Assembly: GCF_024628725.1 (NCBI RefSeq)
Contig: NZ_CP102409.1
Coordinates: forward strand, 1,149,001-1,213,000
Origin: Ruegeria sp. YS9
GTDB taxonomy: Bacteria; Pseudomonadota; Alphaproteobacteria; Rhodobacterales; Rhodobacteraceae
Length of the DNA: 64,000 bases
Reading direction: 5' to 3'
Numbering within the stretch: position 1 is the stretch's first letter; each line of letters opens with the position of its first letter. A program made the translations under genes and the position numbers. Of the stretch, positions 1 to 64,000 are shown piece after piece. The notes under the pieces were generated by a model, which searched no databases, was not told the origin of the DNA, and worked only from the letters and a program-made list of their open reading frames with translations.

Positions 1-202
1 CGGCGTCCAGTTCTGCCAGCTTGCCTTCATAGTCAGCAGCGAAAGCCGCACATTCGCCCTCCAGCCAGTCCAGGTCGCGCGCCAGTTCGGGCGCCTCTTC
101 GGATGCGTAGAGATCCGTCAGATCCCATTCGGGCAGATTGCCCAGATTGTCGGCACCGCCCATTGCGTTTGCGTCACGGACGGGAAAGGGAAGGTCGCGC
201 AT
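1..202 (-). CDS. M3-family oligoendopeptidase (PepF-like), N-terminal fragment
   Basis: Reading leftward from an ATG at 202, the frame stays open to the window edge (67 codons). The product starts with a short polar stretch and then LPEWDLTDLYAS, the opening seen in oligoendopeptidase F proteins (peptidase family M3B). This is followed by a helical segment rich in Ala, Glu and Leu. Members of this family are cytoplasmic zinc peptidases that trim short peptides. The catalytic HExxH region would lie outside the window, so the assignment rests on the N-terminus alone. The gene is cut only by the window end; there is no sign of disruption. Confidence 0.65.
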   Translation of the reverse strand, partial: MRDLPFPVRDANAMGGADNLGNLPEWDLTDLYASEEAPELARDLDWLEGECAAFAADYEGKLAELDA

Positions 203-287
203 GGATCACCTTTTGTAGACTGCTTTTGCAAACATCTAGGGCTGGCGCGCCCGGATCACAAGCGGCCAGTCCCGAAGGTGAAAAGGT

Positions 288-1262
288 TTACGATGAAACC
301 AGCCTGGACGCCCCATTTGATTGGTTGGCCAGGAAATGCTTGGCAAGCTGGTCCAGAACCGGCCCCCGAACGTCGGGTGCTTCCATCAGTACCTCGTGTT
401 CTCCGTCGGGGATTTCGATCAATGTGCCGTTCGGCCAATTGGCCATACGTGTCCGTATGGCCTTGCGATCGACGATTTGTTCGTGGCTGCCCAGAAAAGT
501 CAGACAGGGTGTCTTCGGCGCGGGCTGTTCCATCAACCATTCACACTCGTCCAGCGACTCGCGCAGCCAGCGGTTTGAGGGGGCACCAAGTGCCAGTTCG
601 GGATGCGCATTCAGCTGATCTTGCATAATCCGGTACATGTCGGGGTCGCGGGTCAGCATATTCCCGTCGAAAGGTTGCGACAGGACATAGCTTTCAAGCG
701 TTGTGGTCGGGGGGGTGCGTTCGCCAAGGCCAAGCGCCGTGCCCCAATAGGCCGTAACGCGGCTCAGAGGTTTCATCACCGGAGTGAAGAAAATTCCCCA
801 CATCGGGCCCGTGAACGCGCAAGCGGCAAAGCACCCTTTTTCGATGACGGCACGCAACCCGATGGCGCCGCCCATCGAATGCCCCACGACGTACCACGGT
901 TTCGGCAAATCCAAAGCGTCTGCAAGGTCCAGGGTTACCTGAACATCGTGCTGGTAATCGGTGAAATGATCGACATGGCCGATGCGTGGGTTTTCCAGCA
1001 GCCGATCCGCAAGACCCTGACCGCGCCAGTCGACGGCCAGCACCGCGAAGCCACGATTCACGAATTCTTGGGCGGTATTGCCATACTTTTCGATGTATTC
1101 GGTGCGTCCGGGAAACACCATGACGGTGCCATGGGCGCGACCAACCGGACGCCAGTGACCCACGCGAATGCGTTTTTGGTCAGACGTCATCAACCAATGG
1201 GCCTGTCCACCGGCAGGTCCGCCGGCCACGTCTTCAAAAAAGGGGGCCGGCGACAACTCCAT
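288..1262 (-). CDS. alpha/beta hydrolase, lysophospholipase / monoacylglycerol lipase-like
   Basis: This 324-residue protein has the alpha/beta-hydrolase fold of the lysophospholipase L2 / monoacylglycerol lipase group. Visible landmarks are the oxyanion strand ending in FPGRTEY (about residues 50-56), the DWRGQG turn near 79-83, the nucleophile elbow GHSMGG with Ser129, an acidic residue in the EQIVDR segment near 261-266, and the likely catalytic His289 in DGEHEV. There is no signal peptide, so it should act in the cytoplasm or at the inner membrane face on lipid esters. Its ATG shares one base with the stop of the upstream SCP2-domain gene (TGATG), so the two are translationally coupled. 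The natural substrate cannot be read from sequence. Confidence 0.85.
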   Translation of the reverse strand: MELSPAPFFEDVAGGPAGGQAHWLMTSDQKRIRVGHWRPVGRAHGTVMVFPGRTEYIEKYGNTAQEFVNRGFAVLAVDWRGQGLADRLLENPRIGHVDHFTDYQHDVQVTLDLADALDLPKPWYVVGHSMGGAIGLRAVIEKGCFAACAFTGPMWGIFFTPVMKPLSRVTAYWGTALGLGERTPPTTTLESYVLSQPFDGNMLTRDPDMYRIMQDQLNAHPELALGAPSNRWLRESLDECEWLMEQPAPKTPCLTFLGSHEQIVDRKAIRTRMANWPNGTLIEIPDGEHEVLMEAPDVRGPVLDQLAKHFLANQSNGASRLVSS

Positions 1263-1552
1263 CAGGCCAGCACCGAGGCAAGCTTCATGGCAACACCCAT
1301 GTCGCCATCAATGCTCAGCTTTCCGGACATGAACGCGCCGGTCGGATTCAGTTCACCGCTGAGGATCTGTTCGAACGTTTCTACGTCAGCGCTCATGGTG
1401 ACATTGGCCTCTTCATCGCTGACCCGCGCACCGTTTTCGTCCAGAACGATCGAACCCAGATCGGTGATGGCAAACTTGGCCGTGTCATCAAACGCGCCGC
1501 CATCCAGTTTTTCGTTCAGCGCGGCAGCTGCCTTTTCAAGAGTCTCGCTCAT
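1262..1552 (-). CDS. SCP2 sterol-binding domain protein
   Basis: A 96-residue protein consisting of one SCP2-type lipid-binding domain. It has an amphipathic N-terminal helix (ETLEKAAAALNEKL), a strand with LGSIVLDENGARV, and the C-terminal GKLSIDGDMGVAMKL segment typical of small bacterial SCP2 proteins. I take the ATG at 1552 because the translation matches the family from MSETLEKA onward; the open frame extends upstream without family-like sequence. In alphaproteobacteria such proteins are presumed fatty acyl or lipid carriers. Coupling to a lipase-like hydrolase downstream (one-base overlap) supports a shared lipid role, but this is inference. Confidence 0.85.
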   Translation of the reverse strand: MSETLEKAAAALNEKLDGGAFDDTAKFAITDLGSIVLDENGARVSDEEANVTMSADVETFEQILSGELNPTGAFMSGKLSIDGDMGVAMKLASVLA

Positions 1553-1621
1553 GCTTTTCCTCATATTGTTAGTGCGCCGTGAATGGACATCCCCGGTCGC
1601 AACGCTACACTGACTATTGTT

Positions 1622-2191
1622 ATGAGCATTGCAATTCACAATCTCAAAGGTACCGTTGCGGCACTTTTTGTCCTAGTCACGTTTTCCACCAGTTGTTTCG
1701 CGCAACAGGCGGATTCACGGGACGAGGATGAACTGCTGCAAAAGCTGGCACAGTCGACTCCCGACCAGGCAATTGCACTGGATCGGCAGTTGCAGGCGTT
1801 GTGGTCGCAATCCGGCTCGCCGTCGGCTGATCTGTTGCTGGAGCGGGGACGCGAGGCCTTGGACGAGGGCGATGTCGACGCTGCTCTGGATCACCTGACG
1901 GCGCTGACGGATCACGCGCCTGATTTTGCCGAAGGCTGGCATCTGCGCGCATCTGCCTTTTTCGGGGTCGAGCGGTTTGGTATGGCGGCCGCCGATCTGG
2001 AACATGTGCTGACGTTGAATCCAAATCACTATGAGGCGATTTACGGTCTGGGGCTGATCTTCGAAGTTATCGGGGAACCTCGGAAAGCCTACGAAGCATA
2101 TTCTCGGGCCTTGGCTATACATCCCCATCACGAAGAAGTAACCAATGCCGTGAATCGGCTGAAGCCTCAGGTTGAAGGCAAGGCGCTGTAA
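1622..2191 (+). CDS. secreted TPR-repeat protein
   Basis: A 189-residue protein with an N-terminal signal peptide: a hydrophobic core TVAALFVLVTFSTSCFA followed by a likely cleavage after CFA-Q. At least three tetratricopeptide-type helical pairs follow between about residues 60 and 175, for example ALDHLTALTDHAPDFAEGW, AAADLEHVLTLNPNHYEAI and AYEAYSRALAIHPHHEEV. It is probably a periplasmic scaffold protein of unknown partner. I prefer the ATG at 1622 over one at 1583 because it places the signal peptide directly at the N-terminus. It ends 21 bases before the helicase gene and may be cotranscribed with it. Confidence 0.8.
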   Translation: MSIAIHNLKGTVAALFVLVTFSTSCFAQQADSRDEDELLQKLAQSTPDQAIALDRQLQALWSQSGSPSADLLLERGREALDEGDVDAALDHLTALTDHAPDFAEGWHLRASAFFGVERFGMAAADLEHVLTLNPNHYEAIYGLGLIFEVIGEPRKAYEAYSRALAIHPHHEEVTNAVNRLKPQVEGKAL

Positions 2192-2212
2192 GGCTCGGGG
2201 CAGGGGGCGAAT

Positions 2213-5038
2213 GTGAGCGGGTCATCCCGAATCGTGGCCGTACTTGGCCCGACCAACACCGGCAAAACCCATTACGCTATCGAGCGCATGCTGGGCTATC
2301 GGACAGGCGTGATCGGTCTGCCGCTGCGCCTGCTGGCGCGCGAGGTCTATGACAAGATCGTTGCGATCCGTGGTCCGTCGGTGGTGGCGCTGGTTACCGG
2401 CGAGGAACGGATCGTACCACCCCGCGCCCAGTATTGGGTGTGCACGGTTGAGGCGATGCCGGAAGGCATGGGCGCTGATTTTGTTGCCATCGATGAGATC
2501 CAGCTCTGCGCCGATCCGGAACGGGGTCACGTCTTCACCGACCGTCTGCTCAGGTCTCGCGGTACGAACGAGACATTGTTCCTGGGCTCGGACACAATGC
2601 GTGGCCCTATTGCGGCGCTGGTCCCCCAGGCACAGTTCGTGCGGCGAGAGCGGATGTCGCAACTGGTCTACTCTGGCTCCAAGAAGATCAGCCGGATGCC
2701 CCCGCGCAGCGCCATCGTCGGGTTTTCGGTCGAAAACGTCTATGCCATCGCCGAATTGTTGCGCCGCCAGAAAGGTGGTGCTGCGGTGGTTATGGGGGCG
2801 CTCAGCCCGCGGACCCGGAATGCACAGGTAGACCTGTACCAAAACGGCGAGGTTGACTACCTGGTTGCTACGGACGCTATCGGGATGGGGTTGAACCTGG
2901 ATGTGAACCACGTTGCGTTTTCATCCCTGTCCAAGTTCGACGGGCGCCGGATGCGTCCACTTGCGCCGAACGAGCTGGCGCAGATCGCTGGCCGGGCAGG
3001 TCGCGGGATGTCGGATGGCACCTTCGGCGTAACCGGAGAGGCCCCGCCGCTGGACGAGGGCGTGGCGCAGGCGATCATGGACAGCCGGTTTACGCCGATG
3101 AAAAAGCTGAACTGGCGGAATGCCGCCCTTCGGTTCGGATCGATTGAAGCGCTGATCGACTCGCTTGAGGTCAGCCCGGATGATGAACACCTGATCAAGG
3201 CCCGCCCTGCCGACGACCTGAACGCGTTGAAATCGCTGTCGCAAGTGACCGAGGTTGTCGCCCGTGCAGGCGACGGCCTGTCCATCCGGTTGCTGTGGGA
3301 TGTGTGCAGAATCCCTGATTTTCGCGGTATCAGCCATGCGGAACACGCCAGTTTGCTGGAGGTGATCTATGGCCACCTGCATGAACGGGGAACTATTCCC
3401 GACGAGTTCATGGCACGGCAGATCAGACGGATCGATCAGACCCACGGCGATATCGACGCGTTATCTAAAAGATTGGCATATATTCGCACGTGGACATATG
3501 TTGCGCAGCGAAAAGGGTGGGTTCGTGACGAATCACATTGGCGTGACGAAACCCGCACTGTAGAAGACAGACTGTCCGACGCTCTGCATGAGCGTCTCAC
3601 GCAAAGATTTGTGGATCGGCGCACATCCGTTTTGTTGCGCCGGCTCAAGCAGAAGGAGGCCCTTTTGGCCGAAGTAAATGACAAGGGTGAAGTGACCGTC
3701 GAAGGCGAATTCGTCGGTCGTCTGGAAGGGTTCCGGTTCATCCCGGACAAAAGCGCGCAGGGAACCGAGGCGAAAGCTCTGAAATCGGCGTCTCTGCAAG
3801 CACTCGCGCCGCAATTCCATCTGCGCGCCGATCGCTTCTACAACGCGCCCGATACTGAAATTGATTTCACTGATCAGGGTGGCCTGATGTGGGGTGAATA
3901 CGCCGTCGGCAAGCTGGTTGCCGGGGCAGAACCTCTCAAACCTATGGTCGAAGTTTTCGTTGATGAGGCCGCGGGGCCGGATGTCGAGCAGAAAGTGCAG
4001 CGCCGTTTGCAGCACTTCATCGACCGCAAGGTGGCCGCTCTGTTCGAGCCGCTGCTGAACCTGTCCCGCGATGAGGAACTCAGCGGCCTTGCCAAGGGTT
4101 TTGCTTTCCGCATGGTCGAAGCGCTGGGTATCCTGCCCCGCGCACAGGTCGCACAAGAGGTCAAGGATCTTGATCAGGACGCCCGTGGCGCCTTGCGCAA
4201 GCATGGTATCCGGTTCGGCCAGTTCACCATTTTCATGCCGCTGCTGCTGAAACCGGCCCCCACGCGTCTGCGTCTCGTGCTTTGGGCGCTGTCCAGCGGT
4301 TTGCAGGAATTCCCCGAAGCGCCACCTCCGGGCCTGGTGACCGTGCCGGTCGCAAAGGATGCACCGCAGGGCTATGACACCATGTGTGGCTACCGCGATG
4401 CGGGCGAGCGTTCGATCCGTATCGACATGCTGGAACGATTGGCGGACATGCTGCGCGCTGAAGACAGCCGCGGCGGGTTCGAAGCCAAACCCGATATGCT
4501 GTCGATCACCGGGATGACGCTGGATCAGTTCGCTGATCTGATGCAGGGGTTGGGATACAAGGCAGAACGCGGCGAGCGGCCGAAAGTCAAACCTGCACCG
4601 GTCGAACGACCGGCGGCAGATGACGCTGACAAACCGACCGCCGAAGAAGCCCCGGCAAGTGAAGTCGCGGCAGAAGAGGTCGCAGCACCCGCCGAGGCGG
4701 CAGCCGAGGCCACCGAAAGCACCGAGGCGGCAGCCGAGGCTGGCGCGGAAAGCCTTCCCGCAGAACCAGTTTCTGACGAACCCGAGGTTGAAGTGTTCTA
4801 TACCTTCACTTGGGCCCGTCAGCGACAGCCCAACCGGGCCCCGCGTCGCGAACAGGGACAGGGCAAGGGCAAACCGCGTGGCAAACCGCAGGATGGCCGT
4901 GGCAAACCTCACGGCAAGAAGGGCGGCAAGCCTCAGGGCGCCAAGACCTTCTCGTCGCGGCCGCCGAAAAAGGAAAAGGCGATTGATCCCGACAACCCGT
5001 TTGCAGCCGCGCTGATGGGTTTGAAGGACGGCAACTGA
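2213..5038 (+). CDS. SUV3-like ATP-dependent RNA helicase with basic C-terminal tail
   Basis: A 941-residue superfamily 2 helicase. Walker A is GPTNTGKTHY (residues 12-21) and the Walker B / motif II is DEIQ (about 94-97), the form typical of SUV3 helicases. The second RecA domain carries ATDAIGMGLNL and the QIAGRAGRG motif VI. The C-terminal third holds an Ala/Glu-rich linker and then a Lys/Arg/Gly tail rich in GKP repeats that could bind RNA. Translation starts with GTG at 2213, because the ATG two bases earlier is followed at once by a stop. Six bases separate it from the S4 gene. An RNA-processing or ribosome role is inferred from SUV3 homologs and this neighbour. Confidence 0.88.
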   Translation: MSGSSRIVAVLGPTNTGKTHYAIERMLGYRTGVIGLPLRLLAREVYDKIVAIRGPSVVALVTGEERIVPPRAQYWVCTVEAMPEGMGADFVAIDEIQLCADPERGHVFTDRLLRSRGTNETLFLGSDTMRGPIAALVPQAQFVRRERMSQLVYSGSKKISRMPPRSAIVGFSVENVYAIAELLRRQKGGAAVVMGALSPRTRNAQVDLYQNGEVDYLVATDAIGMGLNLDVNHVAFSSLSKFDGRRMRPLAPNELAQIAGRAGRGMSDGTFGVTGEAPPLDEGVAQAIMDSRFTPMKKLNWRNAALRFGSIEALIDSLEVSPDDEHLIKARPADDLNALKSLSQVTEVVARAGDGLSIRLLWDVCRIPDFRGISHAEHASLLEVIYGHLHERGTIPDEFMARQIRRIDQTHGDIDALSKRLAYIRTWTYVAQRKGWVRDESHWRDETRTVEDRLSDALHERLTQRFVDRRTSVLLRRLKQKEALLAEVNDKGEVTVEGEFVGRLEGFRFIPDKSAQGTEAKALKSASLQALAPQFHLRADRFYNAPDTEIDFTDQGGLMWGEYAVGKLVAGAEPLKPMVEVFVDEAAGPDVEQKVQRRLQHFIDRKVAALFEPLLNLSRDEELSGLAKGFAFRMVEALGILPRAQVAQEVKDLDQDARGALRKHGIRFGQFTIFMPLLLKPAPTRLRLVLWALSSGLQEFPEAPPPGLVTVPVAKDAPQGYDTMCGYRDAGERSIRIDMLERLADMLRAEDSRGGFEAKPDMLSITGMTLDQFADLMQGLGYKAERGERPKVKPAPVERPAADDADKPTAEEAPASEVAAEEVAAPAEAAAEATESTEAAAEAGAESLPAEPVSDEPEVEVFYTFTWARQRQPNRAPRREQGQGKGKPRGKPQDGRGKPHGKKGGKPQGAKTFSSRPPKKEKAIDPDNPFAAALMGLKDGN
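4692..4740 (+). repeat. two direct copies of a 19-nt repeat inside the helicase linker
   Basis: The sequence CCGAGGCGGCAGCCGAGGC occurs at 4692-4710 and again at 4722-4740, exactly 30 bases (10 codons) apart and in the same frame. It encodes the Ala/Glu-rich linker (EAAAEA-type) before the basic tail. Such in-frame repeats can expand or contract without a frameshift, so linker length is expected to vary between strains. Confidence 0.85.
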
Positions 5039-5044
5039 TCCGAA

Positions 5045-5410
5045 ATGGCCGAGGCCAAGCTGCGGATTGACAAATGGTTGTGGCAGGCGCGGTTCTTCAA
5101 GACCCGCAGCCTGGCCGCCAAACAGGTCAGCGGCGGCCATGTCAGGTTGAACGGAAACCGGGTGCAAAAACCGGCGCAGGCCGTGGCACCGGGCGACGTT
5201 CTGACCTTTGCTCAGGGCCGTATCGTCCGCGTCATTCGCATCGAAAAAATCGGGGATCGCCGTGGTCCGGCCCCCGAAGCGCAAACGCTGTATTTCGATA
5301 TGACCGAAAAACAGGACGTTCCGCCCAAAAATCCGGGGTTTGAGGGAAAAGGTCGCCCGACAAAGAAAGATCGCCGTTCACTTGATCTTTCTCGCACCGA
5401 AGATCGCTGA
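5045..5410 (+). CDS. S4-domain RNA-binding protein (HslR / Hsp15-like)
   Basis: A 121-residue basic protein with an S4 RNA-binding domain over about residues 6-70: LRIDKWLWQARFFKTRSLAA, then GGHVRLNGNRVQKPAQAVAPGD. This matches the ribosome-associated heat shock protein 15 family, which in Escherichia coli rescues nascent-chain-carrying 50S subunits. The C-terminus is a charged Lys/Arg/Glu tail. It lies 6 bases after the helicase gene, so the two are almost certainly cotranscribed, suggesting a joint RNA or ribosome quality-control role. That role is inferred from the family. Confidence 0.87.
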   Translation: MAEAKLRIDKWLWQARFFKTRSLAAKQVSGGHVRLNGNRVQKPAQAVAPGDVLTFAQGRIVRVIRIEKIGDRRGPAPEAQTLYFDMTEKQDVPPKNPGFEGKGRPTKKDRRSLDLSRTEDR

Positions 5411-5476
5411 TCATATCTTGAAGAGTAGGCCAGACTGAATTAGCTAAACGCTCAAACCGCAAACGGGAATCCGATC

Positions 5477-5815
5477 ATGACCTATGTTGTCACCGAAAAC
5501 TGTATCGCCTGCAAATATACTGACTGTGTCGAAGTATGTCCGGTGGACTGTTTCTATGAAGGTGAGAACACGTTGGTCATCCATCCCGACGAATGCATCG
5601 ACTGCGGTGTTTGCGAACCGGAATGCCCGGCCGACGCGATCCGCCCCGATACTGAACCGGGCATGGATCAATGGGTCGAATTCAATCGCAAGTACTCGGA
5701 AATGTGGCCCGTGATCGTCACCAAGAAAGATCCGCTTCCCGATGCGGAAGAACGCGACGGTGAAGAAGGCAAGATGGAGAAGTATTTCTCGGAAGCACCG
5801 GGCGAGGGTGGTTGA
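5477..5815 (+). CDS. fdxA: 7Fe ferredoxin FdxA
   Basis: A 112-residue ferredoxin with the classical seven-iron layout. The first cysteine set ([20 protein letters not shown]) has the spacing that holds a 3Fe-4S cluster plus one ligand of the second. The second set ([16 protein letters not shown]) completes the 4Fe-4S cluster. The remaining C-terminal half is acidic and matches the FdxA family length. It is a soluble low-potential electron carrier. It follows the S4 gene by 66 bases. The order helicase, S4, fdxA, carD is common in alphaproteobacteria. Confidence 0.93.
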
Positions 5816-6097
5816 ACGATTCGCGCTCAAACCCCTGTTTGATGCGCAAAGAACGCGGCACAACCTGTTGAAAACAGGTTGAATATGAAAATTTGCCGTG
5901 GGGTAAACTTTCGGGTGTCGTATTTTTGTGATATACTTGGTTCTTGTATGATGACCGAGATTGGGATGCGCTCCACAAGTATGCTCGCTTTGGAGATTTG
6001 AATTTGTGACAATATCGCCGCCTGTCGGGGCTGAAAAAGTCCCCGCATGTGGTGTTTTTGTTGTCTGTGTCCCGTCCGCAAGCAAGGAAAAAACTGA
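5816..6097. other. fdxA-carD intergenic region with two hairpins
   Basis: About 280 bases without a gene and lower in GC than the surroundings. It holds a perfect 7-bp inverted repeat AACCTGT/ACAGGTT with a five-base loop at 5862-5880, and a 5-bp CGGGG/CCCCG hairpin with a ten-base loop at 6026-6045, in what would be the carD leader. Neither hairpin is followed at once by a T-run, so a terminator call is not justified. The carD ribosome binding site (AAGGA) is just upstream of 6098. The AT-rich stretch near 5890-5945 is where a carD promoter would be expected. Confidence 0.45.
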
Positions 6098-6607
6098 ATG
6101 ACAAAGTCGAAAAAGCTCGAGTTCCGCCCGAACGACTATGTTGTCTACCCCGCCCACGGCGTAGGCCAGATCATCTCGATCGAAGAACAGGAAGTCGCGG
6201 GATTCTCTCTGGAGCTGTTCGTCATCTCATTTGAGAAAGACAAGATGACACTGCGCGTGCCGACCAACAAGGTTACCGAATCCGGTCTGCGGTCGCTCAG
6301 CTCGCCCGACGTGATCAGTCAGGCGATGAAGACGCTCAAAGGAAAGGCAAAGGTCAAACGCGCCATGTGGTCGCGCCGTGCTCAGGAATACGAGCAGAAA
6401 ATCAACTCGGGCGATCTGATCTCGATTGCGGAAGTGGTCCGCGATCTGCATCGCACGGACGATCAGCGCGAGCAGAGCTATTCCGAGCGTCAGTTGTACG
6501 AAGCTGCCCTGGAACGCCTGACCCGCGAGGTCGCGGCGGTTTCCGGCGCCGGCGAAGTATCCGCTGCCAAACAGGTGGACGAAGTTCTGACCTCTCGCGC
6601 TGCCTGA
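6098..6607 (+). CDS. carD: CarD/CdnL-family transcriptional regulator
   Basis: A 169-residue protein of the CarD/CdnL family. The N-terminal RNA polymerase beta-interacting Tudor-like domain is visible as FRPNDYVVYPAHGVGQIISIEEQEVAG and continues to about residue 70. The C-terminal part is helical and basic (KGKAKVKRAMWSRRAQEYEQKI), the region that contacts promoter DNA. In alphaproteobacteria CdnL is an activator that stabilises open complexes at rRNA and growth genes. It has its own leader region and ends in a strong terminator, so it forms a single-gene unit. Confidence 0.92.
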   Translation: MTKSKKLEFRPNDYVVYPAHGVGQIISIEEQEVAGFSLELFVISFEKDKMTLRVPTNKVTESGLRSLSSPDVISQAMKTLKGKAKVKRAMWSRRAQEYEQKINSGDLISIAEVVRDLHRTDDQREQSYSERQLYEAALERLTREVAAVSGAGEVSAAKQVDEVLTSRAA

Positions 6608-6629
6608 CAGCGAGTTCGATATGACAACA

Positions 6630-6658
6630 GGCCGCTCCACCATCGGGGCGGCCTTTTT
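6630..6658 (+). terminator. rho-independent terminator after carD
   Basis: GGCCGC at 6630-6635 pairs with GCGGCC at 6648-6653 across a 12-base loop and is followed directly by five T residues. It starts 23 bases after the carD stop codon. Confidence 0.85.
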
Positions 6659-6724
6659 CGTGGCTTGGTGAATTCCGCAAGTACCGCTAATTTCACTGTA
6701 TATGCAGCAAGCTACAGGGCGGAC

Positions 6725-7486
6725 ATGAAGCAGACAGTTAGATATCTGTATATCGGACATGACCCGATTTCGGTCTGGTTTCGGTACGCTCTGATCCTGT
6801 TCGATGTTGCGACAATCATTTTCTTTGTCGCAACGGCTCACGTCCCTCATGGTCCCGGCTTGGTCCTTGCAAGCCAGTTGATCGGTTTTTTGATTTTCTT
6901 GGACTTCTCTGCGCGGCTTTGGATTTCAAAGGATCGTTGGAAGCTGCTGCGCCAGATTTATACGCTGGCGGATATTGTCGTCATCGTCTCGCTGGTTCTG
7001 GATCCGTTCCTGACGGGCAACCTGGCTTTCCTGAGGATTCTGCGGGCCTTGCGCCTGATCCACTCATACCATCTGCTCAGGGACTTGCGACGCGACAGCA
7101 GCTTTTTTCGCACCCATGAAGACGCGGTGATTGCGGCAATCAATCTGATGGTATTTGTCTTTGCCACCTCTACGGCGGTTTTGGTGTTCTTCATTCCGGA
7201 AGACGCCCAGACGCCTTACATAGACGCGCTGTATTTCACCATGGCCACCCTGACCACAACCGGCTTCGGCGACATCACGCTGAGCACCCCTTGGGGCAAG
7301 CTGTTCTCGGTGTTCATCATGGTCGTGGGTGTCGCGTTGTTTGTCCGTTTGGCGCAGGCGATATTCATGCCGCAGAAGGTACGTCACAAATGCCCAAGCT
7401 GCGGGTTGTATCGGCATGATCCCGATGCCGTGCATTGCAAGCATTGCGGTGGAACACTGCGGATCGAAACAGGCGGCGTGTCCTAG
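6725..7486 (+). CDS. voltage-gated-type potassium channel with C-terminal zinc ribbon
   Basis: A 253-residue membrane protein of the six-segment ion channel family. Hydrophobic segments run from about residue 20 to 215. An S4-like helix with regularly spaced arginines (FLRILRALRLIHSYHLLRDLRR) lies near the middle. The pore loop holds the filter TTTGFGD, a variant of the potassium signature T-x-G-(Y/F)-G. After the last helix comes a cytoplasmic tail with two CxxC pairs (CPSC and, 15 residues later, CKHC), a likely zinc ribbon. I chose the ATG at 6725, which has a GGCGG-type ribosome binding site; an in-frame ATG at 6665 would overlap the end of the carD terminator region. Confidence 0.82.
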   Translation: MKQTVRYLYIGHDPISVWFRYALILFDVATIIFFVATAHVPHGPGLVLASQLIGFLIFLDFSARLWISKDRWKLLRQIYTLADIVVIVSLVLDPFLTGNLAFLRILRALRLIHSYHLLRDLRRDSSFFRTHEDAVIAAINLMVFVFATSTAVLVFFIPEDAQTPYIDALYFTMATLTTTGFGDITLSTPWGKLFSVFIMVVGVALFVRLAQAIFMPQKVRHKCPSCGLYRHDPDAVHCKHCGGTLRIETGGVS

Positions 7487-8247
7487 ATCTGCGCGCTGAT
7501 GGCAAGCAGAAACGCGATCTCGGCCAGTTGTTGCGATGCCCCAAGTATGTCCCCGGTCTGGCCGCCGATCTTTTTGCGCGCTGTCAGCGCCAAGATGGCG
7601 GCAACCAAGGCGGCAGAGAAGATGGCGGTGATCGCCGCGCCCCCGCACAGGAAAACGGCGATTGGAACGGCCAGGCCCAAGGACATGCTGACCGAAATCG
7701 CGCCGGGGGTTCCCACCGAATGGCTCAGCCCCGATTTTCTGGCGTTCGGCAGAGATGACATCAAAACCGGCATCAGGGCGCGTGAGAACACGCAGGCTGC
7801 CAGAATCGCCCAAATCGACCCGGTTGCCAAAATCGTGGCAACGGCCGAAACCCGAGCAAGCTGAGAAAAAACCAAAGCAAGAACACCATAAGTTCCGATC
7901 TGGCTGTCTTTCATGATTTCAAGTCGACGTTCAGGGGTGAATCCGCCCCAGAGCCCGTCGAACGTATCGGCAAGACCGTCCTCGTGCATCGCGCCCGTCA
8001 TCATGATCAAAGTCGCAACCAACAAGGTCGCGGCAACAAAAGGGGGCAGATGAAAAACCATTGCCAACCATCCAACCAGACAGGCCATCCCCCCGACGAC
8101 CAGCCCGGCGATGGGGAAGGCCCATGCCGCCTGTGCCTGCCGTTTGAACACAGGTTCGGGCAATCGGGGCAGGGGCAGGCGGGTCAGCAGCACCAGCGCC
8201 AGCGGAATATCCCACAGGGAAAAGGGATTGGTGTCGTTTTTTTGCAC
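7483..8247 (-). CDS. cobS: adenosylcobinamide-GDP ribazoletransferase CobS
   Basis: A 254-residue polytopic membrane protein that joins adenosylcobinamide-GDP to alpha-ribazole, the last steps of cobalamin assembly. The family signature is clear: the acidic cytoplasmic motif MHEDGLADTFDGLWGG, followed by RLEIMKDSQIGTYG, with hydrophobic helices throughout. The frame is open far upstream, but that part lies antisense to cobT. The family-like sequence begins near NPFSLWDIPLALVLLTRLP. I therefore place the start at a GTG at 8247, with an AAAGG element upstream, giving the usual family length. It overlaps the channel gene by four bases tail to tail and is divergent from cobT. Confidence 0.88.
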   Translation of the reverse strand: MQKNDTNPFSLWDIPLALVLLTRLPLPRLPEPVFKRQAQAAWAFPIAGLVVGGMACLVGWLAMVFHLPPFVAATLLVATLIMMTGAMHEDGLADTFDGLWGGFTPERRLEIMKDSQIGTYGVLALVFSQLARVSAVATILATGSIWAILAACVFSRALMPVLMSSLPNARKSGLSHSVGTPGAISVSMSLGLAVPIAVFLCGGAAITAIFSAALVAAILALTARKKIGGQTGDILGASQQLAEIAFLLAISAQI

Positions 8248-8325
8248 GCCCGTGCCTTTCGGGGTCTTGTTGGATTCATTGCTTCGGTTAAACACACAGG
8301 ACCACTCTGATGCAATGAGGCTTTC

Positions 8326-9336
8326 ATGTTGCCTGAACTGAATGATTTGAACGCGTTCCGCGCTGCGCTCGCAGCGGCTCCGGGGCCGGATGCCACCGCG
8401 GCGCAGGGCGCGGCAGAGCGAAACGGACAACTGACGAAACCCCCGGGTGCGCTGGGGCGACTTGAAGATTTGGCAATCTGGTACGCAGGATGGCGAGGAG
8501 ATGCCCGGCCACAGATCGCGGCGCCACAGGTCATCGTCTTCGCCGGAAACCACGGAGTCACCGCACAGGGGGTCTCGGCTTTTCCGTCGGAAGTGACCGT
8601 GCAAATGGTGATGAACTTCGAACATGGCGGTGCGGCGATCAACCAACTGGCGCGGGCGGCCGGTGCGGCGATGGATGTTCACGCGCTGGATCTGGATAAC
8701 CCGACCGCAGATTTCACCAAGGCACCGGCCATGACCGAAGACGAATTGCTGGATGCGCTGCGCACCGGCTGGCAGGCCGTGGACCCGCAGGCTGATCTGT
8801 TGGTCGTGGGCGAGATGGGTATTGGCAACACCACCCCGGCAGCCGCCATTGCCTGCGCGCTGTTCGGTGGTGACGCGGCCGATTGGACAGGTCGCGGGAC
8901 GGGCGTCGATGATGCAGGGCTGACCAACAAGACCCGCGTTGTGGCCGAAGGTGTAGCGTTGCACAGGTCAGAGGATGGCCTTGAAATCCTGCGCTGCCTG
9001 GGAGGGCGTGAGATCGCAGCGATGGCCGGGGCAATTGCCGCCGCGCGGGTATTGCGCATTCCTGTGATCCTTGATGGGTTCATCTGCTCGGCCGCCGCTG
9101 CCTGCCTGTGGAGGCTGTCGGATACTGCGCTGGATCACGCCGTGGCGGGCCACCAAAGCGCCGAGGCCGCGCACGGTGCCGTATTGGCGAAGCTGGGCAA
9201 GGAACCGCTGCTGAGCCTTGGTCTTCGGCTGGGCGAAGGGTCGGGCGGCGCACTTGCAATCAATATTCTCAAAAGCGCCGTGGCCTGCCATTCCGGTATG
9301 GCCACCTTTGCCGAGGCAGGAGTGTCTGACGGTTGA
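8326..9336 (+). CDS. cobT: nicotinate-nucleotide-dimethylbenzimidazole phosphoribosyltransferase CobT
   Basis: A 336-residue enzyme that makes alpha-ribazole phosphate from nicotinate mononucleotide and dimethylbenzimidazole, feeding CobS. Diagnostic segments are [34 protein letters not shown], the phosphate-binding [24 protein letters not shown], and the C-terminal [12 protein letters not shown] with the catalytic glutamate. Length matches the family. It is divergent from cobS with about 78 bases between starts, so a shared control region serves both genes. No cobalamin riboswitch could be recognised in that short gap. Confidence 0.95.
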
Positions 9337-9342
9337 CTCCTT

Positions 9343-9372
9343 GCCTGACCCGGGCACAGGCTTGGGTCAGGC
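9343..9372. terminator. hairpin between convergent cobT and antiporter genes
   Basis: A perfect 9-bp inverted repeat, GCCTGACCC at 9343-9351 and GGGTCAGGC at 9364-9372, with a 12-base loop. It lies just after the cobT stop and overlaps the last codons of the antiporter gene on the other strand. T-runs are weak on both sides, so it may be a bidirectional terminator or only an mRNA 3'-end hairpin. Confidence 0.5.
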
Positions 9373-11247
9373 GGATTTCTTGGCGTGCTTTTCAGCCAGT
9401 TCCAGCAGCGCGGTTTCCAGATCTTTTTCCAGCTGCTGTGCACGCTCGATGTATTTCTGGTTTTCGGCTGTCGGCAAACCCGGGACCCATAGTTCGGCGA
9501 GATCGCGAACAGACATCCGGTCATGGTGATAAAAGGTCTGCTCCGCCTGTGCGGCCTCATACTCACTCAGCCCGATATTCTCCAGAACATAGCGGCCTGC
9601 GCGCAAGGAGCTGTCGAACAGTTCCCGCACGATGTCGTTGGCGCCAGCCTGATAAAGCTCGTACACATGCGTCCGGTCGCGGGCGCGGGCGATGATGTGC
9701 AGGTCAGGGCGCTGCCGTCTGGCATAACTGACGAGCCGTGTGACTTGCTTGTGGTCATCCATGGCGGCGACAAGGACCGACGCTTTTTCCAACCCCGCAG
9801 CGCGCAGCAGCTCGGGGCGAGTGGGATCGCCCAGAAAGCCTTTGACGCCGAAACGGCGCATCAACTGAATGGTTTCGATGTTGTGGTCCAGCACGACCGT
9901 CTTGAATCCGCTGGCCCGCACCAGCCGGTTTACAATCTGCCCGAACCGACCAATCCCGGCGATGATGACGGGGCCTTTTTCGTCAATTTCGTCCGGCACA
10001 GGTTCTTTGGAAGTGTCGCCGATCTTTCGCGACAGAAGATCGTAGATGATGAACAGAAGCGGTGTGATCAGCATCGTCAAAGCGATGATCATCAGCAGTT
10101 TTTGGGACAGGTCGGGGGGGATGACATTCTGTTGCGTGGAAAATGCCAGCAGCACAAAGCCAAACTCACCCGCTTGCGCCAGCCCCAGGGTGAACAGCCA
10201 GTGATCGCGCCCACGCAACTTGAAGGCCTTGCCTACAAGATACAGGATGATCCCTTTTGCAAGAATCAAAAGAAGCGCCAGACCGATCAGGTCAAGAGGA
10301 TCATCAAAGAAATAGGCAACATCGATGCCGGCACCGACCGTGATGAAGAATAGCCCGAGCAGAAGCCCCTTGAATGGCTCAAGGTCACTTTCCATTTCAT
10401 GTCTGAACTCGGAACTGGCCAGGACCACGCCCGCCAGAAAAGCGCCCAGGGCAGGGGAAAGCCCGACGAGGGTCATCAGGAAGGAAATCCCGACCACGAT
10501 CATAAGCGCCAGGGCGGTATACATCTCGCGCAGGCGGGTCGCGTGGATGAAGCGAAACAGCGGGCGGGTCAGGTAGACACCGGCCAGAATGACAAACACA
10601 ACTGCGCCGATCGTGACCAGCGTGACGGCCCAACCCGGCAAACCTTCGACCAGAGAAAGGCTGTGATGGTCCGCACCGTGAAGGTCTCCGGCCCCGCGGT
10701 CGATCGAACCATCCGACTCGATATGAGGCATGGCAGGTAAGGCCAGAAGTGGCAGCAAGGCCAAGATCGGAATGACCGCAATGTCCTGTGTCAACAGCAC
10801 CGAAAACGTAGCTCGACCGCCATTTGTCTGCATCAGGCCCTTTTCAGACAGGGTCTGAAGAACAATTGCCGTCGATGAAAGCGACAAGGTCAGCCCGACG
10901 GCCAGAGCGACCGACCAGGGGTGGTTGGCGTACATTGCCACGGCGGCGATTGCAGCCGTTGACAACGCAACCTGCAACCCGCCCAATCCCAGCAATTTGT
11001 CACGCATATCCCACAGGGCGCGCGGTTCCAGTTCCAGACCGATCAGGAACAGCATCATCACCACACCGAATTCGGCAACGTGCTGAAGGTTTTCCGTTTC
11101 TGCGCCGACAAGCCCGAGAACAGGGCCAATGATGATCCCGGCGGCCAGGTATCCCAGCACCGATCCCAACCCCAGCCGTGCAGACAGGGGAACGGCGATC
11201 ACCGCCGCCGCCAGATAGATCGAAGCCTGATATAGGAAAACGTCCAT
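9367..11247 (-). CDS. KefB/KefC-type monovalent cation:proton antiporter (CPA2)
   Basis: A 626-residue inner-membrane antiporter. About 12 membrane segments fill residues 1-385, with the CPA2 motifs LGYLAAGIIIGP, MLFLIGLELEP, LSLSSTAIVLQTL and LLTQDIAVIP. A TrkA-N (RCK) domain follows at about 415-530: VIIAGIGRFGQIVNRLV with the GxGxxG nucleotide-binding loop, then LRAAGLEKASVLVAAMDD. The C-terminus is helical and charged. Relatives are glutathione-gated K+ efflux systems used against electrophile stress, or K+/H+ antiporters. No gating partner (KefG/KefF) is next to it. It lies downstream of and in the same direction as the Lrp-type regulator gene. Confidence 0.88.
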   Translation of the reverse strand: MDVFLYQASIYLAAAVIAVPLSARLGLGSVLGYLAAGIIIGPVLGLVGAETENLQHVAEFGVVMMLFLIGLELEPRALWDMRDKLLGLGGLQVALSTAAIAAVAMYANHPWSVALAVGLTLSLSSTAIVLQTLSEKGLMQTNGGRATFSVLLTQDIAVIPILALLPLLALPAMPHIESDGSIDRGAGDLHGADHHSLSLVEGLPGWAVTLVTIGAVVFVILAGVYLTRPLFRFIHATRLREMYTALALMIVVGISFLMTLVGLSPALGAFLAGVVLASSEFRHEMESDLEPFKGLLLGLFFITVGAGIDVAYFFDDPLDLIGLALLLILAKGIILYLVGKAFKLRGRDHWLFTLGLAQAGEFGFVLLAFSTQQNVIPPDLSQKLLMIIALTMLITPLLFIIYDLLSRKIGDTSKEPVPDEIDEKGPVIIAGIGRFGQIVNRLVRASGFKTVVLDHNIETIQLMRRFGVKGFLGDPTRPELLRAAGLEKASVLVAAMDDHKQVTRLVSYARRQRPDLHIIARARDRTHVYELYQAGANDIVRELFDSSLRAGRYVLENIGLSEYEAAQAEQTFYHHDRMSVRDLAELWVPGLPTAENQKYIERAQQLEKDLETALLELAEKHAKKSA

Positions 11248-11267
11248 AAATGTCCTCTCGGGCCCGT

Positions 11268-11723
11268 TCAGGTGGGCAGGGGCGCGTCGCGTTTCAGTTG
11301 GTCCATTACGATCTGGCTCTGAACCCTTGCAACGGCAGGATGCGGCAGGATGACCGAATGTAGCAAGCTGTTGAGCGCGGAAAGATCGTCACAATAGATG
11401 TGCAGCAGGTAATCCGCCTCTCCGGTCATCGTCCATGCGCTGGTAATTTCGGGGCGGGTGTTGACCATGCGGGCAAAGCTTGCGGATTGTTCAGGGCCAT
11501 GCGTCCCCAGATGGACTTGAACAAAACCTTGCACTTGCAGACCCAGTTTCAACGGGTCCAGCCGGGCGGCATACCCGGTGATGTACCCTTCGGCCTCAAG
11601 CCGCTGGCGGCGGCGTCCTGCCTGACTGGGCGACAGGTTCAGCATTTCGCCCAGCTGGTGCGCGGTCAGGTGTGCGTCCTTTTGCAGGGCGGAAAGCAAT
11701 CGCTTGTCGGTCGCGTCCAGCAT
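11268..11723 (-). CDS. Lrp/AsnC-family transcriptional regulator, divergent from hppD
   Basis: A 151-residue feast/famine regulator. The N-terminal helix-turn-helix is LDATDKRLLSALQKDAHLTA... with LSPSQAGRRRQRLEAEGYI as recognition helix (about residues 3-60). The C-terminal RAM ligand domain runs to the end (AWTMTGEADYLLHIYCDDLSAL). The open frame continues upstream antisense to hppD, but the ATG at 11723 gives the normal family length. It is divergent from hppD across 147 bases containing GCGCG-rich inverted elements. A role in controlling tyrosine catabolism, with an aromatic amino acid as effector, is inferred from this position. Confidence 0.9.
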   Translation of the reverse strand: MLDATDKRLLSALQKDAHLTAHQLGEMLNLSPSQAGRRRQRLEAEGYITGYAARLDPLKLGLQVQGFVQVHLGTHGPEQSASFARMVNTRPEITSAWTMTGEADYLLHIYCDDLSALNSLLHSVILPHPAVARVQSQIVMDQLKRDAPLPT

Positions 11724-11870
11724 GTGCGGAAAAATCCTGCCTTTATTAACTTTTATGCGCGTTTTGCGCGCCTGTTGGCAGTTTACACGAAAACAATGCG
11801 CAGAAACAGCGTCATAAAAGTCATATTTTTGAATCAGCAAAGAAATTCCTGTTTTTGAAGGAGACGCGCC

Positions 11871-12968
11871 ATGGGTCCTTTCCCACACAACGCCCCGAAA
11901 TCTGTTATCAGCGAGGAAAACCCAGCCGGAACCGATGGGTTTGAATTCGTCGAGTTTGCCCATCCTGAGCCGCAGAAACTGCGGGACCTGTTTGCAAAGA
12001 TGGGGTTCGACCTGGTGGCCCGCCACAAGGAAAAACCCGCCGTCGAGCTGTGGCAGCAAGGGGATGTCACCTATATCCTGAACGCGGATCCCGACAGCTT
12101 TGCCGCGAGGTTCGTGGACGAGCACGGCCCTTGCGCGCCATCCATGGGCTGGCGCGTTGTTGACGCGCAAAAGGCCTATGACCATGCGGTATCGAAAGGT
12201 GCGGAGCCTTACGACGGCGCTGACAAGACCATGAATGTACCTGCGATCAAGGGCATCGGCGGATCGTTGATCTATTTCATCGATCAATATTACGACACAT
12301 CGCCCTACAATCAGGAATTCGAATGGATCAAAGAATCCAAACCACGGGGTGTGGGTTTCTTCTATCTCGATCACCTGACGCACAACGTCTACAAGGGCAA
12401 CATGGACAAGTGGTTCAAGTTCTACGGCGACCTGTTCAACTTTCGCGAAATCCGATTCTTTGACATTCAGGGCAAGTTCACCGGGCTTTTCAGCCGCGCG
12501 CTGACATCTCCTTGTGGCCGCATCCGTATTCCGATCAACGAAGATCGTGGTGAAACGGGTCAGATCGTGTCTTACCTGAAGAAATACAAAGGTGAAGGCA
12601 TTCAGCATATCGCCGTCGGCAGTGACGACATTTACGCCTCGACCGATGCAATTGCGGAAAACGGCCTGAAATTCATGCCGGGCCCGAACAAGGCGTACTA
12701 CGAGATGTCCAAAACCCGCGTGGCCGGCCACGAAGAGCCGCTGGACCGGATGATGAAACACGGCATCCTGATCGATGGTGAAGGCGTTGTCGACGGTGGT
12801 GAGACCCGGATTCTGCTGCAAATTTTCTCGAAAACCGTCATCGGACCGATCTTCTTCGAGTTCATTCAGCGCAAAGGCGACGACGGTTTCGGCGAGGGAA
12901 ATTTCCAGGCGCTATTCGAATCCATCGAACGTGAACAGATCGAAAGCGGCGAGATTTCCGCAGCCTGA
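11871..12968 (+). CDS. hppD: 4-hydroxyphenylpyruvate dioxygenase
   Basis: A 365-residue non-haem iron dioxygenase that turns 4-hydroxyphenylpyruvate into homogentisate in tyrosine breakdown. The expected iron ligands are present: His168 in YLDHLTHNV, His246 in IQHIAVGSDD and Glu330 in FFEFIQRKGD. The N-terminal vicinal-oxygen-chelate repeat is recognisable (GFEFVEFAHPEPQKLRDLF). It is preceded by a strong ribosome binding site (GAAGGAG) and ends in a terminator, so it is a single-gene unit. The rest of the homogentisate pathway is not in the window. Confidence 0.96.
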   Translation: MGPFPHNAPKSVISEENPAGTDGFEFVEFAHPEPQKLRDLFAKMGFDLVARHKEKPAVELWQQGDVTYILNADPDSFAARFVDEHGPCAPSMGWRVVDAQKAYDHAVSKGAEPYDGADKTMNVPAIKGIGGSLIYFIDQYYDTSPYNQEFEWIKESKPRGVGFFYLDHLTHNVYKGNMDKWFKFYGDLFNFREIRFFDIQGKFTGLFSRALTSPCGRIRIPINEDRGETGQIVSYLKKYKGEGIQHIAVGSDDIYASTDAIAENGLKFMPGPNKAYYEMSKTRVAGHEEPLDRMMKHGILIDGEGVVDGGETRILLQIFSKTVIGPIFFEFIQRKGDDGFGEGNFQALFESIEREQIESGEISAA

Positions 12969-12984
12969 TTGCAATGCACTGACA

Positions 12985-13017
12985 CGCCGGGGGCAGTTCA
13001 TCTGCCTCCGGCGTTTT
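12985..13017 (+). terminator. rho-independent terminator after hppD
   Basis: A 12-bp stem (CGCCGGGGGCAG with CTGCCTCCGGCG, one G-T wobble) around a five-base loop, followed by TTTT. It starts 16 bases after the hppD stop. Confidence 0.85.
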
Positions 13018-13056
13018 CATGTGACGGTGGGTGCGTCAGAAGATCGGATGCCGGTT

Positions 13057-15006
13057 TCAGCTGCGCGGCATCGCCAGGGTCACATTGCGGCCCTTTTTCT
13101 GATATCGAAGCTCACTGTCGCTGATCGCGATGACTTTGCCGCCATCAAGGCGGTCTCCGACTTTCAGTTTTTTGTAACGCCCGCTGGGAAGCCGCACCAA
13201 TGCGCGTCTGTTGGCTGGCGTGCCGTAGACCCCGATCAGGTTCAGCCTGCGCAGGTTGATTGCGTTGTCGATCGTTGCTTGTCGTGCGACCGAAGCGGTC
13301 GAAGGGATTTTGGGTGCGACGGTCTTTGGTTGGAACGATCCTGCGTCATCGGATTTCTGATCCAATGCTGCGGTAGACCCCAGATTCGACCGGTTTGAAG
13401 CAGATGCTTTGGCAGGGGTCAATCCGGCTGGGCGGGACTTGGGGCGCGGGACCCTTACGACAGCCAGGGCCGTAGGTGCCTCATCGACCTGTGGCTTGGT
13501 CTGAAGGCTTTCCGGGCGCGCTTTCGGTCGCTTGGATGCCAATTCCTCCAATGACCGGCCACCCAGCTGACCGCGCTCGAAACTTTCGACCAGATCAGCC
13601 GGGCGCGGCTTTGGCCGAATACCTGCCAATCTGTCGTCGGCTTCGTCAACCAGCGGTTCTTCTTCGAAACGAACCGGGGTTTCAGGCGGAACCTTGGAGG
13701 GGCGTCCCAGATAAACAACAACCCCATCCGGATTCACGCTGCCTTCCGGTGTTGGCACGACCAGGCCGTTCGCACCCAGATCAAACCGTGTGCCCGCAAT
13801 GTTCAGGGATACGTCGGGTTCAAAAGGAGCGTCGGTGTCAAAACTGGGGTCGGGGGGCAGGGCAACCGCATCCTTGAACAGATCGGCGTTGTCGAGCGAT
13901 GCCAGATACAATTCCTGCGGTTCTACTGTCTCGGGTGTTTCCGGCGCTGCGGGCGCTGACGTGCTGACGCCCGTAACGGCCTGGACGTCCTTCAGTGTCT
14001 CGGGATCCCGAGCGACGGAGTCCACCGCGGTGGGGGCAACCTTGAGGGCCTCCAGAATGGCTGCATCTGTTGCAGTCAGATCCGGCTGCGTGCCGGTCTC
14101 GGTTTCTGAGGCCGCTTTCGCAGGCTCTTCGGCGTCATCGGTCGCAAGCTTTGGAGCGACTTGTTGCGGGGCTTCCAGCGCAGCCGTGTCCAGCTCTGGT
14201 TCAGGCAGGGGCTCTGCGGCTGGTTCAGAGGCCGGAACCGCAATCTGCGCCGGGCTCTGTTCCGCCTGATCCTGTTCAGGGGCGGACCCCGATGCCAGCC
14301 ATACGCCAACAAGCCCACCAACAAGAAGCACAGCGGCAAAGACAGGAATGGCAGACCGGTTTACCCCTGAAGATGTATCAAGATTGTTCGCTGTTTCCCG
14401 GGGTGCACGGAAAGCCTCGGGCGCGGCGGTGCCGGCAATCGGATGGGTGGGCAGGCCGGAATCATCGGCTTGTTCAACTGCGTCCATTTCCACCGGAGAT
14501 GGCTGGTTTTCCGGGTGTGACAGATCGGAAGTGTCCGAGGTTTCGCGAAACAAGGCCTCACGCGGGAACGCGCCCTTGCTGTCTTGGGCGGTGAACGCCA
14601 CCACAACAAAACCATGTTCTGCGGCAAAGGTCCGTGCTTCGGCCAGCGTTTCAACCGCCACGGCAGCAACACAGGTCGTGTCGCCTTCGGTCTGGCTGTC
14701 ATAACTCAGTTCCGACAGGGCGTAAGGCGTGGCTTCGACCAGAGCACTTTCGATACGTTCCGTCCGGTCTTGCGATGGCAACCCATCAGTCGAAACCTGT
14801 AGAAACCGAACCTGATCTTCTGGCAGCACGAGCTTGCAGCTCAGATCATTTTCCAGCGCAAATGCTTTTTCCCGCAACGCCTGCATCTGCCCGGACAAGT
14901 CCGGAACATCCAGCGGAATCGTACCGATGACAAACCAGTCGTCATCGGAACGGTGGTGCAGTGTTATTCCGGTCGCAGAAAAAGACAGCGCAAAGGCGGG
15001 TTTCAT
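13057..15006 (-). CDS. membrane-anchored protein with secretion/pilus-like termini (unknown function)
   Basis: A 649-residue protein I cannot name. The first ~150 residues look like the cytoplasmic domain of GspL/PilM-type proteins: LVLPEDQVRFLQVSTDGLP, then ERIESALVEATPYALSELSYD. A single transmembrane helix lies at about 218-239 (PVFAAVLLVGGLVGVWLASG). A long Pro/Ala/Glu-rich linker follows with four spaced KPRP- or KARP-type motifs (about 465-540). The last ~60 residues (IGVYGTPANRRALVRLPSGR...KVGDRLDGGKVIAISDSELRY) resemble the periplasmic domain of GspC/PilP proteins. This would join cytoplasmic and periplasmic parts in one chain. No secretion genes are adjacent. Both resemblances are by eye and need a profile search. 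Confidence 0.6.
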   Translation of the reverse strand: MKPAFALSFSATGITLHHRSDDDWFVIGTIPLDVPDLSGQMQALREKAFALENDLSCKLVLPEDQVRFLQVSTDGLPSQDRTERIESALVEATPYALSELSYDSQTEGDTTCVAAVAVETLAEARTFAAEHGFVVVAFTAQDSKGAFPREALFRETSDTSDLSHPENQPSPVEMDAVEQADDSGLPTHPIAGTAAPEAFRAPRETANNLDTSSGVNRSAIPVFAAVLLVGGLVGVWLASGSAPEQDQAEQSPAQIAVPASEPAAEPLPEPELDTAALEAPQQVAPKLATDDAEEPAKAASETETGTQPDLTATDAAILEALKVAPTAVDSVARDPETLKDVQAVTGVSTSAPAAPETPETVEPQELYLASLDNADLFKDAVALPPDPSFDTDAPFEPDVSLNIAGTRFDLGANGLVVPTPEGSVNPDGVVVYLGRPSKVPPETPVRFEEEPLVDEADDRLAGIRPKPRPADLVESFERGQLGGRSLEELASKRPKARPESLQTKPQVDEAPTALAVVRVPRPKSRPAGLTPAKASASNRSNLGSTAALDQKSDDAGSFQPKTVAPKIPSTASVARQATIDNAINLRRLNLIGVYGTPANRRALVRLPSGRYKKLKVGDRLDGGKVIAISDSELRYQKKGRNVTLAMPRS

Positions 15007-15037
15007 ATTCCGGAGGAACCATAATTATCAACGTCAA

Positions 15038-15059
15038 TGCAAACGACTTTGCGTTTGCA
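15038..15059. repeat. 8-bp perfect inverted repeat upstream of the 13057-15006 gene
   Basis: TGCAAACG (15038-15045) and CGTTTGCA (15052-15059) flank a six-base spacer. The element lies 32 bases upstream of the leftward gene start at 15006, in its probable promoter or 5' leader, and about 110 bases before the rightward SIMPL gene. It could be an operator or a leader hairpin. Confidence 0.5.
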
Positions 15060-15170
15060 GGCCGACTTTAAAGCAGGAACCCGCCGAGGGAAAGAAAAAG
15101 GCGGTATCTCCTCTTGTATGGCCAAGCCCTGCCAACCCATCTTAGTACAAAACAAATTGGAGTGATAACC

Positions 15171-15866
15171 TTGAAGACATTCGCTTTTCTGGCCGCGATG
15201 ATGGCGGCTACGGCTGCCGGGGCCGCTCATGCGGAAGAACGTCGCATCAACGTTGATGCAACTGGAACAGTGCAGATTGCGCCTGATATGGCGACGATAA
15301 CCTTGGGCGTGACCCACGAAAACGCCGAAGCCTCGGCTGCGATGCAGGCGACGTCGGATGCCGTTTCCAAAGTTCTTGCGCGCCTGACTGAGATGGGTAT
15401 CGAAGATCGTGACGTCCAGACACAGGACCTTTCATTGTCGCCCGTCTGGTCGGGTCGTCATGGACAGAATGGCGAGAAGCCTGAAATCACCGGCTTTACA
15501 GCGTCCAACCGCGTGTTTGTGCGTGTGCGCGACCTGACCCAACTGGGGAAGGTCATGGACGCGGTCATTCAGGACGGCGCCAATGATTTCGGGGGCCTTA
15601 GCTTTGGCGTGCAGGATCCCAAACCGATCGAGACGCAGGCGCGCGCCAAGGCCGTCGGCGAAGCCACTGCCAAGGCACAGCAGTTGGCACAGGCCGCGGG
15701 CGTGACGCTCGGCCCGGTTCAGTCGATCTCGGAACAATCGGCAGGTATCCGTCCGATGGCAGAAATGCGCGCGCTGAGCATGGCGGATGCGGGTGGTGTT
15801 CCCGTTGCGGGCGGCGAGGTTTCGGTTTCCGTCAGCGTCTCGATGGAATTCGAGATTTCAGAATAG
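15171..15866 (+). CDS. SIMPL-domain (DUF541) periplasmic protein
   Basis: A 231-residue secreted protein with a SIMPL/DUF541 domain. A TTG at 15171 is the best start: a GGAG ribosome binding site lies at 15159-15162 (8-base spacing) and the product begins with a clean signal peptide (KTFAFLAAMMAATAAGAAHA, cleaved before EE). An ATG at 15114 would add unrelated residues and lacks a good binding site. The mature part has RINVDATGTVQIAPDMATITLGV and the LGPVQSISEQS region typical of the family, which forms outer-membrane or periplasmic oligomers. Function is unknown. Its stop is two bases from that of the convergent GNAT gene. Confidence 0.87.
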   Translation: MKTFAFLAAMMAATAAGAAHAEERRINVDATGTVQIAPDMATITLGVTHENAEASAAMQATSDAVSKVLARLTEMGIEDRDVQTQDLSLSPVWSGRHGQNGEKPEITGFTASNRVFVRVRDLTQLGKVMDAVIQDGANDFGGLSFGVQDPKPIETQARAKAVGEATAKAQQLAQAAGVTLGPVQSISEQSAGIRPMAEMRALSMADAGGVPVAGGEVSVSVSVSMEFEISE

Positions 15867-15868
15867 GG

Positions 15869-16579
15869 TCAATCCTTTGCACGGGCCATCAGCGGTTCGC
15901 GCTGCTGGCCCTTGCTGTCAAAATTGTCGGGCGCCAGCCAGGCTTCGAATGCATCGCGAATGCGCGGCCATTCAGTGTCGATGATCGCGTACCATGCCGT
16001 GTCCCTGTTGCGGCCCTTGTAATGGGTCGCCTGCCGAAACACCCCTTCGAAAGCAAACCCCAGCCGTTCAGCGGCATTGCGTGACGGTGCATTCAGTGCA
16101 TCGCATTTCCACTCGTACCGGCGATAGCCAAGCTCGTCGAAAACCCGTTTCATCATGAGGTACATGACCTCGGTCGATTGCGGCTTGCGTTGCAGCAGCG
16201 GCGAAAAGTGGATGTGGCCGACTTCGATGGCACCCGCCGCGGGTTCGATCCGAAGATAAGAGGCCATGCCCACCGGCACTTCGTCCGCATCCAATACGGT
16301 ATGAAACATCGGGTCCGCATCCATGCAGTTGGCGCGGGCCCAGTCTTCAAATTCCGGTTCGCTGTCAAACGGGCCATAGGGCAGGTATGTCCAGTTGCGG
16401 CCATCCCTGTCATTTGCAAACGCCCGGAAAAGTCCGGGCGCATGGCGATTCACATCCAGCGGCACGACGGAACAGTACCGGCCTTCCATCGGTGTATAAG
16501 GCGGTGTCGGGCGCGGAAAGTCACCCGTCACCGGCAAACCGATGGGCTGGCCCAGTGCGTTTGTGGCGTGCCCGGCCAT
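15869..16579 (-). CDS. GNAT-family N-acetyltransferase (RimJ/RimL type)
   Basis: A 236-residue protein with a RimJ/RimL-like acetyltransferase domain over about residues 35-215. Features are the RYCSVVPLDVNRHAPGLFRAF opening, the strand VGMASYLRIEPAAGAIEVGHIHF, and the late segment NAPSRNAAERLGFAFEGVFRQ, which is the conserved acceptor-side block of this subgroup. It starts two bases after the metY stop on the same strand, so it is cotranscribed with metY. Whether it acetylates a protein N-terminus or a small amine cannot be told. Confidence 0.85.
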   Translation of the reverse strand: MAGHATNALGQPIGLPVTGDFPRPTPPYTPMEGRYCSVVPLDVNRHAPGLFRAFANDRDGRNWTYLPYGPFDSEPEFEDWARANCMDADPMFHTVLDADEVPVGMASYLRIEPAAGAIEVGHIHFSPLLQRKPQSTEVMYLMMKRVFDELGYRRYEWKCDALNAPSRNAAERLGFAFEGVFRQATHYKGRNRDTAWYAIIDTEWPRIRDAFEAWLAPDNFDSKGQQREPLMARAKD

Positions 16580-16581
16580 TG

Positions 16582-17874
16582 TCAGGCGCTGGCCTTGGCG
16601 AGGGCTTGATCTAGGTCCGCGATCAGGTCGTTCACGTCTTCGATGCCGATAGATACCCGCACGACACCCGGACCTGCACCGGCAGCCTCTTGCTGTTCCG
16701 GTGTCAGTTGACGGTGGGTGGTCGAGGCCGAATGGATGATCAACGAGCGGGCATCGCCCAGATTGGCCACATGGCTGAAAATCTCAAGAGCGTTGACCAG
16801 TTTGATACAGGCGTCATAACCGCCCTTCACCGCAAAGGTGAACAGTGCACCGGCGCCACGCGGATACTGTGATTTGACCCGGTCCTTGTAAGGTGATGAC
16901 GGCAATCCCGCATAGGTGACGTATTCCACGCGGTCATCCGCTTCCAGCCAGGCTGCGATTTTCTGGGCGTTTTCGACGTGACGCTCCATCCGCAGCGACA
17001 GAGTTTCGATCCCCATCAGCGTGTAATGGGCTGCCTGCGGGTTCATGGTCATACCAAGATCACGCAGGCCAATGGCAATGCCGTGGAAGGTGAAGGCCAG
17101 CGGGCCAAAGGTTTCGTGGAACTTCAGGCCGTGATAGGCTGGCTCGGGTTCGCTCAGTGACGGGAATTTGTCATTCGCGGACCAATCGAACTTGCCAGAA
17201 TCCACGATGCACCCGCCGGTGACGGTGCCGTTGCCGGTCAGGTACTTGGTGGTTGAATGCACTACCAGCGTCGCGCCGTGCTCGATCGGACGGCACAGGT
17301 AGGGCGTGGCCGAGGTGTTGTCGACGATCAGCGGGATGCCCGCTGCATCAGCAACATCCGCCAACGCACGGATATCAGACACATAACCGCCCGGGTTGGC
17401 GATGGACTCGCAGAACACGGCGCGGGTGTTTTCGTCGATGGCATCCTTCACGGCGTCCAGATCATCGGTGTCCACGAATTTGGCGGACCAGCCAAAGCGT
17501 TTGATCGTCTGGCTGAACTGCGTGACCGTGCCGCCATACAAACGGGTCGAGGCGACCACGTTGCAGCCGGGCCCCATCAACGGGAACAGCGCCATGATCT
17601 GTGCCGCATGCCCGGACGAGCAGCACACCGCCCCGACGCCGCCTTCAAGCGTCGCCACGCGTTCCTGAAGAACGGCGACGGTTGGGTTGGTCAGGCGGGA
17701 ATAGATAAAGCCCACCTCTTGCAGGTTGAACAGGGCCGCTGCGTGGTCCGCATCCCGGAACACATAGGCCGTCGTCTGATAAATCGGTGTCTGGCGCGCT
17801 CCGGTCGCCGGGTCGGGGCGGGCACCCGCATGAATTTGCAATGTGTCGAAACCGTAGGTCGGGCCGTCAGACAT
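16582..17874 (-). CDS. metY: O-acetylhomoserine sulfhydrylase (aminocarboxypropyltransferase)
   Basis: A 430-residue PLP enzyme of the Cys/Met metabolism family that makes homocysteine from O-acetylhomoserine and sulfide. The family start FDTLQIHAGARPDPATGARQTPIYQTTAYVF is intact, as are YSRLTNPTVAVLQERVATLEGG, the cofactor loop SSGHAAQI, and the PLP lysine near residue 210 in HSTTKYLTGNG. Length matches MetY and is longer than cystathionine gamma-synthase. It has a CAGGAG binding site. The leader is only about 70 bases and I see no SAM riboswitch in it. Confidence 0.93.
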   Translation of the reverse strand: MSDGPTYGFDTLQIHAGARPDPATGARQTPIYQTTAYVFRDADHAAALFNLQEVGFIYSRLTNPTVAVLQERVATLEGGVGAVCCSSGHAAQIMALFPLMGPGCNVVASTRLYGGTVTQFSQTIKRFGWSAKFVDTDDLDAVKDAIDENTRAVFCESIANPGGYVSDIRALADVADAAGIPLIVDNTSATPYLCRPIEHGATLVVHSTTKYLTGNGTVTGGCIVDSGKFDWSANDKFPSLSEPEPAYHGLKFHETFGPLAFTFHGIAIGLRDLGMTMNPQAAHYTLMGIETLSLRMERHVENAQKIAAWLEADDRVEYVTYAGLPSSPYKDRVKSQYPRGAGALFTFAVKGGYDACIKLVNALEIFSHVANLGDARSLIIHSASTTHRQLTPEQQEAAGAGPGVVRVSIGIEDVNDLIADLDQALAKASA

Positions 17875-17946
17875 CGTGAAAAACTCCTGTTGGTATCTGT
17901 CTTGCGGAATCTGTAGGCCATTGCCCGCCTGCGCACAACGATCCTG

Positions 17947-18942
17947 TCAGCGCAACCAGAGGCCTTTGCTTTTGATCGCATTGCGCAGCGCCTGTTCCCG
18001 CCGCGGCAGATTGTCCTGATCAAACAGGGCGCGGATTTTTGCGCCTTTGCCCTGAAGAACCAGCTTTTTCAGCGGGTCATATTGCTTGAGCACTTTTTTG
18101 ACCTTGTTGGGGGCCACGACGGTTTCCAGCACATCGATAACATGGTCGCTTTCGCGGGCATAAAGCAGAGGGAACAGGCGATAGTGGCAGCTGACGGCCC
18201 CATCCAGAAGCCCGTCAGGCAAAGCATCCCGTCCGCCGCCGAAAGAATGAATGACCAGCGGCAGGGCCGCCTGATCCAGCCATGGGTCAAGGTTCTGGCC
18301 CGTCAGTTCGGGAATGTTCTCATCCCGGATCGTTCTTGCGTAGTCCAGGTACCGTTCACCGAACATCCTAGGGCATTTGTAAAAGAAGTAACCCGCGTTG
18401 AAGTAAAGGTAGCGCCGCCAGTAACCATCGGGTTGGTCCGGATCCACCGAGCTTTCGAAATCCAATCCGAAGCGCGCATAAAGCGCCCGCCAGATACCGT
18501 CAAAGCCGGGGCCGTACAGCGTCGGCTTTGGCCACGTGCCCTCGACCTTCAATGACGCTCCGGGGCGGTCGAAATCGAACGGGACGCTTGTGATGTCGCC
18601 GGTGATCAGCGTGTCCGTATCAAAGAACACAAAGGGTTCCCCTTCCGGCAGGGCCAACAAAGCCTCGATCTTGTTGCCATAAGGGTAGCTTTCGCCAAAA
18701 ACATGCGAGTCGAATGGCAGGATTTCGGCATCCAACTGTTTCAGGGCCTTCAGAACGTCTTCGTCCTGGATGCTGGGGGTGTGGGTCCAGCGCGGGCCCG
18801 GGTTGGGTGTGGCGACAAACAGCCTGCCTTTGAACCCGGGCGAACAATGGCGAAGCGAGGCCGCGAACAACAGGGCCTCATATTGCAAACGGTTGTTTTG
18901 CCCGACAACCGCGATGTTGAATTTCCGAGAATTTTCCTGCAT
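17947..18942 (-). CDS. glycosyltransferase-like protein with DxD motif
   Basis: A 331-residue protein that looks like a GT-A type nucleotide-sugar transferase. It opens with KFNIAVVGQNNRLQYEALLFAASLRHC, then KIEALLALPEGEPFVFFDTDTLITGDI with a DTD motif near residue 108 where the metal and sugar nucleotide would bind, and an aromatic acceptor region (YLYFNAGYFFYKCP). The layout resembles family 8 enzymes. There is no membrane segment. No polysaccharide cluster surrounds it, so acceptor and donor are unknown. The C-terminus is basic (about 270-331). Confidence 0.65.
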   Translation of the reverse strand: MQENSRKFNIAVVGQNNRLQYEALLFAASLRHCSPGFKGRLFVATPNPGPRWTHTPSIQDEDVLKALKQLDAEILPFDSHVFGESYPYGNKIEALLALPEGEPFVFFDTDTLITGDITSVPFDFDRPGASLKVEGTWPKPTLYGPGFDGIWRALYARFGLDFESSVDPDQPDGYWRRYLYFNAGYFFYKCPRMFGERYLDYARTIRDENIPELTGQNLDPWLDQAALPLVIHSFGGGRDALPDGLLDGAVSCHYRLFPLLYARESDHVIDVLETVVAPNKVKKVLKQYDPLKKLVLQGKGAKIRALFDQDNLPRREQALRNAIKSKGLWLR

Positions 18943-19384
18943 CTATGCCCATTCCTGAAAGCTGCCGGAACCGGCACCCTTTGATCCGGATTACAGCAAG
19001 CGGGGTGGGGCGTCAAAAGCCGAAAGCTTGATTTCTTTTTATCTATGGCATTCCTCTCATCGCGCCGAGGAAGCGGCGAGCAAGGTCATTTTGCAGGTTT
19101 TCCGAGGTTGGCCCGGTTCCTGTCGAAAGGTGAAATCGGCGGTGAGCCATGCTCACAGAACCTTGTTTGCCAATCCCCGCACATCCCTTTCTTGGCCAAA
19201 TCCTGCCTTTGGACCCAATGTTTCAACGCTTTTCATGCTTAATCTGCGGGCGAAGTGCCCAAAAACACAGTTGTTTTTGCAAGGCTTGTCATTTTTTGAC
19301 CATTTGGCAAATTTTACCAATTGATAAAAAATTTATTTGTGGCAAGCTGAGAGCATAACAAACATATCTACAGGGAGTAGAGTG
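18943..19384. other. 442-base intergenic region upstream of preT
   Basis: No gene with credible coding character is seen here; a 98-codon frame at 19028-19324 has no family-like sequence or binding site. GC falls toward the right end (19260-19350), where the preT promoter should lie. That end contains the RutR-like site at 19295-19311, a T-rich run just before it, and AATTTTACCAATTG after it. A GGGAG ribosome binding site for preT is at 19373-19377. Confidence 0.6.
19295..19311. promoter_or_regulatory. degenerate RutR-type operator upstream of preT
   Basis: TTTGACCATTTGGCAAA keeps the left arm of the RutR palindrome TTGACCAnnTGGTCAA intact; the right arm lacks one base. It sits 74 bases upstream of preT, in the AT-rich presumptive promoter. 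A regulator gene of the RutR type and a perfect copy of this operator are located about 4 kb downstream. Confidence 0.5.
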
Positions 19385-20719
19385 ATGGCACAGGGCCAGA
19401 TGGCACCCGGTATCGTAGCCGGGCGGCTTTCAAGCGATGAGCTGACCTCGAATTTCACCGATCTGCATCCGCCACTTGCCCAGCATGAGGCCGCAGTAGC
19501 CGCAGATCGCTGTTATTTCTGCTACGACGCACCATGCGTAACGGCCTGTCCAACGGATATCGATATCCCGTTGTTCATTCGCCAGATTCAGGCCGGTCAG
19601 CCGCAATCAGCAGGGCGCACGATCCTGGAACAGAATATTCTGGGCGGAATGTGCGCTCGGGTCTGTCCAACCGAAACATTGTGCGAAGAGGCCTGCGTTC
19701 GCGAGGCGGCCGAAGGCAAGCCGGTTGAAATCGGGCGCCTGCAACGTTTTGCCACCGATGAAATCATGGCCTCGGGTGTACATCCGTTCGAACGTGCGCC
19801 TTCGACCGGTAAGACAGTTGCGGTTGTGGGGGCCGGGCCTGCGGGTCTGGCCTGCGCCCACCGGCTGGCCATGCTGGGCCATGATGTGGTGATCCATGAA
19901 AGCAAGCCCAAGCCCGGCGGCCTGAATGAATACGGTATTGCGGCCTACAAATCGACCAACGATTTCGCACAGGCCGAGGTGGACTGGCTGCTGAAAATCG
20001 GAGGGATTTCAATCGAGACCGGATCGGTTTTGGGCGAAAGCATCTCATTGGATGGGCTGGTCGAAAACTACGACGCGGTGTTTCTGTCCATTGGTCTTGC
20101 TGGCGTCAACGCCCTGCGTGCAGACGGGGTGGACAAGGACGGTGTGCGGGACGCGGTCGATTTCATCTCGGACGTGCGGCAGGCCAGTGACCTTGCCGAT
20201 CTGCCCGTTGGACGGAATGTGGTCGTCATCGGCGGAGGCATGACAGCTGTGGATGCCGCTGTGGAATCCAAGCTTCTGGGGGCCGAAAACGTCACGATTG
20301 CCTATCGCCGTGGCCGCGACGCCATGGGGGCCAGCCGGTACGAGCAGGACCTGGCAGCGTCGCATGGCGTTCGGATCATGACAAATGTTCAGCCAGTGGC
20401 CATCCACGGCAATGGTGCAGCAGCCGAAATCGAGCTGGAATATACATCCAGCCAGAACGGTCAGCTCATCGGGACCGGAGAAACGATCCGCTTGCCGGCA
20501 GATCAGGTGCTCAAGGCCATTGGTCAGACGCTGGAGGGCGCACCCGAAGGCCTGACGCTGGATGGCGGCAAGATCGCCGTCAGTGGGGCTGGCCGGACCT
20601 CCTTGGCTGGTGTCTGGGCCGGTGGTGACTGTGCTGCGGGTGGCGAAGACCTGACCGTAACGGCCGTTGCCGAAGGTCGGGACGCGGCAATGGACATCCA
20701 CGCGACGCTCGTTTCGTGA
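19385..20719 (+). CDS. preT: NAD-dependent dihydropyrimidine dehydrogenase subunit PreT
   Basis: A 444-residue flavoprotein that, with PreA, reduces uracil and thymine to dihydropyrimidines. The N-terminal helical domain carries two cysteine groups for Fe-S clusters (CYFCYDAPCVTACP and CARVCPTETLCEEAC). Then come an FAD Rossmann motif (VAVVGAGPAGLACAHRLA, about 145-162) and an NAD(P) Rossmann motif (VVVIGGGMTAVDAAVE). The C-terminal GGDCAAGGEDLTVTAVAEG closes the FAD site. The ATG at 19385 has a GGGAG binding site and gives the family's normal start. It begins the pyrimidine operon and is separated from preA by a methyltransferase gene, which is unusual. Confidence 0.92.
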   Translation: MAQGQMAPGIVAGRLSSDELTSNFTDLHPPLAQHEAAVAADRCYFCYDAPCVTACPTDIDIPLFIRQIQAGQPQSAGRTILEQNILGGMCARVCPTETLCEEACVREAAEGKPVEIGRLQRFATDEIMASGVHPFERAPSTGKTVAVVGAGPAGLACAHRLAMLGHDVVIHESKPKPGGLNEYGIAAYKSTNDFAQAEVDWLLKIGGISIETGSVLGESISLDGLVENYDAVFLSIGLAGVNALRADGVDKDGVRDAVDFISDVRQASDLADLPVGRNVVVIGGGMTAVDAAVESKLLGAENVTIAYRRGRDAMGASRYEQDLAASHGVRIMTNVQPVAIHGNGAAAEIELEYTSSQNGQLIGTGETIRLPADQVLKAIGQTLEGAPEGLTLDGGKIAVSGAGRTSLAGVWAGGDCAAGGEDLTVTAVAEGRDAAMDIHATLVS

Positions 20720-20765
20720 TAGGGTGGGGTATTCACCCCATTCCTTTCGCTGCTGAGGTATTCCC

Positions 20766-21602
20766 ATGTCCCAGATCGAACAAGCCGTTGCTCAACACTA
20801 TACCACCGGTGCACTGACCGAACGCGTCCGCGCGGCGCTGGAGGCCAGCGGCATCGATCCGGATGCGGCCACCGTTGCGGATCTGAAGGCTGGGGATGAG
20901 TTCCATACAGGCGGCGTTCTAGCAACCGACAACCTGTTTGGGCAGCTTTCGCCGACCCATGCGACACGCGTTCTGGATATCGGATGCGGCATCGGAGGCA
21001 CATCCCGGTACATAGTGGACAAATACGATTCAACGGTGACAGGGGTCGACCTGACGCCCGAGTTCGTGGAAACCGCAACTGCGCTCAGCGATCTGGTCGG
21101 GCATTCCGAAAAGACCAGCTTTCACGTTGGCAGTGCGCTGGACATGCCTGTGCCGGATGCCGGGTTCGACCTTGCCGTCATGATGCATGTGGGCATGAAT
21201 ATCGAAGACAAAGCGGGGCTGTTCGCGGAAGTGTCACGGGTTCTGGCCACCGGTGGCACCTTTGCCCTGTTCGATGTCATGGGCGGAGAGGTGGATGAGC
21301 CGCTGGCTTTTCCTCTTCCTTGGTCCACATCGCCGGAAACCTCCTTTGTTCACGCGCCGGATGTATACAAGGACGCCGCGGCTGCGGCTGGTCTTGAGCT
21401 GGTTGCTGAAACGGACCGCACCGCGTTTGCGATCCATTTCTTCGAAGATGTGTTTGCCAAGATAGCCGAGACCGGACCAGCGCCGCTGGGCATCCACCTG
21501 ATGATGGGCGAAACGGCGCCCGAAAAGTTCCAAAACTACGTCAAAAACCTCACGGCCGGGCGTATTCGCCCGACCGAAATGATATTCAAAAAAACCGGCT
21601 GA
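20766..21602 (+). CDS. class I SAM-dependent methyltransferase between preT and preA
   Basis: A 278-residue methyltransferase. Motif I is VLDIGCGIGGTSRYIV (about 69-84), the acidic strand end is VTGVDLTPEF, motif II-like is GFDLAVMMHVGMNIED, and motif III is LATGGTFALFDVM. The closest look is to small-molecule methyltransferases of the ubiquinone/sarcosine type. The gene lies 46 bases after preT and 18 before preA on the same strand, so it must be cotranscribed with the dihydropyrimidine dehydrogenase subunits. Its substrate is unknown; a pyrimidine or a catabolic product is an inference from position only. Confidence 0.82.
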   Translation: MSQIEQAVAQHYTTGALTERVRAALEASGIDPDAATVADLKAGDEFHTGGVLATDNLFGQLSPTHATRVLDIGCGIGGTSRYIVDKYDSTVTGVDLTPEFVETATALSDLVGHSEKTSFHVGSALDMPVPDAGFDLAVMMHVGMNIEDKAGLFAEVSRVLATGGTFALFDVMGGEVDEPLAFPLPWSTSPETSFVHAPDVYKDAAAAAGLELVAETDRTAFAIHFFEDVFAKIAETGPAPLGIHLMMGETAPEKFQNYVKNLTAGRIRPTEMIFKKTG

Positions 21603-21620
21603 GCCGGGAAGGGAGAAGCC

Positions 21621-22925
21621 ATGGCCGATCTGACGACAAACTTTCTGGGTATTTCCAGCCCCAACCCGTTCTGGCTGGCCTCTGCGCCGCCGACGGACAA
21701 GGAATACAATGTGCGCCGCGCCTTCGAAGCCGGTTGGGGCGGGGTTGTCTGGAAAACGCTGGGATCCGAGGGACCTCCGGTCGTGAACGTGAATGGCCCG
21801 CGTTATGGCGCTATCTACGGGGCCGACCGCCGTTTGCTGGGCCTGAACAATATCGAACTGATCACGGATCGTCCGCTCGAGGTGAACCTCGAGGAAATGG
21901 CGCGGGTCAAATCCGATTACCCGGATCGCGCTTTGATCGCGTCGATCATGGTTCCGTGCGAGGAAGAAGCATGGAAGGCCATTCTGCCGCGTGTGGCCGA
22001 AACCGGTGCAGACGGGATCGAGCTGAACTTCGGCTGTCCGCATGGGATGAGCGAACGCGGCATGGGCTCGGCCGTGGGGCAGGTTCCGGAATATATCGAG
22101 ATGGTCACGCGCTGGTGCAAACAGTATTACGACCGTCCGGTCATCGTTAAGCTTACGCCGAACATCACTGACATCCGCAAGCCGGCTGCGGCAGCCAGAA
22201 ACGGTGGCGCGGATGCGGTGTCACTGATCAACACCATCAATTCGATCACCAGCGTCAATCTGGACACGTTCAGCCCAGAACCGTCCATTGACGGCAAAGG
22301 CAGCCATGGTGGGTATTGCGGCCCCGCAGTCAAGCCCATTGCATTGTCGATGGTGTCCGAGATCGCACGGGCCGAGGCGACTCGAGGCCTGCCGATTTCC
22401 GGCATCGGCGGCGTCACCACATGGCGCGATGCGGCCGAGTTCATCTCGCTGGGCTGCGGCAACGTTCAGGTCTGCACCGCTGCAATGACCTATGGCTTCA
22501 AGATCATCGACGAACTGACGGCAGGGCTGTCGGAATGGATGGATGAGAAGGGATATTCCAGCATTGATGAGGTGATCGGACGTGCGGTGCCCAATGTCAC
22601 TGACTGGCAGTATCTGAACCTCAACTACGTCGCCAAGGCCAAGATCGATCAGGATCAGTGCATCAAGTGTGGCCGGTGTTATGCAGCCTGTGAAGACACC
22701 AGCCATCAGGCGATTTCCATGTCCGAGGACCGCGTCTTCGAGGTGATGGATGACGAATGCGTCGCCTGCAACCTCTGCGTCGATGTTTGTCCGATCGAAG
22801 GCTGCATCGATATGGTGCCGATGGCAGCGGGCGAGGTTGACCCCCGTACCGGAAAAGAAGTTCAGCCAACCTATGCGAACTGGACGACGCATCCGAACAA
22901 CCCGATGGCCAAGGCGGCCGAATGA
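21621..22925 (+). CDS. preA: NAD-dependent dihydropyrimidine dehydrogenase subunit PreA
   Basis: A 434-residue protein: an FMN-binding TIM barrel related to dihydroorotate dehydrogenase (FLGISSPNPFWLASAPPTDKEYN, ELNFGCPHGMSERGMGSAVGQ, ISGIGGVTTWRDAAEF) followed by a two-cluster ferredoxin domain from about residue 345 (CIKCGRCYAAC and CVACNLCVDVCP). It holds the pyrimidine reduction site, receiving electrons from PreT through the Fe-S clusters. Length and order of domains match PreA and the C-terminal half of mammalian DPYD. It is the last gene before a strong terminator. Confidence 0.95.
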   Translation: MADLTTNFLGISSPNPFWLASAPPTDKEYNVRRAFEAGWGGVVWKTLGSEGPPVVNVNGPRYGAIYGADRRLLGLNNIELITDRPLEVNLEEMARVKSDYPDRALIASIMVPCEEEAWKAILPRVAETGADGIELNFGCPHGMSERGMGSAVGQVPEYIEMVTRWCKQYYDRPVIVKLTPNITDIRKPAAAARNGGADAVSLINTINSITSVNLDTFSPEPSIDGKGSHGGYCGPAVKPIALSMVSEIARAEATRGLPISGIGGVTTWRDAAEFISLGCGNVQVCTAAMTYGFKIIDELTAGLSEWMDEKGYSSIDEVIGRAVPNVTDWQYLNLNYVAKAKIDQDQCIKCGRCYAACEDTSHQAISMSEDRVFEVMDDECVACNLCVDVCPIEGCIDMVPMAAGEVDPRTGKEVQPTYANWTTHPNNPMAKAAE

Positions 22926-22945
22926 GGGGATTGCGACAGATCATC

Positions 22946-22973
22946 AAGGGGCCGTTTTTTCGGCCCCTTTTTT
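22946..22973. terminator. bidirectional terminator between preA and rutR
   Basis: AAGGGGCCG (22946-22954) pairs perfectly with CGGCCCCTT (22961-22969) around a TTTTTT loop and is followed by a T-run to 22973. It lies 21 bases after the preA stop and touches the end of the convergent rutR gene, so it can serve both. Confidence 0.9.
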
Positions 22974-23581
22974 CAAGGGCTCAGAAGTTTGCGATACATG
23001 GTATCAACAAAGGTTTCCGCGCCCTCGAACGGATCTTCGTTGCCCAGAATTGCACGAACCTGAACATCGAAATCGGCATAGTGCTGCGTCAAGGCCCAGA
23101 TCGAAAACACCAGGTGGTAGGGATGCACCCGCGCGATTTTTCCCTGATCCATCCAACCGGTAAGGATCGTGACTTTTTCGTCGACCAGTGCCTTGAGATC
23201 ATTGGACAATGCATCATGAATGCGCGGCGCGCCCTGCACAAGCTCGTTGGCGAAAAGGCGGCTTTCCCGTGGTAGCTCCTGACTCATCTGCAACTTGCGC
23301 CGAATGTATGCCAGGATCTCCTCCAACGGATCGCCGTTTGCGTCCAGGTCGTGCAGCGGGGCCAGCCAGGTATCCAGCAGGCCGGACAGCAATTCAGTGT
23401 GGATCGCTTCTTTTGATGGGAAATAGTACAACAGGTTCGGCTTGCTCAGACCTGCTTCTGCCGCGATCTGATCAACGGTTGCACCGCGAAACCCGTGGGC
23501 CGAAAACACGTTCAGGGCAGCCTCTAGAATCGCGGCGCGGTTCTTTTTCTGAATACGGGTCGGTGCGCGGTCTTTTGGCAT
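22973..23581 (-). CDS. rutR: TetR-family regulator, RutR-like
   Basis: A 202-residue TetR-family repressor. The helix-turn-helix is at about residues 15-60 (AILEAALNVFSAHGFRGATV...AGLSKPNLLYYFPSKEAIH). The ligand domain resembles RutR, the uracil-responsive regulator of pyrimidine catabolism (AYIRRKLQMSQELPRESRLFANELVQGAPRI; DPFEGAETFVDTMYRKLL at the end). I place the start at the ATG at 23581, where the family-like sequence begins. It is divergent from the amidase gene, with a perfect RutR-type palindrome between the two. Uracil or thymine as ligand is inferred from the family and the neighbours. Confidence 0.87.
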   Translation of the reverse strand: MPKDRAPTRIQKKNRAAILEAALNVFSAHGFRGATVDQIAAEAGLSKPNLLYYFPSKEAIHTELLSGLLDTWLAPLHDLDANGDPLEEILAYIRRKLQMSQELPRESRLFANELVQGAPRIHDALSNDLKALVDEKVTILTGWMDQGKIARVHPYHLVFSIWALTQHYADFDVQVRAILGNEDPFEGAETFVDTMYRKLLSP

Positions 23582-23686
23582 GTTTTCAACGTGTCTCTTT
23601 TTTCGTCGAACAGGTGCGGAATACACTGAAAATTTCAGCCGTGCCGCGCAAATTCTTGACTGATACCGAACCCGTGATAGCGTGAG

Positions 23687-23704
23687 TTTGACCATATGGT
23701 CAAA
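23687..23704. promoter_or_regulatory. perfect 18-bp RutR-type operator
   Basis: TTTGACCATATGGTCAAA is a perfect palindrome matching the known E. coli RutR consensus TTGACCAnnTGGTCAA in every defined position. It lies 105 bases upstream of rutR and 49 bases upstream of the amidase start, so it can control both divergent units, including autoregulation. Confidence 0.85.
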
Positions 23705-23753
23705 TCAAGACACCAAAAGCGAGCCAAATCGCAAGCAAACAGGGAAGATGAAC

Positions 23754-25004
23754 ATGGCAGCTCCGGCGCAGAATCTCAGGATCAATGGCGACAGGTTGTG
23801 GGACAGCCTGATGGAGATGGCCAAGATCGGCCCGGGTGTCGCCGGTGGCAACAATCGCCAGACCCTGACGGATGAAGACGCGGAAGGCCGCGCCCTGTTC
23901 CAGAAGTGGTGCGAGGAAGCGGGCTGTACCATGGGGCTTGACCAGATGGGCAACATGTTCGCCCGCCGCGAAGGCACCGACCCGGACGCGCTGCCGGTTT
24001 ACGTGGGATCGCATCTGGATACGCAGCCGACCGGCGGTAAATACGATGGTGTGCTGGGTGTTCTGGCCGGCCTGGAACTGATCCGGACGCTGAACGACCT
24101 GGGGATCAAGACGAAACATCCGATCGTCGCCACCAACTGGACGAATGAAGAAGGCACACGTTACGCACCGGCAATGCTGTCCTCGGGCGTGTTTGCAGGG
24201 ATGCACACGCAGGATTGGGCATATAACCGCGAAGACGCTGAAGGCAAAAAGTTCGGGGATGAGTTGAACCGGATCGGCTGGCGAGGTGATGAAGAAGTTG
24301 GCGCCCGCAAGATGCATGCGTTCTTTGAGTTGCATATCGAACAGGGGCCGATCCTTGAAGCCGAAGGCAAAGATATCGGCGTCGTCACTCATGGTCAGGG
24401 GCTGAGTTGGACGCAGATCACGGTAACGGGCAAGGATGCGCATACCGGATCGACACCGATGCCGATGCGCAAGAATGCCGGGCTGGCCATGGCGCGGATC
24501 CTGGAGAAGGTCGACGAGATCGCATGGTCTCATGCTCCGCATGCGGTGGGTGCGGCGGGGCATATCGATGTCTACCCGAACTCACGCAATGTGATCCCGG
24601 GCAAGGTGGTGTTTACGGTCGATTTCCGCTCGCCCGAGCTGGAGGTGATCACCGACATGGAAAACCGCCTGCGGGTGGCTGCCGAGGATATCGTTGACGA
24701 GATGGGCCTTCAGATCGAATTCGAGAAAGTCGGCGGGTTCGATCCGGTGAAATTTGACGATGCTTGCGTGTCGTCCGTGCGAAACGCAGCTGAACGGCTG
24801 GGCTATTCGCATACCGATATCATTTCGGGTGCGGGGCATGACGCCTGTTGGATCAACCGGGTTGCTCCGACCGCGATGGTCATGTGCCCTTGTGTTGACG
24901 GGCTGAGCCACAATGAGGCCGAGGAAATCAGCAAGGAATGGGCGGCAGCCGGGGCGGATGTTCTGCTGCATGCCGTGGTCGAGACCGCCGAAATCGTGGA
25001 ATAG
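23754..25004 (+). CDS. Zn-dependent N-carbamoyl amidase (beta-ureidopropionase / HyuC type)
   Basis: A 416-residue M20-type amidohydrolase. It carries GSHLDTQPTGGKYDGVLGVL with the metal-bridging Asp, then NEEGTRYAPAMLSSGVFAG, ELHIEQGPILE, the dimerisation-domain segment GKDAHTGSTPMPMRKNAG, and the late metal ligand in DGLSHNEAE. It should hydrolyse N-carbamoyl-beta-alanine or -aminoisobutyrate, the last step of reductive pyrimidine breakdown. An ATG at 23748 abuts the AGGGA binding site, so the ATG at 23754 (8-base spacing) is preferred. It is followed at once by the 65-nt intergenic repeat, then by dihydropyrimidinase. Beta-ureidopropionase is favoured over hydantoin-pathway specificity by context. 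Confidence 0.88.
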   Translation: MAAPAQNLRINGDRLWDSLMEMAKIGPGVAGGNNRQTLTDEDAEGRALFQKWCEEAGCTMGLDQMGNMFARREGTDPDALPVYVGSHLDTQPTGGKYDGVLGVLAGLELIRTLNDLGIKTKHPIVATNWTNEEGTRYAPAMLSSGVFAGMHTQDWAYNREDAEGKKFGDELNRIGWRGDEEVGARKMHAFFELHIEQGPILEAEGKDIGVVTHGQGLSWTQITVTGKDAHTGSTPMPMRKNAGLAMARILEKVDEIAWSHAPHAVGAAGHIDVYPNSRNVIPGKVVFTVDFRSPELEVITDMENRLRVAAEDIVDEMGLQIEFEKVGGFDPVKFDDACVSSVRNAAERLGYSHTDIISGAGHDACWINRVAPTAMVMCPCVDGLSHNEAEEISKEWAAAGADVLLHAVVETAEIVE

Positions 25005-25068
25005 GGGGCGCTGCCCCCGTCGCCCCGAGGGCGACTCCCCCGGGATATTTTTGGCCAGATGAAGCAAG
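25004..25068 (+). repeat. 65-nt structured intergenic repeat, copy 1
   Basis: Starting at the last base of the amidase stop codon there is a GGGGGCGCTGCCCCC hairpin, then a second hairpin GTCGCCC-CGA-GGGCGAC, then CTCCCCCGGGATATTTTTGG and CCAGATGAAGCAAG. The copy at 60969-61033 (other strand) is the same length and keeps the ends, but the second hairpin has different bases that still pair. It sits inside the amidase-dihydropyrimidinase operon, where it could attenuate or process the transcript. Confidence 0.85.
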
Positions 25069-25096
25069 CGGCGCAGACCGCATCAGGGAGTTCAAA

Positions 25097-26551
25097 ATGA
25101 GTACTGTCATCAAAAACGGAACCGTTGTCACCGCGGATTTGACTTACAAGGCGGACGTATTGGTCGAGGGTGGCGTGATCACCGAAATCGGTATGAACCT
25201 GAAGGGGGACAAGGAACTGGACGCCACCGGCTGTTTTGTCATGCCGGGCGGGATTGACCCTCATACCCATCTCGAAATGCCGTTCATGGGCACCTATTCC
25301 AGCGATGACTTTGAAAGCGGGACGCGGGCGGCGCTGGCTGGCGGCACGACCATGGTTGTCGATTTTGCACTGCCCAACCCGGGTGAAAGTCTGCTGGATG
25401 CGCTGAAACGTTGGGACAACAAGTCGACACGGGCGAATTGTGACTATTCGTTCCATATGGCGGTGACCTGGTGGGGGGAACAGGTGTTCGACGACATCAA
25501 AACCGTGATCGAGACGCGCGGCATCAACACCTTCAAGCATTTCATGGCCTACAAGGGCGCGCTGATGGTGAATGATGATGAGTTGTTCGCCTCGTTCAAG
25601 CGACTTGCCGAGCTTGGCGGTACCGCCCTGGTACATGCCGAGAACGGGGATGTGGTGGCAGAGCTGAGCGCCAAGCTGCTTGCCGAAGGGAACACCGGCC
25701 CCGAAGCACATGCGTATTCCCGCCCGCCGCAGGTGGAAGGCGAAGCCACCAACCGGGCAATCATGATCGCGGACATGGCGGGTGTGCCGCTGTATGTTGT
25801 ACACACCTCGTGTGAAGAGGCGCACGAAGCCATCCGCCGGGCAAAAATGCAGGGTAAGCGAGTATGGGGAGAGCCCCTGATCCAGCACCTGACATTGGAC
25901 GAAAGTGAATATTTCAATCAGGATTGGGACCACGCGGCGCGACGGGTCATGAGCCCTCCGTTCCGCAACAAACAGCATCAGGACAGCCTCTGGAATGGCC
26001 TGCAATCGGGAACGCTGAGCGTGGTCGCCACCGATCACTGCGCCTTCACAACCGAACAGAAACGTTTTGGTGTTGGGGATTTCACCAAGATCCCGAACGG
26101 CACCGGCGGGCTGGAAGACCGGATGCCGATGCTGTGGACCCATGGGGTCAACACTGGACGCCTGACACCGAATGAATTCGTGGCCGTCACTTCAACAAAC
26201 ATTGCCAAGATATTGAATTGCTATCCTAAAAAGGGTGCCATTCTGGTCGGGGCGGATGCTGATCTTGTCGTTTGGGATCCTGAGAAATCCAAAACGATCA
26301 GTGCCGGTTCCCAGCAATCCTCGATTGATTACAACGTGTTTGAGGGCAAGGAGGTCAAAGGTCTGCCACGCTTTACCCTGACACGGGGACAGGTGGCGGT
26401 GCATGACGGTGAAATCCGCACGCAGGAAGGTCATGGGGGCTTTGTCGCGCGCGAGGCGAACTCTACCGTCAACAAGGCGCTGAGCACCTGGAAAGAGCTG
26501 ACGGCCCCAAGGCCTGTCGAGCGGACGGGAATTCCGGCGACCGGTGTTTGA
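25097..26551 (+). CDS. hydA: dihydropyrimidinase
   Basis: A 484-residue cyclic amidohydrolase that opens dihydrouracil/dihydrothymine rings. The metal site is clear: PGGIDPHTHLEMPFMGT (two histidines near 57 and 59), the carbamylated lysine in FKHFMAYKGAL (about 150), later histidine-containing VVHTSCEEAH, and the aspartate in VVATDHCAF. Length is normal for the family. A GGGAG binding site precedes the ATG at 25097. With preT/preA upstream and the amidase before it, all three steps of the reductive pathway (dehydrogenase, ring opening, carbamoyl hydrolysis) are present. Confidence 0.95.
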   Translation: MSTVIKNGTVVTADLTYKADVLVEGGVITEIGMNLKGDKELDATGCFVMPGGIDPHTHLEMPFMGTYSSDDFESGTRAALAGGTTMVVDFALPNPGESLLDALKRWDNKSTRANCDYSFHMAVTWWGEQVFDDIKTVIETRGINTFKHFMAYKGALMVNDDELFASFKRLAELGGTALVHAENGDVVAELSAKLLAEGNTGPEAHAYSRPPQVEGEATNRAIMIADMAGVPLYVVHTSCEEAHEAIRRAKMQGKRVWGEPLIQHLTLDESEYFNQDWDHAARRVMSPPFRNKQHQDSLWNGLQSGTLSVVATDHCAFTTEQKRFGVGDFTKIPNGTGGLEDRMPMLWTHGVNTGRLTPNEFVAVTSTNIAKILNCYPKKGAILVGADADLVVWDPEKSKTISAGSQQSSIDYNVFEGKEVKGLPRFTLTRGQVAVHDGEIRTQEGHGGFVAREANSTVNKALSTWKELTAPRPVERTGIPATGV

Positions 26552-26606
26552 TCAGTTGGGGCGGCCTTGCCGGCGGCCCTGGCACCACTCTTCTCAAGGC
26601 AATAAA

Positions 26607-27404
26607 ATGAACACTGAAAGCACGACCCGGCCCGTCATCGAGGCAAGGCAGCTAGACCTGACATTCCAGACCAACGATGGGCCAGTACACGCCCTCAAGG
26701 ACGTGAACCTGACAATTGAGAAGGGCGATTTCGTCAGTTTCATCGGTCCGTCCGGTTGTGGCAAAACCACCTTTCTACGCTGTATCGCAGCCCTTGAGAC
26801 ACCTACGGGCGGGACGCTGACCGTCAATGGCATGACGCCTGATGAGGCGCGTCGAAACCGGGCGTATGGGTATGTTTTCCAGGCGGCGGGCCTTTATCCT
26901 TGGCGCACAATTGCCAAGAACATAAAACTGCCTCTTGAGATAATGGGATTCACCGCTGTCGAACAGGATGAGCAGGTGAAGAGGGTCCTGGAACTCGTTG
27001 ATCTGGAAGGGTTTGGCGGAAAGTTTCCCTGGCAGTTGTCGGGCGGGATGCAGCAGAGGGCCAGTATCGCGCGGGCCCTTGCGTTTGACGCGGATATCCT
27101 GCTGATGGACGAGCCGTTCGGGGCGCTGGATGAGATCGTGCGGGACCACCTGAACGAGCAGCTTCTTGAGCTCTGGGCGCGGACGGAAAAGACGATCGGA
27201 TTCGTGACACACTCCATTCCCGAGGCGGTTTACCTGAGCACAAAGATCGTGGTGATGAGCCCGCGGCCCGGGCGGATTGCAGATGTGATTGACAGCCCGC
27301 TGCCCAAGGAACGGCCGCTGGATATCCGTGACACTCCGGAATTCATTGAGGTCGCGCATCGCGTCCGAGAAGGTTTGCGGGGTGGGCATTCCAATGACGA
27401 CTAA
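26607..27404 (+). CDS. ABC transporter ATP-binding protein (nitrate/taurine/pyrimidine importer class)
   Basis: A 265-residue ABC ATPase: Walker A GPSGCGKTT (about 52-60), Q-loop in GYVFQAAGLYPWRT, signature LSGGMQQR, Walker B ILLMDEPFGALDE and the switch histidine in FVTHSIPEA. It belongs to the SsuB/TauB/NrtD class that pairs with NMT1/THI5-like binding proteins. I chose the ATG at 26607 after AATAAA, with an AAGGC element upstream. It overlaps the next gene by 11 bases. The substrate is probably a pyrimidine base or derivative, inferred from the catabolic genes upstream. Confidence 0.9.
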   Translation: MNTESTTRPVIEARQLDLTFQTNDGPVHALKDVNLTIEKGDFVSFIGPSGCGKTTFLRCIAALETPTGGTLTVNGMTPDEARRNRAYGYVFQAAGLYPWRTIAKNIKLPLEIMGFTAVEQDEQVKRVLELVDLEGFGGKFPWQLSGGMQQRASIARALAFDADILLMDEPFGALDEIVRDHLNEQLLELWARTEKTIGFVTHSIPEAVYLSTKIVVMSPRPGRIADVIDSPLPKERPLDIRDTPEFIEVAHRVREGLRGGHSNDD

Positions 27405-27837
27405 CCTGAATGCGGATAAAATCCGGCGCGCGGCACCAGGCGATGTGCCAGCCTGTGCCAGGGTTGTTCATGACTGGGTCACGCAAACAGACTGGATGCC
27501 CGACGAACTGCCGGTCGATGAACTGGCAAAACTGATCAGCGACGCATTCGACGACCGTGAAATGTGGGTCGCAGGTGATCCGGTCGATTGCTACATGTCA
27601 GTGGACCCGACACAGAACAAAATCGGCGCGCTGTATTGCAGCCGGACGGGGCAGGGTATCGGCAAGCGCCTTGTCGACAAGGCAAAAGAGGGCCGGGATT
27701 TTCTCTGGCTGACGACGCATCGGCCCAATACGGCGGCGCAACGCTTTTATCGCCGTGAAGGGTTTGAAGTGACGGCCGAGGAACCTCCTGTGCCACCGGA
27801 TACCGTTCCGGTCTTCAGAATGGAGTGGCGTGCATGA
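27394..27837 (+). CDS. GNAT acetyltransferase embedded in the ABC importer operon
   Basis: A 147-residue GNAT-fold protein. It shows the N-terminal KIRRAAPGDVPACARVVHDWV, the acetyl-CoA loop segment SRTGQGIGKRLVDKAKEG (about 89-106, with the GxGIG-type pyrophosphate loop) and the late NTAAQRFYRREGFEVT block. It overlaps the ATPase gene before it by 11 bases and the permease after it by an ATGA, so translation is coupled on both sides. Being locked into the importer operon suggests it acts on the imported compound or a breakdown product such as beta-alanine or aminoisobutyrate. That is a guess from position. Confidence 0.82.
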   Translation: MTTNLNADKIRRAAPGDVPACARVVHDWVTQTDWMPDELPVDELAKLISDAFDDREMWVAGDPVDCYMSVDPTQNKIGALYCSRTGQGIGKRLVDKAKEGRDFLWLTTHRPNTAAQRFYRREGFEVTAEEPPVPPDTVPVFRMEWRA

Positions 27838-28751
27838 AGCAGGTCATCGCCGTATTCACAGTCATCGCCGCAATTGTTCTGTTCTGGTACGTGGCCTGTA
27901 TTCCGATGAACATAAAGGGCGTGTTGACCGAACAGGAACGTGCCGGGGCCGTCGTGCAGCCGCCATCCGCCAAGGACCGGCGTGACATGTCCGAGGTTGG
28001 TCTTGTTTTGAACAACACTTTCGCCATCCCGGCCACATGGGAACAGGACCGGCCTCGACTGCCGGCCCCGCATCAGGTCACCATCGAGATGTGGGAAACG
28101 ACGGTCCAGAAAAAGATCACCTCGAAACGGTCACTGATCTATCACGGCTGGGTCACGCTGAGTGCAACGATGCTTGGGTTTGCGATTGGCACCGGGCTGG
28201 GAATCCTTCTGGCCGTGGGTATCGTGCATAGCCGTGTGATGGACCTGTCGGTCATGCCATGGGCCATTGTCAGTCAAACCATTCCGATCATCGCGCTGGC
28301 GCCGATGATCATTGTGGTGCTGTATTCCGTTGGTATTCAAGGGATCATTCCCAAGGCGATCATATCGGCCTATCTGAGTTTCTTTCCGGTTGTCGTCGGC
28401 ATGGTCAAAGGATTGCGCAGTCCTGATGCGATGCAGCTGGATTTGTTGCGGACGTATAACGCCAGCCGGTCTCAGGGTTTCTGGAAGCTGCGCCTGCCGG
28501 CATCCATGCCGTATCTGTTCACTTCGCTGAAAATCGGGATCGCTGCGTCGCTGGTCGGTGCCATTGTTGGTGAGCTTCCGACAGGGGCTGTTGCCGGTCT
28601 GGGCGCGCGGTTGCTTGCTGGCAGCTATTACGGTCAGACGGTACAGATCTGGTCGGCTCTGTTCGCGGCGGCCATTCTGGCGGCGTGCCTGGTCGGGCTG
28701 CTGGGGCTGATTGAACGGGCCGTACTGAAACGAATGGGGATGGCGCAATGA
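27834..28751 (+). CDS. ABC transporter permease (SsuC/TauC class) 1
   Basis: A 305-residue inner-membrane permease. One N-terminal membrane helix (VIAVFTVIAAIVLFWYVACI) is followed by a long ~85-residue hydrophilic stretch before the core permease domain with five further helices. The EAA-type loop is recognisable as LRTYNASRSQGFWKLRLPASMPYLFTSLK (about residues 205-235). It overlaps the GNAT gene (ATGA) and the second permease (ATGA). The extended N-terminal loop is longer than in typical taurine or nitrate permeases. Confidence 0.9.
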   Translation: MKQVIAVFTVIAAIVLFWYVACIPMNIKGVLTEQERAGAVVQPPSAKDRRDMSEVGLVLNNTFAIPATWEQDRPRLPAPHQVTIEMWETTVQKKITSKRSLIYHGWVTLSATMLGFAIGTGLGILLAVGIVHSRVMDLSVMPWAIVSQTIPIIALAPMIIVVLYSVGIQGIIPKAIISAYLSFFPVVVGMVKGLRSPDAMQLDLLRTYNASRSQGFWKLRLPASMPYLFTSLKIGIAASLVGAIVGELPTGAVAGLGARLLAGSYYGQTVQIWSALFAAAILAACLVGLLGLIERAVLKRMGMAQ

Positions 28752-29593
28752 TACTGGTTTTCTGTGCTGTCCTGCTTTGGCTCTTTGGCTGGTGGTTGAA
28801 CAGCCGGTTGGCCAGCGGGCCTTACGCCGACACCCGAATGGTGCGGCTTCTGGCCCCGCTGATCTTTGGCCTGACGGTCATCGGGATCTGGGAGCTTCTG
28901 GTGCGCGGGCTTGAGGTTCCACTGGTCATCCTGCCAGCGCCATCGGTGATTGCGGTGCGGTTTGCGGACAGCCTTCCGATCCTGTGGGCTGACTTTGTGC
29001 AGACCATCATCAAGGGCGCGCTCAGCGGCTATGTCATCGGGTGCATTGCCGCCTTTCTGATGGCGATTGCCGTGGACCGCTGGGATTTCCTGCGCCTGGG
29101 CCTGTTGCCGGTCGGCAATTTCGTGGCCGCCCTGCCGATTGTCGGAACCGCCCCCATCCTGGTGATGTGGTTCGGGTTCGACTGGCACTCCAAGGCGGCG
29201 GTGGTGGTTGTGATGGTGTTCTTTCCGATGCTCGTCAACACCGTGGCCGGGCTACGTGAAGCCACCTCGATGCAACGCGATCTGATGGAGACCTATGCCG
29301 CAACCTATTGGCAGAGCTTTTTGAAGCTGCGACTGCCTGCGGCGATGCCCTTCATTTTCAACGGGCTGAAGATTTCCACCACTTTGGCGCTGATCGGCGC
29401 TATCGTGGCCGAGTTCTTCGGCTCGCCGACACTTGGTATGGGGTTCCGGATCTCAACCAGTGTCGGGCAACTGTCGTTGGACATGGTCTGGGCCGAAATC
29501 GTTGTTGCGGCACTCGCAGGTACAGCCTTTTATGGTCTGGTGGCGGGGATCGAAAAAGTGGTGACCTTCTGGCACCCGTCACAGCGCGGATAA
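28748..29593 (+). CDS. ABC transporter permease (SsuC/TauC class) 2
   Basis: A 281-residue permease with about six membrane helices. Its EAA loop is METYAATYWQSFLKLRLPAA... (about 180-200). It begins with an ATGA overlap with permease 1, so the importer has two different permease subunits rather than a homodimer. The N-terminus WLFGWWLNSRLASG is preceded by a hydrophobic helix. It is followed by a 59-base gap and then the binding-protein gene. Confidence 0.9.
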   Translation: MILVFCAVLLWLFGWWLNSRLASGPYADTRMVRLLAPLIFGLTVIGIWELLVRGLEVPLVILPAPSVIAVRFADSLPILWADFVQTIIKGALSGYVIGCIAAFLMAIAVDRWDFLRLGLLPVGNFVAALPIVGTAPILVMWFGFDWHSKAAVVVVMVFFPMLVNTVAGLREATSMQRDLMETYAATYWQSFLKLRLPAAMPFIFNGLKISTTLALIGAIVAEFFGSPTLGMGFRISTSVGQLSLDMVWAEIVVAALAGTAFYGLVAGIEKVVTFWHPSQRG

Positions 29594-29652
29594 AACAAAG
29601 AAATCAACAGACCCCGAAATTGGGGCACAACAAGCAACTAGGAGAAATGAAG

Positions 29653-30642
29653 ATGAACAAGCTACTCAGCGGGGCGGTTGCCGCCTTTGGTCTGGCAGCC
29701 AGTGCGGCGCTGGCGGCGGATGAGGTGACATTGCAACTGAAATGGGTCACGCAAGCACAATTCGCGGGCTATTACGTTGCCAAGGACAAGGGCTTTTATG
29801 AAGAAGAGGGGCTGGACGTCACCATTCTGCCCGGCGGGCCTGATATCGCTCCGACACAGGTGATTGCAGGCGGTGGCGCCGATGTCACCGTCGAATGGAT
29901 GCCCGCCGCGCTTGCTGCCCGTGAAAAAGGGCTGCCGCTGGTGAATATCGCGCAACCGTTCAAAAGCTCTGGCATGATGCTGACCTGCTGGAAAGACGCC
30001 GGGATATCGTCGCCCGAGGACCTCAAGAACCGCACGCTGGGTGTCTGGTTCTTTGGCAACGAGTTTCCCTTCATGAGCTGGATGAGCCAGTTGGGCATCA
30101 GCACCGATGGCAAAAGCGAAAACGGCGTGGAAGTTCTGAAACAGGGCTTCAACGTCGACCCGTTGCTTCAGCGTCAGGCGGATTGCATCAGCACCATGAC
30201 CTACAATGAATACTGGCAGGTCATCGATGCCGGTGTCAGCCCGGATGAGCTGGTGACCTTCAAATACGAAGACCAGGGCGTGGCGACGCTGGAAGACGGT
30301 CTTTACGTTCTGGAAGAGAACCTAAGCGATGCGGCTTTCGTCGACAAGATGGAGCGGTTCGTTCGCGCGTCGATGAAGGGTTGGAAATATGCCGAGGAGA
30401 ACCCGGACGAAGCGGCGGAAATCGTTCTGGAAAACGATGCAACCGGTGCTCAGACGGAAGAGCACCAAAAGCGTATGATGGGTGAGATAGCCAAGTTGAC
30501 CGCAGGGTCGAACGGCGCGCTGGACCCGGCTGATTTCGAACGCACCGTCAACACATTGCTGGCAGGCGGGTCTGATCCGGTTATCACCAAAACGCCTGAA
30601 GGGGCCTGGACGCATCAGATCACTGATGCAGCATTGAACTGA
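29653..30642 (+). CDS. ABC transporter substrate-binding protein (NMT1/THI5-like)
   Basis: A 329-residue periplasmic binding protein. The signal peptide is KLLSGAVAAFGLAASAALA, cut before ADEVT. The mature protein opens with VTLQLKWVTQAQFAGYYVAK, the signature of NMT1/THI5-like proteins that bind pyrimidine-type or related heterocycles, followed by KGFYEEEGLDVTILPGG. An ATG at 29647 is too close to the AGGAG site (2 bases); the ATG at 29653 has 8-base spacing. THI5-like fold plus neighbours make a pyrimidine or close analogue the likely ligand. It ends in a terminator. Confidence 0.9.
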   Translation: MNKLLSGAVAAFGLAASAALAADEVTLQLKWVTQAQFAGYYVAKDKGFYEEEGLDVTILPGGPDIAPTQVIAGGGADVTVEWMPAALAAREKGLPLVNIAQPFKSSGMMLTCWKDAGISSPEDLKNRTLGVWFFGNEFPFMSWMSQLGISTDGKSENGVEVLKQGFNVDPLLQRQADCISTMTYNEYWQVIDAGVSPDELVTFKYEDQGVATLEDGLYVLEENLSDAAFVDKMERFVRASMKGWKYAEENPDEAAEIVLENDATGAQTEEHQKRMMGEIAKLTAGSNGALDPADFERTVNTLLAGGSDPVITKTPEGAWTHQITDAALN

Positions 30643-30670
30643 CGTACGCCGTCAATTCGAAAAATTACAG

Positions 30671-30697
30671 CGCGGTCCCAAACGGGGCCGCGTTTTT
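30671..30697 (+). terminator. rho-independent terminator after the importer operon
   Basis: CGCGGTCCC (30671-30679) pairs with GGGGCCGCG (30684-30692) with one G-T wobble and a four-base loop, followed by TTTTT. It is 29 bases past the binding-protein stop and closes the pyrimidine operon. Confidence 0.85.
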
Positions 30698-30731
30698 CAT
30701 TTTGAATGCCGGATATGTGTCTGTACTCGAT

Positions 30732-30782
30732 TTGAAAACAGAGTAGTATTTACCTGTAAACGAACGCATTTCATACGAAATG
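30732..30782 (+). promoter_or_regulatory. candidate tup promoter with overlapping palindrome
   Basis: TTGAAA at 30732-30737 and TGTAAA at 30755-30760 are 17 bases apart and look like a sigma-70 promoter. Directly downstream, CATTTC-ATAC-GAAATG (30767-30782) is a perfect 6-bp inverted repeat that would overlap the transcription start, a position typical of repressor binding. The regulator gene at 33129-34001 is the obvious candidate to bind it. No binding consensus known to me was matched. Confidence 0.5.
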
Positions 30783-30800
30783 TGAAGTCAATGGGAAGAA

Positions 30801-31514
30801 ATGCAGGGATTTGCATCAGAATTCAGCTCTGCAATCGCGCTGATCTTTGAGGGAGACTCAGAGCTGTGGGCGATTGTGCTGTTGTCCCTGAAAGTATCCG
30901 TGTTTGCGGTTCTGATTTCTGCCCTGATCGGCATGCCCGTCGGCGCCGCCCTGGCCGTGGCCAGGTTTCCGGGGCGGCGGATGCTGATCGTTCTGATGAA
31001 TGCCTTGATGGGGTTCCCGCCCGTGGTCGTGGGGCTGCTGGTCTATCTGATGCTGTCCCGCTCCGGCCCGTTGGGTGTGCTCGAGCTTTTGTATACCCCG
31101 ACGGCCATGATCATTGCTCAGGTCGTGTTGGTCACTCCCATTATCGCGGCATTGACCCGGCAGGTGGTCGAAATGCTGGCCGAGGAATATTCCGAACAGC
31201 TGCGATCACTGGGCGTGTCACGGCTGGCATCGGTCCCTGTGCTGCTGTGGGATGCACGGCTGGCATTGGTTACGGCCTTGCTTGCGGGGTTCGGGCGCGC
31301 CATTGCCGAGGTGGGCGCGGTGATCATCGTGGGCGGCAACATCAACCATGTGACGCGCGTGATGACGACGACGATCGCGCTGGAAACCTCGAAAGGAAAT
31401 CTGGCGCTGGCACTGGCCTTGGGGGCAATCTTGATCGGGATCGCGGTGGCCGTGAACGCGATGGTCAGCGCGGTCAGCCTGCGGGCCGAACAGGAAGGGG
31501 TGCGTCATGCGTGA
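30801..31514 (+). CDS. tupB: tungstate ABC transporter permease TupB
   Basis: A 237-residue permease with about five or six membrane helices. The cytoplasmic EAA-like loop is YSEQLRSLGVSRLASVPVLLWDAR, followed by GFGRAIAEVGAVIIVGGNINHVTRVMTTTI, a block strongly conserved in TupB-type permeases. It is the first gene of the tup operon and overlaps tupC by eight bases. Tungstate rather than molybdate specificity is inferred from TupA, two genes downstream. Confidence 0.9.
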   Translation: MQGFASEFSSAIALIFEGDSELWAIVLLSLKVSVFAVLISALIGMPVGAALAVARFPGRRMLIVLMNALMGFPPVVVGLLVYLMLSRSGPLGVLELLYTPTAMIIAQVVLVTPIIAALTRQVVEMLAEEYSEQLRSLGVSRLASVPVLLWDARLALVTALLAGFGRAIAEVGAVIIVGGNINHVTRVMTTTIALETSKGNLALALALGAILIGIAVAVNAMVSAVSLRAEQEGVRHA

Positions 31515-32241
31515 CCTGCTCTGCGACATGGTGAATTGCCTGAAGGTCGAGAACCTGCAAATCCGCAGTAATGGCAAGGCGTTGTTGGAGGTCTCGTCAT
31601 TGGATCTGGATGGGCCGGGACCAACCTTGATTCTTGGCCCCAACGGTGCAGGCAAAAGCCTGTTGCTGCGCTGTCTGCACGGGCTGATCACGCCGGATCG
31701 GGGGCGGGTCGTCCAGGATGGAAAACCGCTTGGCGCGGCACAGAAAGCCCGCCAGGCCATGGTATTTCAGAAACCGGTTCTGCTGCGTCGATCGGTTGCG
31801 GCAAACCTTGACTTCGTTCTCAAGCGTCAAGGCATGGGGCGAACGGCTCGTAAGGTCCGTATCGCCGAATTGCTGACCGAAGGAGGGCTGGACGGAAAGG
31901 CCAGACAACCCGCGCGGTCATTGTCCGGAGGGGAGGCGCAGCGATTGGCGATTCTCCGAGCGCTGGCATTGAACCCCGAGACCTTGTTTCTGGACGAGCC
32001 CACCAGCGCACTGGATCCAAGCGCGACCCAGATGATCGAACGAATGATATTGCGGGCGTCGGCTCGGGCTGTGCGGATCGTGATGGTGACGCATGATATC
32101 GGTCAGGCACGCCGTTTGGCCTCGGACGTGGTCATGATGCAGGGCGGACATGTCGTGGAACACGGTACGGCAAAACAGGTTTTGGAATCTCCCCAAAGCG
32201 ATGCGTCGCGCCGCTATTTGGCAGGCGGATTGGTAACCTGA
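31507..32241 (+). CDS. tupC: tungstate ABC transporter ATPase TupC
   Basis: A 244-residue ABC ATPase with Walker A LGPNGAGKSLLLRCL (about 44-58), signature LSGGEAQRLAILRALALNPE, Walker B LFLDEPTSALDPSAT and switch histidine in MVTHDIGQARRLA. It lacks the long TOBE extension seen in ModC-type molybdate ATPases, consistent with the TupC class. The ATG at 31507 overlaps tupB by eight bases; a later in-frame ATG exists, so the exact start is slightly uncertain. Confidence 0.9.
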   Translation: MRDLLCDMVNCLKVENLQIRSNGKALLEVSSLDLDGPGPTLILGPNGAGKSLLLRCLHGLITPDRGRVVQDGKPLGAAQKARQAMVFQKPVLLRRSVAANLDFVLKRQGMGRTARKVRIAELLTEGGLDGKARQPARSLSGGEAQRLAILRALALNPETLFLDEPTSALDPSATQMIERMILRASARAVRIVMVTHDIGQARRLASDVVMMQGGHVVEHGTAKQVLESPQSDASRRYLAGGLVT

Positions 32242-32263
32242 AAAAGAGAAAGAGGAGAGTGTG

Positions 32264-33079
32264 ATGTTCCGGAAACCAATTCGGGCAGCGGTGATAGCTT
32301 TGGGCCTGTTGACCAGCGCGGTTTCAGCAGAAGAACCATTTATTGTGGTGCAGTCGACAACGTCAACGCAGAACTCGGGACTGTTGGATTACATCCTGCC
32401 GTGGTTCGAAGCCGAATCAGGTGTCGATGTCCGTGTTGTGGCAGTGGGCACCGGTCAGGCCATTCGCAACGCCATCAACGGGGACGGGGATGTTCTTTTG
32501 GTTCACTCCAAACCGGCCGAGGAGAAATTCGTTGCTGACGGTTGGGGCGTGGAGCGGAAGGATTTGATGTACAATGATTTCGTTCTGGTCGGCCCCAAGT
32601 CTGACCCTGCCGGAATTCGCGGCGGCGCCGATGTTTTGGCCGCGCTCTCAAAAATCGCCGAGGCGGAAGCGCCGTTTGCATCACGCGGTGACGACAGCGG
32701 AACGCACAAGGCCGAACTGGGCTATTGGTCCGCGGCCGGGCTGGACCCTGCCGACGCCTCGGGTACGTGGTATCGAGAAACCGGATCTGGCATGGGGGCG
32801 ACCCTCAATGTGGCCGGTGGAATGGATGCCTACACGCTGACGGATCGGGCCACGTGGTTGTCTTTTGGAAACCGGGGAAACCTTGACGTTCTGGTCGAAG
32901 GGGATCCGCGCCTGTTCAATCAATACGGCGTGATCCTCGTGAATCCCGAAAAGCACGCGCATGTGCGGGCGGCAGCCGGCCAACGTTTCATCGACTGGCT
33001 GACGGGGCCGGACGGGCAGGAGGCGATCGCGTCGTTCAGGCTGGACGGGCAGCAGGTGTTCTTTCCGAACGCCGACTAA
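32264..33079 (+). CDS. tupA: tungstate-binding periplasmic protein TupA
   Basis: A 271-residue binding protein with a signal peptide (about 22 residues, cut after AVSA). The mature N-terminus holds the TupA signature STTSTQNSGLLDYILPWF, whose Thr-Thr-Ser-Thr contacts the oxyanion. Other conserved parts are DVLLVHSKPAEE, the FVLVGPKSDPAG strand, and FASRGDDSGTHKAEL, also an anion-binding loop. It ends with RFIDWLTGPDGQEAIASFRL. The ATG at 32264 has better spacing from AGGAG (6 bases) than the GTG at 32261. Very high tungstate affinity is known for the family. Confidence 0.93.
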   Translation: MFRKPIRAAVIALGLLTSAVSAEEPFIVVQSTTSTQNSGLLDYILPWFEAESGVDVRVVAVGTGQAIRNAINGDGDVLLVHSKPAEEKFVADGWGVERKDLMYNDFVLVGPKSDPAGIRGGADVLAALSKIAEAEAPFASRGDDSGTHKAELGYWSAAGLDPADASGTWYRETGSGMGATLNVAGGMDAYTLTDRATWLSFGNRGNLDVLVEGDPRLFNQYGVILVNPEKHAHVRAAAGQRFIDWLTGPDGQEAIASFRLDGQQVFFPNAD

Positions 33080-33128
33080 GCCGGCCTGTGACGGGCGTAT
33101 CCTAACAAGGTAAAAGGCGGGCGAGGGG

Positions 33129-34001
33129 TCATCCGCTGGCACCGTTGTGGTGTATCGTGCCCAGGCCCGACAGGTCGTAGCCACCGAATTCACGGGCCCT
33201 TTGGGCAAATTGATCCGAGCGCAGCAGAGTTATCAGTTTTTGCATTGGCGGATCAAAATATGACCTGCGCCAAACCGCCAGATCCAGCCTTTCGGAATGG
33301 GTGGGGACGAAACCCAGGTTGTAAAGCCCTGCCAAAGCACCCAGCCCGAAGCCGGCCTCGGCCTTTTCGCCGTGAAGGGCGATGGCCAGTTCTTCTTCGG
33401 TGCGCGCGCAGCCGGGGGTTACGTCCAGATCGTCTCGGCTCATGCCATGGGCTTCCAGCTGGCTATCGAAGAGGTGTTGGCTGGCCGCACTGTCCTGACG
33501 CATGATCACGCGGCGCGATTTGAGATCCTTGAACGTTTTGATATCCGATATGCCCGGGGCAAGAAGCAGCCCGCGCTTGCGCCGGGCGACTTCGTACAGC
33601 ACCACCGGCCCTTCGCCCAAGGCGTCCCGCAGGGATTTTTCGTTGAACCCTCCGTCTTCGTGGATGTGCAACACAGCCGCCTGTGCGCTGCGTTCGCTCA
33701 GCCGTGTCAGCCCGTCAAAGGAGCCGTCGTAATAGGTGGCAAGCCCCGATCCGCTTTCACGCAGCGCCCAATCCAGCAGGGGATCGTGGCTGCCGGCAAC
33801 AATCTGTGGCAGGGGCGGTTCGGCGACCTGCGGACCGGATCGCGACGCGTTGAGCCAGGCAATGATTTCGGCCCGCGGGAACAGCAGCTTGCCCATGGCG
33901 CGTACACAGGGCACCTCGCCCGAGGCGGCAAGATCATAAGCTTTGCGCTCGCCGATGCGCAGCAGATCGGCCAGTTCGCGGGTGGTCAGGTAGTGCGACA
34001 T
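33129..34001 (-). CDS. one-component regulator: excisionase-type HTH fused to periplasmic-binding-like domain
   Basis: A 290-residue cytoplasmic protein. Residues 1-52 form a MerR/excisionase-type helix-turn-helix (LTTRELADLLRIGERKAYDLAASGEVP...GKLLFPRAEIIAWL). Residues about 65-290 resemble a solute-binding fold (PBP_like) without signal peptide: IVAGSHDPLLDWALRESGSGLA, VVLYEVARRKRGLLLAPG, VIMRQDSAASQHLFD. Such fusions are reported beside molybdate and tungstate genes. It lies tail to tail with tupA and heads toward it from the fdh side. A role as an oxyanion-responsive regulator of tup and/or fdh is inferred. The start of the next gene on this strand is immediately upstream, so it may be cotranscribed with fdh genes. 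Confidence 0.8.
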   Translation of the reverse strand: MSHYLTTRELADLLRIGERKAYDLAASGEVPCVRAMGKLLFPRAEIIAWLNASRSGPQVAEPPLPQIVAGSHDPLLDWALRESGSGLATYYDGSFDGLTRLSERSAQAAVLHIHEDGGFNEKSLRDALGEGPVVLYEVARRKRGLLLAPGISDIKTFKDLKSRRVIMRQDSAASQHLFDSQLEAHGMSRDDLDVTPGCARTEEELAIALHGEKAEAGFGLGALAGLYNLGFVPTHSERLDLAVWRRSYFDPPMQKLITLLRSDQFAQRAREFGGYDLSGLGTIHHNGASG

Positions 34002-34127
34002 TCAGTCGAGGCGCACGGCAGAGCCGGACGTGGCGTCGGCGGCGGTGAACCCGATCCGATCCAGCACGGCAGGGGCTGCCACGGCAATGACGACCATTGC
34101 GGCGACCGCGGCAAGAAAGGCTTTCAT
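34002..34127 (-). CDS. 41-residue single-helix membrane protein
   Basis: A very short gene with a strong GGAGGAG binding site directly upstream of its ATG at 34127. The product starts with KAFLAAVAAMVVIAVAAPAVLD, a hydrophobic helix or uncleaved signal, and ends with a short polar tail (DATSGSAVRLD). It sits between the WD40-cytochrome gene (13 bases upstream) and the HTH-PBP regulator, whose ATG at 34001 is right after its stop at 34002. I do not recognise it; it is plausible as a small subunit or assembly peptide of the membrane formate dehydrogenase. Confidence 0.7.
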   Translation of the reverse strand: MKAFLAAVAAMVVIAVAAPAVLDRIGFTAADATSGSAVRLD

Positions 34128-34140
34128 GGTCTCCTCCAGT

Positions 34141-35403
34141 TCAGTTCCGGGCGCTTGTTGCGCGGCGCAGAAAAGCAATAAGATCCTGACGATCCTGAGC
34201 TTGTGTAATTCGCTGCATCGGCATCTTGGACCCTGGAATGTAATGGTCAGGCCCTTCGTCGAAAAGAGCATTTATTGTTTCGTCATTCCAAATGATATCA
34301 GAGCCTTGCAGCGTATCCGAGTACAAATATCCCGGTAACGTGCCCGCGCGTCTGCCGAAAACCCCGTGCAAGGAGGGACCTGCGCGGCGTTGGCTGTCGG
34401 GTGTCAGGCTGTGACAGATCGAGCATTTCCGCGCGAACTGACGCTCACCATTGTCCATCTCGTCGGGGTTTTGCAGAAAACTCGGCTCGGCAGAAGCCAT
34501 CTGTTGCCGGTCGGACAAGGTGGTGACTGGCCAACTGTACATGGCCTCGTCAATTCCGCCCGCATGGATGTTTTCACCATCGACCGAAAAGGCCAGGGCC
34601 CAGACTGGCCCCCGCAACGTTGCGCGAAAGTCCTGCGCGATGCGCCAGTCCGAGGTATCGATGACCATGATATAGCCTTCACCGTCGCCCACGGCCAGAA
34701 ACCGACGATCCGGGCTGAGCGCCAAGGCAAGGATCGGGCGACGATCCAGAGTGAAATCGCGTTCTTCACCGGTGGAAAGGTCCAGTATTCGGGTCACTCC
34801 GTCAACGGCACCGTAAGCGATCCAGTTGTCCTGTTCATTCAGGACCAGTTCGTTGATGCCGAACCCGTGTTCGATGAGCCGGGTGATCTCTTGTCCACTC
34901 CTTACGTCCCAAATGCGCAGCGATCCATCCATGCCCGCTGAATAAAGCTGTGTGCCGTCTGAAGAAAACACCACGGCGTTCACACCGCTTCCGGTCGGCC
35001 CAAGAGTTGTGGGGGCAGTTCCGTTCACGGGCCAAACCCCAATCGTTCCGTCCCAACTGGCGGTTGCGACGTGGGTCTTGGACGCTGCCAAACCCACGAT
35101 CTTGCCCTGATGTCGCCCAACCACGTCGCCGCCGGGCCACTTGCGCAGGGTGAAGTCATCTCCGGCCGAGTAGATGGCCGTGCCATTGAAGGCAACGGCG
35201 TTCACGGCGGCTTCGTGACCTTCCAGCCATTCGGGGGTCCGATCAGCCCAGAGCCCGACGGAATTGTCGAAGCTGGCTGTTGCGATCCGCCCGTCCGGGG
35301 CTGTGGCGATCCCCATGATTGGGCCGCCGTGTCCCTTGAGTGTGAAGAATTCGGCCAAGGCGGGCAGAGGGATCAGCGCCAGGGCCAGAACCAGCCCCCG
35401 CAT
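34141..35403 (-). CDS. WD40 beta-propeller fused to a c-type cytochrome domain
   Basis: A 420-residue secreted protein. A signal peptide (LVLALALIPLPALA) is followed by about seven WD40-type repeats over residues 20-295, for example GHGGPIMGIATAPDGRIATASFDNSVGLW and SVFSSDG/LYSAGMDGSLRIWDV-type blades. A monohaem cytochrome c domain fills 310-420 with haem motif CSICH (327-331) and a likely axial Met394 in PGSKMPM. It starts one base after the end of the fdhC gene (stop/start at 35404/35403). It should act in the periplasm, probably passing electrons or docking partners for formate dehydrogenase. Confidence 0.85.
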   Translation of the reverse strand: MRGLVLALALIPLPALAEFFTLKGHGGPIMGIATAPDGRIATASFDNSVGLWADRTPEWLEGHEAAVNAVAFNGTAIYSAGDDFTLRKWPGGDVVGRHQGKIVGLAASKTHVATASWDGTIGVWPVNGTAPTTLGPTGSGVNAVVFSSDGTQLYSAGMDGSLRIWDVRSGQEITRLIEHGFGINELVLNEQDNWIAYGAVDGVTRILDLSTGEERDFTLDRRPILALALSPDRRFLAVGDGEGYIMVIDTSDWRIAQDFRATLRGPVWALAFSVDGENIHAGGIDEAMYSWPVTTLSDRQQMASAEPSFLQNPDEMDNGERQFARKCSICHSLTPDSQRRAGPSLHGVFGRRAGTLPGYLYSDTLQGSDIIWNDETINALFDEGPDHYIPGSKMPMQRITQAQDRQDLIAFLRRATSARN

Positions 35404-36600
35404 CTATTCAGCAGGCGAGGCGGCGGTTTTGCCTGCCTCTTTTTCCTGAACTTCTTCCAGCCACAAAGAGTGGTGTTCACGGGCCCATTGTTCTTCGACC
35501 TCGCCGGTGCCCATGGCGTCAAAGGCGCCCTCCATTCCGACAGAGCCGAGATAGATATGCGCCACGATGATCGCAATGAACACATAAGCAACCATCACGT
35601 GCCAGACTTGGGCATATTGCATTTCTTCCTGCGGCGACATCTGCACCGGCAGGTTCAGGCCCATCATTTGCGGAATACCGGTCGAATTGGCGATCTGGAA
35701 GGTTTTGGCAAACAAGGGCATCTCGAACGGGAACAGCAGCGACAGACCCGACAGGCTGATCGAGACGCCCAGCAGGATGCAGGCCCAGAATATGATTTTT
35801 TGTCCGGCGTTGAACTTCTTTGCCGGTGGGTGGCTGTTTTTGGTGAACAACCCGCCACCTGCGGCCAGCCATTTCAGATCGACGCGGTTGGGGATGTTGT
35901 GGGCAATCCAGTTTACCGTGACGATGATCAGGCCCAGCATAAAGGCCCAGGCCAGATTGTTGTGCAACCACTTGCAGCCCTGCGCGAGGGTCGCAAAGCC
36001 CTCTTTCCCGAAAACCGGAATCAGGAAGTCGCGCCCATAAAGCGTCAGCAGGCCCGTGATGCCAAGGATCAGGAATGACCCGGCAAACAGCCAGTGGCCG
36101 AAGCGCTCGAACCCGTTGAAACGCGTGACCGTGCGTCCGGTTTTCTCGCCGTCGATGCGAATCTTGCCGCGGATCAGGAAAAACAACAGGATAATGCCCA
36201 GCATCCCGGCAATGACATAGGTGCCGTATTCGCGCAGCGGTCCGGTGCGGAAGGTCAGCCACCACATGCCGCCATCCTGAATCAGCACGCTGTCTGCCGG
36301 ACCATGAGAAGACACCGTCACATCAGCCGAGCCATAGCGCAAAGCGCGATACACGTCACTGTCCGAGGCCACACCGCGCGTGCCAAGCTGACCCAGCAAC
36401 CCCTCTGCATTGCCCTGACCTGTGTTCTCGGAACGATAGCTGTTGTCGACGGTTTCACCACGCTGCCGGGCGAGAATGTCTTCCAGGGTTGTTGCTCCAC
36501 CGGTCGAGGTGCGCTCATCTGCCGTGGGTTCAGAGGTCTCTTGCGCCCATGCGGCTCCGGTCAGAAAAATCGAAACCAGCAGATACTGGATCAGACGCAT
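35404..36600 (-). CDS. fdhC: formate dehydrogenase cytochrome b (gamma) subunit
   Basis: A 398-residue membrane subunit with an N-terminal signal peptide (LIQYLLVSIFLTGAAWA), a long periplasmic stretch to about residue 120 and then four or five membrane helices. Haem-ligand histidines are visible in RFNGFERFGHWLFAGSFLILG, in KWLHNNLAWAFMLGL, and in VWHVMVAYVFIAIIVAHIYLG. It anchors FdhAB and passes electrons to the quinone pool. The N-terminal periplasmic extension is longer than in E. coli FdnI/FdoI, as is usual for this type. Confidence 0.92.
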   Translation of the reverse strand: MRLIQYLLVSIFLTGAAWAQETSEPTADERTSTGGATTLEDILARQRGETVDNSYRSENTGQGNAEGLLGQLGTRGVASDSDVYRALRYGSADVTVSSHGPADSVLIQDGGMWWLTFRTGPLREYGTYVIAGMLGIILLFFLIRGKIRIDGEKTGRTVTRFNGFERFGHWLFAGSFLILGITGLLTLYGRDFLIPVFGKEGFATLAQGCKWLHNNLAWAFMLGLIIVTVNWIAHNIPNRVDLKWLAAGGGLFTKNSHPPAKKFNAGQKIIFWACILLGVSISLSGLSLLFPFEMPLFAKTFQIANSTGIPQMMGLNLPVQMSPQEEMQYAQVWHVMVAYVFIAIIVAHIYLGSVGMEGAFDAMGTGEVEEQWAREHHSLWLEEVQEKEAGKTAASPAE

Positions 36601-36627
36601 AGGGGTATCCTCCTGTGCAATTTCATA

Positions 36628-36978
36628 TCAGCGGTCAAACCCGCCAATTTGCTGGTGAAAGACGGCGCCGACCGGTGCGAGCGCTTCGCGAAGATCATCC
36701 TTGGCCGGACCATACACGTCCAACCCCACTGGCGTCAGAAGGGCCAGAAACCGTTCAGCAAAATTGGCACCGAAGTTTTGCATATGTATCATGGCATCTT
36801 CGGAACTGGCGTAGCGTTCGAAGATATGGACGGCCGAACCGGTCATGTGCCAATCATAGCTTCTGGCGCCGGTCTCGTGCTGCGTGGCCGTGACCATTTC
36901 TGCCATAAGCGCTTCGAACTCATCCTTTTTATCCAGATCAAGGTCAAGCTTCAGCAGCCAGTAAACATCATTGGTCAT
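36628..36978 (-). CDS. ABM-type (dimeric alpha-beta barrel) protein in the fdh operon
   Basis: A 116-residue protein that looks like an antibiotic-biosynthesis-monooxygenase fold: WLLKLDLDLDKKDEFEALMAEMV, the ETGARSYDWHMTGSAVHIFERYAS strand pair, and NFGANFAERFLALLTPVGLDVYG. Such dimeric barrels can be quinol or haem-related monooxygenases or simply binding proteins. It lies between fdhB and fdhC on the same strand, after a terminator-like hairpin. Its link to formate metabolism is positional only. Confidence 0.7.
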   Translation of the reverse strand: MTNDVYWLLKLDLDLDKKDEFEALMAEMVTATQHETGARSYDWHMTGSAVHIFERYASSEDAMIHMQNFGANFAERFLALLTPVGLDVYGPAKDDLREALAPVGAVFHQQIGGFDR

Positions 36979-37044
36979 GCGTGCCTCTCAAATATGTTTG
37001 GTGTGACGTTTCAGGAAACGGATCCCCGATCACATCACCTGAAA

Positions 37045-37076
37045 AGCCCCCCGCAAAGGGCGGGAGGCTGTTTTTT
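37045..37076 (-). terminator. terminator-like hairpin after fdhB
   Basis: A 10-bp stem with one mismatch (37045-37054 with 37060-37069) and a five-base loop. On the leftward strand it is followed by TTTTC, and on the other side there is a run of six A/T. It lies 20 bases past the fdhB stop and before the ABM gene, so it may lower expression of fdhC and the genes beyond relative to fdhAB. Confidence 0.6.
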
Positions 37077-37088
37077 CAAGGCCGGACT

Positions 37089-37682
37089 TCAGCCGTCTTT
37101 CTGGTCGTAGGCCGTGCCCCAACCCCAGGCGCCCGAACCGAAACCGCGCGCCACGACGCGTTCGCGGTAAACTGCGGAAACCACGTCGCCGTCACCGGCG
37201 AGCAGGGCCTTGGTGGAACACATCTCGGCGCAGATGGGCAGCTTGCCCTCGGCGATCCGGTTGCGACCGTATTTGGCGAACTCTGCGGTCGAGTGCGTTT
37301 CCTCAGGGCCGCCGGCGCAGAAGGTACATTTGTCCATCTTGCCGCGCGATCCGAAGTTACCCGCCTGTGGATATTGCGGCGCGCCGAAGGGGCACGCATA
37401 GAAGCAATAGCCGCAGCCAATGCACAGGTCCTTGGAGTGCAGGACGACCCCTTCTTCGTTCTGATAGAAGCAGTCGACCGGGCACACCGCCATGCAGGGC
37501 GCATCCGAACAATGCATACAGGCGACCGAGATCGAGCGTTCGCCCGGGTTGCCGTCATTGATCGTCACCACCCGGCGGCGATTGATGCCCCACGGCACCT
37601 CGTGTTCGTTCTTGCACGCGGTTACGCAGGCGTTGCACTCGATGCAGCGTTCAGCGTCGCAGAGAAACTTTGCTCTAGCCAT
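37089..37682 (-). CDS. fdhB: formate dehydrogenase iron-sulfur (beta) subunit
   Basis: A 197-residue four-cluster ferredoxin subunit. Cysteine groups are [51 protein letters not shown] and CTFCAGG...[10 protein letters not shown]. It lacks the C-terminal membrane anchor found in E. coli FdnH/FdoH, so it relies on FdhC for membrane attachment. It begins 12 bases after fdhA. Having no signal of its own, it is presumably exported with FdhA by the TAT system. Confidence 0.93.
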
Positions 37683-37694
37683 TTGTCGTCCTCC

Positions 37695-40589
37695 TTACGC
37701 TGCCCAGATCTTGCAGAGAGTCGCCTTGGTCTCCTGCATCTGGGTCACTGAATCATAGCCATAGGTCTGGGCGGTGTTGGTGCTTTCACCCAGCACATAG
37801 GGGTCTGCACCAGCGGGGTATTTCTCCCTCAGGTCCTCGCCCTGGAAATGGCCGCCGAAGTGGAACGGCATGAAGGCCACGCCGGCACCGACCCTGTTGG
37901 TCAGCATTGCCATCACCTTGACCTTTCCGCCCTCGGGACCCTCGACCCAGACCTGTGATCCGTCCCGAATACCAAGGTTGTTGGCGTCGCGCGGATTGAT
38001 CTCGACGAACATGTCCTGCTGAAGCTCGGCCAGCCACGGGTTCGACCGGGTTTCATCACCGCCGCCTTCATACTCGACCAGACGACCTGATGTCAGGATT
38101 ATCGGGTAATCCTTTGAAAAGTCGTTCTTTTGAATCGATGCGTAAAGGGTGGGCAGGCGATAGGCCTGACGGTCCTCGTAGGTCGGATAGTCGGCCACCA
38201 GATCGCGCCGGTTCGTATAGAGCGGTTCGCGATGCAGCGGGATCGGATCCGGGAAGGTCCAGACAACCGCGCGGGCCTTGGCGTTCCCGAAGGGCGCACA
38301 GCCATGTGCGATCGCGACCCGCTGGATACCGCCGGACAGGTCGGTTTTCCAGTTGGTCTTTGGCCCCGCCACGGCGTCGATGGCCGCGCGTTCCTCGGCC
38401 GTCAGATCACCGTCCCAGCCAAGATCCATCAGCATCTGCATCGTAAACTCAGGGTATCCATCCTGAATTTCCGATCCAACGCTATAGACCCCTTCGGCCA
38501 GCAGGTTGTCGCCGTCGCGCTCCACACCGAAACGGGCACGGAAGGTCAGGCCGCCTTCGGCCACCGGTTTGGACATGTCATAGAGGTTCGGTGTCCCCGT
38601 ATGGCCCATTTCCGGTGTGCCCCAGCACGGCCACGGCAGACCGTAGTATTCGCCGTCGTTTGGTCCACCAATGGCTTGCAACGTGGTTCTGTCGAACGTG
38701 TGCTGGTTGGCCATATGGCTTTTCAGACGTTCCGGCGACTGACCGGTATAGCCGATGGTCCAGAGGCCCGCGTTGAACTCGCGCGTGATGCTTTCAACAT
38801 TCGGGGTTTCGGGGTCTTCCATCTCGATATTGCGGAAGAACCGATCCGCCCAGCCGAACTTGTTGGCGAACTTGGCCATGATGACCTCGTCCGGCAGACT
38901 TTCGAACAGCGGGTCAACCACCTTGTCACGCCATTGCAGCGAACGGTTCGACGCCGTGACCGAGCCACGCGTTTCGAACTGCGTACAGGCCGGCAGCAGG
39001 TAAACGCCATCGGTGCGGTCATGCAGAACGGCAGAAACGGTGGGATACGGGTCGATCACGACCAGCATGTCCAGCTTCTCCATCGCCGTCTTCATTTCCG
39101 TCATCCGGGTCTGCGAGTTGGGCGCGTGGCCCCACAGAACCATGGCGCGGACATTGTTGTCCTGATCCATGTTCGCCGGGTCTTCCAGAACACCGTCGAT
39201 CCAGCGGGAAACCGGGATGCCGCGCTCGTTCTGCAACGGCTTGTCCTTGCCGTCCTTGTCCTTGATCGTGGCGAATTGACCGGCCAGCCACTCCGGGTCT
39301 TCTCCCCAGACGCGGGCCCAGTGACCCCATGCGCCTGCGGACAGGCCATAATAGCCGGGCAGGGTGTGGGACAGAACACCAAGGTCGGTTGCGCCCTGAA
39401 CGTTGTCATGGCCGCGGAAGATGTTGGTGCCTCCGCCCGAGGTTCCCATGTTGCCCAAAGCAAGCTGAAGTACGCAATAGGCGCGGGTGTTGTTGTTGCC
39501 GTTGGTGTGCTGGGTGCCGCCCATGCACCAGACAACCGTACCCGGACGGTTGTTGGCCATCGTGCGGGCAACACGCTTCAACTGCGACCCCGGAGTACCG
39601 GTGACGCGTTCCACCTCGTCCGGATTCCACTTGGCAACTTCTTCGCGGATCTGATCCATGCCCCAGACGCGGGTGCGGATGAACTCTTTGTCTTCCCAAC
39701 CGTTATCGAAGATGTGCCAGAGGATACCCCAGATCAGCGCAACATCTGTGCCGGGGCGGAAACGGACATATTCATCCGCATGCGCCGCGGTGCGTGTAAA
39801 GCGCGGGTCGCAGACGATCAGTGGCGCGTTGTTCTGCTCTTTTGCGCGCAGAATATGCAGCAGCGAGACGGGATGCGCCTCGGCCGGGTTGCCGCCGATG
39901 ATGAAGATCGCCTTGCTGTTGTGCATGTCGTTGTAGCTGTTGGTCATGGCGCCGTAGCCCCATGTATTCGCAACACCCGCAACGGTGGTCGAGTGGCAGA
40001 TACGGGCCTGATGGTCCACGTTGTTCGTGCCCCAATAGGCCGCGAACTTGCGGAACAGATAGGCCTGTTCGTTGTTGTGCTTGGCGGAACCCAACCAGTA
40101 TACGCTGTCTGGCCCGGATTCTTCGCGGATGCTCATCATGCCGTCGCCGATCTCGTTGATCGCCTCTTCCCAGCTGATGCGCTTCCACTCTCCGCCTTCC
40201 TTTTTCATCGGATATTTAAGGCGGCGTTCGCCATGGGCGTGCTCGCGAACCGATGCCCCTTTGGCGCAGTGTGCACCCAGGTTGAACGGGCTGTCCCAAC
40301 CGGGTTCCTGCCCGATCCAGACCCCATTCTGAACTTCGGCAACGACCGTACAGCCGACCGAGCAATGCGTGCAGACGGATTTGATATTTTCAACGGCTTG
40401 GTTTGCCGCTGTCTGGGCACTGGCTGGTGTCACGGTTCCACCCGTGGCGCTGATCGCGGCGAGGCCGCCGATCGTCAGGCCCGAGCCACGCAGAAATGCG
40501 CGGCGATCGACGGTTTTCTCGCCGACCTGGGACAGGATACTTGTCCGCTGGGGGCGTTTCGCAACCCCGTTGGTCTTTTTCCTAAGCAT
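37695..40589 (-). CDS. fdhA: periplasmic molybdo/tungsto-formate dehydrogenase catalytic subunit
   Basis: A 964-residue pterin-dependent oxidoreductase. A TAT signal (DRRAFLRGSGLTIGG, near residues 28-42) precedes the 4Fe-4S domain (CTHCSVGCTVVAEVQ and HCAKGASV). The metal ligand is cysteine, about residue 198 in ARICHSTTVAG; there is no in-frame UGA, so it is not a selenoenzyme. The conserved His follows that Cys. Molybdopterin-binding regions such as FIIGGNPAEAHP and the C-terminal dinucleotide-binding domain (PIILTSGRLVEYEGGGDE) are present. The GGGAGG binding site sets the start. A tungstate importer 5 kb away suggests that tungsten may be the metal. Confidence 0.95.
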   Translation of the reverse strand: MLRKKTNGVAKRPQRTSILSQVGEKTVDRRAFLRGSGLTIGGLAAISATGGTVTPASAQTAANQAVENIKSVCTHCSVGCTVVAEVQNGVWIGQEPGWDSPFNLGAHCAKGASVREHAHGERRLKYPMKKEGGEWKRISWEEAINEIGDGMMSIREESGPDSVYWLGSAKHNNEQAYLFRKFAAYWGTNNVDHQARICHSTTVAGVANTWGYGAMTNSYNDMHNSKAIFIIGGNPAEAHPVSLLHILRAKEQNNAPLIVCDPRFTRTAAHADEYVRFRPGTDVALIWGILWHIFDNGWEDKEFIRTRVWGMDQIREEVAKWNPDEVERVTGTPGSQLKRVARTMANNRPGTVVWCMGGTQHTNGNNNTRAYCVLQLALGNMGTSGGGTNIFRGHDNVQGATDLGVLSHTLPGYYGLSAGAWGHWARVWGEDPEWLAGQFATIKDKDGKDKPLQNERGIPVSRWIDGVLEDPANMDQDNNVRAMVLWGHAPNSQTRMTEMKTAMEKLDMLVVIDPYPTVSAVLHDRTDGVYLLPACTQFETRGSVTASNRSLQWRDKVVDPLFESLPDEVIMAKFANKFGWADRFFRNIEMEDPETPNVESITREFNAGLWTIGYTGQSPERLKSHMANQHTFDRTTLQAIGGPNDGEYYGLPWPCWGTPEMGHTGTPNLYDMSKPVAEGGLTFRARFGVERDGDNLLAEGVYSVGSEIQDGYPEFTMQMLMDLGWDGDLTAEERAAIDAVAGPKTNWKTDLSGGIQRVAIAHGCAPFGNAKARAVVWTFPDPIPLHREPLYTNRRDLVADYPTYEDRQAYRLPTLYASIQKNDFSKDYPIILTSGRLVEYEGGGDETRSNPWLAELQQDMFVEINPRDANNLGIRDGSQVWVEGPEGGKVKVMAMLTNRVGAGVAFMPFHFGGHFQGEDLREKYPAGADPYVLGESTNTAQTYGYDSVTQMQETKATLCKIWAA

Positions 40590-40694
40590 TTGTTTCCTCC
40601 CTTGCGCGCCGTGTATGCCACGGCTGGCTTGGTACTGCTGAAGCCGACGTCGGGGCCAATCGCAACCGTCAGTCGGGTGTGAAAACGTCCGATC

Positions 40695-40883
40695 CTAGAA
40701 CCGGGTGCTCTCGATGTAGGCGCGCGTATGCGCGGTATCCTGAATGCGGGTATCGTCTGTCGGCAGTTCGGCCGCTTCGGCTTTCCCGGTCAGGCTGGCG
40801 GTGGCAACGGCAGCTGGTGCTGCGGTTCCGGCCAGTTTGAGGAAGTCGCGGCGTGTGGCGCCTTCTTCCTTGGTCTTGCTCAT
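40695..40883 (-). CDS. 62-residue TAT-signal protein of the formate dehydrogenase region
   Basis: A small protein with a twin-arginine signal (ATRRDFLKLAGTAAPAAVA) followed by about 35 polar residues ending in TRAYIESTRF. It has a GGAGGAG-type binding site just upstream of 40883. Proteins of this size and signal are regularly found directly before the catalytic fdh gene. They are presumed TAT targets with a role in FDH assembly or as a small subunit, function unproven. It is 106 bases from fdhA on the same strand. Confidence 0.85.
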   Translation of the reverse strand: MSKTKEEGATRRDFLKLAGTAAPAAVATASLTGKAEAAELPTDDTRIQDTAHTRAYIESTRF

Positions 40884-40940
40884 GGGCTCCTCCTGTCCCA
40901 ATTGCGGTTTGGTGCCCACAGGGCACCGGCGATGTGCGGG

Positions 40941-41552
40941 CTACCCCGCCGTCATCCGGAACGCTTCGCGCTCGATCTCCATGAACACCCGACCGGCGGT
41001 GCCGACGGATGCATAGAGAACCGAGTTCTCGGCAGCTTCCAAATCCGAATAGAAATGTGCGGCCCAGGGGCCGATATGTTTGTTCCAGAACGCTTTCTGG
41101 TCACCAAGGGATGCCGGGCCGCCAAAACGCCCAACGATCATGCCTGCCATCATCTCCATCAATGAGGCGATGTTGTCCTCGGGCTCAAACACGTTCTGGG
41201 CGCGTGTGATCCCACGCACCGCCATGTCATTGCGAAGCTGCGCCAAAGGTTTCTCGTTCAGGAAGCCCGTGAGGTAGAAGCTGGCATAGGGCAGCAATTC
41301 GCCCCGACCCAAACCGATGAACAATGCATTGAATTCCCGTTCAGCGGCGGCGGGCTTGGTGACCTTGGCGACCCGCGCCATGGCTTGGATGGCCTGACCA
41401 AGATCAGTGTCATCACCGCTGAGGCCCGCCATTTGATCCAGCAGCATCTGGTCGGGCGGGCCGGCGAGCAGCAAGCCCAGAAAGTTGTAGAAATCCGCGC
41501 GCAGGCGATCCTCGGCTGAAACGTCCAGAGCGTGCGCGTCACTTGTGGTCAT
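40941..41552 (-). CDS. TorD/DmsD-family chaperone for formate dehydrogenase
   Basis: A 203-residue all-helical protein of the TorD family: RLRADFYNFLGLLLAGPPDQMLLDQMAGL at the N-terminus, EREFNALFIGLGRGELLPYASFYLTGF with the conserved PYAS(F/Y)Y block, and AGMIVGRFGGPA later. Such chaperones bind the TAT signal of molybdoenzymes and hold them for cofactor loading, so FdhA is the expected client. It starts a few bases after the DUF3306 stop with an AAGGA binding site, so the ATG at 41552 is used. Confidence 0.88.
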   Translation of the reverse strand: MTTSDAHALDVSAEDRLRADFYNFLGLLLAGPPDQMLLDQMAGLSGDDTDLGQAIQAMARVAKVTKPAAAEREFNALFIGLGRGELLPYASFYLTGFLNEKPLAQLRNDMAVRGITRAQNVFEPEDNIASLMEMMAGMIVGRFGGPASLGDQKAFWNKHIGPWAAHFYSDLEAAENSVLYASVGTAGRVFMEIEREAFRMTAG

Positions 41553-41556
41553 TCGG

Positions 41557-42138
41557 TCATCCTTCAAATTCAAATGTCATTCGACGTGGCACCGGGGGAA
41601 GGTCGACTTCTTCCGGCTCTTCCACCCGAGCGACGGAAACCGGCTCGGGAACGGGATCGGGTTCGACCGGCGCGGCCTCGGGTTCAGCGCGCGTACCGAC
41701 TTCGCCTTCGGGTGCATCATCTTTGGCCTCTTCCGCGTCGGCCGCCAGTGCTTCGATATGCGCCAGCATGCCTTTGCCAACCTGATAGGCGGTTTGCATG
41801 TTTTCGATCACGCAGGCCGCATCGGTATAGTCCTCGCCGTAATCAACCAGCCCGTCGACATTGGCCAGAACCGGGTTCAGCCGCCACAGCCGACGCAGGG
41901 CGCGGCGACGCAGGCGATCGGGCACGGCCTTGGCCATGAAGCCCGAAACATCGTCACCGGGTTGCAGGGTCTCTGGGTCGGGAAGGTTGAACTCGGCCAG
42001 AATCTCGGCGTCATCCTTTTCTTCCAGCTCCGCTTGCCGTTCTGCGATTACCTGTTCTTCAAGGGCCAGCGCTTCGGCTTTGGCTTCGGCCTGAACGGCG
42101 GCCTTTCGGCGAGACCAGAAACCATCGGGCCGGGTCAT
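41557..42138 (-). CDS. DUF3306 protein of the formate dehydrogenase cluster
   Basis: A 193-residue protein of the DUF3306 type. It opens FWSRRKAAVQAEAKAEA, has a charged coiled-coil-like segment, then AKAVPDRLRRRALRRLWRLNPVLANVDGLVDYGEDYTDAA, the family core (about 68-108). The C-terminal third is a Pro/Glu-rich low-complexity tail. No signal or membrane segment, so it acts in the cytoplasm. It overlaps DUF3305 by four bases. The family is known only by its link to FDH genes; function unknown. Confidence 0.87.
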   Translation of the reverse strand: MTRPDGFWSRRKAAVQAEAKAEALALEEQVIAERQAELEEKDDAEILAEFNLPDPETLQPGDDVSGFMAKAVPDRLRRRALRRLWRLNPVLANVDGLVDYGEDYTDAACVIENMQTAYQVGKGMLAHIEALAADAEEAKDDAPEGEVGTRAEPEAAPVEPDPVPEPVSVARVEEPEEVDLPPVPRRMTFEFEG

Positions 42139-42689
42139 TGCAGCGCCTTTCTCGGGGCGCGGTACACGTCCGACGTCTGCCGGATGCGCGCGTCACCCTT
42201 GCCGTCTTCAACCAGATCTGTCCGCTTCTTGTCGCGGCGGCGCTTGACGAACACTTCGTGCTGATGATGTTTCAGAGCGAAATCGCGAACCCAGGCAATC
42301 AACCCTTCGGTCATCGGGATCTTCTCGACAATTTCTTCGCCAGTATCCGCATAGTCCTGCCCCTCGAACGGAGAGGCGGTGATCAGCACTGCATTCAGGG
42401 GTGTTTCGCCCTTCAGTTCGTCCCGCAGCACAAGGTACAGCGAAGGCTGACCATCCGACAGGTTGACCATGTAGGCTTCGGTTTCATCTGCCCAGAGCGT
42501 CAGGGGCAGGGTGGCCGCGTGATACTCGACCGCATCGCCTTCACGGCGCAACTCCTGCCAGTCGGCCGGCCCCGCGCCGGGTAAAAGGGCCACGGCACGC
42601 CAGTTCCACCGGGCCCAACGTGTGACCCCGGGTGTCTTGCGCACGATGACGCCAACCGGCATTTCACTTTGGCTTGCGGCCTTGGCCAC
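42135..42689 (-). CDS. DUF3305 protein of the formate dehydrogenase cluster
   Basis: A 184-residue protein of the DUF3305 type: MPVGVIVRKTPGVTRWARWNWRAVALLPG, then EYHAATLPLTLWADETEAYMVNLSDGQPSLYLVLR. It ends in a basic segment (KHHQHEVFVKRRRDKKRTD) that may contact an acidic partner. No signal peptide. It is the first gene of the leftward chain DUF3305, DUF3306, TorD-type chaperone, small TAT protein, fdhA, fdhB. Its overlap with DUF3306 argues that the two proteins are made together. Function unknown; a step in FDH maturation is likely. Confidence 0.88.
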   Translation of the reverse strand: MAKAASQSEMPVGVIVRKTPGVTRWARWNWRAVALLPGAGPADWQELRREGDAVEYHAATLPLTLWADETEAYMVNLSDGQPSLYLVLRDELKGETPLNAVLITASPFEGQDYADTGEEIVEKIPMTEGLIAWVRDFALKHHQHEVFVKRRRDKKRTDLVEDGKGDARIRQTSDVYRAPRKALQ

Positions 42690-42952
42690 TGGCTCCTCCC
42701 CGAAAGGCTCTCACGTGCCTTTCCACGTCCACTATGGTACACAAACTGGCTTTGTGCCAAGCCTATGCTCTACGACTTTGGTCGTAGTCCAAGGTAGCAA
42801 CTGCGTGAGCAGGCCCCGTGAATGCTTGTGTTTCCTGGCATTTATTGCCGAAATTCAACCCTGTGCAGGAAATGCGGCAAGGGGTTGAAGTTGCTTTCCC
42901 GGGGGTACAGCCTAGTGTGCATGGAACCGGGACGGTTTCCCGAGGAGCGGAT
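42690..42952. promoter_or_regulatory. divergent control region of the fdh cluster with three inverted repeats
   Basis: This 263-base gap separates the leftward DUF3305-fdh operon from the rightward ferredoxin gene. It contains TGGC-TTTGT-GCCA (42747-42759), CTACGAC-TTTG-GTCGTAG (42770-42787, a perfect 7-bp inverted repeat) and GGCA-TTTAT-TGCC (42837-42849). Their clustering suggests operator or attenuator sites. I could match none to a known consensus. Confidence 0.5.
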
Positions 42953-44905
42953 ATGGCCACGAAACTTCTGCTATGTGATTGCGCCGGTACTCAGGTGCTG
43001 GACCCGGACGTGATTGAGAGCGCTTGCAGTATCAGGTGTTCCAGAGTGCATACCGCGCTTTGTACATCCGAACTGGAAACAGCCGCCAAGCTGATGCAGG
43101 AAGGCGAAACAGTCATTGCCTGCCTGCAAGAGCAGGAAGTTTTTCGGTCACTGGCCGAAGATCTGAATATCGACGCGCCCGGGATTGTCGATCTGCGCGA
43201 TCGGGCCGGGTGGTCCGACCAAGGTGCGGATGCGACCCCCAAGATGGCCGCATTGGCGGCCGAGGCCGTTCTGGCGCAACCGGTAACACCCAGTGTGGAT
43301 GTCTTCAGTGAAGGCACTTGTTTCATCATCGGGCCCGGTGCGGTGGCCTTTGATCTGGCTGAGCGTCTGGCGGATTCGTTGGCAGTGACCGTTATGACGA
43401 CTGATCTGTCGGAACCTCTGTCGCGGGACTATGACGTGGTGCGGGGGCGGTTGCGTTCGGTTTCCGGTGCGCTCGGTGGGTTTTCGCTGCGTCTGGACGC
43501 GCTTCAGCAGGTCGTGCCCGGTGGGCGCGGCGCGTTTGCATGGACCGATCCAAAGGACGGCGCGCATTCCGCATGCGACATTGTCATTGACCTGGCAGGA
43601 GAAACGCCTTTCGTACAGGCCCCGGCCAAGCGCGAAGGCTATCTGCGGGCTGATCCCAGGGATGCGGTTGCGGTGGAAAGGCTGGCTTTTGAAGCCGCGC
43701 AATTGGTGGGAACATTCGAAAAGCCACTTTATGTGCGGGTGGAAGAAACCCTGTGTGCCCATTCCCGGGCCGGGCAGGTGGGCTGTTCCAACTGTCTGGA
43801 TATCTGCCCAACCGGAGCGATTTCCCCGGCGGGCGAGTATGTTGCCGTCGATCCGATGGTATGTGCAGGCTGTGGTGCATGCGCCGCGCTGTGCCCTTCG
43901 ACGGCCATAACCTATGAAGACCCACCTGTTTCGGCGCTGTTGTCGCGGATGCATATTCTGGCTCGCACCTATCGACGGGCCGGCGGCACCGCGCCTCGGC
44001 TGCTTGTCCATGACGCCCACGGGGCCGAGATGATTAGGTTGGCCGCGCGTTTCGGGCGTGGATTGCCTTCGGACGTCATCCCTTTGGAACTGAACGTGAT
44101 ATCCGGCTTTGGCCATGCCGAGATGCTGGCGGCTCTGGCGCATGGGTTTGCACGGGTGGATGTTCTTTTGGCACCGTCGACCGAACGCGAAGCGCTGAAC
44201 CGGGAACTTGAATTGGCACATGCCATTGCAGGCCCAGAGGGCACCGGCCTGATTGATGAGGCTGACCCCGATGCGATGTCCGATCTGCTGTACGGGCAAG
44301 CGGTGCCCCGGCCTTTGTCCGATCCGGTTCTGCCTATGGGCAATCGCCGGCAAATTGCACGGCTGGCAGCGCAGGCGCTGAACCCGCAGGCCGACGCGCC
44401 TTTGCCATTGCCCGAGAATGCGCCTTACGGGGCGGTTGCAGTGAATACCGACAGCTGCACCCTGTGCCTCAGCTGCGTGTCGCTATGCCCATCCGGTGCC
44501 TTGATCGACAACCCGGACAAGCCGCAACTGAACTTCCAGCAAGACGCCTGTCTGCAATGCGGGATGTGCAAGACCATTTGCCCCGAGGATGCGATCACGC
44601 TTGTTCCACAACTTGATCTCAGCGACGCGGCCCTGTCACAGCAGGTTCTGAACGAAGAAGAACCTTTTGCCTGCGTGGAATGCGGGGCGCTGTTCGGCGT
44701 GAAGTCCACGGTCGAGCGGATCATGGAGAAGCTGTCGGGCACGCACCCGATGTTCGCGACTTCGGATCAGGCGCGGATGATCCAGATGTGTGACGATTGC
44801 CGGGTGAACGTGCAGTTCCAACACCAAGACAATCCGTTCCAGTCAAAACCCAGGCCTCGGGTCGTCACGACCGAGGATTACTATTCGGACAGAAAGGATC
44901 ACTGA
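42953..44905 (+). CDS. multi-cluster 4Fe-4S protein of the formate dehydrogenase cluster
   Basis: A 650-residue cytoplasmic iron-sulfur protein. The first ~60 residues are cysteine-rich (LCDCAGTQ...ACSIRCSRVHTALC). A ferredoxin domain at about 267-325 has an unusual first ligand set (CAHSRAGQVGCSNCLDICP) and a normal second (CAGCGACAALCP). A second ferredoxin domain lies at about 500-550 (CTLCLSCVSLCP and CLQCGMCKTICP). A CxxC pair at about 572 and another near 612 may bind zinc or a further cluster. The GAGGAG site sets the ATG at 42953. It is divergent from DUF3305 and ends overlapping the TupA-like cytochrome. Electron supply or cluster transfer to FDH is inferred. Confidence 0.82.
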   Translation: MATKLLLCDCAGTQVLDPDVIESACSIRCSRVHTALCTSELETAAKLMQEGETVIACLQEQEVFRSLAEDLNIDAPGIVDLRDRAGWSDQGADATPKMAALAAEAVLAQPVTPSVDVFSEGTCFIIGPGAVAFDLAERLADSLAVTVMTTDLSEPLSRDYDVVRGRLRSVSGALGGFSLRLDALQQVVPGGRGAFAWTDPKDGAHSACDIVIDLAGETPFVQAPAKREGYLRADPRDAVAVERLAFEAAQLVGTFEKPLYVRVEETLCAHSRAGQVGCSNCLDICPTGAISPAGEYVAVDPMVCAGCGACAALCPSTAITYEDPPVSALLSRMHILARTYRRAGGTAPRLLVHDAHGAEMIRLAARFGRGLPSDVIPLELNVISGFGHAEMLAALAHGFARVDVLLAPSTEREALNRELELAHAIAGPEGTGLIDEADPDAMSDLLYGQAVPRPLSDPVLPMGNRRQIARLAAQALNPQADAPLPLPENAPYGAVAVNTDSCTLCLSCVSLCPSGALIDNPDKPQLNFQQDACLQCGMCKTICPEDAITLVPQLDLSDAALSQQVLNEEEPFACVECGALFGVKSTVERIMEKLSGTHPMFATSDQARMIQMCDDCRVNVQFQHQDNPFQSKPRPRVVTTEDYYSDRKDH

Positions 44906-45627
44906 AGCTTAAGGGGGGCGCCCAAATCTGCGGCGTCGATGCGCGATACGAACGCAAGGATCGCGTCAAGATCATCCAATGTCATCTCAACCGGGTGAAT
45001 TGGGGAAGGGCGTTCGGGATCAAAAGGGGGCGTCAGCCCGTCGATCTGCGTGAATGCAGGGTGGGGGTTCAGGGCGAAAAACGCCTCGAACCGCCGCGAC
45101 CAGTCAGGCATTGCGCGCAGAACGGCGAAAGAGGGCGTCGACCCCAGGCCATTCATACGGTTCCTTGGCCCGATGACATGACAGCGCCCGCAATGGGTCA
45201 TCGACAATTCTTCGCCGAGTTGGGTGTCGCCTTCGACGATGTCACCGGATTCAACCACGGCAATATCAAAATTGGCAGAGTAGGGTTCTCCGTCTGCCGG
45301 AGCAAAGCTTTCCACCGTGCGCTTGCCGATGTCCGACTTCAGCCATTCCAGAAAACGGGCCTGGCGGTCACTGTCTTCGATACGCAGGTGATAGATCACC
45401 TCGCCGCGGGCAAAGACCGGATCACCGGGCGGAGCGGTTTCCAGCACCATAACCCCGGCGTCGTCTGCAATAACACGGATCCCGGTCTTGAGAGAGAAGC
45501 GAGGAAGGATATGTTGCAACAGGCCAGAGTCTTTAACCTCGGCCGGGGCCGCAAGGCCAATCGCCTCTTGTGGCCAAGAGGGGGTGGCAGAGAGCGTCAG
45601 GCTCAGGCACAAGAGGACAAAGCGCAT
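44899..45627 (-). CDS. cytochrome c protein with a shortened TupA-like binding domain
   Basis: A 242-residue secreted protein. After a signal peptide (about 19 residues) residues 25-55 (SGLLQHILPRFSLKTGIRV) closely match the start of mature TupA in this same window (SGLLDYILPWFEAESGVDV). Residues 90-113 (RFLEWLKSDIGKRTVESF) match its end (RFIDWLTGPDGQEAIASF). The roughly 150 residues between them in TupA are reduced to about 35. A monohaem cytochrome c domain follows with CGRCH at 146-150 and a candidate axial Met215. The gene is convergent with the ferredoxin gene (7-base overlap). A redox-linked periplasmic role in FDH function is inferred. Confidence 0.8.
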   Translation of the reverse strand: MRFVLLCLSLTLSATPSWPQEAIGLAAPAEVKDSGLLQHILPRFSLKTGIRVIADDAGVMVLETAPPGDPVFARGEVIYHLRIEDSDRQARFLEWLKSDIGKRTVESFAPADGEPYSANFDIAVVESGDIVEGDTQLGEELSMTHCGRCHVIGPRNRMNGLGSTPSFAVLRAMPDWSRRFEAFFALNPHPAFTQIDGLTPPFDPERPSPIHPVEMTLDDLDAILAFVSRIDAADLGAPLKLQ

Positions 45628-45749
45628 GGCTCAACGTAACTTCGCGGGGCGGGATGCGTCAAATGAACAGACAAAGACGGAGACACGTGCAATGAGCGGC
45701 GAGTCGATATGCGCGCCCCTGTCAGCAGGGCACATCAAGGGGAACAAGC

Positions 45750-46811
45750 ATGAGTGTTCGTGACGCGGTTCTGGCGAACCTGAAAAAGATCACCGACCCG
45801 GTATCCGGGCAGGACATCGTAAGCGCGGGCATCGTGCGCGCCCTGAATGTAGATGGCGACACGGTACGCTTCGTGCTTGAGATCGACCCGAAGCACGCGG
45901 AAAAGATGGAACCCGTCCGCGCCACGGCTGAAAAGGCCGCTCAGATGGTGGAGGGCGTTGCAAATGTTTCGGCCTTGATGACCGCGCATTCCGACAAGGC
46001 TCCGCCGGAACTGAAACCGAAACCCAAGCCATCGCAAACCGGGCCGCAGGCGGTGCCGGGTGTGGATCGGATCATTGCCGTTGCGTCCGGCAAGGGTGGG
46101 GTAGGCAAATCAACCGTTTCGGCCAACCTTGCCTGCGCATTGGCCGCAGAAGGTTGGCGTGTGGGTCTGCTGGACGCCGATGTCTACGGGCCGTCGCAGC
46201 CCCGGATGCTGGGTGTCTCGGGCCGCCCGGCCAGCCCTGACGGCAAGACGATCCTGCCGCTGCGCAACCACGGCGTCACCATGATGTCGATGGGCTTGAT
46301 GACCAATGAAGGTCAGGCGGTTGTCTGGCGCGGGCCGATGCTGATGGGTGCGCTGCAACAAATGATGAGCCAGGTGCAATGGGGCGCGTTGGATGTTCTG
46401 ATCGTCGATCTGCCACCCGGTACAGGCGACGTGCAACTGACGCTGAGCCAGAAGTTCCAGGTGGACGGAGCCATTGTCGTCTCGACGCCGCAAGACGTGG
46501 CCCTGATCGATGCCCGCAAGGGGATCGACATGTTCAATCAGCTCAAGACACCCATCATCGGGATGATCGAAAACATGTCCACGCATATCTGTTCGAACTG
46601 CGGGCATGAAGAACACGTTTTCGGTCATGGAGGTGTCAAGTCCGAGGCAGAGGCGCTGGGCGTGCCGCTGCTGGGCGAAATCCCCTTGCATCTGGACATC
46701 CGGGTCGCCGCTGACGGAGGCGCGCCCATCGTGGTCAGCAAACCTGACAGCCCGCAGGCCGAGGCATTCCGCAAGATCGCCCGCGACATGATTGCCAAAG
46801 GCAACGCATGA
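45750..46811 (+). CDS. apbC: Mrp/ApbC-family P-loop ATPase, Fe-S cluster carrier
   Basis: A 353-residue protein. Residues 4-75 form the DUF59/MIP18-type domain, and a Pro/Lys linker leads to the deviant Walker A GKGGVGKSTVSANLACAL (about 114-131). The Mrp motif CSNCG (about 280-284) is the cluster-bridging CxxC. Other family marks are LDADVYGPSQPRMLG and DLPPGTGDVQLTL. Mrp/ApbC proteins deliver 4Fe-4S clusters to apo-enzymes. It starts the chain apbC, lipoate-ligase-like, DUF6505, each overlapping by four bases, so in this setting it probably serves FDH maturation, although it might be the housekeeping copy. Confidence 0.9.
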   Translation: MSVRDAVLANLKKITDPVSGQDIVSAGIVRALNVDGDTVRFVLEIDPKHAEKMEPVRATAEKAAQMVEGVANVSALMTAHSDKAPPELKPKPKPSQTGPQAVPGVDRIIAVASGKGGVGKSTVSANLACALAAEGWRVGLLDADVYGPSQPRMLGVSGRPASPDGKTILPLRNHGVTMMSMGLMTNEGQAVVWRGPMLMGALQQMMSQVQWGALDVLIVDLPPGTGDVQLTLSQKFQVDGAIVVSTPQDVALIDARKGIDMFNQLKTPIIGMIENMSTHICSNCGHEEHVFGHGGVKSEAEALGVPLLGEIPLHLDIRVAADGGAPIVVSKPDSPQAEAFRKIARDMIAKGNA

Positions 46812-47506
46812 GCCAGCCGGTTTTCCCACCCTTGCTGACGGGCCACCCGGTTCAGGGTGGGGAAGACCCGTTCGAGCGCGCGCTGGCAATGGCTGCGCTG
46901 GGCTGTGATGCGGGGACGGTGGTTTACAATATTCAGGCGGATTTCCTGCGGGTGGCAATTGTTTTTGCCCCCGAGGTGCCGTTGCAGGATGCGGTGGTGA
47001 TGTTGCCACTCTGCGCTGTGGGATTCCAGAACGCGCTGGGCGCCTTGGCCCCACCAGAACTTGCGGTGCATCTGGGTTGGGATGGTCTGATTTGCGTGAA
47101 CGGGGCGCGTTGCGGCCGGTTCCGGACGGCGGCGTCGGCATCAATGCCTCAGGAAGAGCCGGACTGGCTGGTCGTCGGTTGGGAACTGACGCTGTTGCAA
47201 ACCAGTGATGCGCCGGGTGAAACCCCAGATATCACCGCGCTGTACGATGAAGGCTGTGCCGAGGTTTCTGCAACGCAGCTGGTGGAAAGTTGGTCACGGC
47301 ATATGTTGACCTGGCTCAACCGTTGGCAGGAGGATGGCAACGCATCCTTGCACGCCGAATGGATGGGCCTGCTGCGCGGCGTGGGCGAACCGCTGATCGA
47401 TGGTGGCGTATTCCTTGGAACGGATGAACGTTTCGGGATGCTGATCCGCGACGGGGTCGATACGCATCTGCGCCCCCTGACCGACTTGTTGGAGAACCGA
47501 GAATGA
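46808..47506 (+). CDS. biotin/lipoate-ligase-like protein (DUF4444 type)
   Basis: A 232-residue protein with the alpha-beta fold of biotin/lipoate protein ligases: an N-terminal half with FERALAMAALGCDAGTVVYN, and the core VHLGWDGLICVNGARCGRFRTAA where a ligase would have its lysine loop. Here that loop lacks the usual GR(K)G-Lys signature, so ligase activity is doubtful. The C-terminal part has VSATQLVESWSRHMLTWLNRW, the DUF4444-like segment. It overlaps apbC (ATGA) and DUF6505 (ATGA). It may be a repurposed scaffold binding a cofactor in the FDH pathway. Confidence 0.75.
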   Translation: MSQPVFPPLLTGHPVQGGEDPFERALAMAALGCDAGTVVYNIQADFLRVAIVFAPEVPLQDAVVMLPLCAVGFQNALGALAPPELAVHLGWDGLICVNGARCGRFRTAASASMPQEEPDWLVVGWELTLLQTSDAPGETPDITALYDEGCAEVSATQLVESWSRHMLTWLNRWQEDGNASLHAEWMGLLRGVGEPLIDGGVFLGTDERFGMLIRDGVDTHLRPLTDLLENRE

Positions 47507-47982
47507 AACTGGCCCGAGCGATCCATTTCGACGAAAGCGACATGAACGTGTTTCATTCCCCGGCGCGCACCGGTGAGTGGTGCGTTTCGGGCGGGTTCGA
47601 GTTTTCGAACTGGGGTCAGGGTGATCTTGAAGGCAAGGCGCGACAGGCCTTTGCGAACGGTTGGCTGGGATTGGAAACCTTTGGCCGGGTAACTTTTGTG
47701 GCCGTGACGCAGATCGAAGCCGCAGAGAAAAAACAGATCACGCGTGATCTGGCCGAACATTTTGTGCAGTTCTATGGCGCACCTTCGGTCGAGGCCGCAT
47801 TGGGCGTTGCGCTAGCTGAAATCGACCACATGTCAGAGTTGTGCGAAGACCATACGGCCAACACGCTGTTGACCGTCGCAAGGGAATTGACCGACACAGG
47901 CGTGCACGAAGCTTTTCGGGTCATCACTCCACAGGACGCGGAGCTGGAGGCGCTCGCGGTTCACGGTTCGCTGGACGATTAG
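47503..47982 (+). CDS. DUF6505-type protein, last gene of the apbC operon
   Basis: A 159-residue protein I recognise only as a Rhodobacteraceae conserved family (DUF6505-like). It opens KLARAIHFDESDMNVFHSPA and has GEWCVSGGFEFSNW, then a helical C-terminal half with acidic residues (ALAEIDHMSELCEDHTANTLLTVAREL). No signal or membrane helix. It is translationally coupled to the lipoate-ligase-like gene and its stop overlaps that of the convergent flavin reductase gene. Function unknown; co-occurrence with FDH maturation genes is the only clue. Confidence 0.75.
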   Translation: MKLARAIHFDESDMNVFHSPARTGEWCVSGGFEFSNWGQGDLEGKARQAFANGWLGLETFGRVTFVAVTQIEAAEKKQITRDLAEHFVQFYGAPSVEAALGVALAEIDHMSELCEDHTANTLLTVARELTDTGVHEAFRVITPQDAELEALAVHGSLDD

Positions 47983-48479
47983 ATCAGGTCGACAAAACCG
48001 CCGAACTGCCCGCGTTTGAAGATCAGCCCTTTGCCGGTGCGATACATGACCTGTTCCACCTGACCCACGATGATCAGATGATCACCGGCGTCATGACGGG
48101 CATGCAGACGGCAATCGAACCGGGCCAGACACTGGGCTAGATGCGGGCGCCCGGCCTCATCCTCGGTCCAGTCCGCATGTGAGAAATCCGCCCCATCGCG
48201 TGCAAACCGCAACGCCTGTTCCTGCTGATCCTGCGCCATGACGTGGATCGAATAGAGATCACAGGTACTGAACGTATCGAATCGGAATGATTCCTTGGCC
48301 AGACACCACAGGACCAGTGGCGGCTCCAATGAGACCGAGGCAAATGAATTCACCGTAATGGCACGCGGACCGTTGTCGGATTGCGCGGTAATTACCGTGA
48401 CGCCGGTGCCAAAGCATCCCAGCGCTTCCCGAAAGGCGGGGCTTTGATCCGGGGTCGGTGTAAAGGTCTTTTCGGTCAT
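47979..48479 (-). CDS. flavin reductase-like FMN-binding protein
   Basis: A 166-residue split-barrel flavoprotein of the flavin reductase / DIM6-NTAB family: FREALGCFGTGVTVITAQSDNGPRAITVNSFASVSLEPPLVLWCLAKES holds the FMN-binding strands, and the C-terminus has DHLIIVGQVEQVMYRTGKGLIFKRGQFGGF. It reduces FMN or FAD with NAD(P)H, usually for a two-component monooxygenase. No oxygenase gene is adjacent. The ATG at 48479 matches the family start. Its stop overlaps DUF6505 tail to tail. Confidence 0.88.
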   Translation of the reverse strand: MTEKTFTPTPDQSPAFREALGCFGTGVTVITAQSDNGPRAITVNSFASVSLEPPLVLWCLAKESFRFDTFSTCDLYSIHVMAQDQQEQALRFARDGADFSHADWTEDEAGRPHLAQCLARFDCRLHARHDAGDHLIIVGQVEQVMYRTGKGLIFKRGQFGGFVDLI

Positions 48480-48567
48480 TGCGCGCTTAATCCTTGGCCG
48501 CGCATCAGGTGCCATGCGCCGCCCGGATTGTCCATGAAAAGCTGACTGCAGGGTGCAATTTATGCCG

Positions 48568-49980
48568 TCAGTTCAGATCTTCCAGCAAACGACCATGTTT
48601 GCGGGTTTCCATGATCACCTCTCCAAAAGTCGTCAGGCCACGGGCTTTCAGGATCGGCAGCATCTTGACCAATGCCTCGGCCGTGGCAACCGCATCGCCA
48701 AGTGCGGTATGGCGCAACGTTTCGGGGATCGTGATTTCCAGCCTTTCACACAAGGCATCCAGTGTGTGCGTGTCGCTTGCCCCGAACAGCACCGCAGACA
48801 GCAAGACCGTGTCGAGTATCGGATGATCCCATTCAACACCCATCCGATCGGCTTGGCGGCGCAGGAACGCCATATCGAACGGGGCGTTATGCGCCACGAT
48901 CACCGCGTCACGCGAAAACTGATGGAATACGCGCCCGGCTTCGGCAATATCGGGCGCGCCCTGAACCATGCGATCGCTGATCTTGTGTACCTTGGTCGAG
49001 GCAGGTGGAATGGGAATGCCGGGATCAACCAGCATGTCCAGATGCTCACCCTGAACGATTTTGCCGTTCAGGACGCGTACTGCGCCGATCTGCACGATCT
49101 CATCCTTGTGTGGCAGCAAACCGGTTGTTTCCGTGTCGAAGACCACGAAGCACAGATCCGACAGGGGGCGGTTCTCGAACGCATCATCCCCCGGCGTATT
49201 GAGAAGTTCGAAATCATAGACCAGCGGGCGGGCATCATCTGGTGACATTTGCGCTGCGCTGTCTTCGAAGACCAGCATATACCCGGGTGCATCCCCCAAA
49301 GGTTTCATCCGGGCGGAATATGTCTGCCGCCCATCCACGCTGGACAGGGTGCAATAGACGTCCTTTCCGGTTTTGCACATCTTGGCATAAGCGTCTGTCA
49401 GGCCGGTGGCTTCGAGATATTCGAAAAGAGAGGCGTTCAGACGAGGATGCGCGATCTGGGCGAGAACCTCGGCGGCCTGCCCATCGTACAGAACGATCTG
49501 GTGCTTCGGACTGGCCAGCAGCATGGCCACGGGGATCTCGGTCAACAGGGCGGTCAGGCGTTGTTTTTCTGCGGCCAGATGCGCGGTTTCGGCGGCCACG
49601 GCCTCGGCTGTGCGCATGGCGTTCGAGGCGAGTTGTTCCGCCAATCCCGCCGCAGCCGGGGCAAGATCGCCCAGATAACGCGCGGCCTGCATGTCCAGGT
49701 CGGTGCTTACACCGGCATGAGCACGGGCACGCAGCTGGGCGGAAAGCCGTTCGATCGGTTTGGCGACGTTGTCGTCAAATAGCAGCCAAACACCTGCAAC
49801 CAGTGCCAGCAATCCAAATCCGATCAGGATTTCAGCAAAGACGAAATCATTCAAAAGATCAGGATTTCCCGCGCGGGAATAGGTGATCCAGAGAGCGGTG
49901 GCACTTATCGCAACCCCTCCAAAAGCCAGGAGGCAGAAGAACAGAAAAATCCTGAGCCTCAAACTCAATCCGGTCAGCAT
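48568..49980 (-). CDS. membrane-tethered DnaQ-type 3'-5' exonuclease with sensor-like N-terminus
   Basis: A 470-residue protein. Two membrane helices (LRIFLFFCLLAFGGVAISATALWI and VFAEILIGFGLLALVAGVWLLF) are followed by a HAMP-like helix, a coiled coil and a PAS-like region (LTEIPVAMLLASPKHQIVLYDGQAAEVL). The C-terminal exonuclease domain has ExoI FDTETTGLLPHKDEI (about 280), ExoII HNAPFDMAFL and ExoIII HTALGDAVATAEAL. This fusion of sensor modules and a DEDDh exonuclease is known next to actP/DUF294 genes in proteobacteria, role unclear. It starts two bases after the small membrane protein gene, so they share a transcript. Confidence 0.85.
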   Translation of the reverse strand: MLTGLSLRLRIFLFFCLLAFGGVAISATALWITYSRAGNPDLLNDFVFAEILIGFGLLALVAGVWLLFDDNVAKPIERLSAQLRARAHAGVSTDLDMQAARYLGDLAPAAAGLAEQLASNAMRTAEAVAAETAHLAAEKQRLTALLTEIPVAMLLASPKHQIVLYDGQAAEVLAQIAHPRLNASLFEYLEATGLTDAYAKMCKTGKDVYCTLSSVDGRQTYSARMKPLGDAPGYMLVFEDSAAQMSPDDARPLVYDFELLNTPGDDAFENRPLSDLCFVVFDTETTGLLPHKDEIVQIGAVRVLNGKIVQGEHLDMLVDPGIPIPPASTKVHKISDRMVQGAPDIAEAGRVFHQFSRDAVIVAHNAPFDMAFLRRQADRMGVEWDHPILDTVLLSAVLFGASDTHTLDALCERLEITIPETLRHTALGDAVATAEALVKMLPILKARGLTTFGEVIMETRKHGRLLEDLN

Positions 49981-49982
49981 GA

Positions 49983-50501
49983 TCACACCCCGCAAGTGGC
50001 TGCGATGACGGGGTCATTGGCTCCGGCTGCAATCCAGTCAGCGTTCACCAGACGCCCGTCCTCGGCAAATTCGGCACCATCCGCCAGGTTGGCGCGGCGG
50101 TTTTCTGCACAGTTCACGGCCACCGGCAGTTTCGAAACCGGAGCCCAGCGGCCAAAGAAGTAAAGATCGACAAGCCGTTGTTCCGGAACGTTTTCATTTG
50201 TCCGCACAGATACGGTGTCGATTGCCGCAAAGCGATCAACGAACGGCACCGCGTAGGTCCAGGGACGATAAAATGCGCGGCTTTCGACCTTTTGCACGAT
50301 TGTCATCTCTTCGGGCAGTTGGTCGCGCGTGCGGTCATACCAGGAATATTCGCTGGTGATGGTCATTCCGATCATACCGAGGCCAGCCGCAACCGAAGTG
50401 GTCCATTTCGGCAAACGTCCTCCGGTCAGCTTGTTCAACAGAAGAACGATGCCTGCAAATGCGATCCCCGCAAAAACCGTGCCGATCAGTTCCAGAAACA
50501 T
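49983..50501 (-). CDS. small membrane protein of the acetate cluster (unknown)
   Basis: A 172-residue protein with two N-terminal membrane helices (LELIGTVFAGIAFAGIVLLLN and SVAAGLGMIGMTITSEYSW) and a C-terminal domain probably outside the cytoplasm (about 60-172), with PWTYAVPFVDRFAAIDTVSVR and two cysteines (NCAENRR, ATCGV). I do not recognise a characterised family. It is cotranscribed with the exonuclease gene and follows the DUF294 gene by 27 bases on the same strand. Link to acetate uptake is by position only. Confidence 0.7.
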   Translation of the reverse strand: MFLELIGTVFAGIAFAGIVLLLNKLTGGRLPKWTTSVAAGLGMIGMTITSEYSWYDRTRDQLPEEMTIVQKVESRAFYRPWTYAVPFVDRFAAIDTVSVRTNENVPEQRLVDLYFFGRWAPVSKLPVAVNCAENRRANLADGAEFAEDGRLVNADWIAAGANDPVIAATCGV

Positions 50502-50528
50502 GTGGTCTCTCCGTTCCTCAGACGCATG

Positions 50529-52352
50529 TCAGCCCAGCATTCCCTTGCCGTGGCCAACTGCCGATTGCATCGTTTTTACCACCACGAAAGCATCACGCAG
50601 ATGACTTCGCTCAAAGTCCGACAATTCGGACGGTGGCAGGTAGTTGTCGGGCATCGCTCCGGATTTAACCAGCCGAACCTGATGCTCCAGCCGGGTTTCT
50701 GCGATCAGATCATAGGCATCCAGCAGGTCACGCGCACCAGAGGGGCTGAGCACACCGCTGGACTCGGCTGCTTTCAGGCGGGCGCGGGTGTTGGCCTCGG
50801 TCAGCTCGCCTTGCAGCGCGTAGATGCGCGCCAGATCGACGACGGGCACCACTCCGTTGTGTTTCAGATCCAGCGTGTTGCGATGCTCGCCCGAGCGGAT
50901 CGTCGCGAAACCGCGCAGCAGGCCCAAAGGGGGCGTATGTTTGAGCGAGTTCGAAATCATGTGCGCGACGAAGATCGAGTTTGCCCTGGCCGCTGCCAGA
51001 GTGTCCGCTTGCAGATCGGCAAACAACTCAAACGCGCCGCCGATGGGGCGCAGGTCGAACATGACCGAGGCCAGCATTTGCGCCTCGGGGTTTGGCTTGG
51101 CAATCCAGCCCTTGAAATAGTCGCGCCAGACACGAACCGGCTGACACCAGCGCGGATTTGTCGCCATCATGTCGCCGGGGCAGTAAAAATACCCGCAGAC
51201 GTCCAGCCCGTCAGAGACGAATTTGGCCAGTTTGGTGAAATAGGACATATCGGCGTCGGTGACGCTGTCATCCAGCATCAGGCAATTGTCCTGATCGGAT
51301 ACGCCGGTCTGTTCTTGCCGCCCCTGTGAGCCGCAGGCAAGCCACAGATAGGGTACAGGGGGCGGCCCCAGTTCGGTTTCAGCCAGTTTCAGCAGGCGGC
51401 GGGTAACGGTGTCGGCAATATCGGTGATCAGCCGCGTGACAATCTCATGCCGGTTCCCACCAGCAACCAACTGAACCAGCAACTGCGGAATTTCCGCCGT
51501 CACCCGCGCCATTTCTTCAGCGCTGTCGGCCTTTGCGATCCGACCAACCAGCTCGGCCGAGTTGACGGCCTGATAATGGGTCAGATCGGTCTGTGTCACG
51601 ATCCCGACCAGACGACCGCCTTCGGAAATCGGGATGTGGCCAATGCCGCGCTCCATCATGATGTGAAGAACATCCGAACCGACATCGCTGGGCGACAGGG
51701 TCACGGGGTTTGCGGTCATGATTTCGGAAACCCGTGTGGTTGCGGGCAATCCGTCGGCGACAAATTTGCCCGAAATGTCCCGCAGGGTGGCGATGCCCTG
51801 CAACTTTTCTCCATCGGTCACGCAAAGCGACGAGATATGTTTGTCGCGCATGATTCGTGCCGCTTCCTGAACCGACGTGTCCGCAGGGCAGGTGGCGGGA
51901 TTGCGTGCCATCAGAACGTCAATCGAACTGGTCGCAAGGCTTTGGGGGCCGCTGCGATCACCTCGGGTTCGGTTGAAGAATTTGGCGACGACGTCGTGGT
52001 TGTCGATCAAACTCCGCACCAAATCAGGTGGCAGCACCACCAGGACCGATGGTGTATGCGCGCGGGCTTTGGTGGCGGCCTTGCCGTCTCTCAGCAGGCC
52101 GCGCTCACCAAAGGAATTGCGCAACCCCAGATGAGAAACGACTGCACCGTTCTCGTCGGTGATCTCAACCTGTCCTTCATAGATCACGAACACACCGGGC
52201 AGGGTATGGCCGAGTTCATAGACTGACGCGTTTTCCTCAACCTCCCAGACCTCGATCTGCTTGACGATCTGGTCCAGCGCGTCAGCGGGCAATGCGTCAT
52301 AGGGATGAACGGATTTCAGAAACCGGGCAATTTCATCGTGGGACAGGGGCAT
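50529..52352 (-). CDS. cNMP-binding / CBS / DUF294 nucleotidyltransferase-like protein
   Basis: A 607-residue soluble protein in four parts. A cyclic-nucleotide-binding domain is at about 15-120 (NASVYELGHTLPGVFVIYEGQVEI...LGLRNSFGERGLL). Tandem CBS domains are at about 150-275 (KHISSLCVTDGEKLQGIATLRDI; RGIGHIPISEGGRLVGIVTQTDL). A DUF294 nucleotidyltransferase-like domain with GSQGRQEQTGVSDQDNCLM, keeping the GSxxRxE and DxD-type acidic pair, is at about 345-365, and a DUF294_C helical domain ends the chain. Similar proteins accompany ActP-type symporters and are presumed to sense nucleotides and control uptake. It starts 109 bases after actP, beyond a terminator. Confidence 0.88.
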   Translation of the reverse strand: MPLSHDEIARFLKSVHPYDALPADALDQIVKQIEVWEVEENASVYELGHTLPGVFVIYEGQVEITDENGAVVSHLGLRNSFGERGLLRDGKAATKARAHTPSVLVVLPPDLVRSLIDNHDVVAKFFNRTRGDRSGPQSLATSSIDVLMARNPATCPADTSVQEAARIMRDKHISSLCVTDGEKLQGIATLRDISGKFVADGLPATTRVSEIMTANPVTLSPSDVGSDVLHIMMERGIGHIPISEGGRLVGIVTQTDLTHYQAVNSAELVGRIAKADSAEEMARVTAEIPQLLVQLVAGGNRHEIVTRLITDIADTVTRRLLKLAETELGPPPVPYLWLACGSQGRQEQTGVSDQDNCLMLDDSVTDADMSYFTKLAKFVSDGLDVCGYFYCPGDMMATNPRWCQPVRVWRDYFKGWIAKPNPEAQMLASVMFDLRPIGGAFELFADLQADTLAAARANSIFVAHMISNSLKHTPPLGLLRGFATIRSGEHRNTLDLKHNGVVPVVDLARIYALQGELTEANTRARLKAAESSGVLSPSGARDLLDAYDLIAETRLEHQVRLVKSGAMPDNYLPPSELSDFERSHLRDAFVVVKTMQSAVGHGKGMLG

Positions 52353-52374
52353 CTGATGTCTCCGGTGTTCTGGT

Positions 52375-52408
52375 TAAAAAATCCCGCCCGGTGGTATGCC
52401 GGGCGGGA
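52375..52408 (-). terminator. strong rho-independent terminator after actP
   Basis: On the leftward strand TCCCGCCCGG pairs with CCGGGCGGGA (10 bp, 52382-52391 and 52399-52408) around a seven-base loop and is followed by TTTTTT. It lies 53 bases past the actP stop and just before the DUF294 gene start, so the downstream genes need read-through or their own promoter. Confidence 0.88.
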
Positions 52409-52460
52409 ACAGTGGATCGAAAGACGCGGTCGAAGGCAAGTGCCGACAACCGCATCATAC

Positions 52461-54245
52461 TCAGTGATCCTGAGCTGCGCCCGCACCACGGGGAATGCGT
52501 ACGCTTTCGACCAGATCCTTGATCTCCTGCGGAGTTTCCTTGGTCATGCCTGCAACGATGTAGGCCGTCGCAAAGTTGACCATGGCACCAATCGCGCCGA
52601 ACGAGGTCGACTTGATCGGACCCAGCAGGGGGTCTGCATCGGTGAACGAGTTGGTGCCCGGAATGAACAGCCAGCCCTTGTGCAGGAAGATGTAGACCAG
52701 GGTGACGGTCAGACCAGCCAGCATGCCTGCGACCGCGCCGGTGTTGTTGATGCGGGTCGAGAAGATCCCCATCATCAGCGCCGGGAAGATCGAAGCCGCC
52801 GCCAGACCGAAGGCCAGCGCCACTGTCTGCGCCGCAAAGCCCGGTGGGTTCAGACCCAGATAGGTTGCGACAACGATGGCAACAGCCATTGCGATCCGCG
52901 CCGACAGAAGCTCGCCTTTTTCCGAGATCTGCGGGTTGATCGCACCTTTGATCAGGTCATGCGACACGGCCGACGAGATTGCCAGCAGCAGACCCGCAGC
53001 GGTGGACAGGGCAGCCGCAAGACCACCAGCCGCGACCAGACCGATCACCCAACCCGGCAGGTTGGCAATCTCGGGGTTGGCCAGAACCAGGATGTCGCGG
53101 TTGAACTTGGTCAGCTCGTTACCGACCCAGCCTTTTTCTTCGGCAAGTGCCTGCATGTCGGCATTCTTGTCGTTGTAGTACTGGATCTTGCCGTCGCCGT
53201 TCTTGTCTTCCCAATCCAGCAGACCGGTTTTCTGCCACGTGGCCATCCAGTCATAGCGGGCGTCATTGTCGATTTGTTCAACAGACACAGCTCCGCCTTC
53301 GATGCCGCCATTGGGCCACATCATGTCACTGATGTTCAGACGCGCCATGGCACCAACCGCGGGGGCGGTCAGATACAGCAGAGCGATGAAGACCAGCGCC
53401 CAGCCAGCAGACCAACGTGCGTCAGCCACTTTGGGAACGGTGAAGAAGCGCATGATGACGTGCGGCAGACCCGCCGTACCGATCATCAGCGACAAGGTGA
53501 ACAGCACCATGTTCAGTGTGTTCGAGTGGTGGGCCGTGTATTCATTGAAGCCCAGCTCGGTCACGATGGCGTCCAGCTTGGTCAGCAGGGGTTCACCGCT
53601 GGCGGTGTCACCAAACAGACCCAGCGCCGGAACCGGCGTGCCGGTCAGCTGCAACGAGATGAAGATCGCCGGAATGGTGTAGGCGGTGATCAGCACGCAG
53701 TACTGAGCAACCTGGGTGTAGGTCACGCCTTTCATTCCGCCAAACACCGCGTAGGCAAACACAACCGCTGCACCGATCAACAGGCCCGAGGTGTTTGACA
53801 CTTCGAGGAAGCGGCCAAAGGCCACGCCGACGCCGGTCATCTGACCGATCACGTATGTCACCGAGGCAACGATCAAACAGATCACCGCAACGATACGCGC
53901 GGTCTGGCTGTAGAAGCGGTCGCCGATGAACTCGGACACGGTGTACTTGCCGAATTTGCGCAGATAGGGCGCAAGCAGCAGAGCCAGCAGCACGTAACCA
54001 CCGGTCCAGCCCATCAGGAACGAGCTGTTGTCGTAGCCGGTGAAGGCAATCAGACCCGCCATCGAGATGAACGAAGCCGCAGACATCCAGTCTGCCGCCG
54101 TTGCCATACCGTTGGTGACAGGATGGATGCCGCGACCCGCAGCGTAAAATTCAGATGTGGACCCCGCCCGGGCCCAGATCGCGATGCCGATGTACAGCGC
54201 GAAGGATGCGCCGACAAACAGCAGGTTGATGGTAAACTGATCCAT
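52461..54245 (-). CDS. actP: cation/acetate symporter ActP (VC_2705-type sodium:solute symporter)
   Basis: A 594-residue sodium:solute symporter with about 13 membrane helices. Family segments include YIGIAIWARAGSTSEFYAAGRGI, ATAADWMSAASFISMAGLI, FYSQTARIVAVICLI and AAGLLLAISSAVSHDL. A long hydrophilic insert (about 325-380, KNGDGKIQYYNDKNADM) with calcium-site-like DxxGDG spacing is typical of the VC_2705 subfamily and absent from E. coli ActP. It begins five bases after the DUF4212 gene, its usual partner. Acetate or another small carboxylate is the expected substrate, supported by acs upstream. Confidence 0.9.
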   Translation of the reverse strand: MDQFTINLLFVGASFALYIGIAIWARAGSTSEFYAAGRGIHPVTNGMATAADWMSAASFISMAGLIAFTGYDNSSFLMGWTGGYVLLALLLAPYLRKFGKYTVSEFIGDRFYSQTARIVAVICLIVASVTYVIGQMTGVGVAFGRFLEVSNTSGLLIGAAVVFAYAVFGGMKGVTYTQVAQYCVLITAYTIPAIFISLQLTGTPVPALGLFGDTASGEPLLTKLDAIVTELGFNEYTAHHSNTLNMVLFTLSLMIGTAGLPHVIMRFFTVPKVADARWSAGWALVFIALLYLTAPAVGAMARLNISDMMWPNGGIEGGAVSVEQIDNDARYDWMATWQKTGLLDWEDKNGDGKIQYYNDKNADMQALAEEKGWVGNELTKFNRDILVLANPEIANLPGWVIGLVAAGGLAAALSTAAGLLLAISSAVSHDLIKGAINPQISEKGELLSARIAMAVAIVVATYLGLNPPGFAAQTVALAFGLAAASIFPALMMGIFSTRINNTGAVAGMLAGLTVTLVYIFLHKGWLFIPGTNSFTDADPLLGPIKSTSFGAIGAMVNFATAYIVAGMTKETPQEIKDLVESVRIPRGAGAAQDH

Positions 54246-54250
54246 GGGGT

Positions 54251-54532
54251 TTACTCCTCAACACCGTATTCGGCGTCTAGCTTGTTCATGCGCCAGGCGT
54301 AGTTGAAGATCAGCACCAGAAAGACCAAAATCGATCCCTGTTGTGCGAACCAAAAGCCCAGATCGGTTCCGCCGACGGCGATCCCCGACAGCATCGGACG
54401 CAGCAGAATGCCGAATCCAAACGACACCAGCGCCCAAATCGCGAGGCTGATGTAGATGAGGCGCAGGTTGGCCTGCCAATAGCCCTTGTCGGACTCGGCA
54501 GTCTGCGCGGAGTTTGTTGAATGATCCGCCAT
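54251..54532 (-). CDS. DUF4212 small subunit of the acetate symporter
   Basis: A 93-residue protein with two membrane helices (IYISLAIWALVSFGFGILL and WFAQQGSILVFLVLIFNYAWRM), the DUF4212 pattern found upstream of VC_2705-type symporters. The cytoplasmic N-terminus is polar (about 25 residues) with YWQANLRL before helix 1. A GGAGGA site is directly upstream of the ATG at 54532, which is preferred to an earlier in-frame ATG at 54622. It is probably a small accessory subunit stabilising or gating ActP; function is not established. Confidence 0.9.
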   Translation of the reverse strand: MADHSTNSAQTAESDKGYWQANLRLIYISLAIWALVSFGFGILLRPMLSGIAVGGTDLGFWFAQQGSILVFLVLIFNYAWRMNKLDAEYGVEE

Positions 54533-54712
54533 CGCGGGTTCCTCCTTCGCTTCCTCGTTGGACGGCCCGATGCCTACATCCTCCAGTGCGTCGGGCCGCT
54601 TCTCACTTGCGCCAGACGCCACGTGACGTCAGGCAAAACTCCACCAGTCCGCCAAGGCGGTCTTTTGAAGTATTCTGTTTGGGATCAGAGCCTTGCGGCT
54701 CTTATCCACCCC

Positions 54713-55396
54713 CTAATTCATTGCTTCGCCAACGATCCCTTCAAGTTCATTGGCAATGTCTTCGATCCTGCCCATGGCGTTTGCACGCTTCAGCACGCCC
54801 TGACCGTCATAGTAGGCGATCAGTGGTGCTGTCTGCGCGTGGTACGCTGCAAGGCGCGAGGCCACCGTTTCGGCATTGTCATCCGCGCGGCGCTTGAATT
54901 CGGTATGACCGCATTTGTCGCATTTGCCTTCTTCGGCAGGCTTCTTGAACTGGTCGTGGTACCCTTCGCCACAGCCGGCGCAGGTGTAGCGGCCCGAAAT
55001 ACGGGTCACCATTTCTGCGTCTTCCACCTCGAGGCTGATCGCGGCGTTGATCTTCTGGCCGTTGGAGGCCAGCAGGCTGTCCAGCGCTTCGGCCTGAACC
55101 GTCGTGCGCGGGAAACCGTCCAGAATGACGCCCTTGGCGCAATCCGGCTGTGCCATGCGGTCGCGCAGGATGGCGATGACGATCTCGTCGCTGACCAGAT
55201 CGCCGGCTTCCATTACGGCCTTTGCCGCTTTGCCGGCTTCGGTTCCGGCCGCGACGGCTTCGCGCAGCAGGTCACCGGTGCTGAGTTGAACAAGTCCGAA
55301 TTTCTCTTCCAGCATCCGGGCCTGTGTACCTTTCCCGGCACCCGGAGGGCCGAGAAGGATGACAACGGCGGGCGTGGTGATCGTGGCAGCGTCCAT
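54713..55396 (-). CDS. adk: adenylate kinase
   Basis: A 227-residue kinase that turns ATP and AMP into two ADP. The P-loop is LLGPPGAGKGTQARML (about 15-30), the AMP site contains LSTGDLLREAV and LDGFPRTTVQAE, and the LID has four cysteines (CAGCG and CDKCG) for a structural zinc, a feature of Gram-positive-type and some proteobacterial enzymes. It lies 8 bases after acs on the same strand. Acs produces AMP, so this kinase recycles it. Many genomes also have adk in a ribosomal operon, so this may be a second copy. Confidence 0.93.
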   Translation of the reverse strand: MDAATITTPAVVILLGPPGAGKGTQARMLEEKFGLVQLSTGDLLREAVAAGTEAGKAAKAVMEAGDLVSDEIVIAILRDRMAQPDCAKGVILDGFPRTTVQAEALDSLLASNGQKINAAISLEVEDAEMVTRISGRYTCAGCGEGYHDQFKKPAEEGKCDKCGHTEFKRRADDNAETVASRLAAYHAQTAPLIAYYDGQGVLKRANAMGRIEDIANELEGIVGEAMN

Positions 55397-55403
55397 CACA
55401 TCC

Positions 55404-57368
<1,965 letters not shown>

Positions 57369-57796
57369 CTTTGAGGCTCCTCCCTCTGGACTGGATTGCA
57401 TGTGGATTTTTTGCCTGTCATTCAGGCAATGTCGATCCTGTTCCTCCCCAAGTTTGAATATTACCGCGTTCTGAAAATAAATAAATAAATTGGTGTAATC
57501 CTTGGATTTCTTTGTAAAGAAATTTTTGCAATTTGGATTAATTTGTAAAAAAGCTGGAAAGAAGATCGTCAAAATATAGCGAAAACAGAAACTTGAATGT
57601 AATGAGTATTGTGGGTGCTGCCTGTCAATTGTGTTTGCAAGGACGGCTGAGCTCAGCGCTTCTGTCGTTTTAGGTCATTTTGGGTCTACTTCCCAAAAAT
57701 TACGCAAATCCCGGACAGGGTTGGCACGATCGAATGTTGGCGCTAGCTTGATCGACAAGCGCCTCGGTAGGGGGCGCACCTATGGGAGACGAAACT
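57369..57796. other. 428-base AT-rich divergent region between acs and dctP
   Basis: No gene is seen. The left half is strongly AT-rich, with a run of AAATAAATAAATAA and a near-perfect palindrome ATTTCTTTGTAAAGAAAT at 57506-57523, a candidate operator for acs. The TTTGCAATTTGG segment nearby resembles half-sites used by short-chain-acyl-CoA regulators, but only in part. The right half rises in GC toward dctP. The dctP binding site GGGAG lies at 57784-57788. Confidence 0.5.
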
Positions 57797-58813
57797 ATGA
57801 AAAAGATGTTGAGCGGTGCCGCAATCGCCGCCCTTGGCGTTGCTTTTGTGACCGAAGCCGCCGCAACGGAATGGAACGCATCCGTCTGGGGCAAGCGCCG
57901 CGCCTTTACGGAACATGTAGAAAAACTGGCCGAACTGGTCAGCGAGAAAACCGGTGGCGAATTCACCATCAATGTCAGCTATGGCGGGTTGTCCAAACCC
58001 AAGGAAAACCTGGACGGGATCGAAATCGGCGCCTTCGAGATGGCTCAGTTCTGTGCTGGCTACCACCGCGACAAGAACCGGGCGATCACCGTATTGGAAT
58101 TGCCGTTTCTGGGTGTGAACAACTTGCAGGAAGAAGTAGCGGTCAGCCATGCGGTATACGACCATCCGGCAGTCAAGGAAGAGATGGCACAATGGAATGC
58201 CCGCATCATCATGACCTCGCCAATGCCGCAGTATAACCTTGTCGGCACCGGCGAGCCGCGGGATGAACTTGCTGAATTTGACGGAATGCGGGTCCGGGCG
58301 ACCGGTGGCCTTGGTCAGGCCTTCGAGGCGGTCGGAGGAGTGCCCACATCGGTTCCGGCGACAGAAGCCTTCAATGCGATGGAATCGGGCGTCGTCGACA
58401 CCGTGGCCTTTGCCCAGCATGCGCACCTTTCGTTCGGAACGATCAACGAAGCGGACTGGTGGACCGCGAACCTGAATCCGGGAACGGTGAACTGCCCGGT
58501 TGTGGTCAACATCGATGCCTACGAGGCGCTGCCAGCCGAACATCGTGAAGCTCTGGACAGTTCGATCGATGAAGCGATCGACCATTACCTGGCGAATTAC
58601 GGCGGCCTGCTCGAACAATGGGACAGCGTCCTGGAAGAAAAGGGTGTCCAGAAGGTCATGATCGACGACGCGGTAATTGAAGAGTTCCGCACGAAGGCCG
58701 CTGATCCGATCCGTGAAAAATGGATTGCGGACATGACCGCACAGGGTCTGCCGGCGCAGGACCTTTACGATCTTGTCCAGACGACGCTGAAGCAACAGCG
58801 CGGCGGCAACTGA
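57797..58813 (+). CDS. dctP: TRAP transporter solute-binding protein DctP
   Basis: A 338-residue periplasmic protein with a signal peptide (KKMLSGAAIAALGVAFVTEAAA, cut before TEWNAS). Its mature part has WGKRRAFTEHVEKLAELVSEKTGGEF and the later block MRVRATGGLGQAFEAVGGVPTSV with the conserved carboxylate-binding arginine near residue 160. Such proteins bind small organic acids and deliver them to DctQM. The ATG at 57797, 8 bases after GGGAG, is preferred to one at 57782. The ligand is unknown. Divergence from acs makes a short-chain acid possible. Confidence 0.9.
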   Translation: MKKMLSGAAIAALGVAFVTEAAATEWNASVWGKRRAFTEHVEKLAELVSEKTGGEFTINVSYGGLSKPKENLDGIEIGAFEMAQFCAGYHRDKNRAITVLELPFLGVNNLQEEVAVSHAVYDHPAVKEEMAQWNARIIMTSPMPQYNLVGTGEPRDELAEFDGMRVRATGGLGQAFEAVGGVPTSVPATEAFNAMESGVVDTVAFAQHAHLSFGTINEADWWTANLNPGTVNCPVVVNIDAYEALPAEHREALDSSIDEAIDHYLANYGGLLEQWDSVLEEKGVQKVMIDDAVIEEFRTKAADPIREKWIADMTAQGLPAQDLYDLVQTTLKQQRGGN

Positions 58814-58870
58814 TCCACAAGGCCGGGTGCTTTCACGGCGCCCGGCAACAAACAACAAGGAATCACCGGA

Positions 58871-59500
58871 ATGGCAGGACAAGCCACGGTTCTGGTAGAC
58901 GGCAGCCGTCTGAGCCAGCTGGATCAGCGTTTGCTCGTGCTCGAACGGTTTCTGGCACTGATCAGCGGATTGGCGGTTTTTTCACTGATGGTGTTGGCCG
59001 TCGTGTCCGTCAGTGGTCGGAATGCACTGAATGCTCCTTTGCCGGGCTATGTTGACTGGATAGAACAGGCGATGCCTCTCATCGCTTTTCTGGGCATTTC
59101 ATATGTTCAGCGCGATGGGGGGCATATCCGTATGGATATCGTCATTTCCCGCTTGCACGGACGAGCGTTGTGGCTGTTTGAACTGCTCTCGGTGGTTCTG
59201 ATCCTGATCCTGATGCTGGCTCTGGTTTGGGGCAGCTGGTCTCATTTCGACCGGTCGTTTGATTTCGGCGCCCCAATGTGGAGCCGGGACAGTTCGATCG
59301 ATATCGGCATTCCCTTGTGGCCGGCCAAGCTTCTGGCACCCGTTGCATTTTCCGTTCTCTGCCTGCGCCTTGCGCTGCAAGTCTGGGGGTATGGCCGGGC
59401 GTTCTGGCTGGGGCTGGACGCTCCGGCGGCCGTTCCGTTGATACAGGATGCAGCGGCGCTGGCAGCGGCCGAGGCCGAACAGTTCGAAGGGCAGGACTGA
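58871..59500 (+). CDS. dctQ: TRAP transporter small permease DctQ
   Basis: A 209-residue membrane protein with four helices, the DctQ layout: FLALISGLAVFSLMVLAVVSVSGRN, LPGYVDWIEQAMPLIAFLGISYVQRDGGHIRMD (the conserved IRMD), FELLSVVLILILMLALVWGSW and LAPVAFSVLCLRLALQVWG. It lies between dctP and dctM, three bases before the latter. The C-terminal ~30 residues are an Ala/Glu-rich cytoplasmic tail. It bridges the binding protein and the large DctM channel subunit. Confidence 0.9.
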   Translation: MAGQATVLVDGSRLSQLDQRLLVLERFLALISGLAVFSLMVLAVVSVSGRNALNAPLPGYVDWIEQAMPLIAFLGISYVQRDGGHIRMDIVISRLHGRALWLFELLSVVLILILMLALVWGSWSHFDRSFDFGAPMWSRDSSIDIGIPLWPAKLLAPVAFSVLCLRLALQVWGYGRAFWLGLDAPAAVPLIQDAAALAAAEAEQFEGQD

Positions 59501-59503
59501 TAC

Positions 59504-60907
59504 ATGGACACGATTGAGATTGGCCTCTGGGTCACAGGCGGCCTTCTGGTTCTTGTCGTGGCGGGCATGCGGGTTGCCTTCGCAGCCGGTTTGGCGGGAC
59601 TTGTCGGACTGTTTTGGATTTTCTGGGCCAAGTTCGGTTACGATCCGGAACGGTTTGGCAAGGCGCTGACAGTGGCGGTCAAGACCGCGGGGCAGGTGCC
59701 ACATTCCAAGGTCGCGTCCCACACTCTCAGCCTGATTCCGACCTTCATCCTGATCGGGTACCTGGCATATTACGCGGGGCTTACCCGCGCTTTGTTCGAG
59801 GCCGCAAAACGCTGGGTCGCATGGGTGCCCGGAGGGTTGGCGGTGTCGACCGTTTTCGCCACGGCCGGCTTCGCTGCGGTGTCCGGTGCTTCGGTCGCGA
59901 CGTCCGCCGTCTTTGCCCGTATCGCGATTCCCGAAATGCTGAAGGTGGGCTACAACAAACGCTTCGCAGCCGGTGTGGTTGCCGCAGGCGGGACGCTGGC
60001 ATCCCTGATCCCGCCTTCGGCCATTCTGGTGATCTACGCGATCATCGTCGAGCAGGATGTCGGGAAGCTGCTGTTGGCGGGTTTTATTCCGGGCGCGTTT
60101 TCCGCAATCGTATACGGCCTTCTGATCGTCGGGATCGCCGTGATCTTCAAATCCGTTGGCCCGCCGGTCACGGGGTTTACCTGGAAACAGCGCTTTGCGG
60201 CACTTCCCGGTGCCTTCCCGATTGTCGCCGTCATCCTGATCATCATCTGCTTTGTCTACAATCCGTTTGGTGAAAAGGCGTGGGGCACTCCGACGGAAGG
60301 CGGTGCCATTGGTGCCTTCATCGTGTTCTGTTTTGCCTTGTTCCACGGAATGCGCTGGGCCGAGCTCAAATCCGCGCTGTTGGAAACCGCCAAACTGACG
60401 GCGATGATCTTTTCGATCATCTGGGGCGTTCTGATCTATGTGCGCTTTCTTGGTTTTGCAGACCTGCCGGGTGCTTTCTCGGATTGGATCACGGGGCTCG
60501 AGATGTCGCCGATGATGATCCTGATCTGCATTCTGCTGGCATACGCGGTGTTGGGCATGTTCATGGATGCAATTGGAATGCTGCTTTTGACCTTGCCCGT
60601 GGTCTATCCGGCGGTGATGGCCTTGAATGGTGGTGAAACCGTCAGTGCCGCCGACAGCGCGTTTGGAATGTCCGGTCCGATGTGTGCGATTTGGTTTGGT
60701 ATTCTGGTTGTCAAAATGGCCGAGTTTTGCCTGATTACACCACCTATCGGGCTGAATTGCTTTGTCGTTGCCGGTGTACGCCCGGACCTGAGTGTTCAAG
60801 ATGTGTTCAAAGGCGTCACGCCCTTTTTCATCGCTGACGCCCTGACCATCGCGGCGCTCGTTGCTTTCCCGGGTATTGTCCTCTACCTGCCATCGCTTGC
60901 GGGATAG
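59504..60907 (+). CDS. dctM: TRAP transporter large permease DctM
   Basis: A 467-residue transporter with about 12-13 membrane helices. Diagnostic stretches are SLIPTFILIGYLAYYAGLTRALFEAAKRWVAW, FAAVSGASVATSAVFARIAIPEM and AAGGTLASLIPPSAILVIYAIIVEQ, plus the C-terminal repeat with LLTLPVVYPAV and CLITPPIGLNCFVVAG. Sodium-coupled uptake is expected. It is 35-40 residues longer than many DctM proteins because of its N-terminus and middle loop. Directly after its stop comes a hairpin plus a short relative of the intergenic repeat. Confidence 0.92.
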   Translation: MDTIEIGLWVTGGLLVLVVAGMRVAFAAGLAGLVGLFWIFWAKFGYDPERFGKALTVAVKTAGQVPHSKVASHTLSLIPTFILIGYLAYYAGLTRALFEAAKRWVAWVPGGLAVSTVFATAGFAAVSGASVATSAVFARIAIPEMLKVGYNKRFAAGVVAAGGTLASLIPPSAILVIYAIIVEQDVGKLLLAGFIPGAFSAIVYGLLIVGIAVIFKSVGPPVTGFTWKQRFAALPGAFPIVAVILIIICFVYNPFGEKAWGTPTEGGAIGAFIVFCFALFHGMRWAELKSALLETAKLTAMIFSIIWGVLIYVRFLGFADLPGAFSDWITGLEMSPMMILICILLAYAVLGMFMDAIGMLLLTLPVVYPAVMALNGGETVSAADSAFGMSGPMCAIWFGILVVKMAEFCLITPPIGLNCFVVAGVRPDLSVQDVFKGVTPFFIADALTIAALVAFPGIVLYLPSLAG

Positions 60908-60914
60908 CTCGGAA

Positions 60915-60958
60915 GCGAGGCTCTGCCTCGCGCTCCGGGATATTTGTGGCCAGATGAA
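60915..60958 (+). repeat. short relative of the structured intergenic repeat, after dctM
   Basis: A GCGAGGC-TCT-GCCTCGC hairpin (60915-60931) is followed by CTCCGGGATATTTGTGGCCA and GATGAA, the same conserved tail as the 65-nt element but with one stem-loop missing. It begins 8 bases after the dctM stop and faces the inverted copy at 60969-61033, so together they can form a larger fold-back structure and act as a bidirectional terminator. Confidence 0.75.
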
Positions 60959-60968
60959 ATTCGGACCC

Positions 60969-61033
60969 CTTGCTTCATCTGGCTGAAAATATCCCGGGGG
61001 AGGCGCGCGCAGCGCGGCGGGGGCAGCGCCCCC
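60969..61033 (-). repeat. 65-nt structured intergenic repeat, copy 2
   Basis: On the leftward strand this reads a GGGGGCGCTGCCCCC hairpin (61019-61033), a GC-rich hairpin, then CTCCCCCGGGATATTTTCAG and CCAGATGAAGCAAG. It equals the element at 25004-25068 in length and ends. The middle stem has changed bases while still able to pair. It begins 12 bases after the ornithine cyclodeaminase stop. Confidence 0.85.
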
Positions 61034-61044
61034 AAGATTGCGTG

Positions 61045-62085
61045 CTATCCGGCTCGCATCAACATTCCGAACAGATCGCGGGGATCGTCCGGGTCGGCCA
61101 ACATGTCCAGAGGTTCAAAGAAGGTTGTACCTTCAATCGCCTGTTTCACATAGCGCAGGGCCGAGAAATCCTCGATGGCAAAGCCTACACTGTCGAACAA
61201 AGTGATCTGCCGCTCATCGGTGCGCCCCTTGGCCGCGCCAGTGATGACCTGCCACATCTCAGTCACAGGGTGATCTGAATCCAGCGCCTGAATTTCGCCT
61301 TCGATCCGGGTTTGTTCAGGGTATTCGACGAAGATGTCCGAACGTAACAGGATGTCGCGATGCAACTCGGTCTTGCCGGGGCAATCGCCTCCGATGGCGT
61401 TGATGTGCACACCGGGCCCGACCATGTTGTCGGTCAGGATCGTTGCGTATTTCTTGTCTGCCGTGCAGGTGGTGATGATCTGGGCGCCTTCGATGGCGTC
61501 TTCCGGCGTTTTGCAAGGGATGACTGTCAGGCCCTTGCCCTGCAAGTTCGCCGCGCATTTCGACGTGGCATTCGGATCGATGTCATAAAGCCGAACGGTG
61601 TCGATCCCGCACATTGCCTTGAAGGCGAGGCACTGGAATTCGGACTGTGCGCCATTGCCGATCATGGCCATCGTCCTGGCATTTTTCGGGGCCAGATAGC
61701 GCCCGACCAATGCCGAAGTCGCCGCCGTGCGCAGCGCAGTCAGCATAGTCATTTCGGTCAACAGCGTCGGATATCCGGTGTAGACATCCGCCAGCAGGCC
61801 GAATGCAGTAACGGTTTGCAGCCCTTCGGAGGTGTTCTTGGGGTGGCCGTTTACATATTTGAACCCGTACGCCTCGCCATCCGAAGTTGGCATCAGCTCA
61901 ATCACGCCATGAGGAGAATGCGCTGGAATGCGCGGTGTCTTGTCGAAGCTTTCCCATCGTTTGAAATCGGCCTCGATCTGAGCGGCAATCTGCGTGATCA
62001 TCTGTTCGACGCCAATGTGGTGAACCAGTCGCATCATGTTGTCGACGGAAACGAATGGTACCAGGGCCTTGTCTGAAGGTTGCAT
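61045..62085 (-). CDS. ocd: ornithine cyclodeaminase
   Basis: A 346-residue NAD-dependent enzyme that turns ornithine into proline and ammonia. It has YGFKYVNGHPKNTSEGLQTVTAFGLLAD (substrate/NAD lysine and loop), EMTMLTALRTAATSALVGRYLAPKN, the Rossmann motif TMAMIGNGAQSEFQCLA (about 140-156), and HINAIGGDCPGKTEL with the catalytic aspartate. It is the last gene of the leftward chain arginase, ctlX, ocd, ten bases after ctlX. It completes arginine to ornithine to proline. Confidence 0.94.
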   Translation of the reverse strand: MQPSDKALVPFVSVDNMMRLVHHIGVEQMITQIAAQIEADFKRWESFDKTPRIPAHSPHGVIELMPTSDGEAYGFKYVNGHPKNTSEGLQTVTAFGLLADVYTGYPTLLTEMTMLTALRTAATSALVGRYLAPKNARTMAMIGNGAQSEFQCLAFKAMCGIDTVRLYDIDPNATSKCAANLQGKGLTVIPCKTPEDAIEGAQIITTCTADKKYATILTDNMVGPGVHINAIGGDCPGKTELHRDILLRSDIFVEYPEQTRIEGEIQALDSDHPVTEMWQVITGAAKGRTDERQITLFDSVGFAIEDFSALRYVKQAIEGTTFFEPLDMLADPDDPRDLFGMLMRAG

Positions 62086-62094
62086 GGTGCTCTC

Positions 62095-63015
62095 CTATCG
62101 GCGGGCAAGGTGAACGCCTGCAATCATGCAGCGCACGGACCCACCGGCGGTTTCAATTGTTGGAACGGACAGCGTCAACGGTGTTGCACTGTTCTGGATT
62201 GTTGCGATTTGGTCTGGTGTGAGGGCGGCGAGTGCCCTGCTGGACAGGGCCAGCACCAACCCATCACGCCCGGTCAGTTCAATGGCGTTACCTGCGAACT
62301 CGGCGATTTGGTCGTGCGTCAGGTCAATGACCGTTCGACCGGATTCTTCCAGCCGGTTGCGAACGGTCACGCGGCGAGCCGGGTCCGATATCATATCGAG
62401 GCAGATCAAGGCGTAATGCGTGCCGATACCCATCAATACGTTGGTGTGATAAACGTCCCGGCCCTTGGCATCGCGGGCCTCAAAGGCGATTGGCTCATAG
62501 TTGAAATGCGTGCAGAACCGTTCCAACAGGACCGGATCGGCGCGATTGGACGTCACCGTGTAAGCGATGCGGGCCACGTGATCCAAAACCATCGCGCCGG
62601 TCCCTTCCAGAGCCAGGTTGTCTTGTTCCAACCCGGAATAGTCGATGACATCCTGCACGCGGTATTCCTGTTTGAGCAACTCGATTACATCGGTCCTGCG
62701 TTCGCGTCTGCGCGATGGCACGAACATCGGGTAGATCGCCACATGGCCGCCGGGATGCGTTGAGAACCAGTTGTTGGGAAAAACGCTGTCAGGTGTGTTG
62801 AGGTCGCCGAAATCGTCAAACACATGAACAGTGACTCCGGCGTCGCGCAATTGCTGCACCGCCCGATCATGTTCATCCCTGGCCGCGTCCGATGTCGCCT
62901 CGGCGGAAGCAGTGCTCAGCGTTTGAAAGGCGTTGTCATCACGTGTTTCCGGGTTGGATGCAAAAGCGTGTGGCCGGATCATGACAACGGCGGATGGCGC
63001 TTGAAGTGACAGCAT
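62095..63015 (-). CDS. ctlX: citrulline-utilisation hydrolase CtlX / amidinotransferase-fold protein
   Basis: A 306-residue pentein-fold protein of the DDAH/arginine deiminase superfamily. Marks include VVMIRPHAFASNPETRDDN at the N-terminus, DSVFPNNWFSTHPGGHVAIYPM (the FPNNW substrate loop), a central histidine in DVYHTNVLMGIGTHYALI, and the nucleophile cysteine near the C-terminus in GGSVRCMIAGVHLARR. CtlX-type proteins are proposed to hydrolyse citrulline to ornithine. It overlaps the arginase gene by one base (TGATG-type) and precedes ocd, so both routes would feed ornithine to the cyclodeaminase. Confidence 0.88.
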   Translation of the reverse strand: MLSLQAPSAVVMIRPHAFASNPETRDDNAFQTLSTASAEATSDAARDEHDRAVQQLRDAGVTVHVFDDFGDLNTPDSVFPNNWFSTHPGGHVAIYPMFVPSRRRERRTDVIELLKQEYRVQDVIDYSGLEQDNLALEGTGAMVLDHVARIAYTVTSNRADPVLLERFCTHFNYEPIAFEARDAKGRDVYHTNVLMGIGTHYALICLDMISDPARRVTVRNRLEESGRTVIDLTHDQIAEFAGNAIELTGRDGLVLALSSRALAALTPDQIATIQNSATPLTLSVPTIETAGGSVRCMIAGVHLARR

Positions 63016-63935
63016 CAGAAACTCCGGGTTGGGCGATCGAAGATACGGCGACCCATCAGAGAGGCGGCCAGATCGACCATCAGTTTTGCGGTTCGGCCCC
63101 GGTCATCCAGAAACGGGTTCAGTTCGACCAGGTCCAGCGAGCAGACAAGCCCGCTTTCGTGCAGCAGCTCCATGGCCAAATGGGCTTCACGCTCGGTCGC
63201 ACCACCGGGCACGGTCGTGCCGACTGCGGGTGCCACTGCCGGGTCGAGGAAATCGACATCCAACGACACATGTAGCAAAGCGTTTTCTGCCCTGACGCGA
63301 TCCAGAAAGGCCAAAAGGGGGGCTTTGATGCCGTTTTCATCGATGCTGCGCATATCTGCCAGCATGGCGCGGTCGTGTTCCAGCGCCGCCCGTTCCGCCG
63401 GGTCGACAGAGCGCAACCCGATCATGCCGACGCGATCCGTCGGTATGACGGCGGGCAAAGGGGGAAAGTCCTCGAATCCGGGCCTGCCGGTGAAATACGC
63501 CACCGGCGTGCCGTGCAGGTTGCCGCTGCCGGTACTGTCCGGAGTGTGAAAGTCGCTGTGGGCGTCAAGCCATAGTACGAACAGGGGGCGATCGATCCGA
63601 GCAGCATGGGCGGCCATCCCGGCCACCGTCCCCATGGACAGGGCGTGATCACCCCCCATGAAAATGGGAATTCCCTGACCTGCCGCGTCTTGCGCAACCT
63701 TGCTGAGAGCGCGCGTCCACCCCACACATTCGGGCAGGGCGAACAGGTGCGGGTGTTGGGGAATGTCGACGATCTCGGCCTGCACGTCGCCCCAATCGTG
63801 AACGGTGTGACCAAGATCAGACAGCGCTTGATCCAACCCTGCCACGCGATACGCATCAGGGCCCATCCGGCATCCCTGACGACGTTTCCCGGCGTCCATC
63901 GGGGCGCCAACCAGTATGATATCCTTGAGTTCCAT
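63015..63935 (-). CDS. rocF: arginase
   Basis: A 306-residue binuclear manganese hydrolase that splits arginine into ornithine and urea. Metal ligands are in GGDHALSMGTVAG, WLDAHSDFHTPDSTGSGNLHGTPVAY (HxDxHxD pattern as DAHSDFH), and SLDVDFLDPAVAPAVGTTVPGG. Near the C-terminus CSLDLVELNPFLDDRGRTAKL is the usual arginase ending. It opens the leftward catabolic operon. The next gene upstream ends within 10 bases of its start, so the operon continues beyond the window. Confidence 0.95.
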   Translation of the reverse strand: MELKDIILVGAPMDAGKRRQGCRMGPDAYRVAGLDQALSDLGHTVHDWGDVQAEIVDIPQHPHLFALPECVGWTRALSKVAQDAAGQGIPIFMGGDHALSMGTVAGMAAHAARIDRPLFVLWLDAHSDFHTPDSTGSGNLHGTPVAYFTGRPGFEDFPPLPAVIPTDRVGMIGLRSVDPAERAALEHDRAMLADMRSIDENGIKAPLLAFLDRVRAENALLHVSLDVDFLDPAVAPAVGTTVPGGATEREAHLAMELLHESGLVCSLDLVELNPFLDDRGRTAKLMVDLAASLMGRRIFDRPTRSF

Positions 63936-63943
63936 GTGTTCAT

Positions 63944-64000
63944 TTAGGCCGTCGGACTGTCTTGCGTGAAGTCGGCAAATTGCTCAAAATGGTCTCGGAA
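63944..64000 (-). CDS. 3' end of an unidentified gene upstream of arginase
   Basis: Read leftward from the window edge, 18 codons are open and end in TAA at 63944-63946, eight bases before the arginase ATG. The product end is RDHFEQFADFTQDSPTA. This is too short to identify. Spacing and strand suggest it belongs to the arginine catabolic operon. Confidence 0.4.
   Translation of the reverse strand, partial: FRDHFEQFADFTQDSPTA

Follow-up and report, generated by a model that had tools for sequence, protein, structure and literature searches.

The window (the whole stretch of 64,000 nucleotides analysed, from contig NZ_CP102409.1 of Ruegeria sp. YS9) carries at 44899..45627, on the minus strand, an open frame of 242 codons with a single HCGRCH motif; coordinates and strand are those given by the sequence-only reading that preceded this analysis. 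The gene encodes a putative signal peptide, a domain derived from lobe A of the tungstate-binding protein TupA, a linker, and a haem c domain. A convergent polyferredoxin-like gene (42818..44905, plus strand) overlaps its end by 7 bases, and its divergent neighbour encodes an Mrp/ApbC iron-sulfur carrier (45750..46811, plus strand). A formate dehydrogenase-like cluster (34141..42689, minus strand) encodes a WD40-cytochrome c, a cytochrome b, a 4Fe-4S subunit, an FdhA-like protein (TIGR01591, 480.8 bits against a cut-off of 666), a TorD-like chaperone, DUF3306, and DUF3305. The permease and ATPase genes tupB and tupC (30801..32241, plus strand) precede tupA (32261..33079, plus strand), 12 kb from the cytochrome gene; the tupA product is full length, with tung_bind_TupA as its best NCBIfam match (E 1.3e-64; 218 bits, below the equivalog cut-off of 400). 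Beside tupBCA, a gene at 33129-34001 (minus strand) joins a helix-turn-helix (HTH_17) to a binding-protein-like domain (PBP_like, PF12727), and has homologues near tupA in two other loci (L114 and L116); it is perhaps an oxyanion-responsive regulator. An Rfam scan of the window returned no family at gathering score.

The cytochrome itself divides into four parts, all on the minus strand: i) residues 1-20 (45568..45627), a putative Sec signal peptide recognized by eye; ii) residues 21-120 (45268..45567), the TupA-derived domain, defined by profile matches, a predicted structure (pLDDT block means 92-97), and a search of the organism's own genome; iii) residues 121-134 (45226..45267), a linker of low model confidence (block mean 59); and iv) residues 135-242 (44902..45225), the haem c domain, recognized from stand-alone homologues and from a Pfam Cytochrom_C match that is below threshold in the window protein (16.2 bits against a cut-off of 21.3) and is found at E<=0.1 in 62 of 73 relatives. 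The predicted model (pTM 0.52) has a single lobe-like domain ahead of the haem domain and no two-lobed fold with a central cleft; it does not predict how the two domains are placed relative to each other. We collected 108 distinct fused relatives, which together with the window reference (probably a repeat of one of them, L001) give an alignment of 109 rows. The attached CGRCH haem domain described earlier is borne out by this alignment, in which C146, R148, C149, and H150 of the motif C146-G-R-C149-H150 (45178..45192) are present in all 109 rows. H189 (45061..45063) is likewise found in every one of the 109 rows, and the haem domain has no invariant methionine, which suggests a histidine, candidate H189, as the second axial haem ligand.

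The first hint of a relation to TupA came from an unbiased single-protein search of the whole own genome, which gave three hits at E<=10: TupA (E 0.16), a frame resembling a cytochrome (E 0.05), and the query. Single-sequence searches with the window cytochrome are too weak to decide the matter, and a Pfam scan of it found no binding-protein family, only the sub-threshold Cytochrom_C. A profile of 24 close relatives (A1), searched against 385 alphaproteobacterial genomes, matched 71 of them at E<=0.001, the matches being of three types: full fusions, long frames matched over approximately residues 1-77 only, and the haem half only. Of 12 long frames fetched, 11 have a second match near the end (L024 has its second match elsewhere), and the top NCBIfam family was TupA in all 10 that were scanned, always below the equivalog cut-off. 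Since profile A1 includes signal peptides, we repeated the tests with a profile of the mature front half (96 rows, signal peptide excluded). In profile-profile comparison by hhalign, cytochrome residues 22-58 (45454..45564) align with residues 4-40 of mature TupA (probability 96.8, E 2.8e-10, score 64.5), and residues 86-120 (45268..45372) with residues 214-248 (probability 95.0, E 3.6e-8, score 52.5); both pieces are collinear with the TupA profile, and hhalign and the own-genome search together place the corresponding parts of tupA at 32339..32449 and 32969..33073 on the plus strand. By comparison, the top score from 200 column permutations of the front-half profile was 22.7; the reversed profile scored 13.5, the haem half against TupA 13.3, and the best of 13 neighbouring gene families, three of them sparse (9, 12, and 3 rows), 18.9. 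When the own genome was searched in six frames with the front-half profile, the only non-self matches at E<=10 were the two ends of TupA (5.1e-5 and 0.014). A profile search of PDB sequences likewise ranked two TupAs first, 3muq (1.1e-5) and 5my5 (3.3e-4), followed by 3cvg, 4g23 (an unrelated RNase P, E 0.0012), and the TupA 3lr1.

The alignment to TupA that had been proposed by eye is therefore correct and far above chance (64.5 and 52.5 against a control maximum of 22.7), with two amendments: the homology begins 12 residues before the SGLL at which it had been thought to start, and, since 173 TupA residues between the aligned pieces are replaced by 27 in the cytochrome, some 146 central residues are missing from the window protein rather than about 115; a deficit of about 105 fits the longer relatives. 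Derivation from a tungstate-binding protein, as first suggested, is supported by the profile matches and their controls, by the predicted structure, and by the specificity of the own-genome search, and we regard it as near certain that the front half of the cytochrome descends from TupA.

Fold comparison of the predicted lobe also ranks TupA structures first; ModA and ferric-binding proteins fit the fold as well, with lower Z than TupA. The TupA-like part is thus predicted to be TupA-like in structure, not unrelated to the binding-protein fold, and its two ends are conserved among the fused orthologs. The description of the protein as keeping the two ends of the binding fold holds insofar as both ends are homologous and conserved, but together they are more aptly viewed as a single folded lobe, lobe A. 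A Foldseek search gave no match at E<=0.001. One longer relative superposes with TupA at 1.6 A across 125 residues; for the longer forms (7 rows), hhalign recovers only the C-terminal TupA match (probability 97.8) and no N-terminal match, and hmmsearch recovers both. We also sought an intact TupA-cytochrome fusion with the longer form as query, but the 6 proteins found at E<=0.001, the query included, are all of 270-272 residues, so none of them keeps lobe B. Lobe A has been trimmed in the lineage of the window protein, lobe B is missing, and the ligand motif of TupA has been lost.

A tree of 72 columns gathers the lobes into one clade (100/99), whose position among TupAs is unplaced. In the same tree, three Rhodobacteraceae TupA genes (L102:6549-7424, L123:13250-14062, and L125:5842-6840) form a separate long-branched group. 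In another genome (G016, contig C48, 12882-14536), several matches to the lobe profile fall in frames of 366 and 569 codons, perhaps neighbouring TupA genes.

According to the accessible portion of one structural account, the TTTS motif of TupA sits in lobe A and the ligand residues R118, T124, and D170 in lobe B (PMC5517513). Equivalents of TupA T10 and S12 are retained together in none of the 109 rows, and TupA region 40-214, with R118, T124, and D170, has no counterpart in the hhalign alignment of the cytochrome; the features of TupA-style binding and transport set out in that portion have accordingly been lost, and the earlier characterization of the protein as a probably non-transporting derivative is supported. 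In one relative (L166) a histidine lies near the expected position of TupA H59. TupA and the fusions have in common S/T-G-L, L-P-x-F, F-x-D/E-W-L, and a glycine at 101; the basic residues R43 (109 of 109 rows) and K47 (108 of 109), at the two ends of 45487..45501 on the minus strand, are invariant or nearly so in the fusion only. Among 43 close relatives (903 pairs, of which 882, 809, and 590 were usable), the lobe has a median dN/dS of 0.166, the haem half one of 0.058, and the linker (residues 118-134) one of 0.357, all rough values because median dS is approximately 1.1-1.4, near saturation. To judge from these ratios, the lobe is under purifying selection, less tightly than the haem half.

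Other Alphaproteobacteria have homologs of the haem half without a lobe. Seven of the 11 stand-alone loci fetched lie beside genes of a formate dehydrogenase-type cluster; in the other four (L119, L120, L128, and L129) the fetched stretch contained no cluster gene, nor were cluster genes found near the two stand-alone homologs in genus g328 (L160 and L161). In locus L117 the stand-alone gene stands exactly between Mrp and ferredoxin, matching the order in the window, and in L113, L114, and L115 tupA lies within about 1.1 kb of the stand-alone haem gene, making it plausible that the fusion of lobe and haem domain arose locally. Pfam gave no family name for the L117 protein and only sub-threshold cytochrome matches for those of L113 and L160. 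These two lobe-less haem homologs of genus g328 (L160:9151-9585 and L161:9275-9832), in two Rhodobacteraceae genomes, lie away from the formate dehydrogenase cluster, and the clusters of these genomes (L189 and L190) have no such cytochrome gene. The haem-domain tree requires three changes, and places L117 and L160/L161 among the fused forms (90/88 and 80/54); losses of the lobe are thus possible, at modest support.

The neighbourhood was sampled in the best 80 of 312 loci, 70 of which have complete flanks. All 70 contain genes for the FdhA-like protein, the 4Fe-4S subunit, cytochrome b, the TorD-like protein, DUF3305, DUF3306, ferredoxin, and Mrp; the order Mrp-fusion-ferredoxin is kept in 69 of them, and the WD40 propeller-cytochrome c fusion within the cluster (34141-35403, minus strand) is present in 68. 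A lipoate/biotin ligase-like gene with DUF4444 and a DUF6505 gene (46808-47982, plus strand) adjoin Mrp in all 70. Pairs of DUF3305 and DUF3306 have been reported in 60% of dmsD-fdhGHI operons, in the available text of that study (PMC4464133). Among 390 genomes of the order, the cytochrome gene is present in 132 (E<=1e-10), as an unbroken fusion in 129, as a stand-alone gene in two, and interrupted by an internal stop close to a contig end in one. DUF3305 is present in 199 genomes, among them 131 of the 132 with the cytochrome gene, a co-occurrence count that ignores shared ancestry. Linkage to the neighbouring formate dehydrogenase, to which the sequence-only reading had assigned the protein, is supported by both samples. 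Further afield, a sample of the class added full fusions in two genomes of another family, and 398 genomes drawn from the phylum contained full fusions in 7, all of the window's own family.

Computation thus establishes the TupA origin, the two-domain architecture, the loss of the motif, the linkage to the cluster, and the selection; the role of the cytochrome in the formate dehydrogenase system is a reasoned guess. The haem motif, the signal peptide recognized by eye, and the gene neighbourhood are the grounds for proposing electron transfer or docking. On the joint reading that we favour, at a probability of roughly 0.55, TupA lobe A has been fused to a haem c protein whose haem would serve a periplasmic formate dehydrogenase: the cytochrome would be exported by its putative signal peptide and loaded with haem; the haem would pass electrons to or from the cluster's FdhA-like enzyme, for which a Tat signal was likewise recognized by eye; and the orphan lobe, no longer tungstate-binding, would dock towards or stabilize FdhA or a different exported subunit (the WD40-cytochrome c, for example), with R43 and K47, its conserved basic residues, perhaps providing the contact. 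Three observations count against such a role: i) the cluster already has cytochrome b and usually the WD40-cytochrome c as electron carriers; ii) the cytochrome gene is absent from 68 of the 199 DUF3305 genomes, and in the 7 of these that were inspected (L181-L186 and L188) the cluster is otherwise complete, with ferredoxin and Mrp adjacent; and iii) no cluster genes adjoin four of the 11 stand-alone homologs or the two of genus g328.

It is rather unlikely, in our judgment, that the lobe is neutral or generally stabilizing and has no specific partner, the haem half being an electron carrier for formate dehydrogenase or something else. Such a passive lobe would agree with the adjacency of lobe-less homologs to the same cluster genes, with the trimming, and with the faster evolution of the lobe than of the haem half, but it sits poorly with persistent purifying selection, with invariant residues absent from TupA such as R43, and with the unbroken state of nearly every fusion in the order (129 of 132). 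More doubtful still is the idea that the orphan lobe docks on the permease TupB in a manner made redox-dependent by the haem, competing with TupA and matching the import of tungstate to the condition of the formate dehydrogenase chain; were it true, the protein would be a redox-gated mimic of a transporter's own binding protein, with the redox state of the chain regulating import. Every one of the 132 genomes with the cytochrome gene has a full TupA, and in the window tupBCA is 12 kb away; yet TupA is present in 198 of the 199 DUF3305 genomes with or without the cytochrome, so the association is not specific, and the residues peculiar to the fusion, R43 among them, differ from those of TupA. 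That the lobe is an oxyanion half site from which the dehydrogenase or TupA would receive tungstate or molybdate, we consider very improbable: the descent from TupA and the proximity of a Mo/W enzyme of the formate dehydrogenase type would suit it, but T10 and S12 are kept together in none of the 109 rows, and R118, T124, and D170, as placed in the portion of PMC5517513 cited above, belong to the missing lobe B. Chance similarity to TupA, which the weak single-sequence signals (E 0.16 in the own genome) and the lack of a Pfam binding-protein family and of a Foldseek match at E<=0.001 might have suggested, is rejected with hardly any residual probability by the permutation, reversal, and neighbour-family controls, by the matching of both ends independently and in the correct order, by own-genome specificity, and by the first rank of TupA in structure comparison.

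The TupA lobe-cytochrome is a real architecture, and we recognized no description of such a fusion in the open-access literature searched. It differs from TupA (NCBIfam NF041772; PDB 5my5, 3lr1, and 3muq) in having neither lobe B nor the TTTS motif and in its added haem c domain; TupA is a two-lobed clamp, which the cytochrome cannot be. From the stand-alone haem c homologs of alphaproteobacterial formate dehydrogenase clusters (for example L113-L118), which have the same haem domain and often the same neighbourhood, it differs in its TupA-derived lobe. As one lobe of TupA has been kept and the other, together with the tungstate-binding motif, removed, it seems that a protein for binding a nutrient was pared down and put to new use within an electron-transfer protein. 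The family documents steps leading from a two-lobed transport receptor, by way of what looks like an entire single lobe, to a mini-domain that has been trimmed, each joined to a haem protein and under selection; it indicates that a single binding-protein lobe can be retained as a domain and given a new function. The formate dehydrogenase adjoined by this uncharacterized cytochrome is common in Rhodobacteraceae, its DUF3305 marker occurring in 199 of the 390 genomes of the order sample.

In mode of action, not descent, the nearest functional analogy is that of XoxG and XoxJ: a cytochrome and a periplasmic-binding-protein-like protein that serve one periplasmic metallo-dehydrogenase, and which, in the part of the source available, are both needed for XoxF-dependent growth, loss of either mimicking loss of the dehydrogenase in lanthanum medium (PMC7391723). 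XoxG and XoxJ are separate proteins and their enzyme is a lanthanide methanol dehydrogenase, whereas here one chain would combine the roles that those two split. Closer at hand, the WD40-cytochrome c at 34141-35403 is another cytochrome of this formate dehydrogenase cluster to which a module has been added; it too joins a cytochrome c domain to a likely interaction module, in its case a WD40 propeller rather than a binding-protein lobe.
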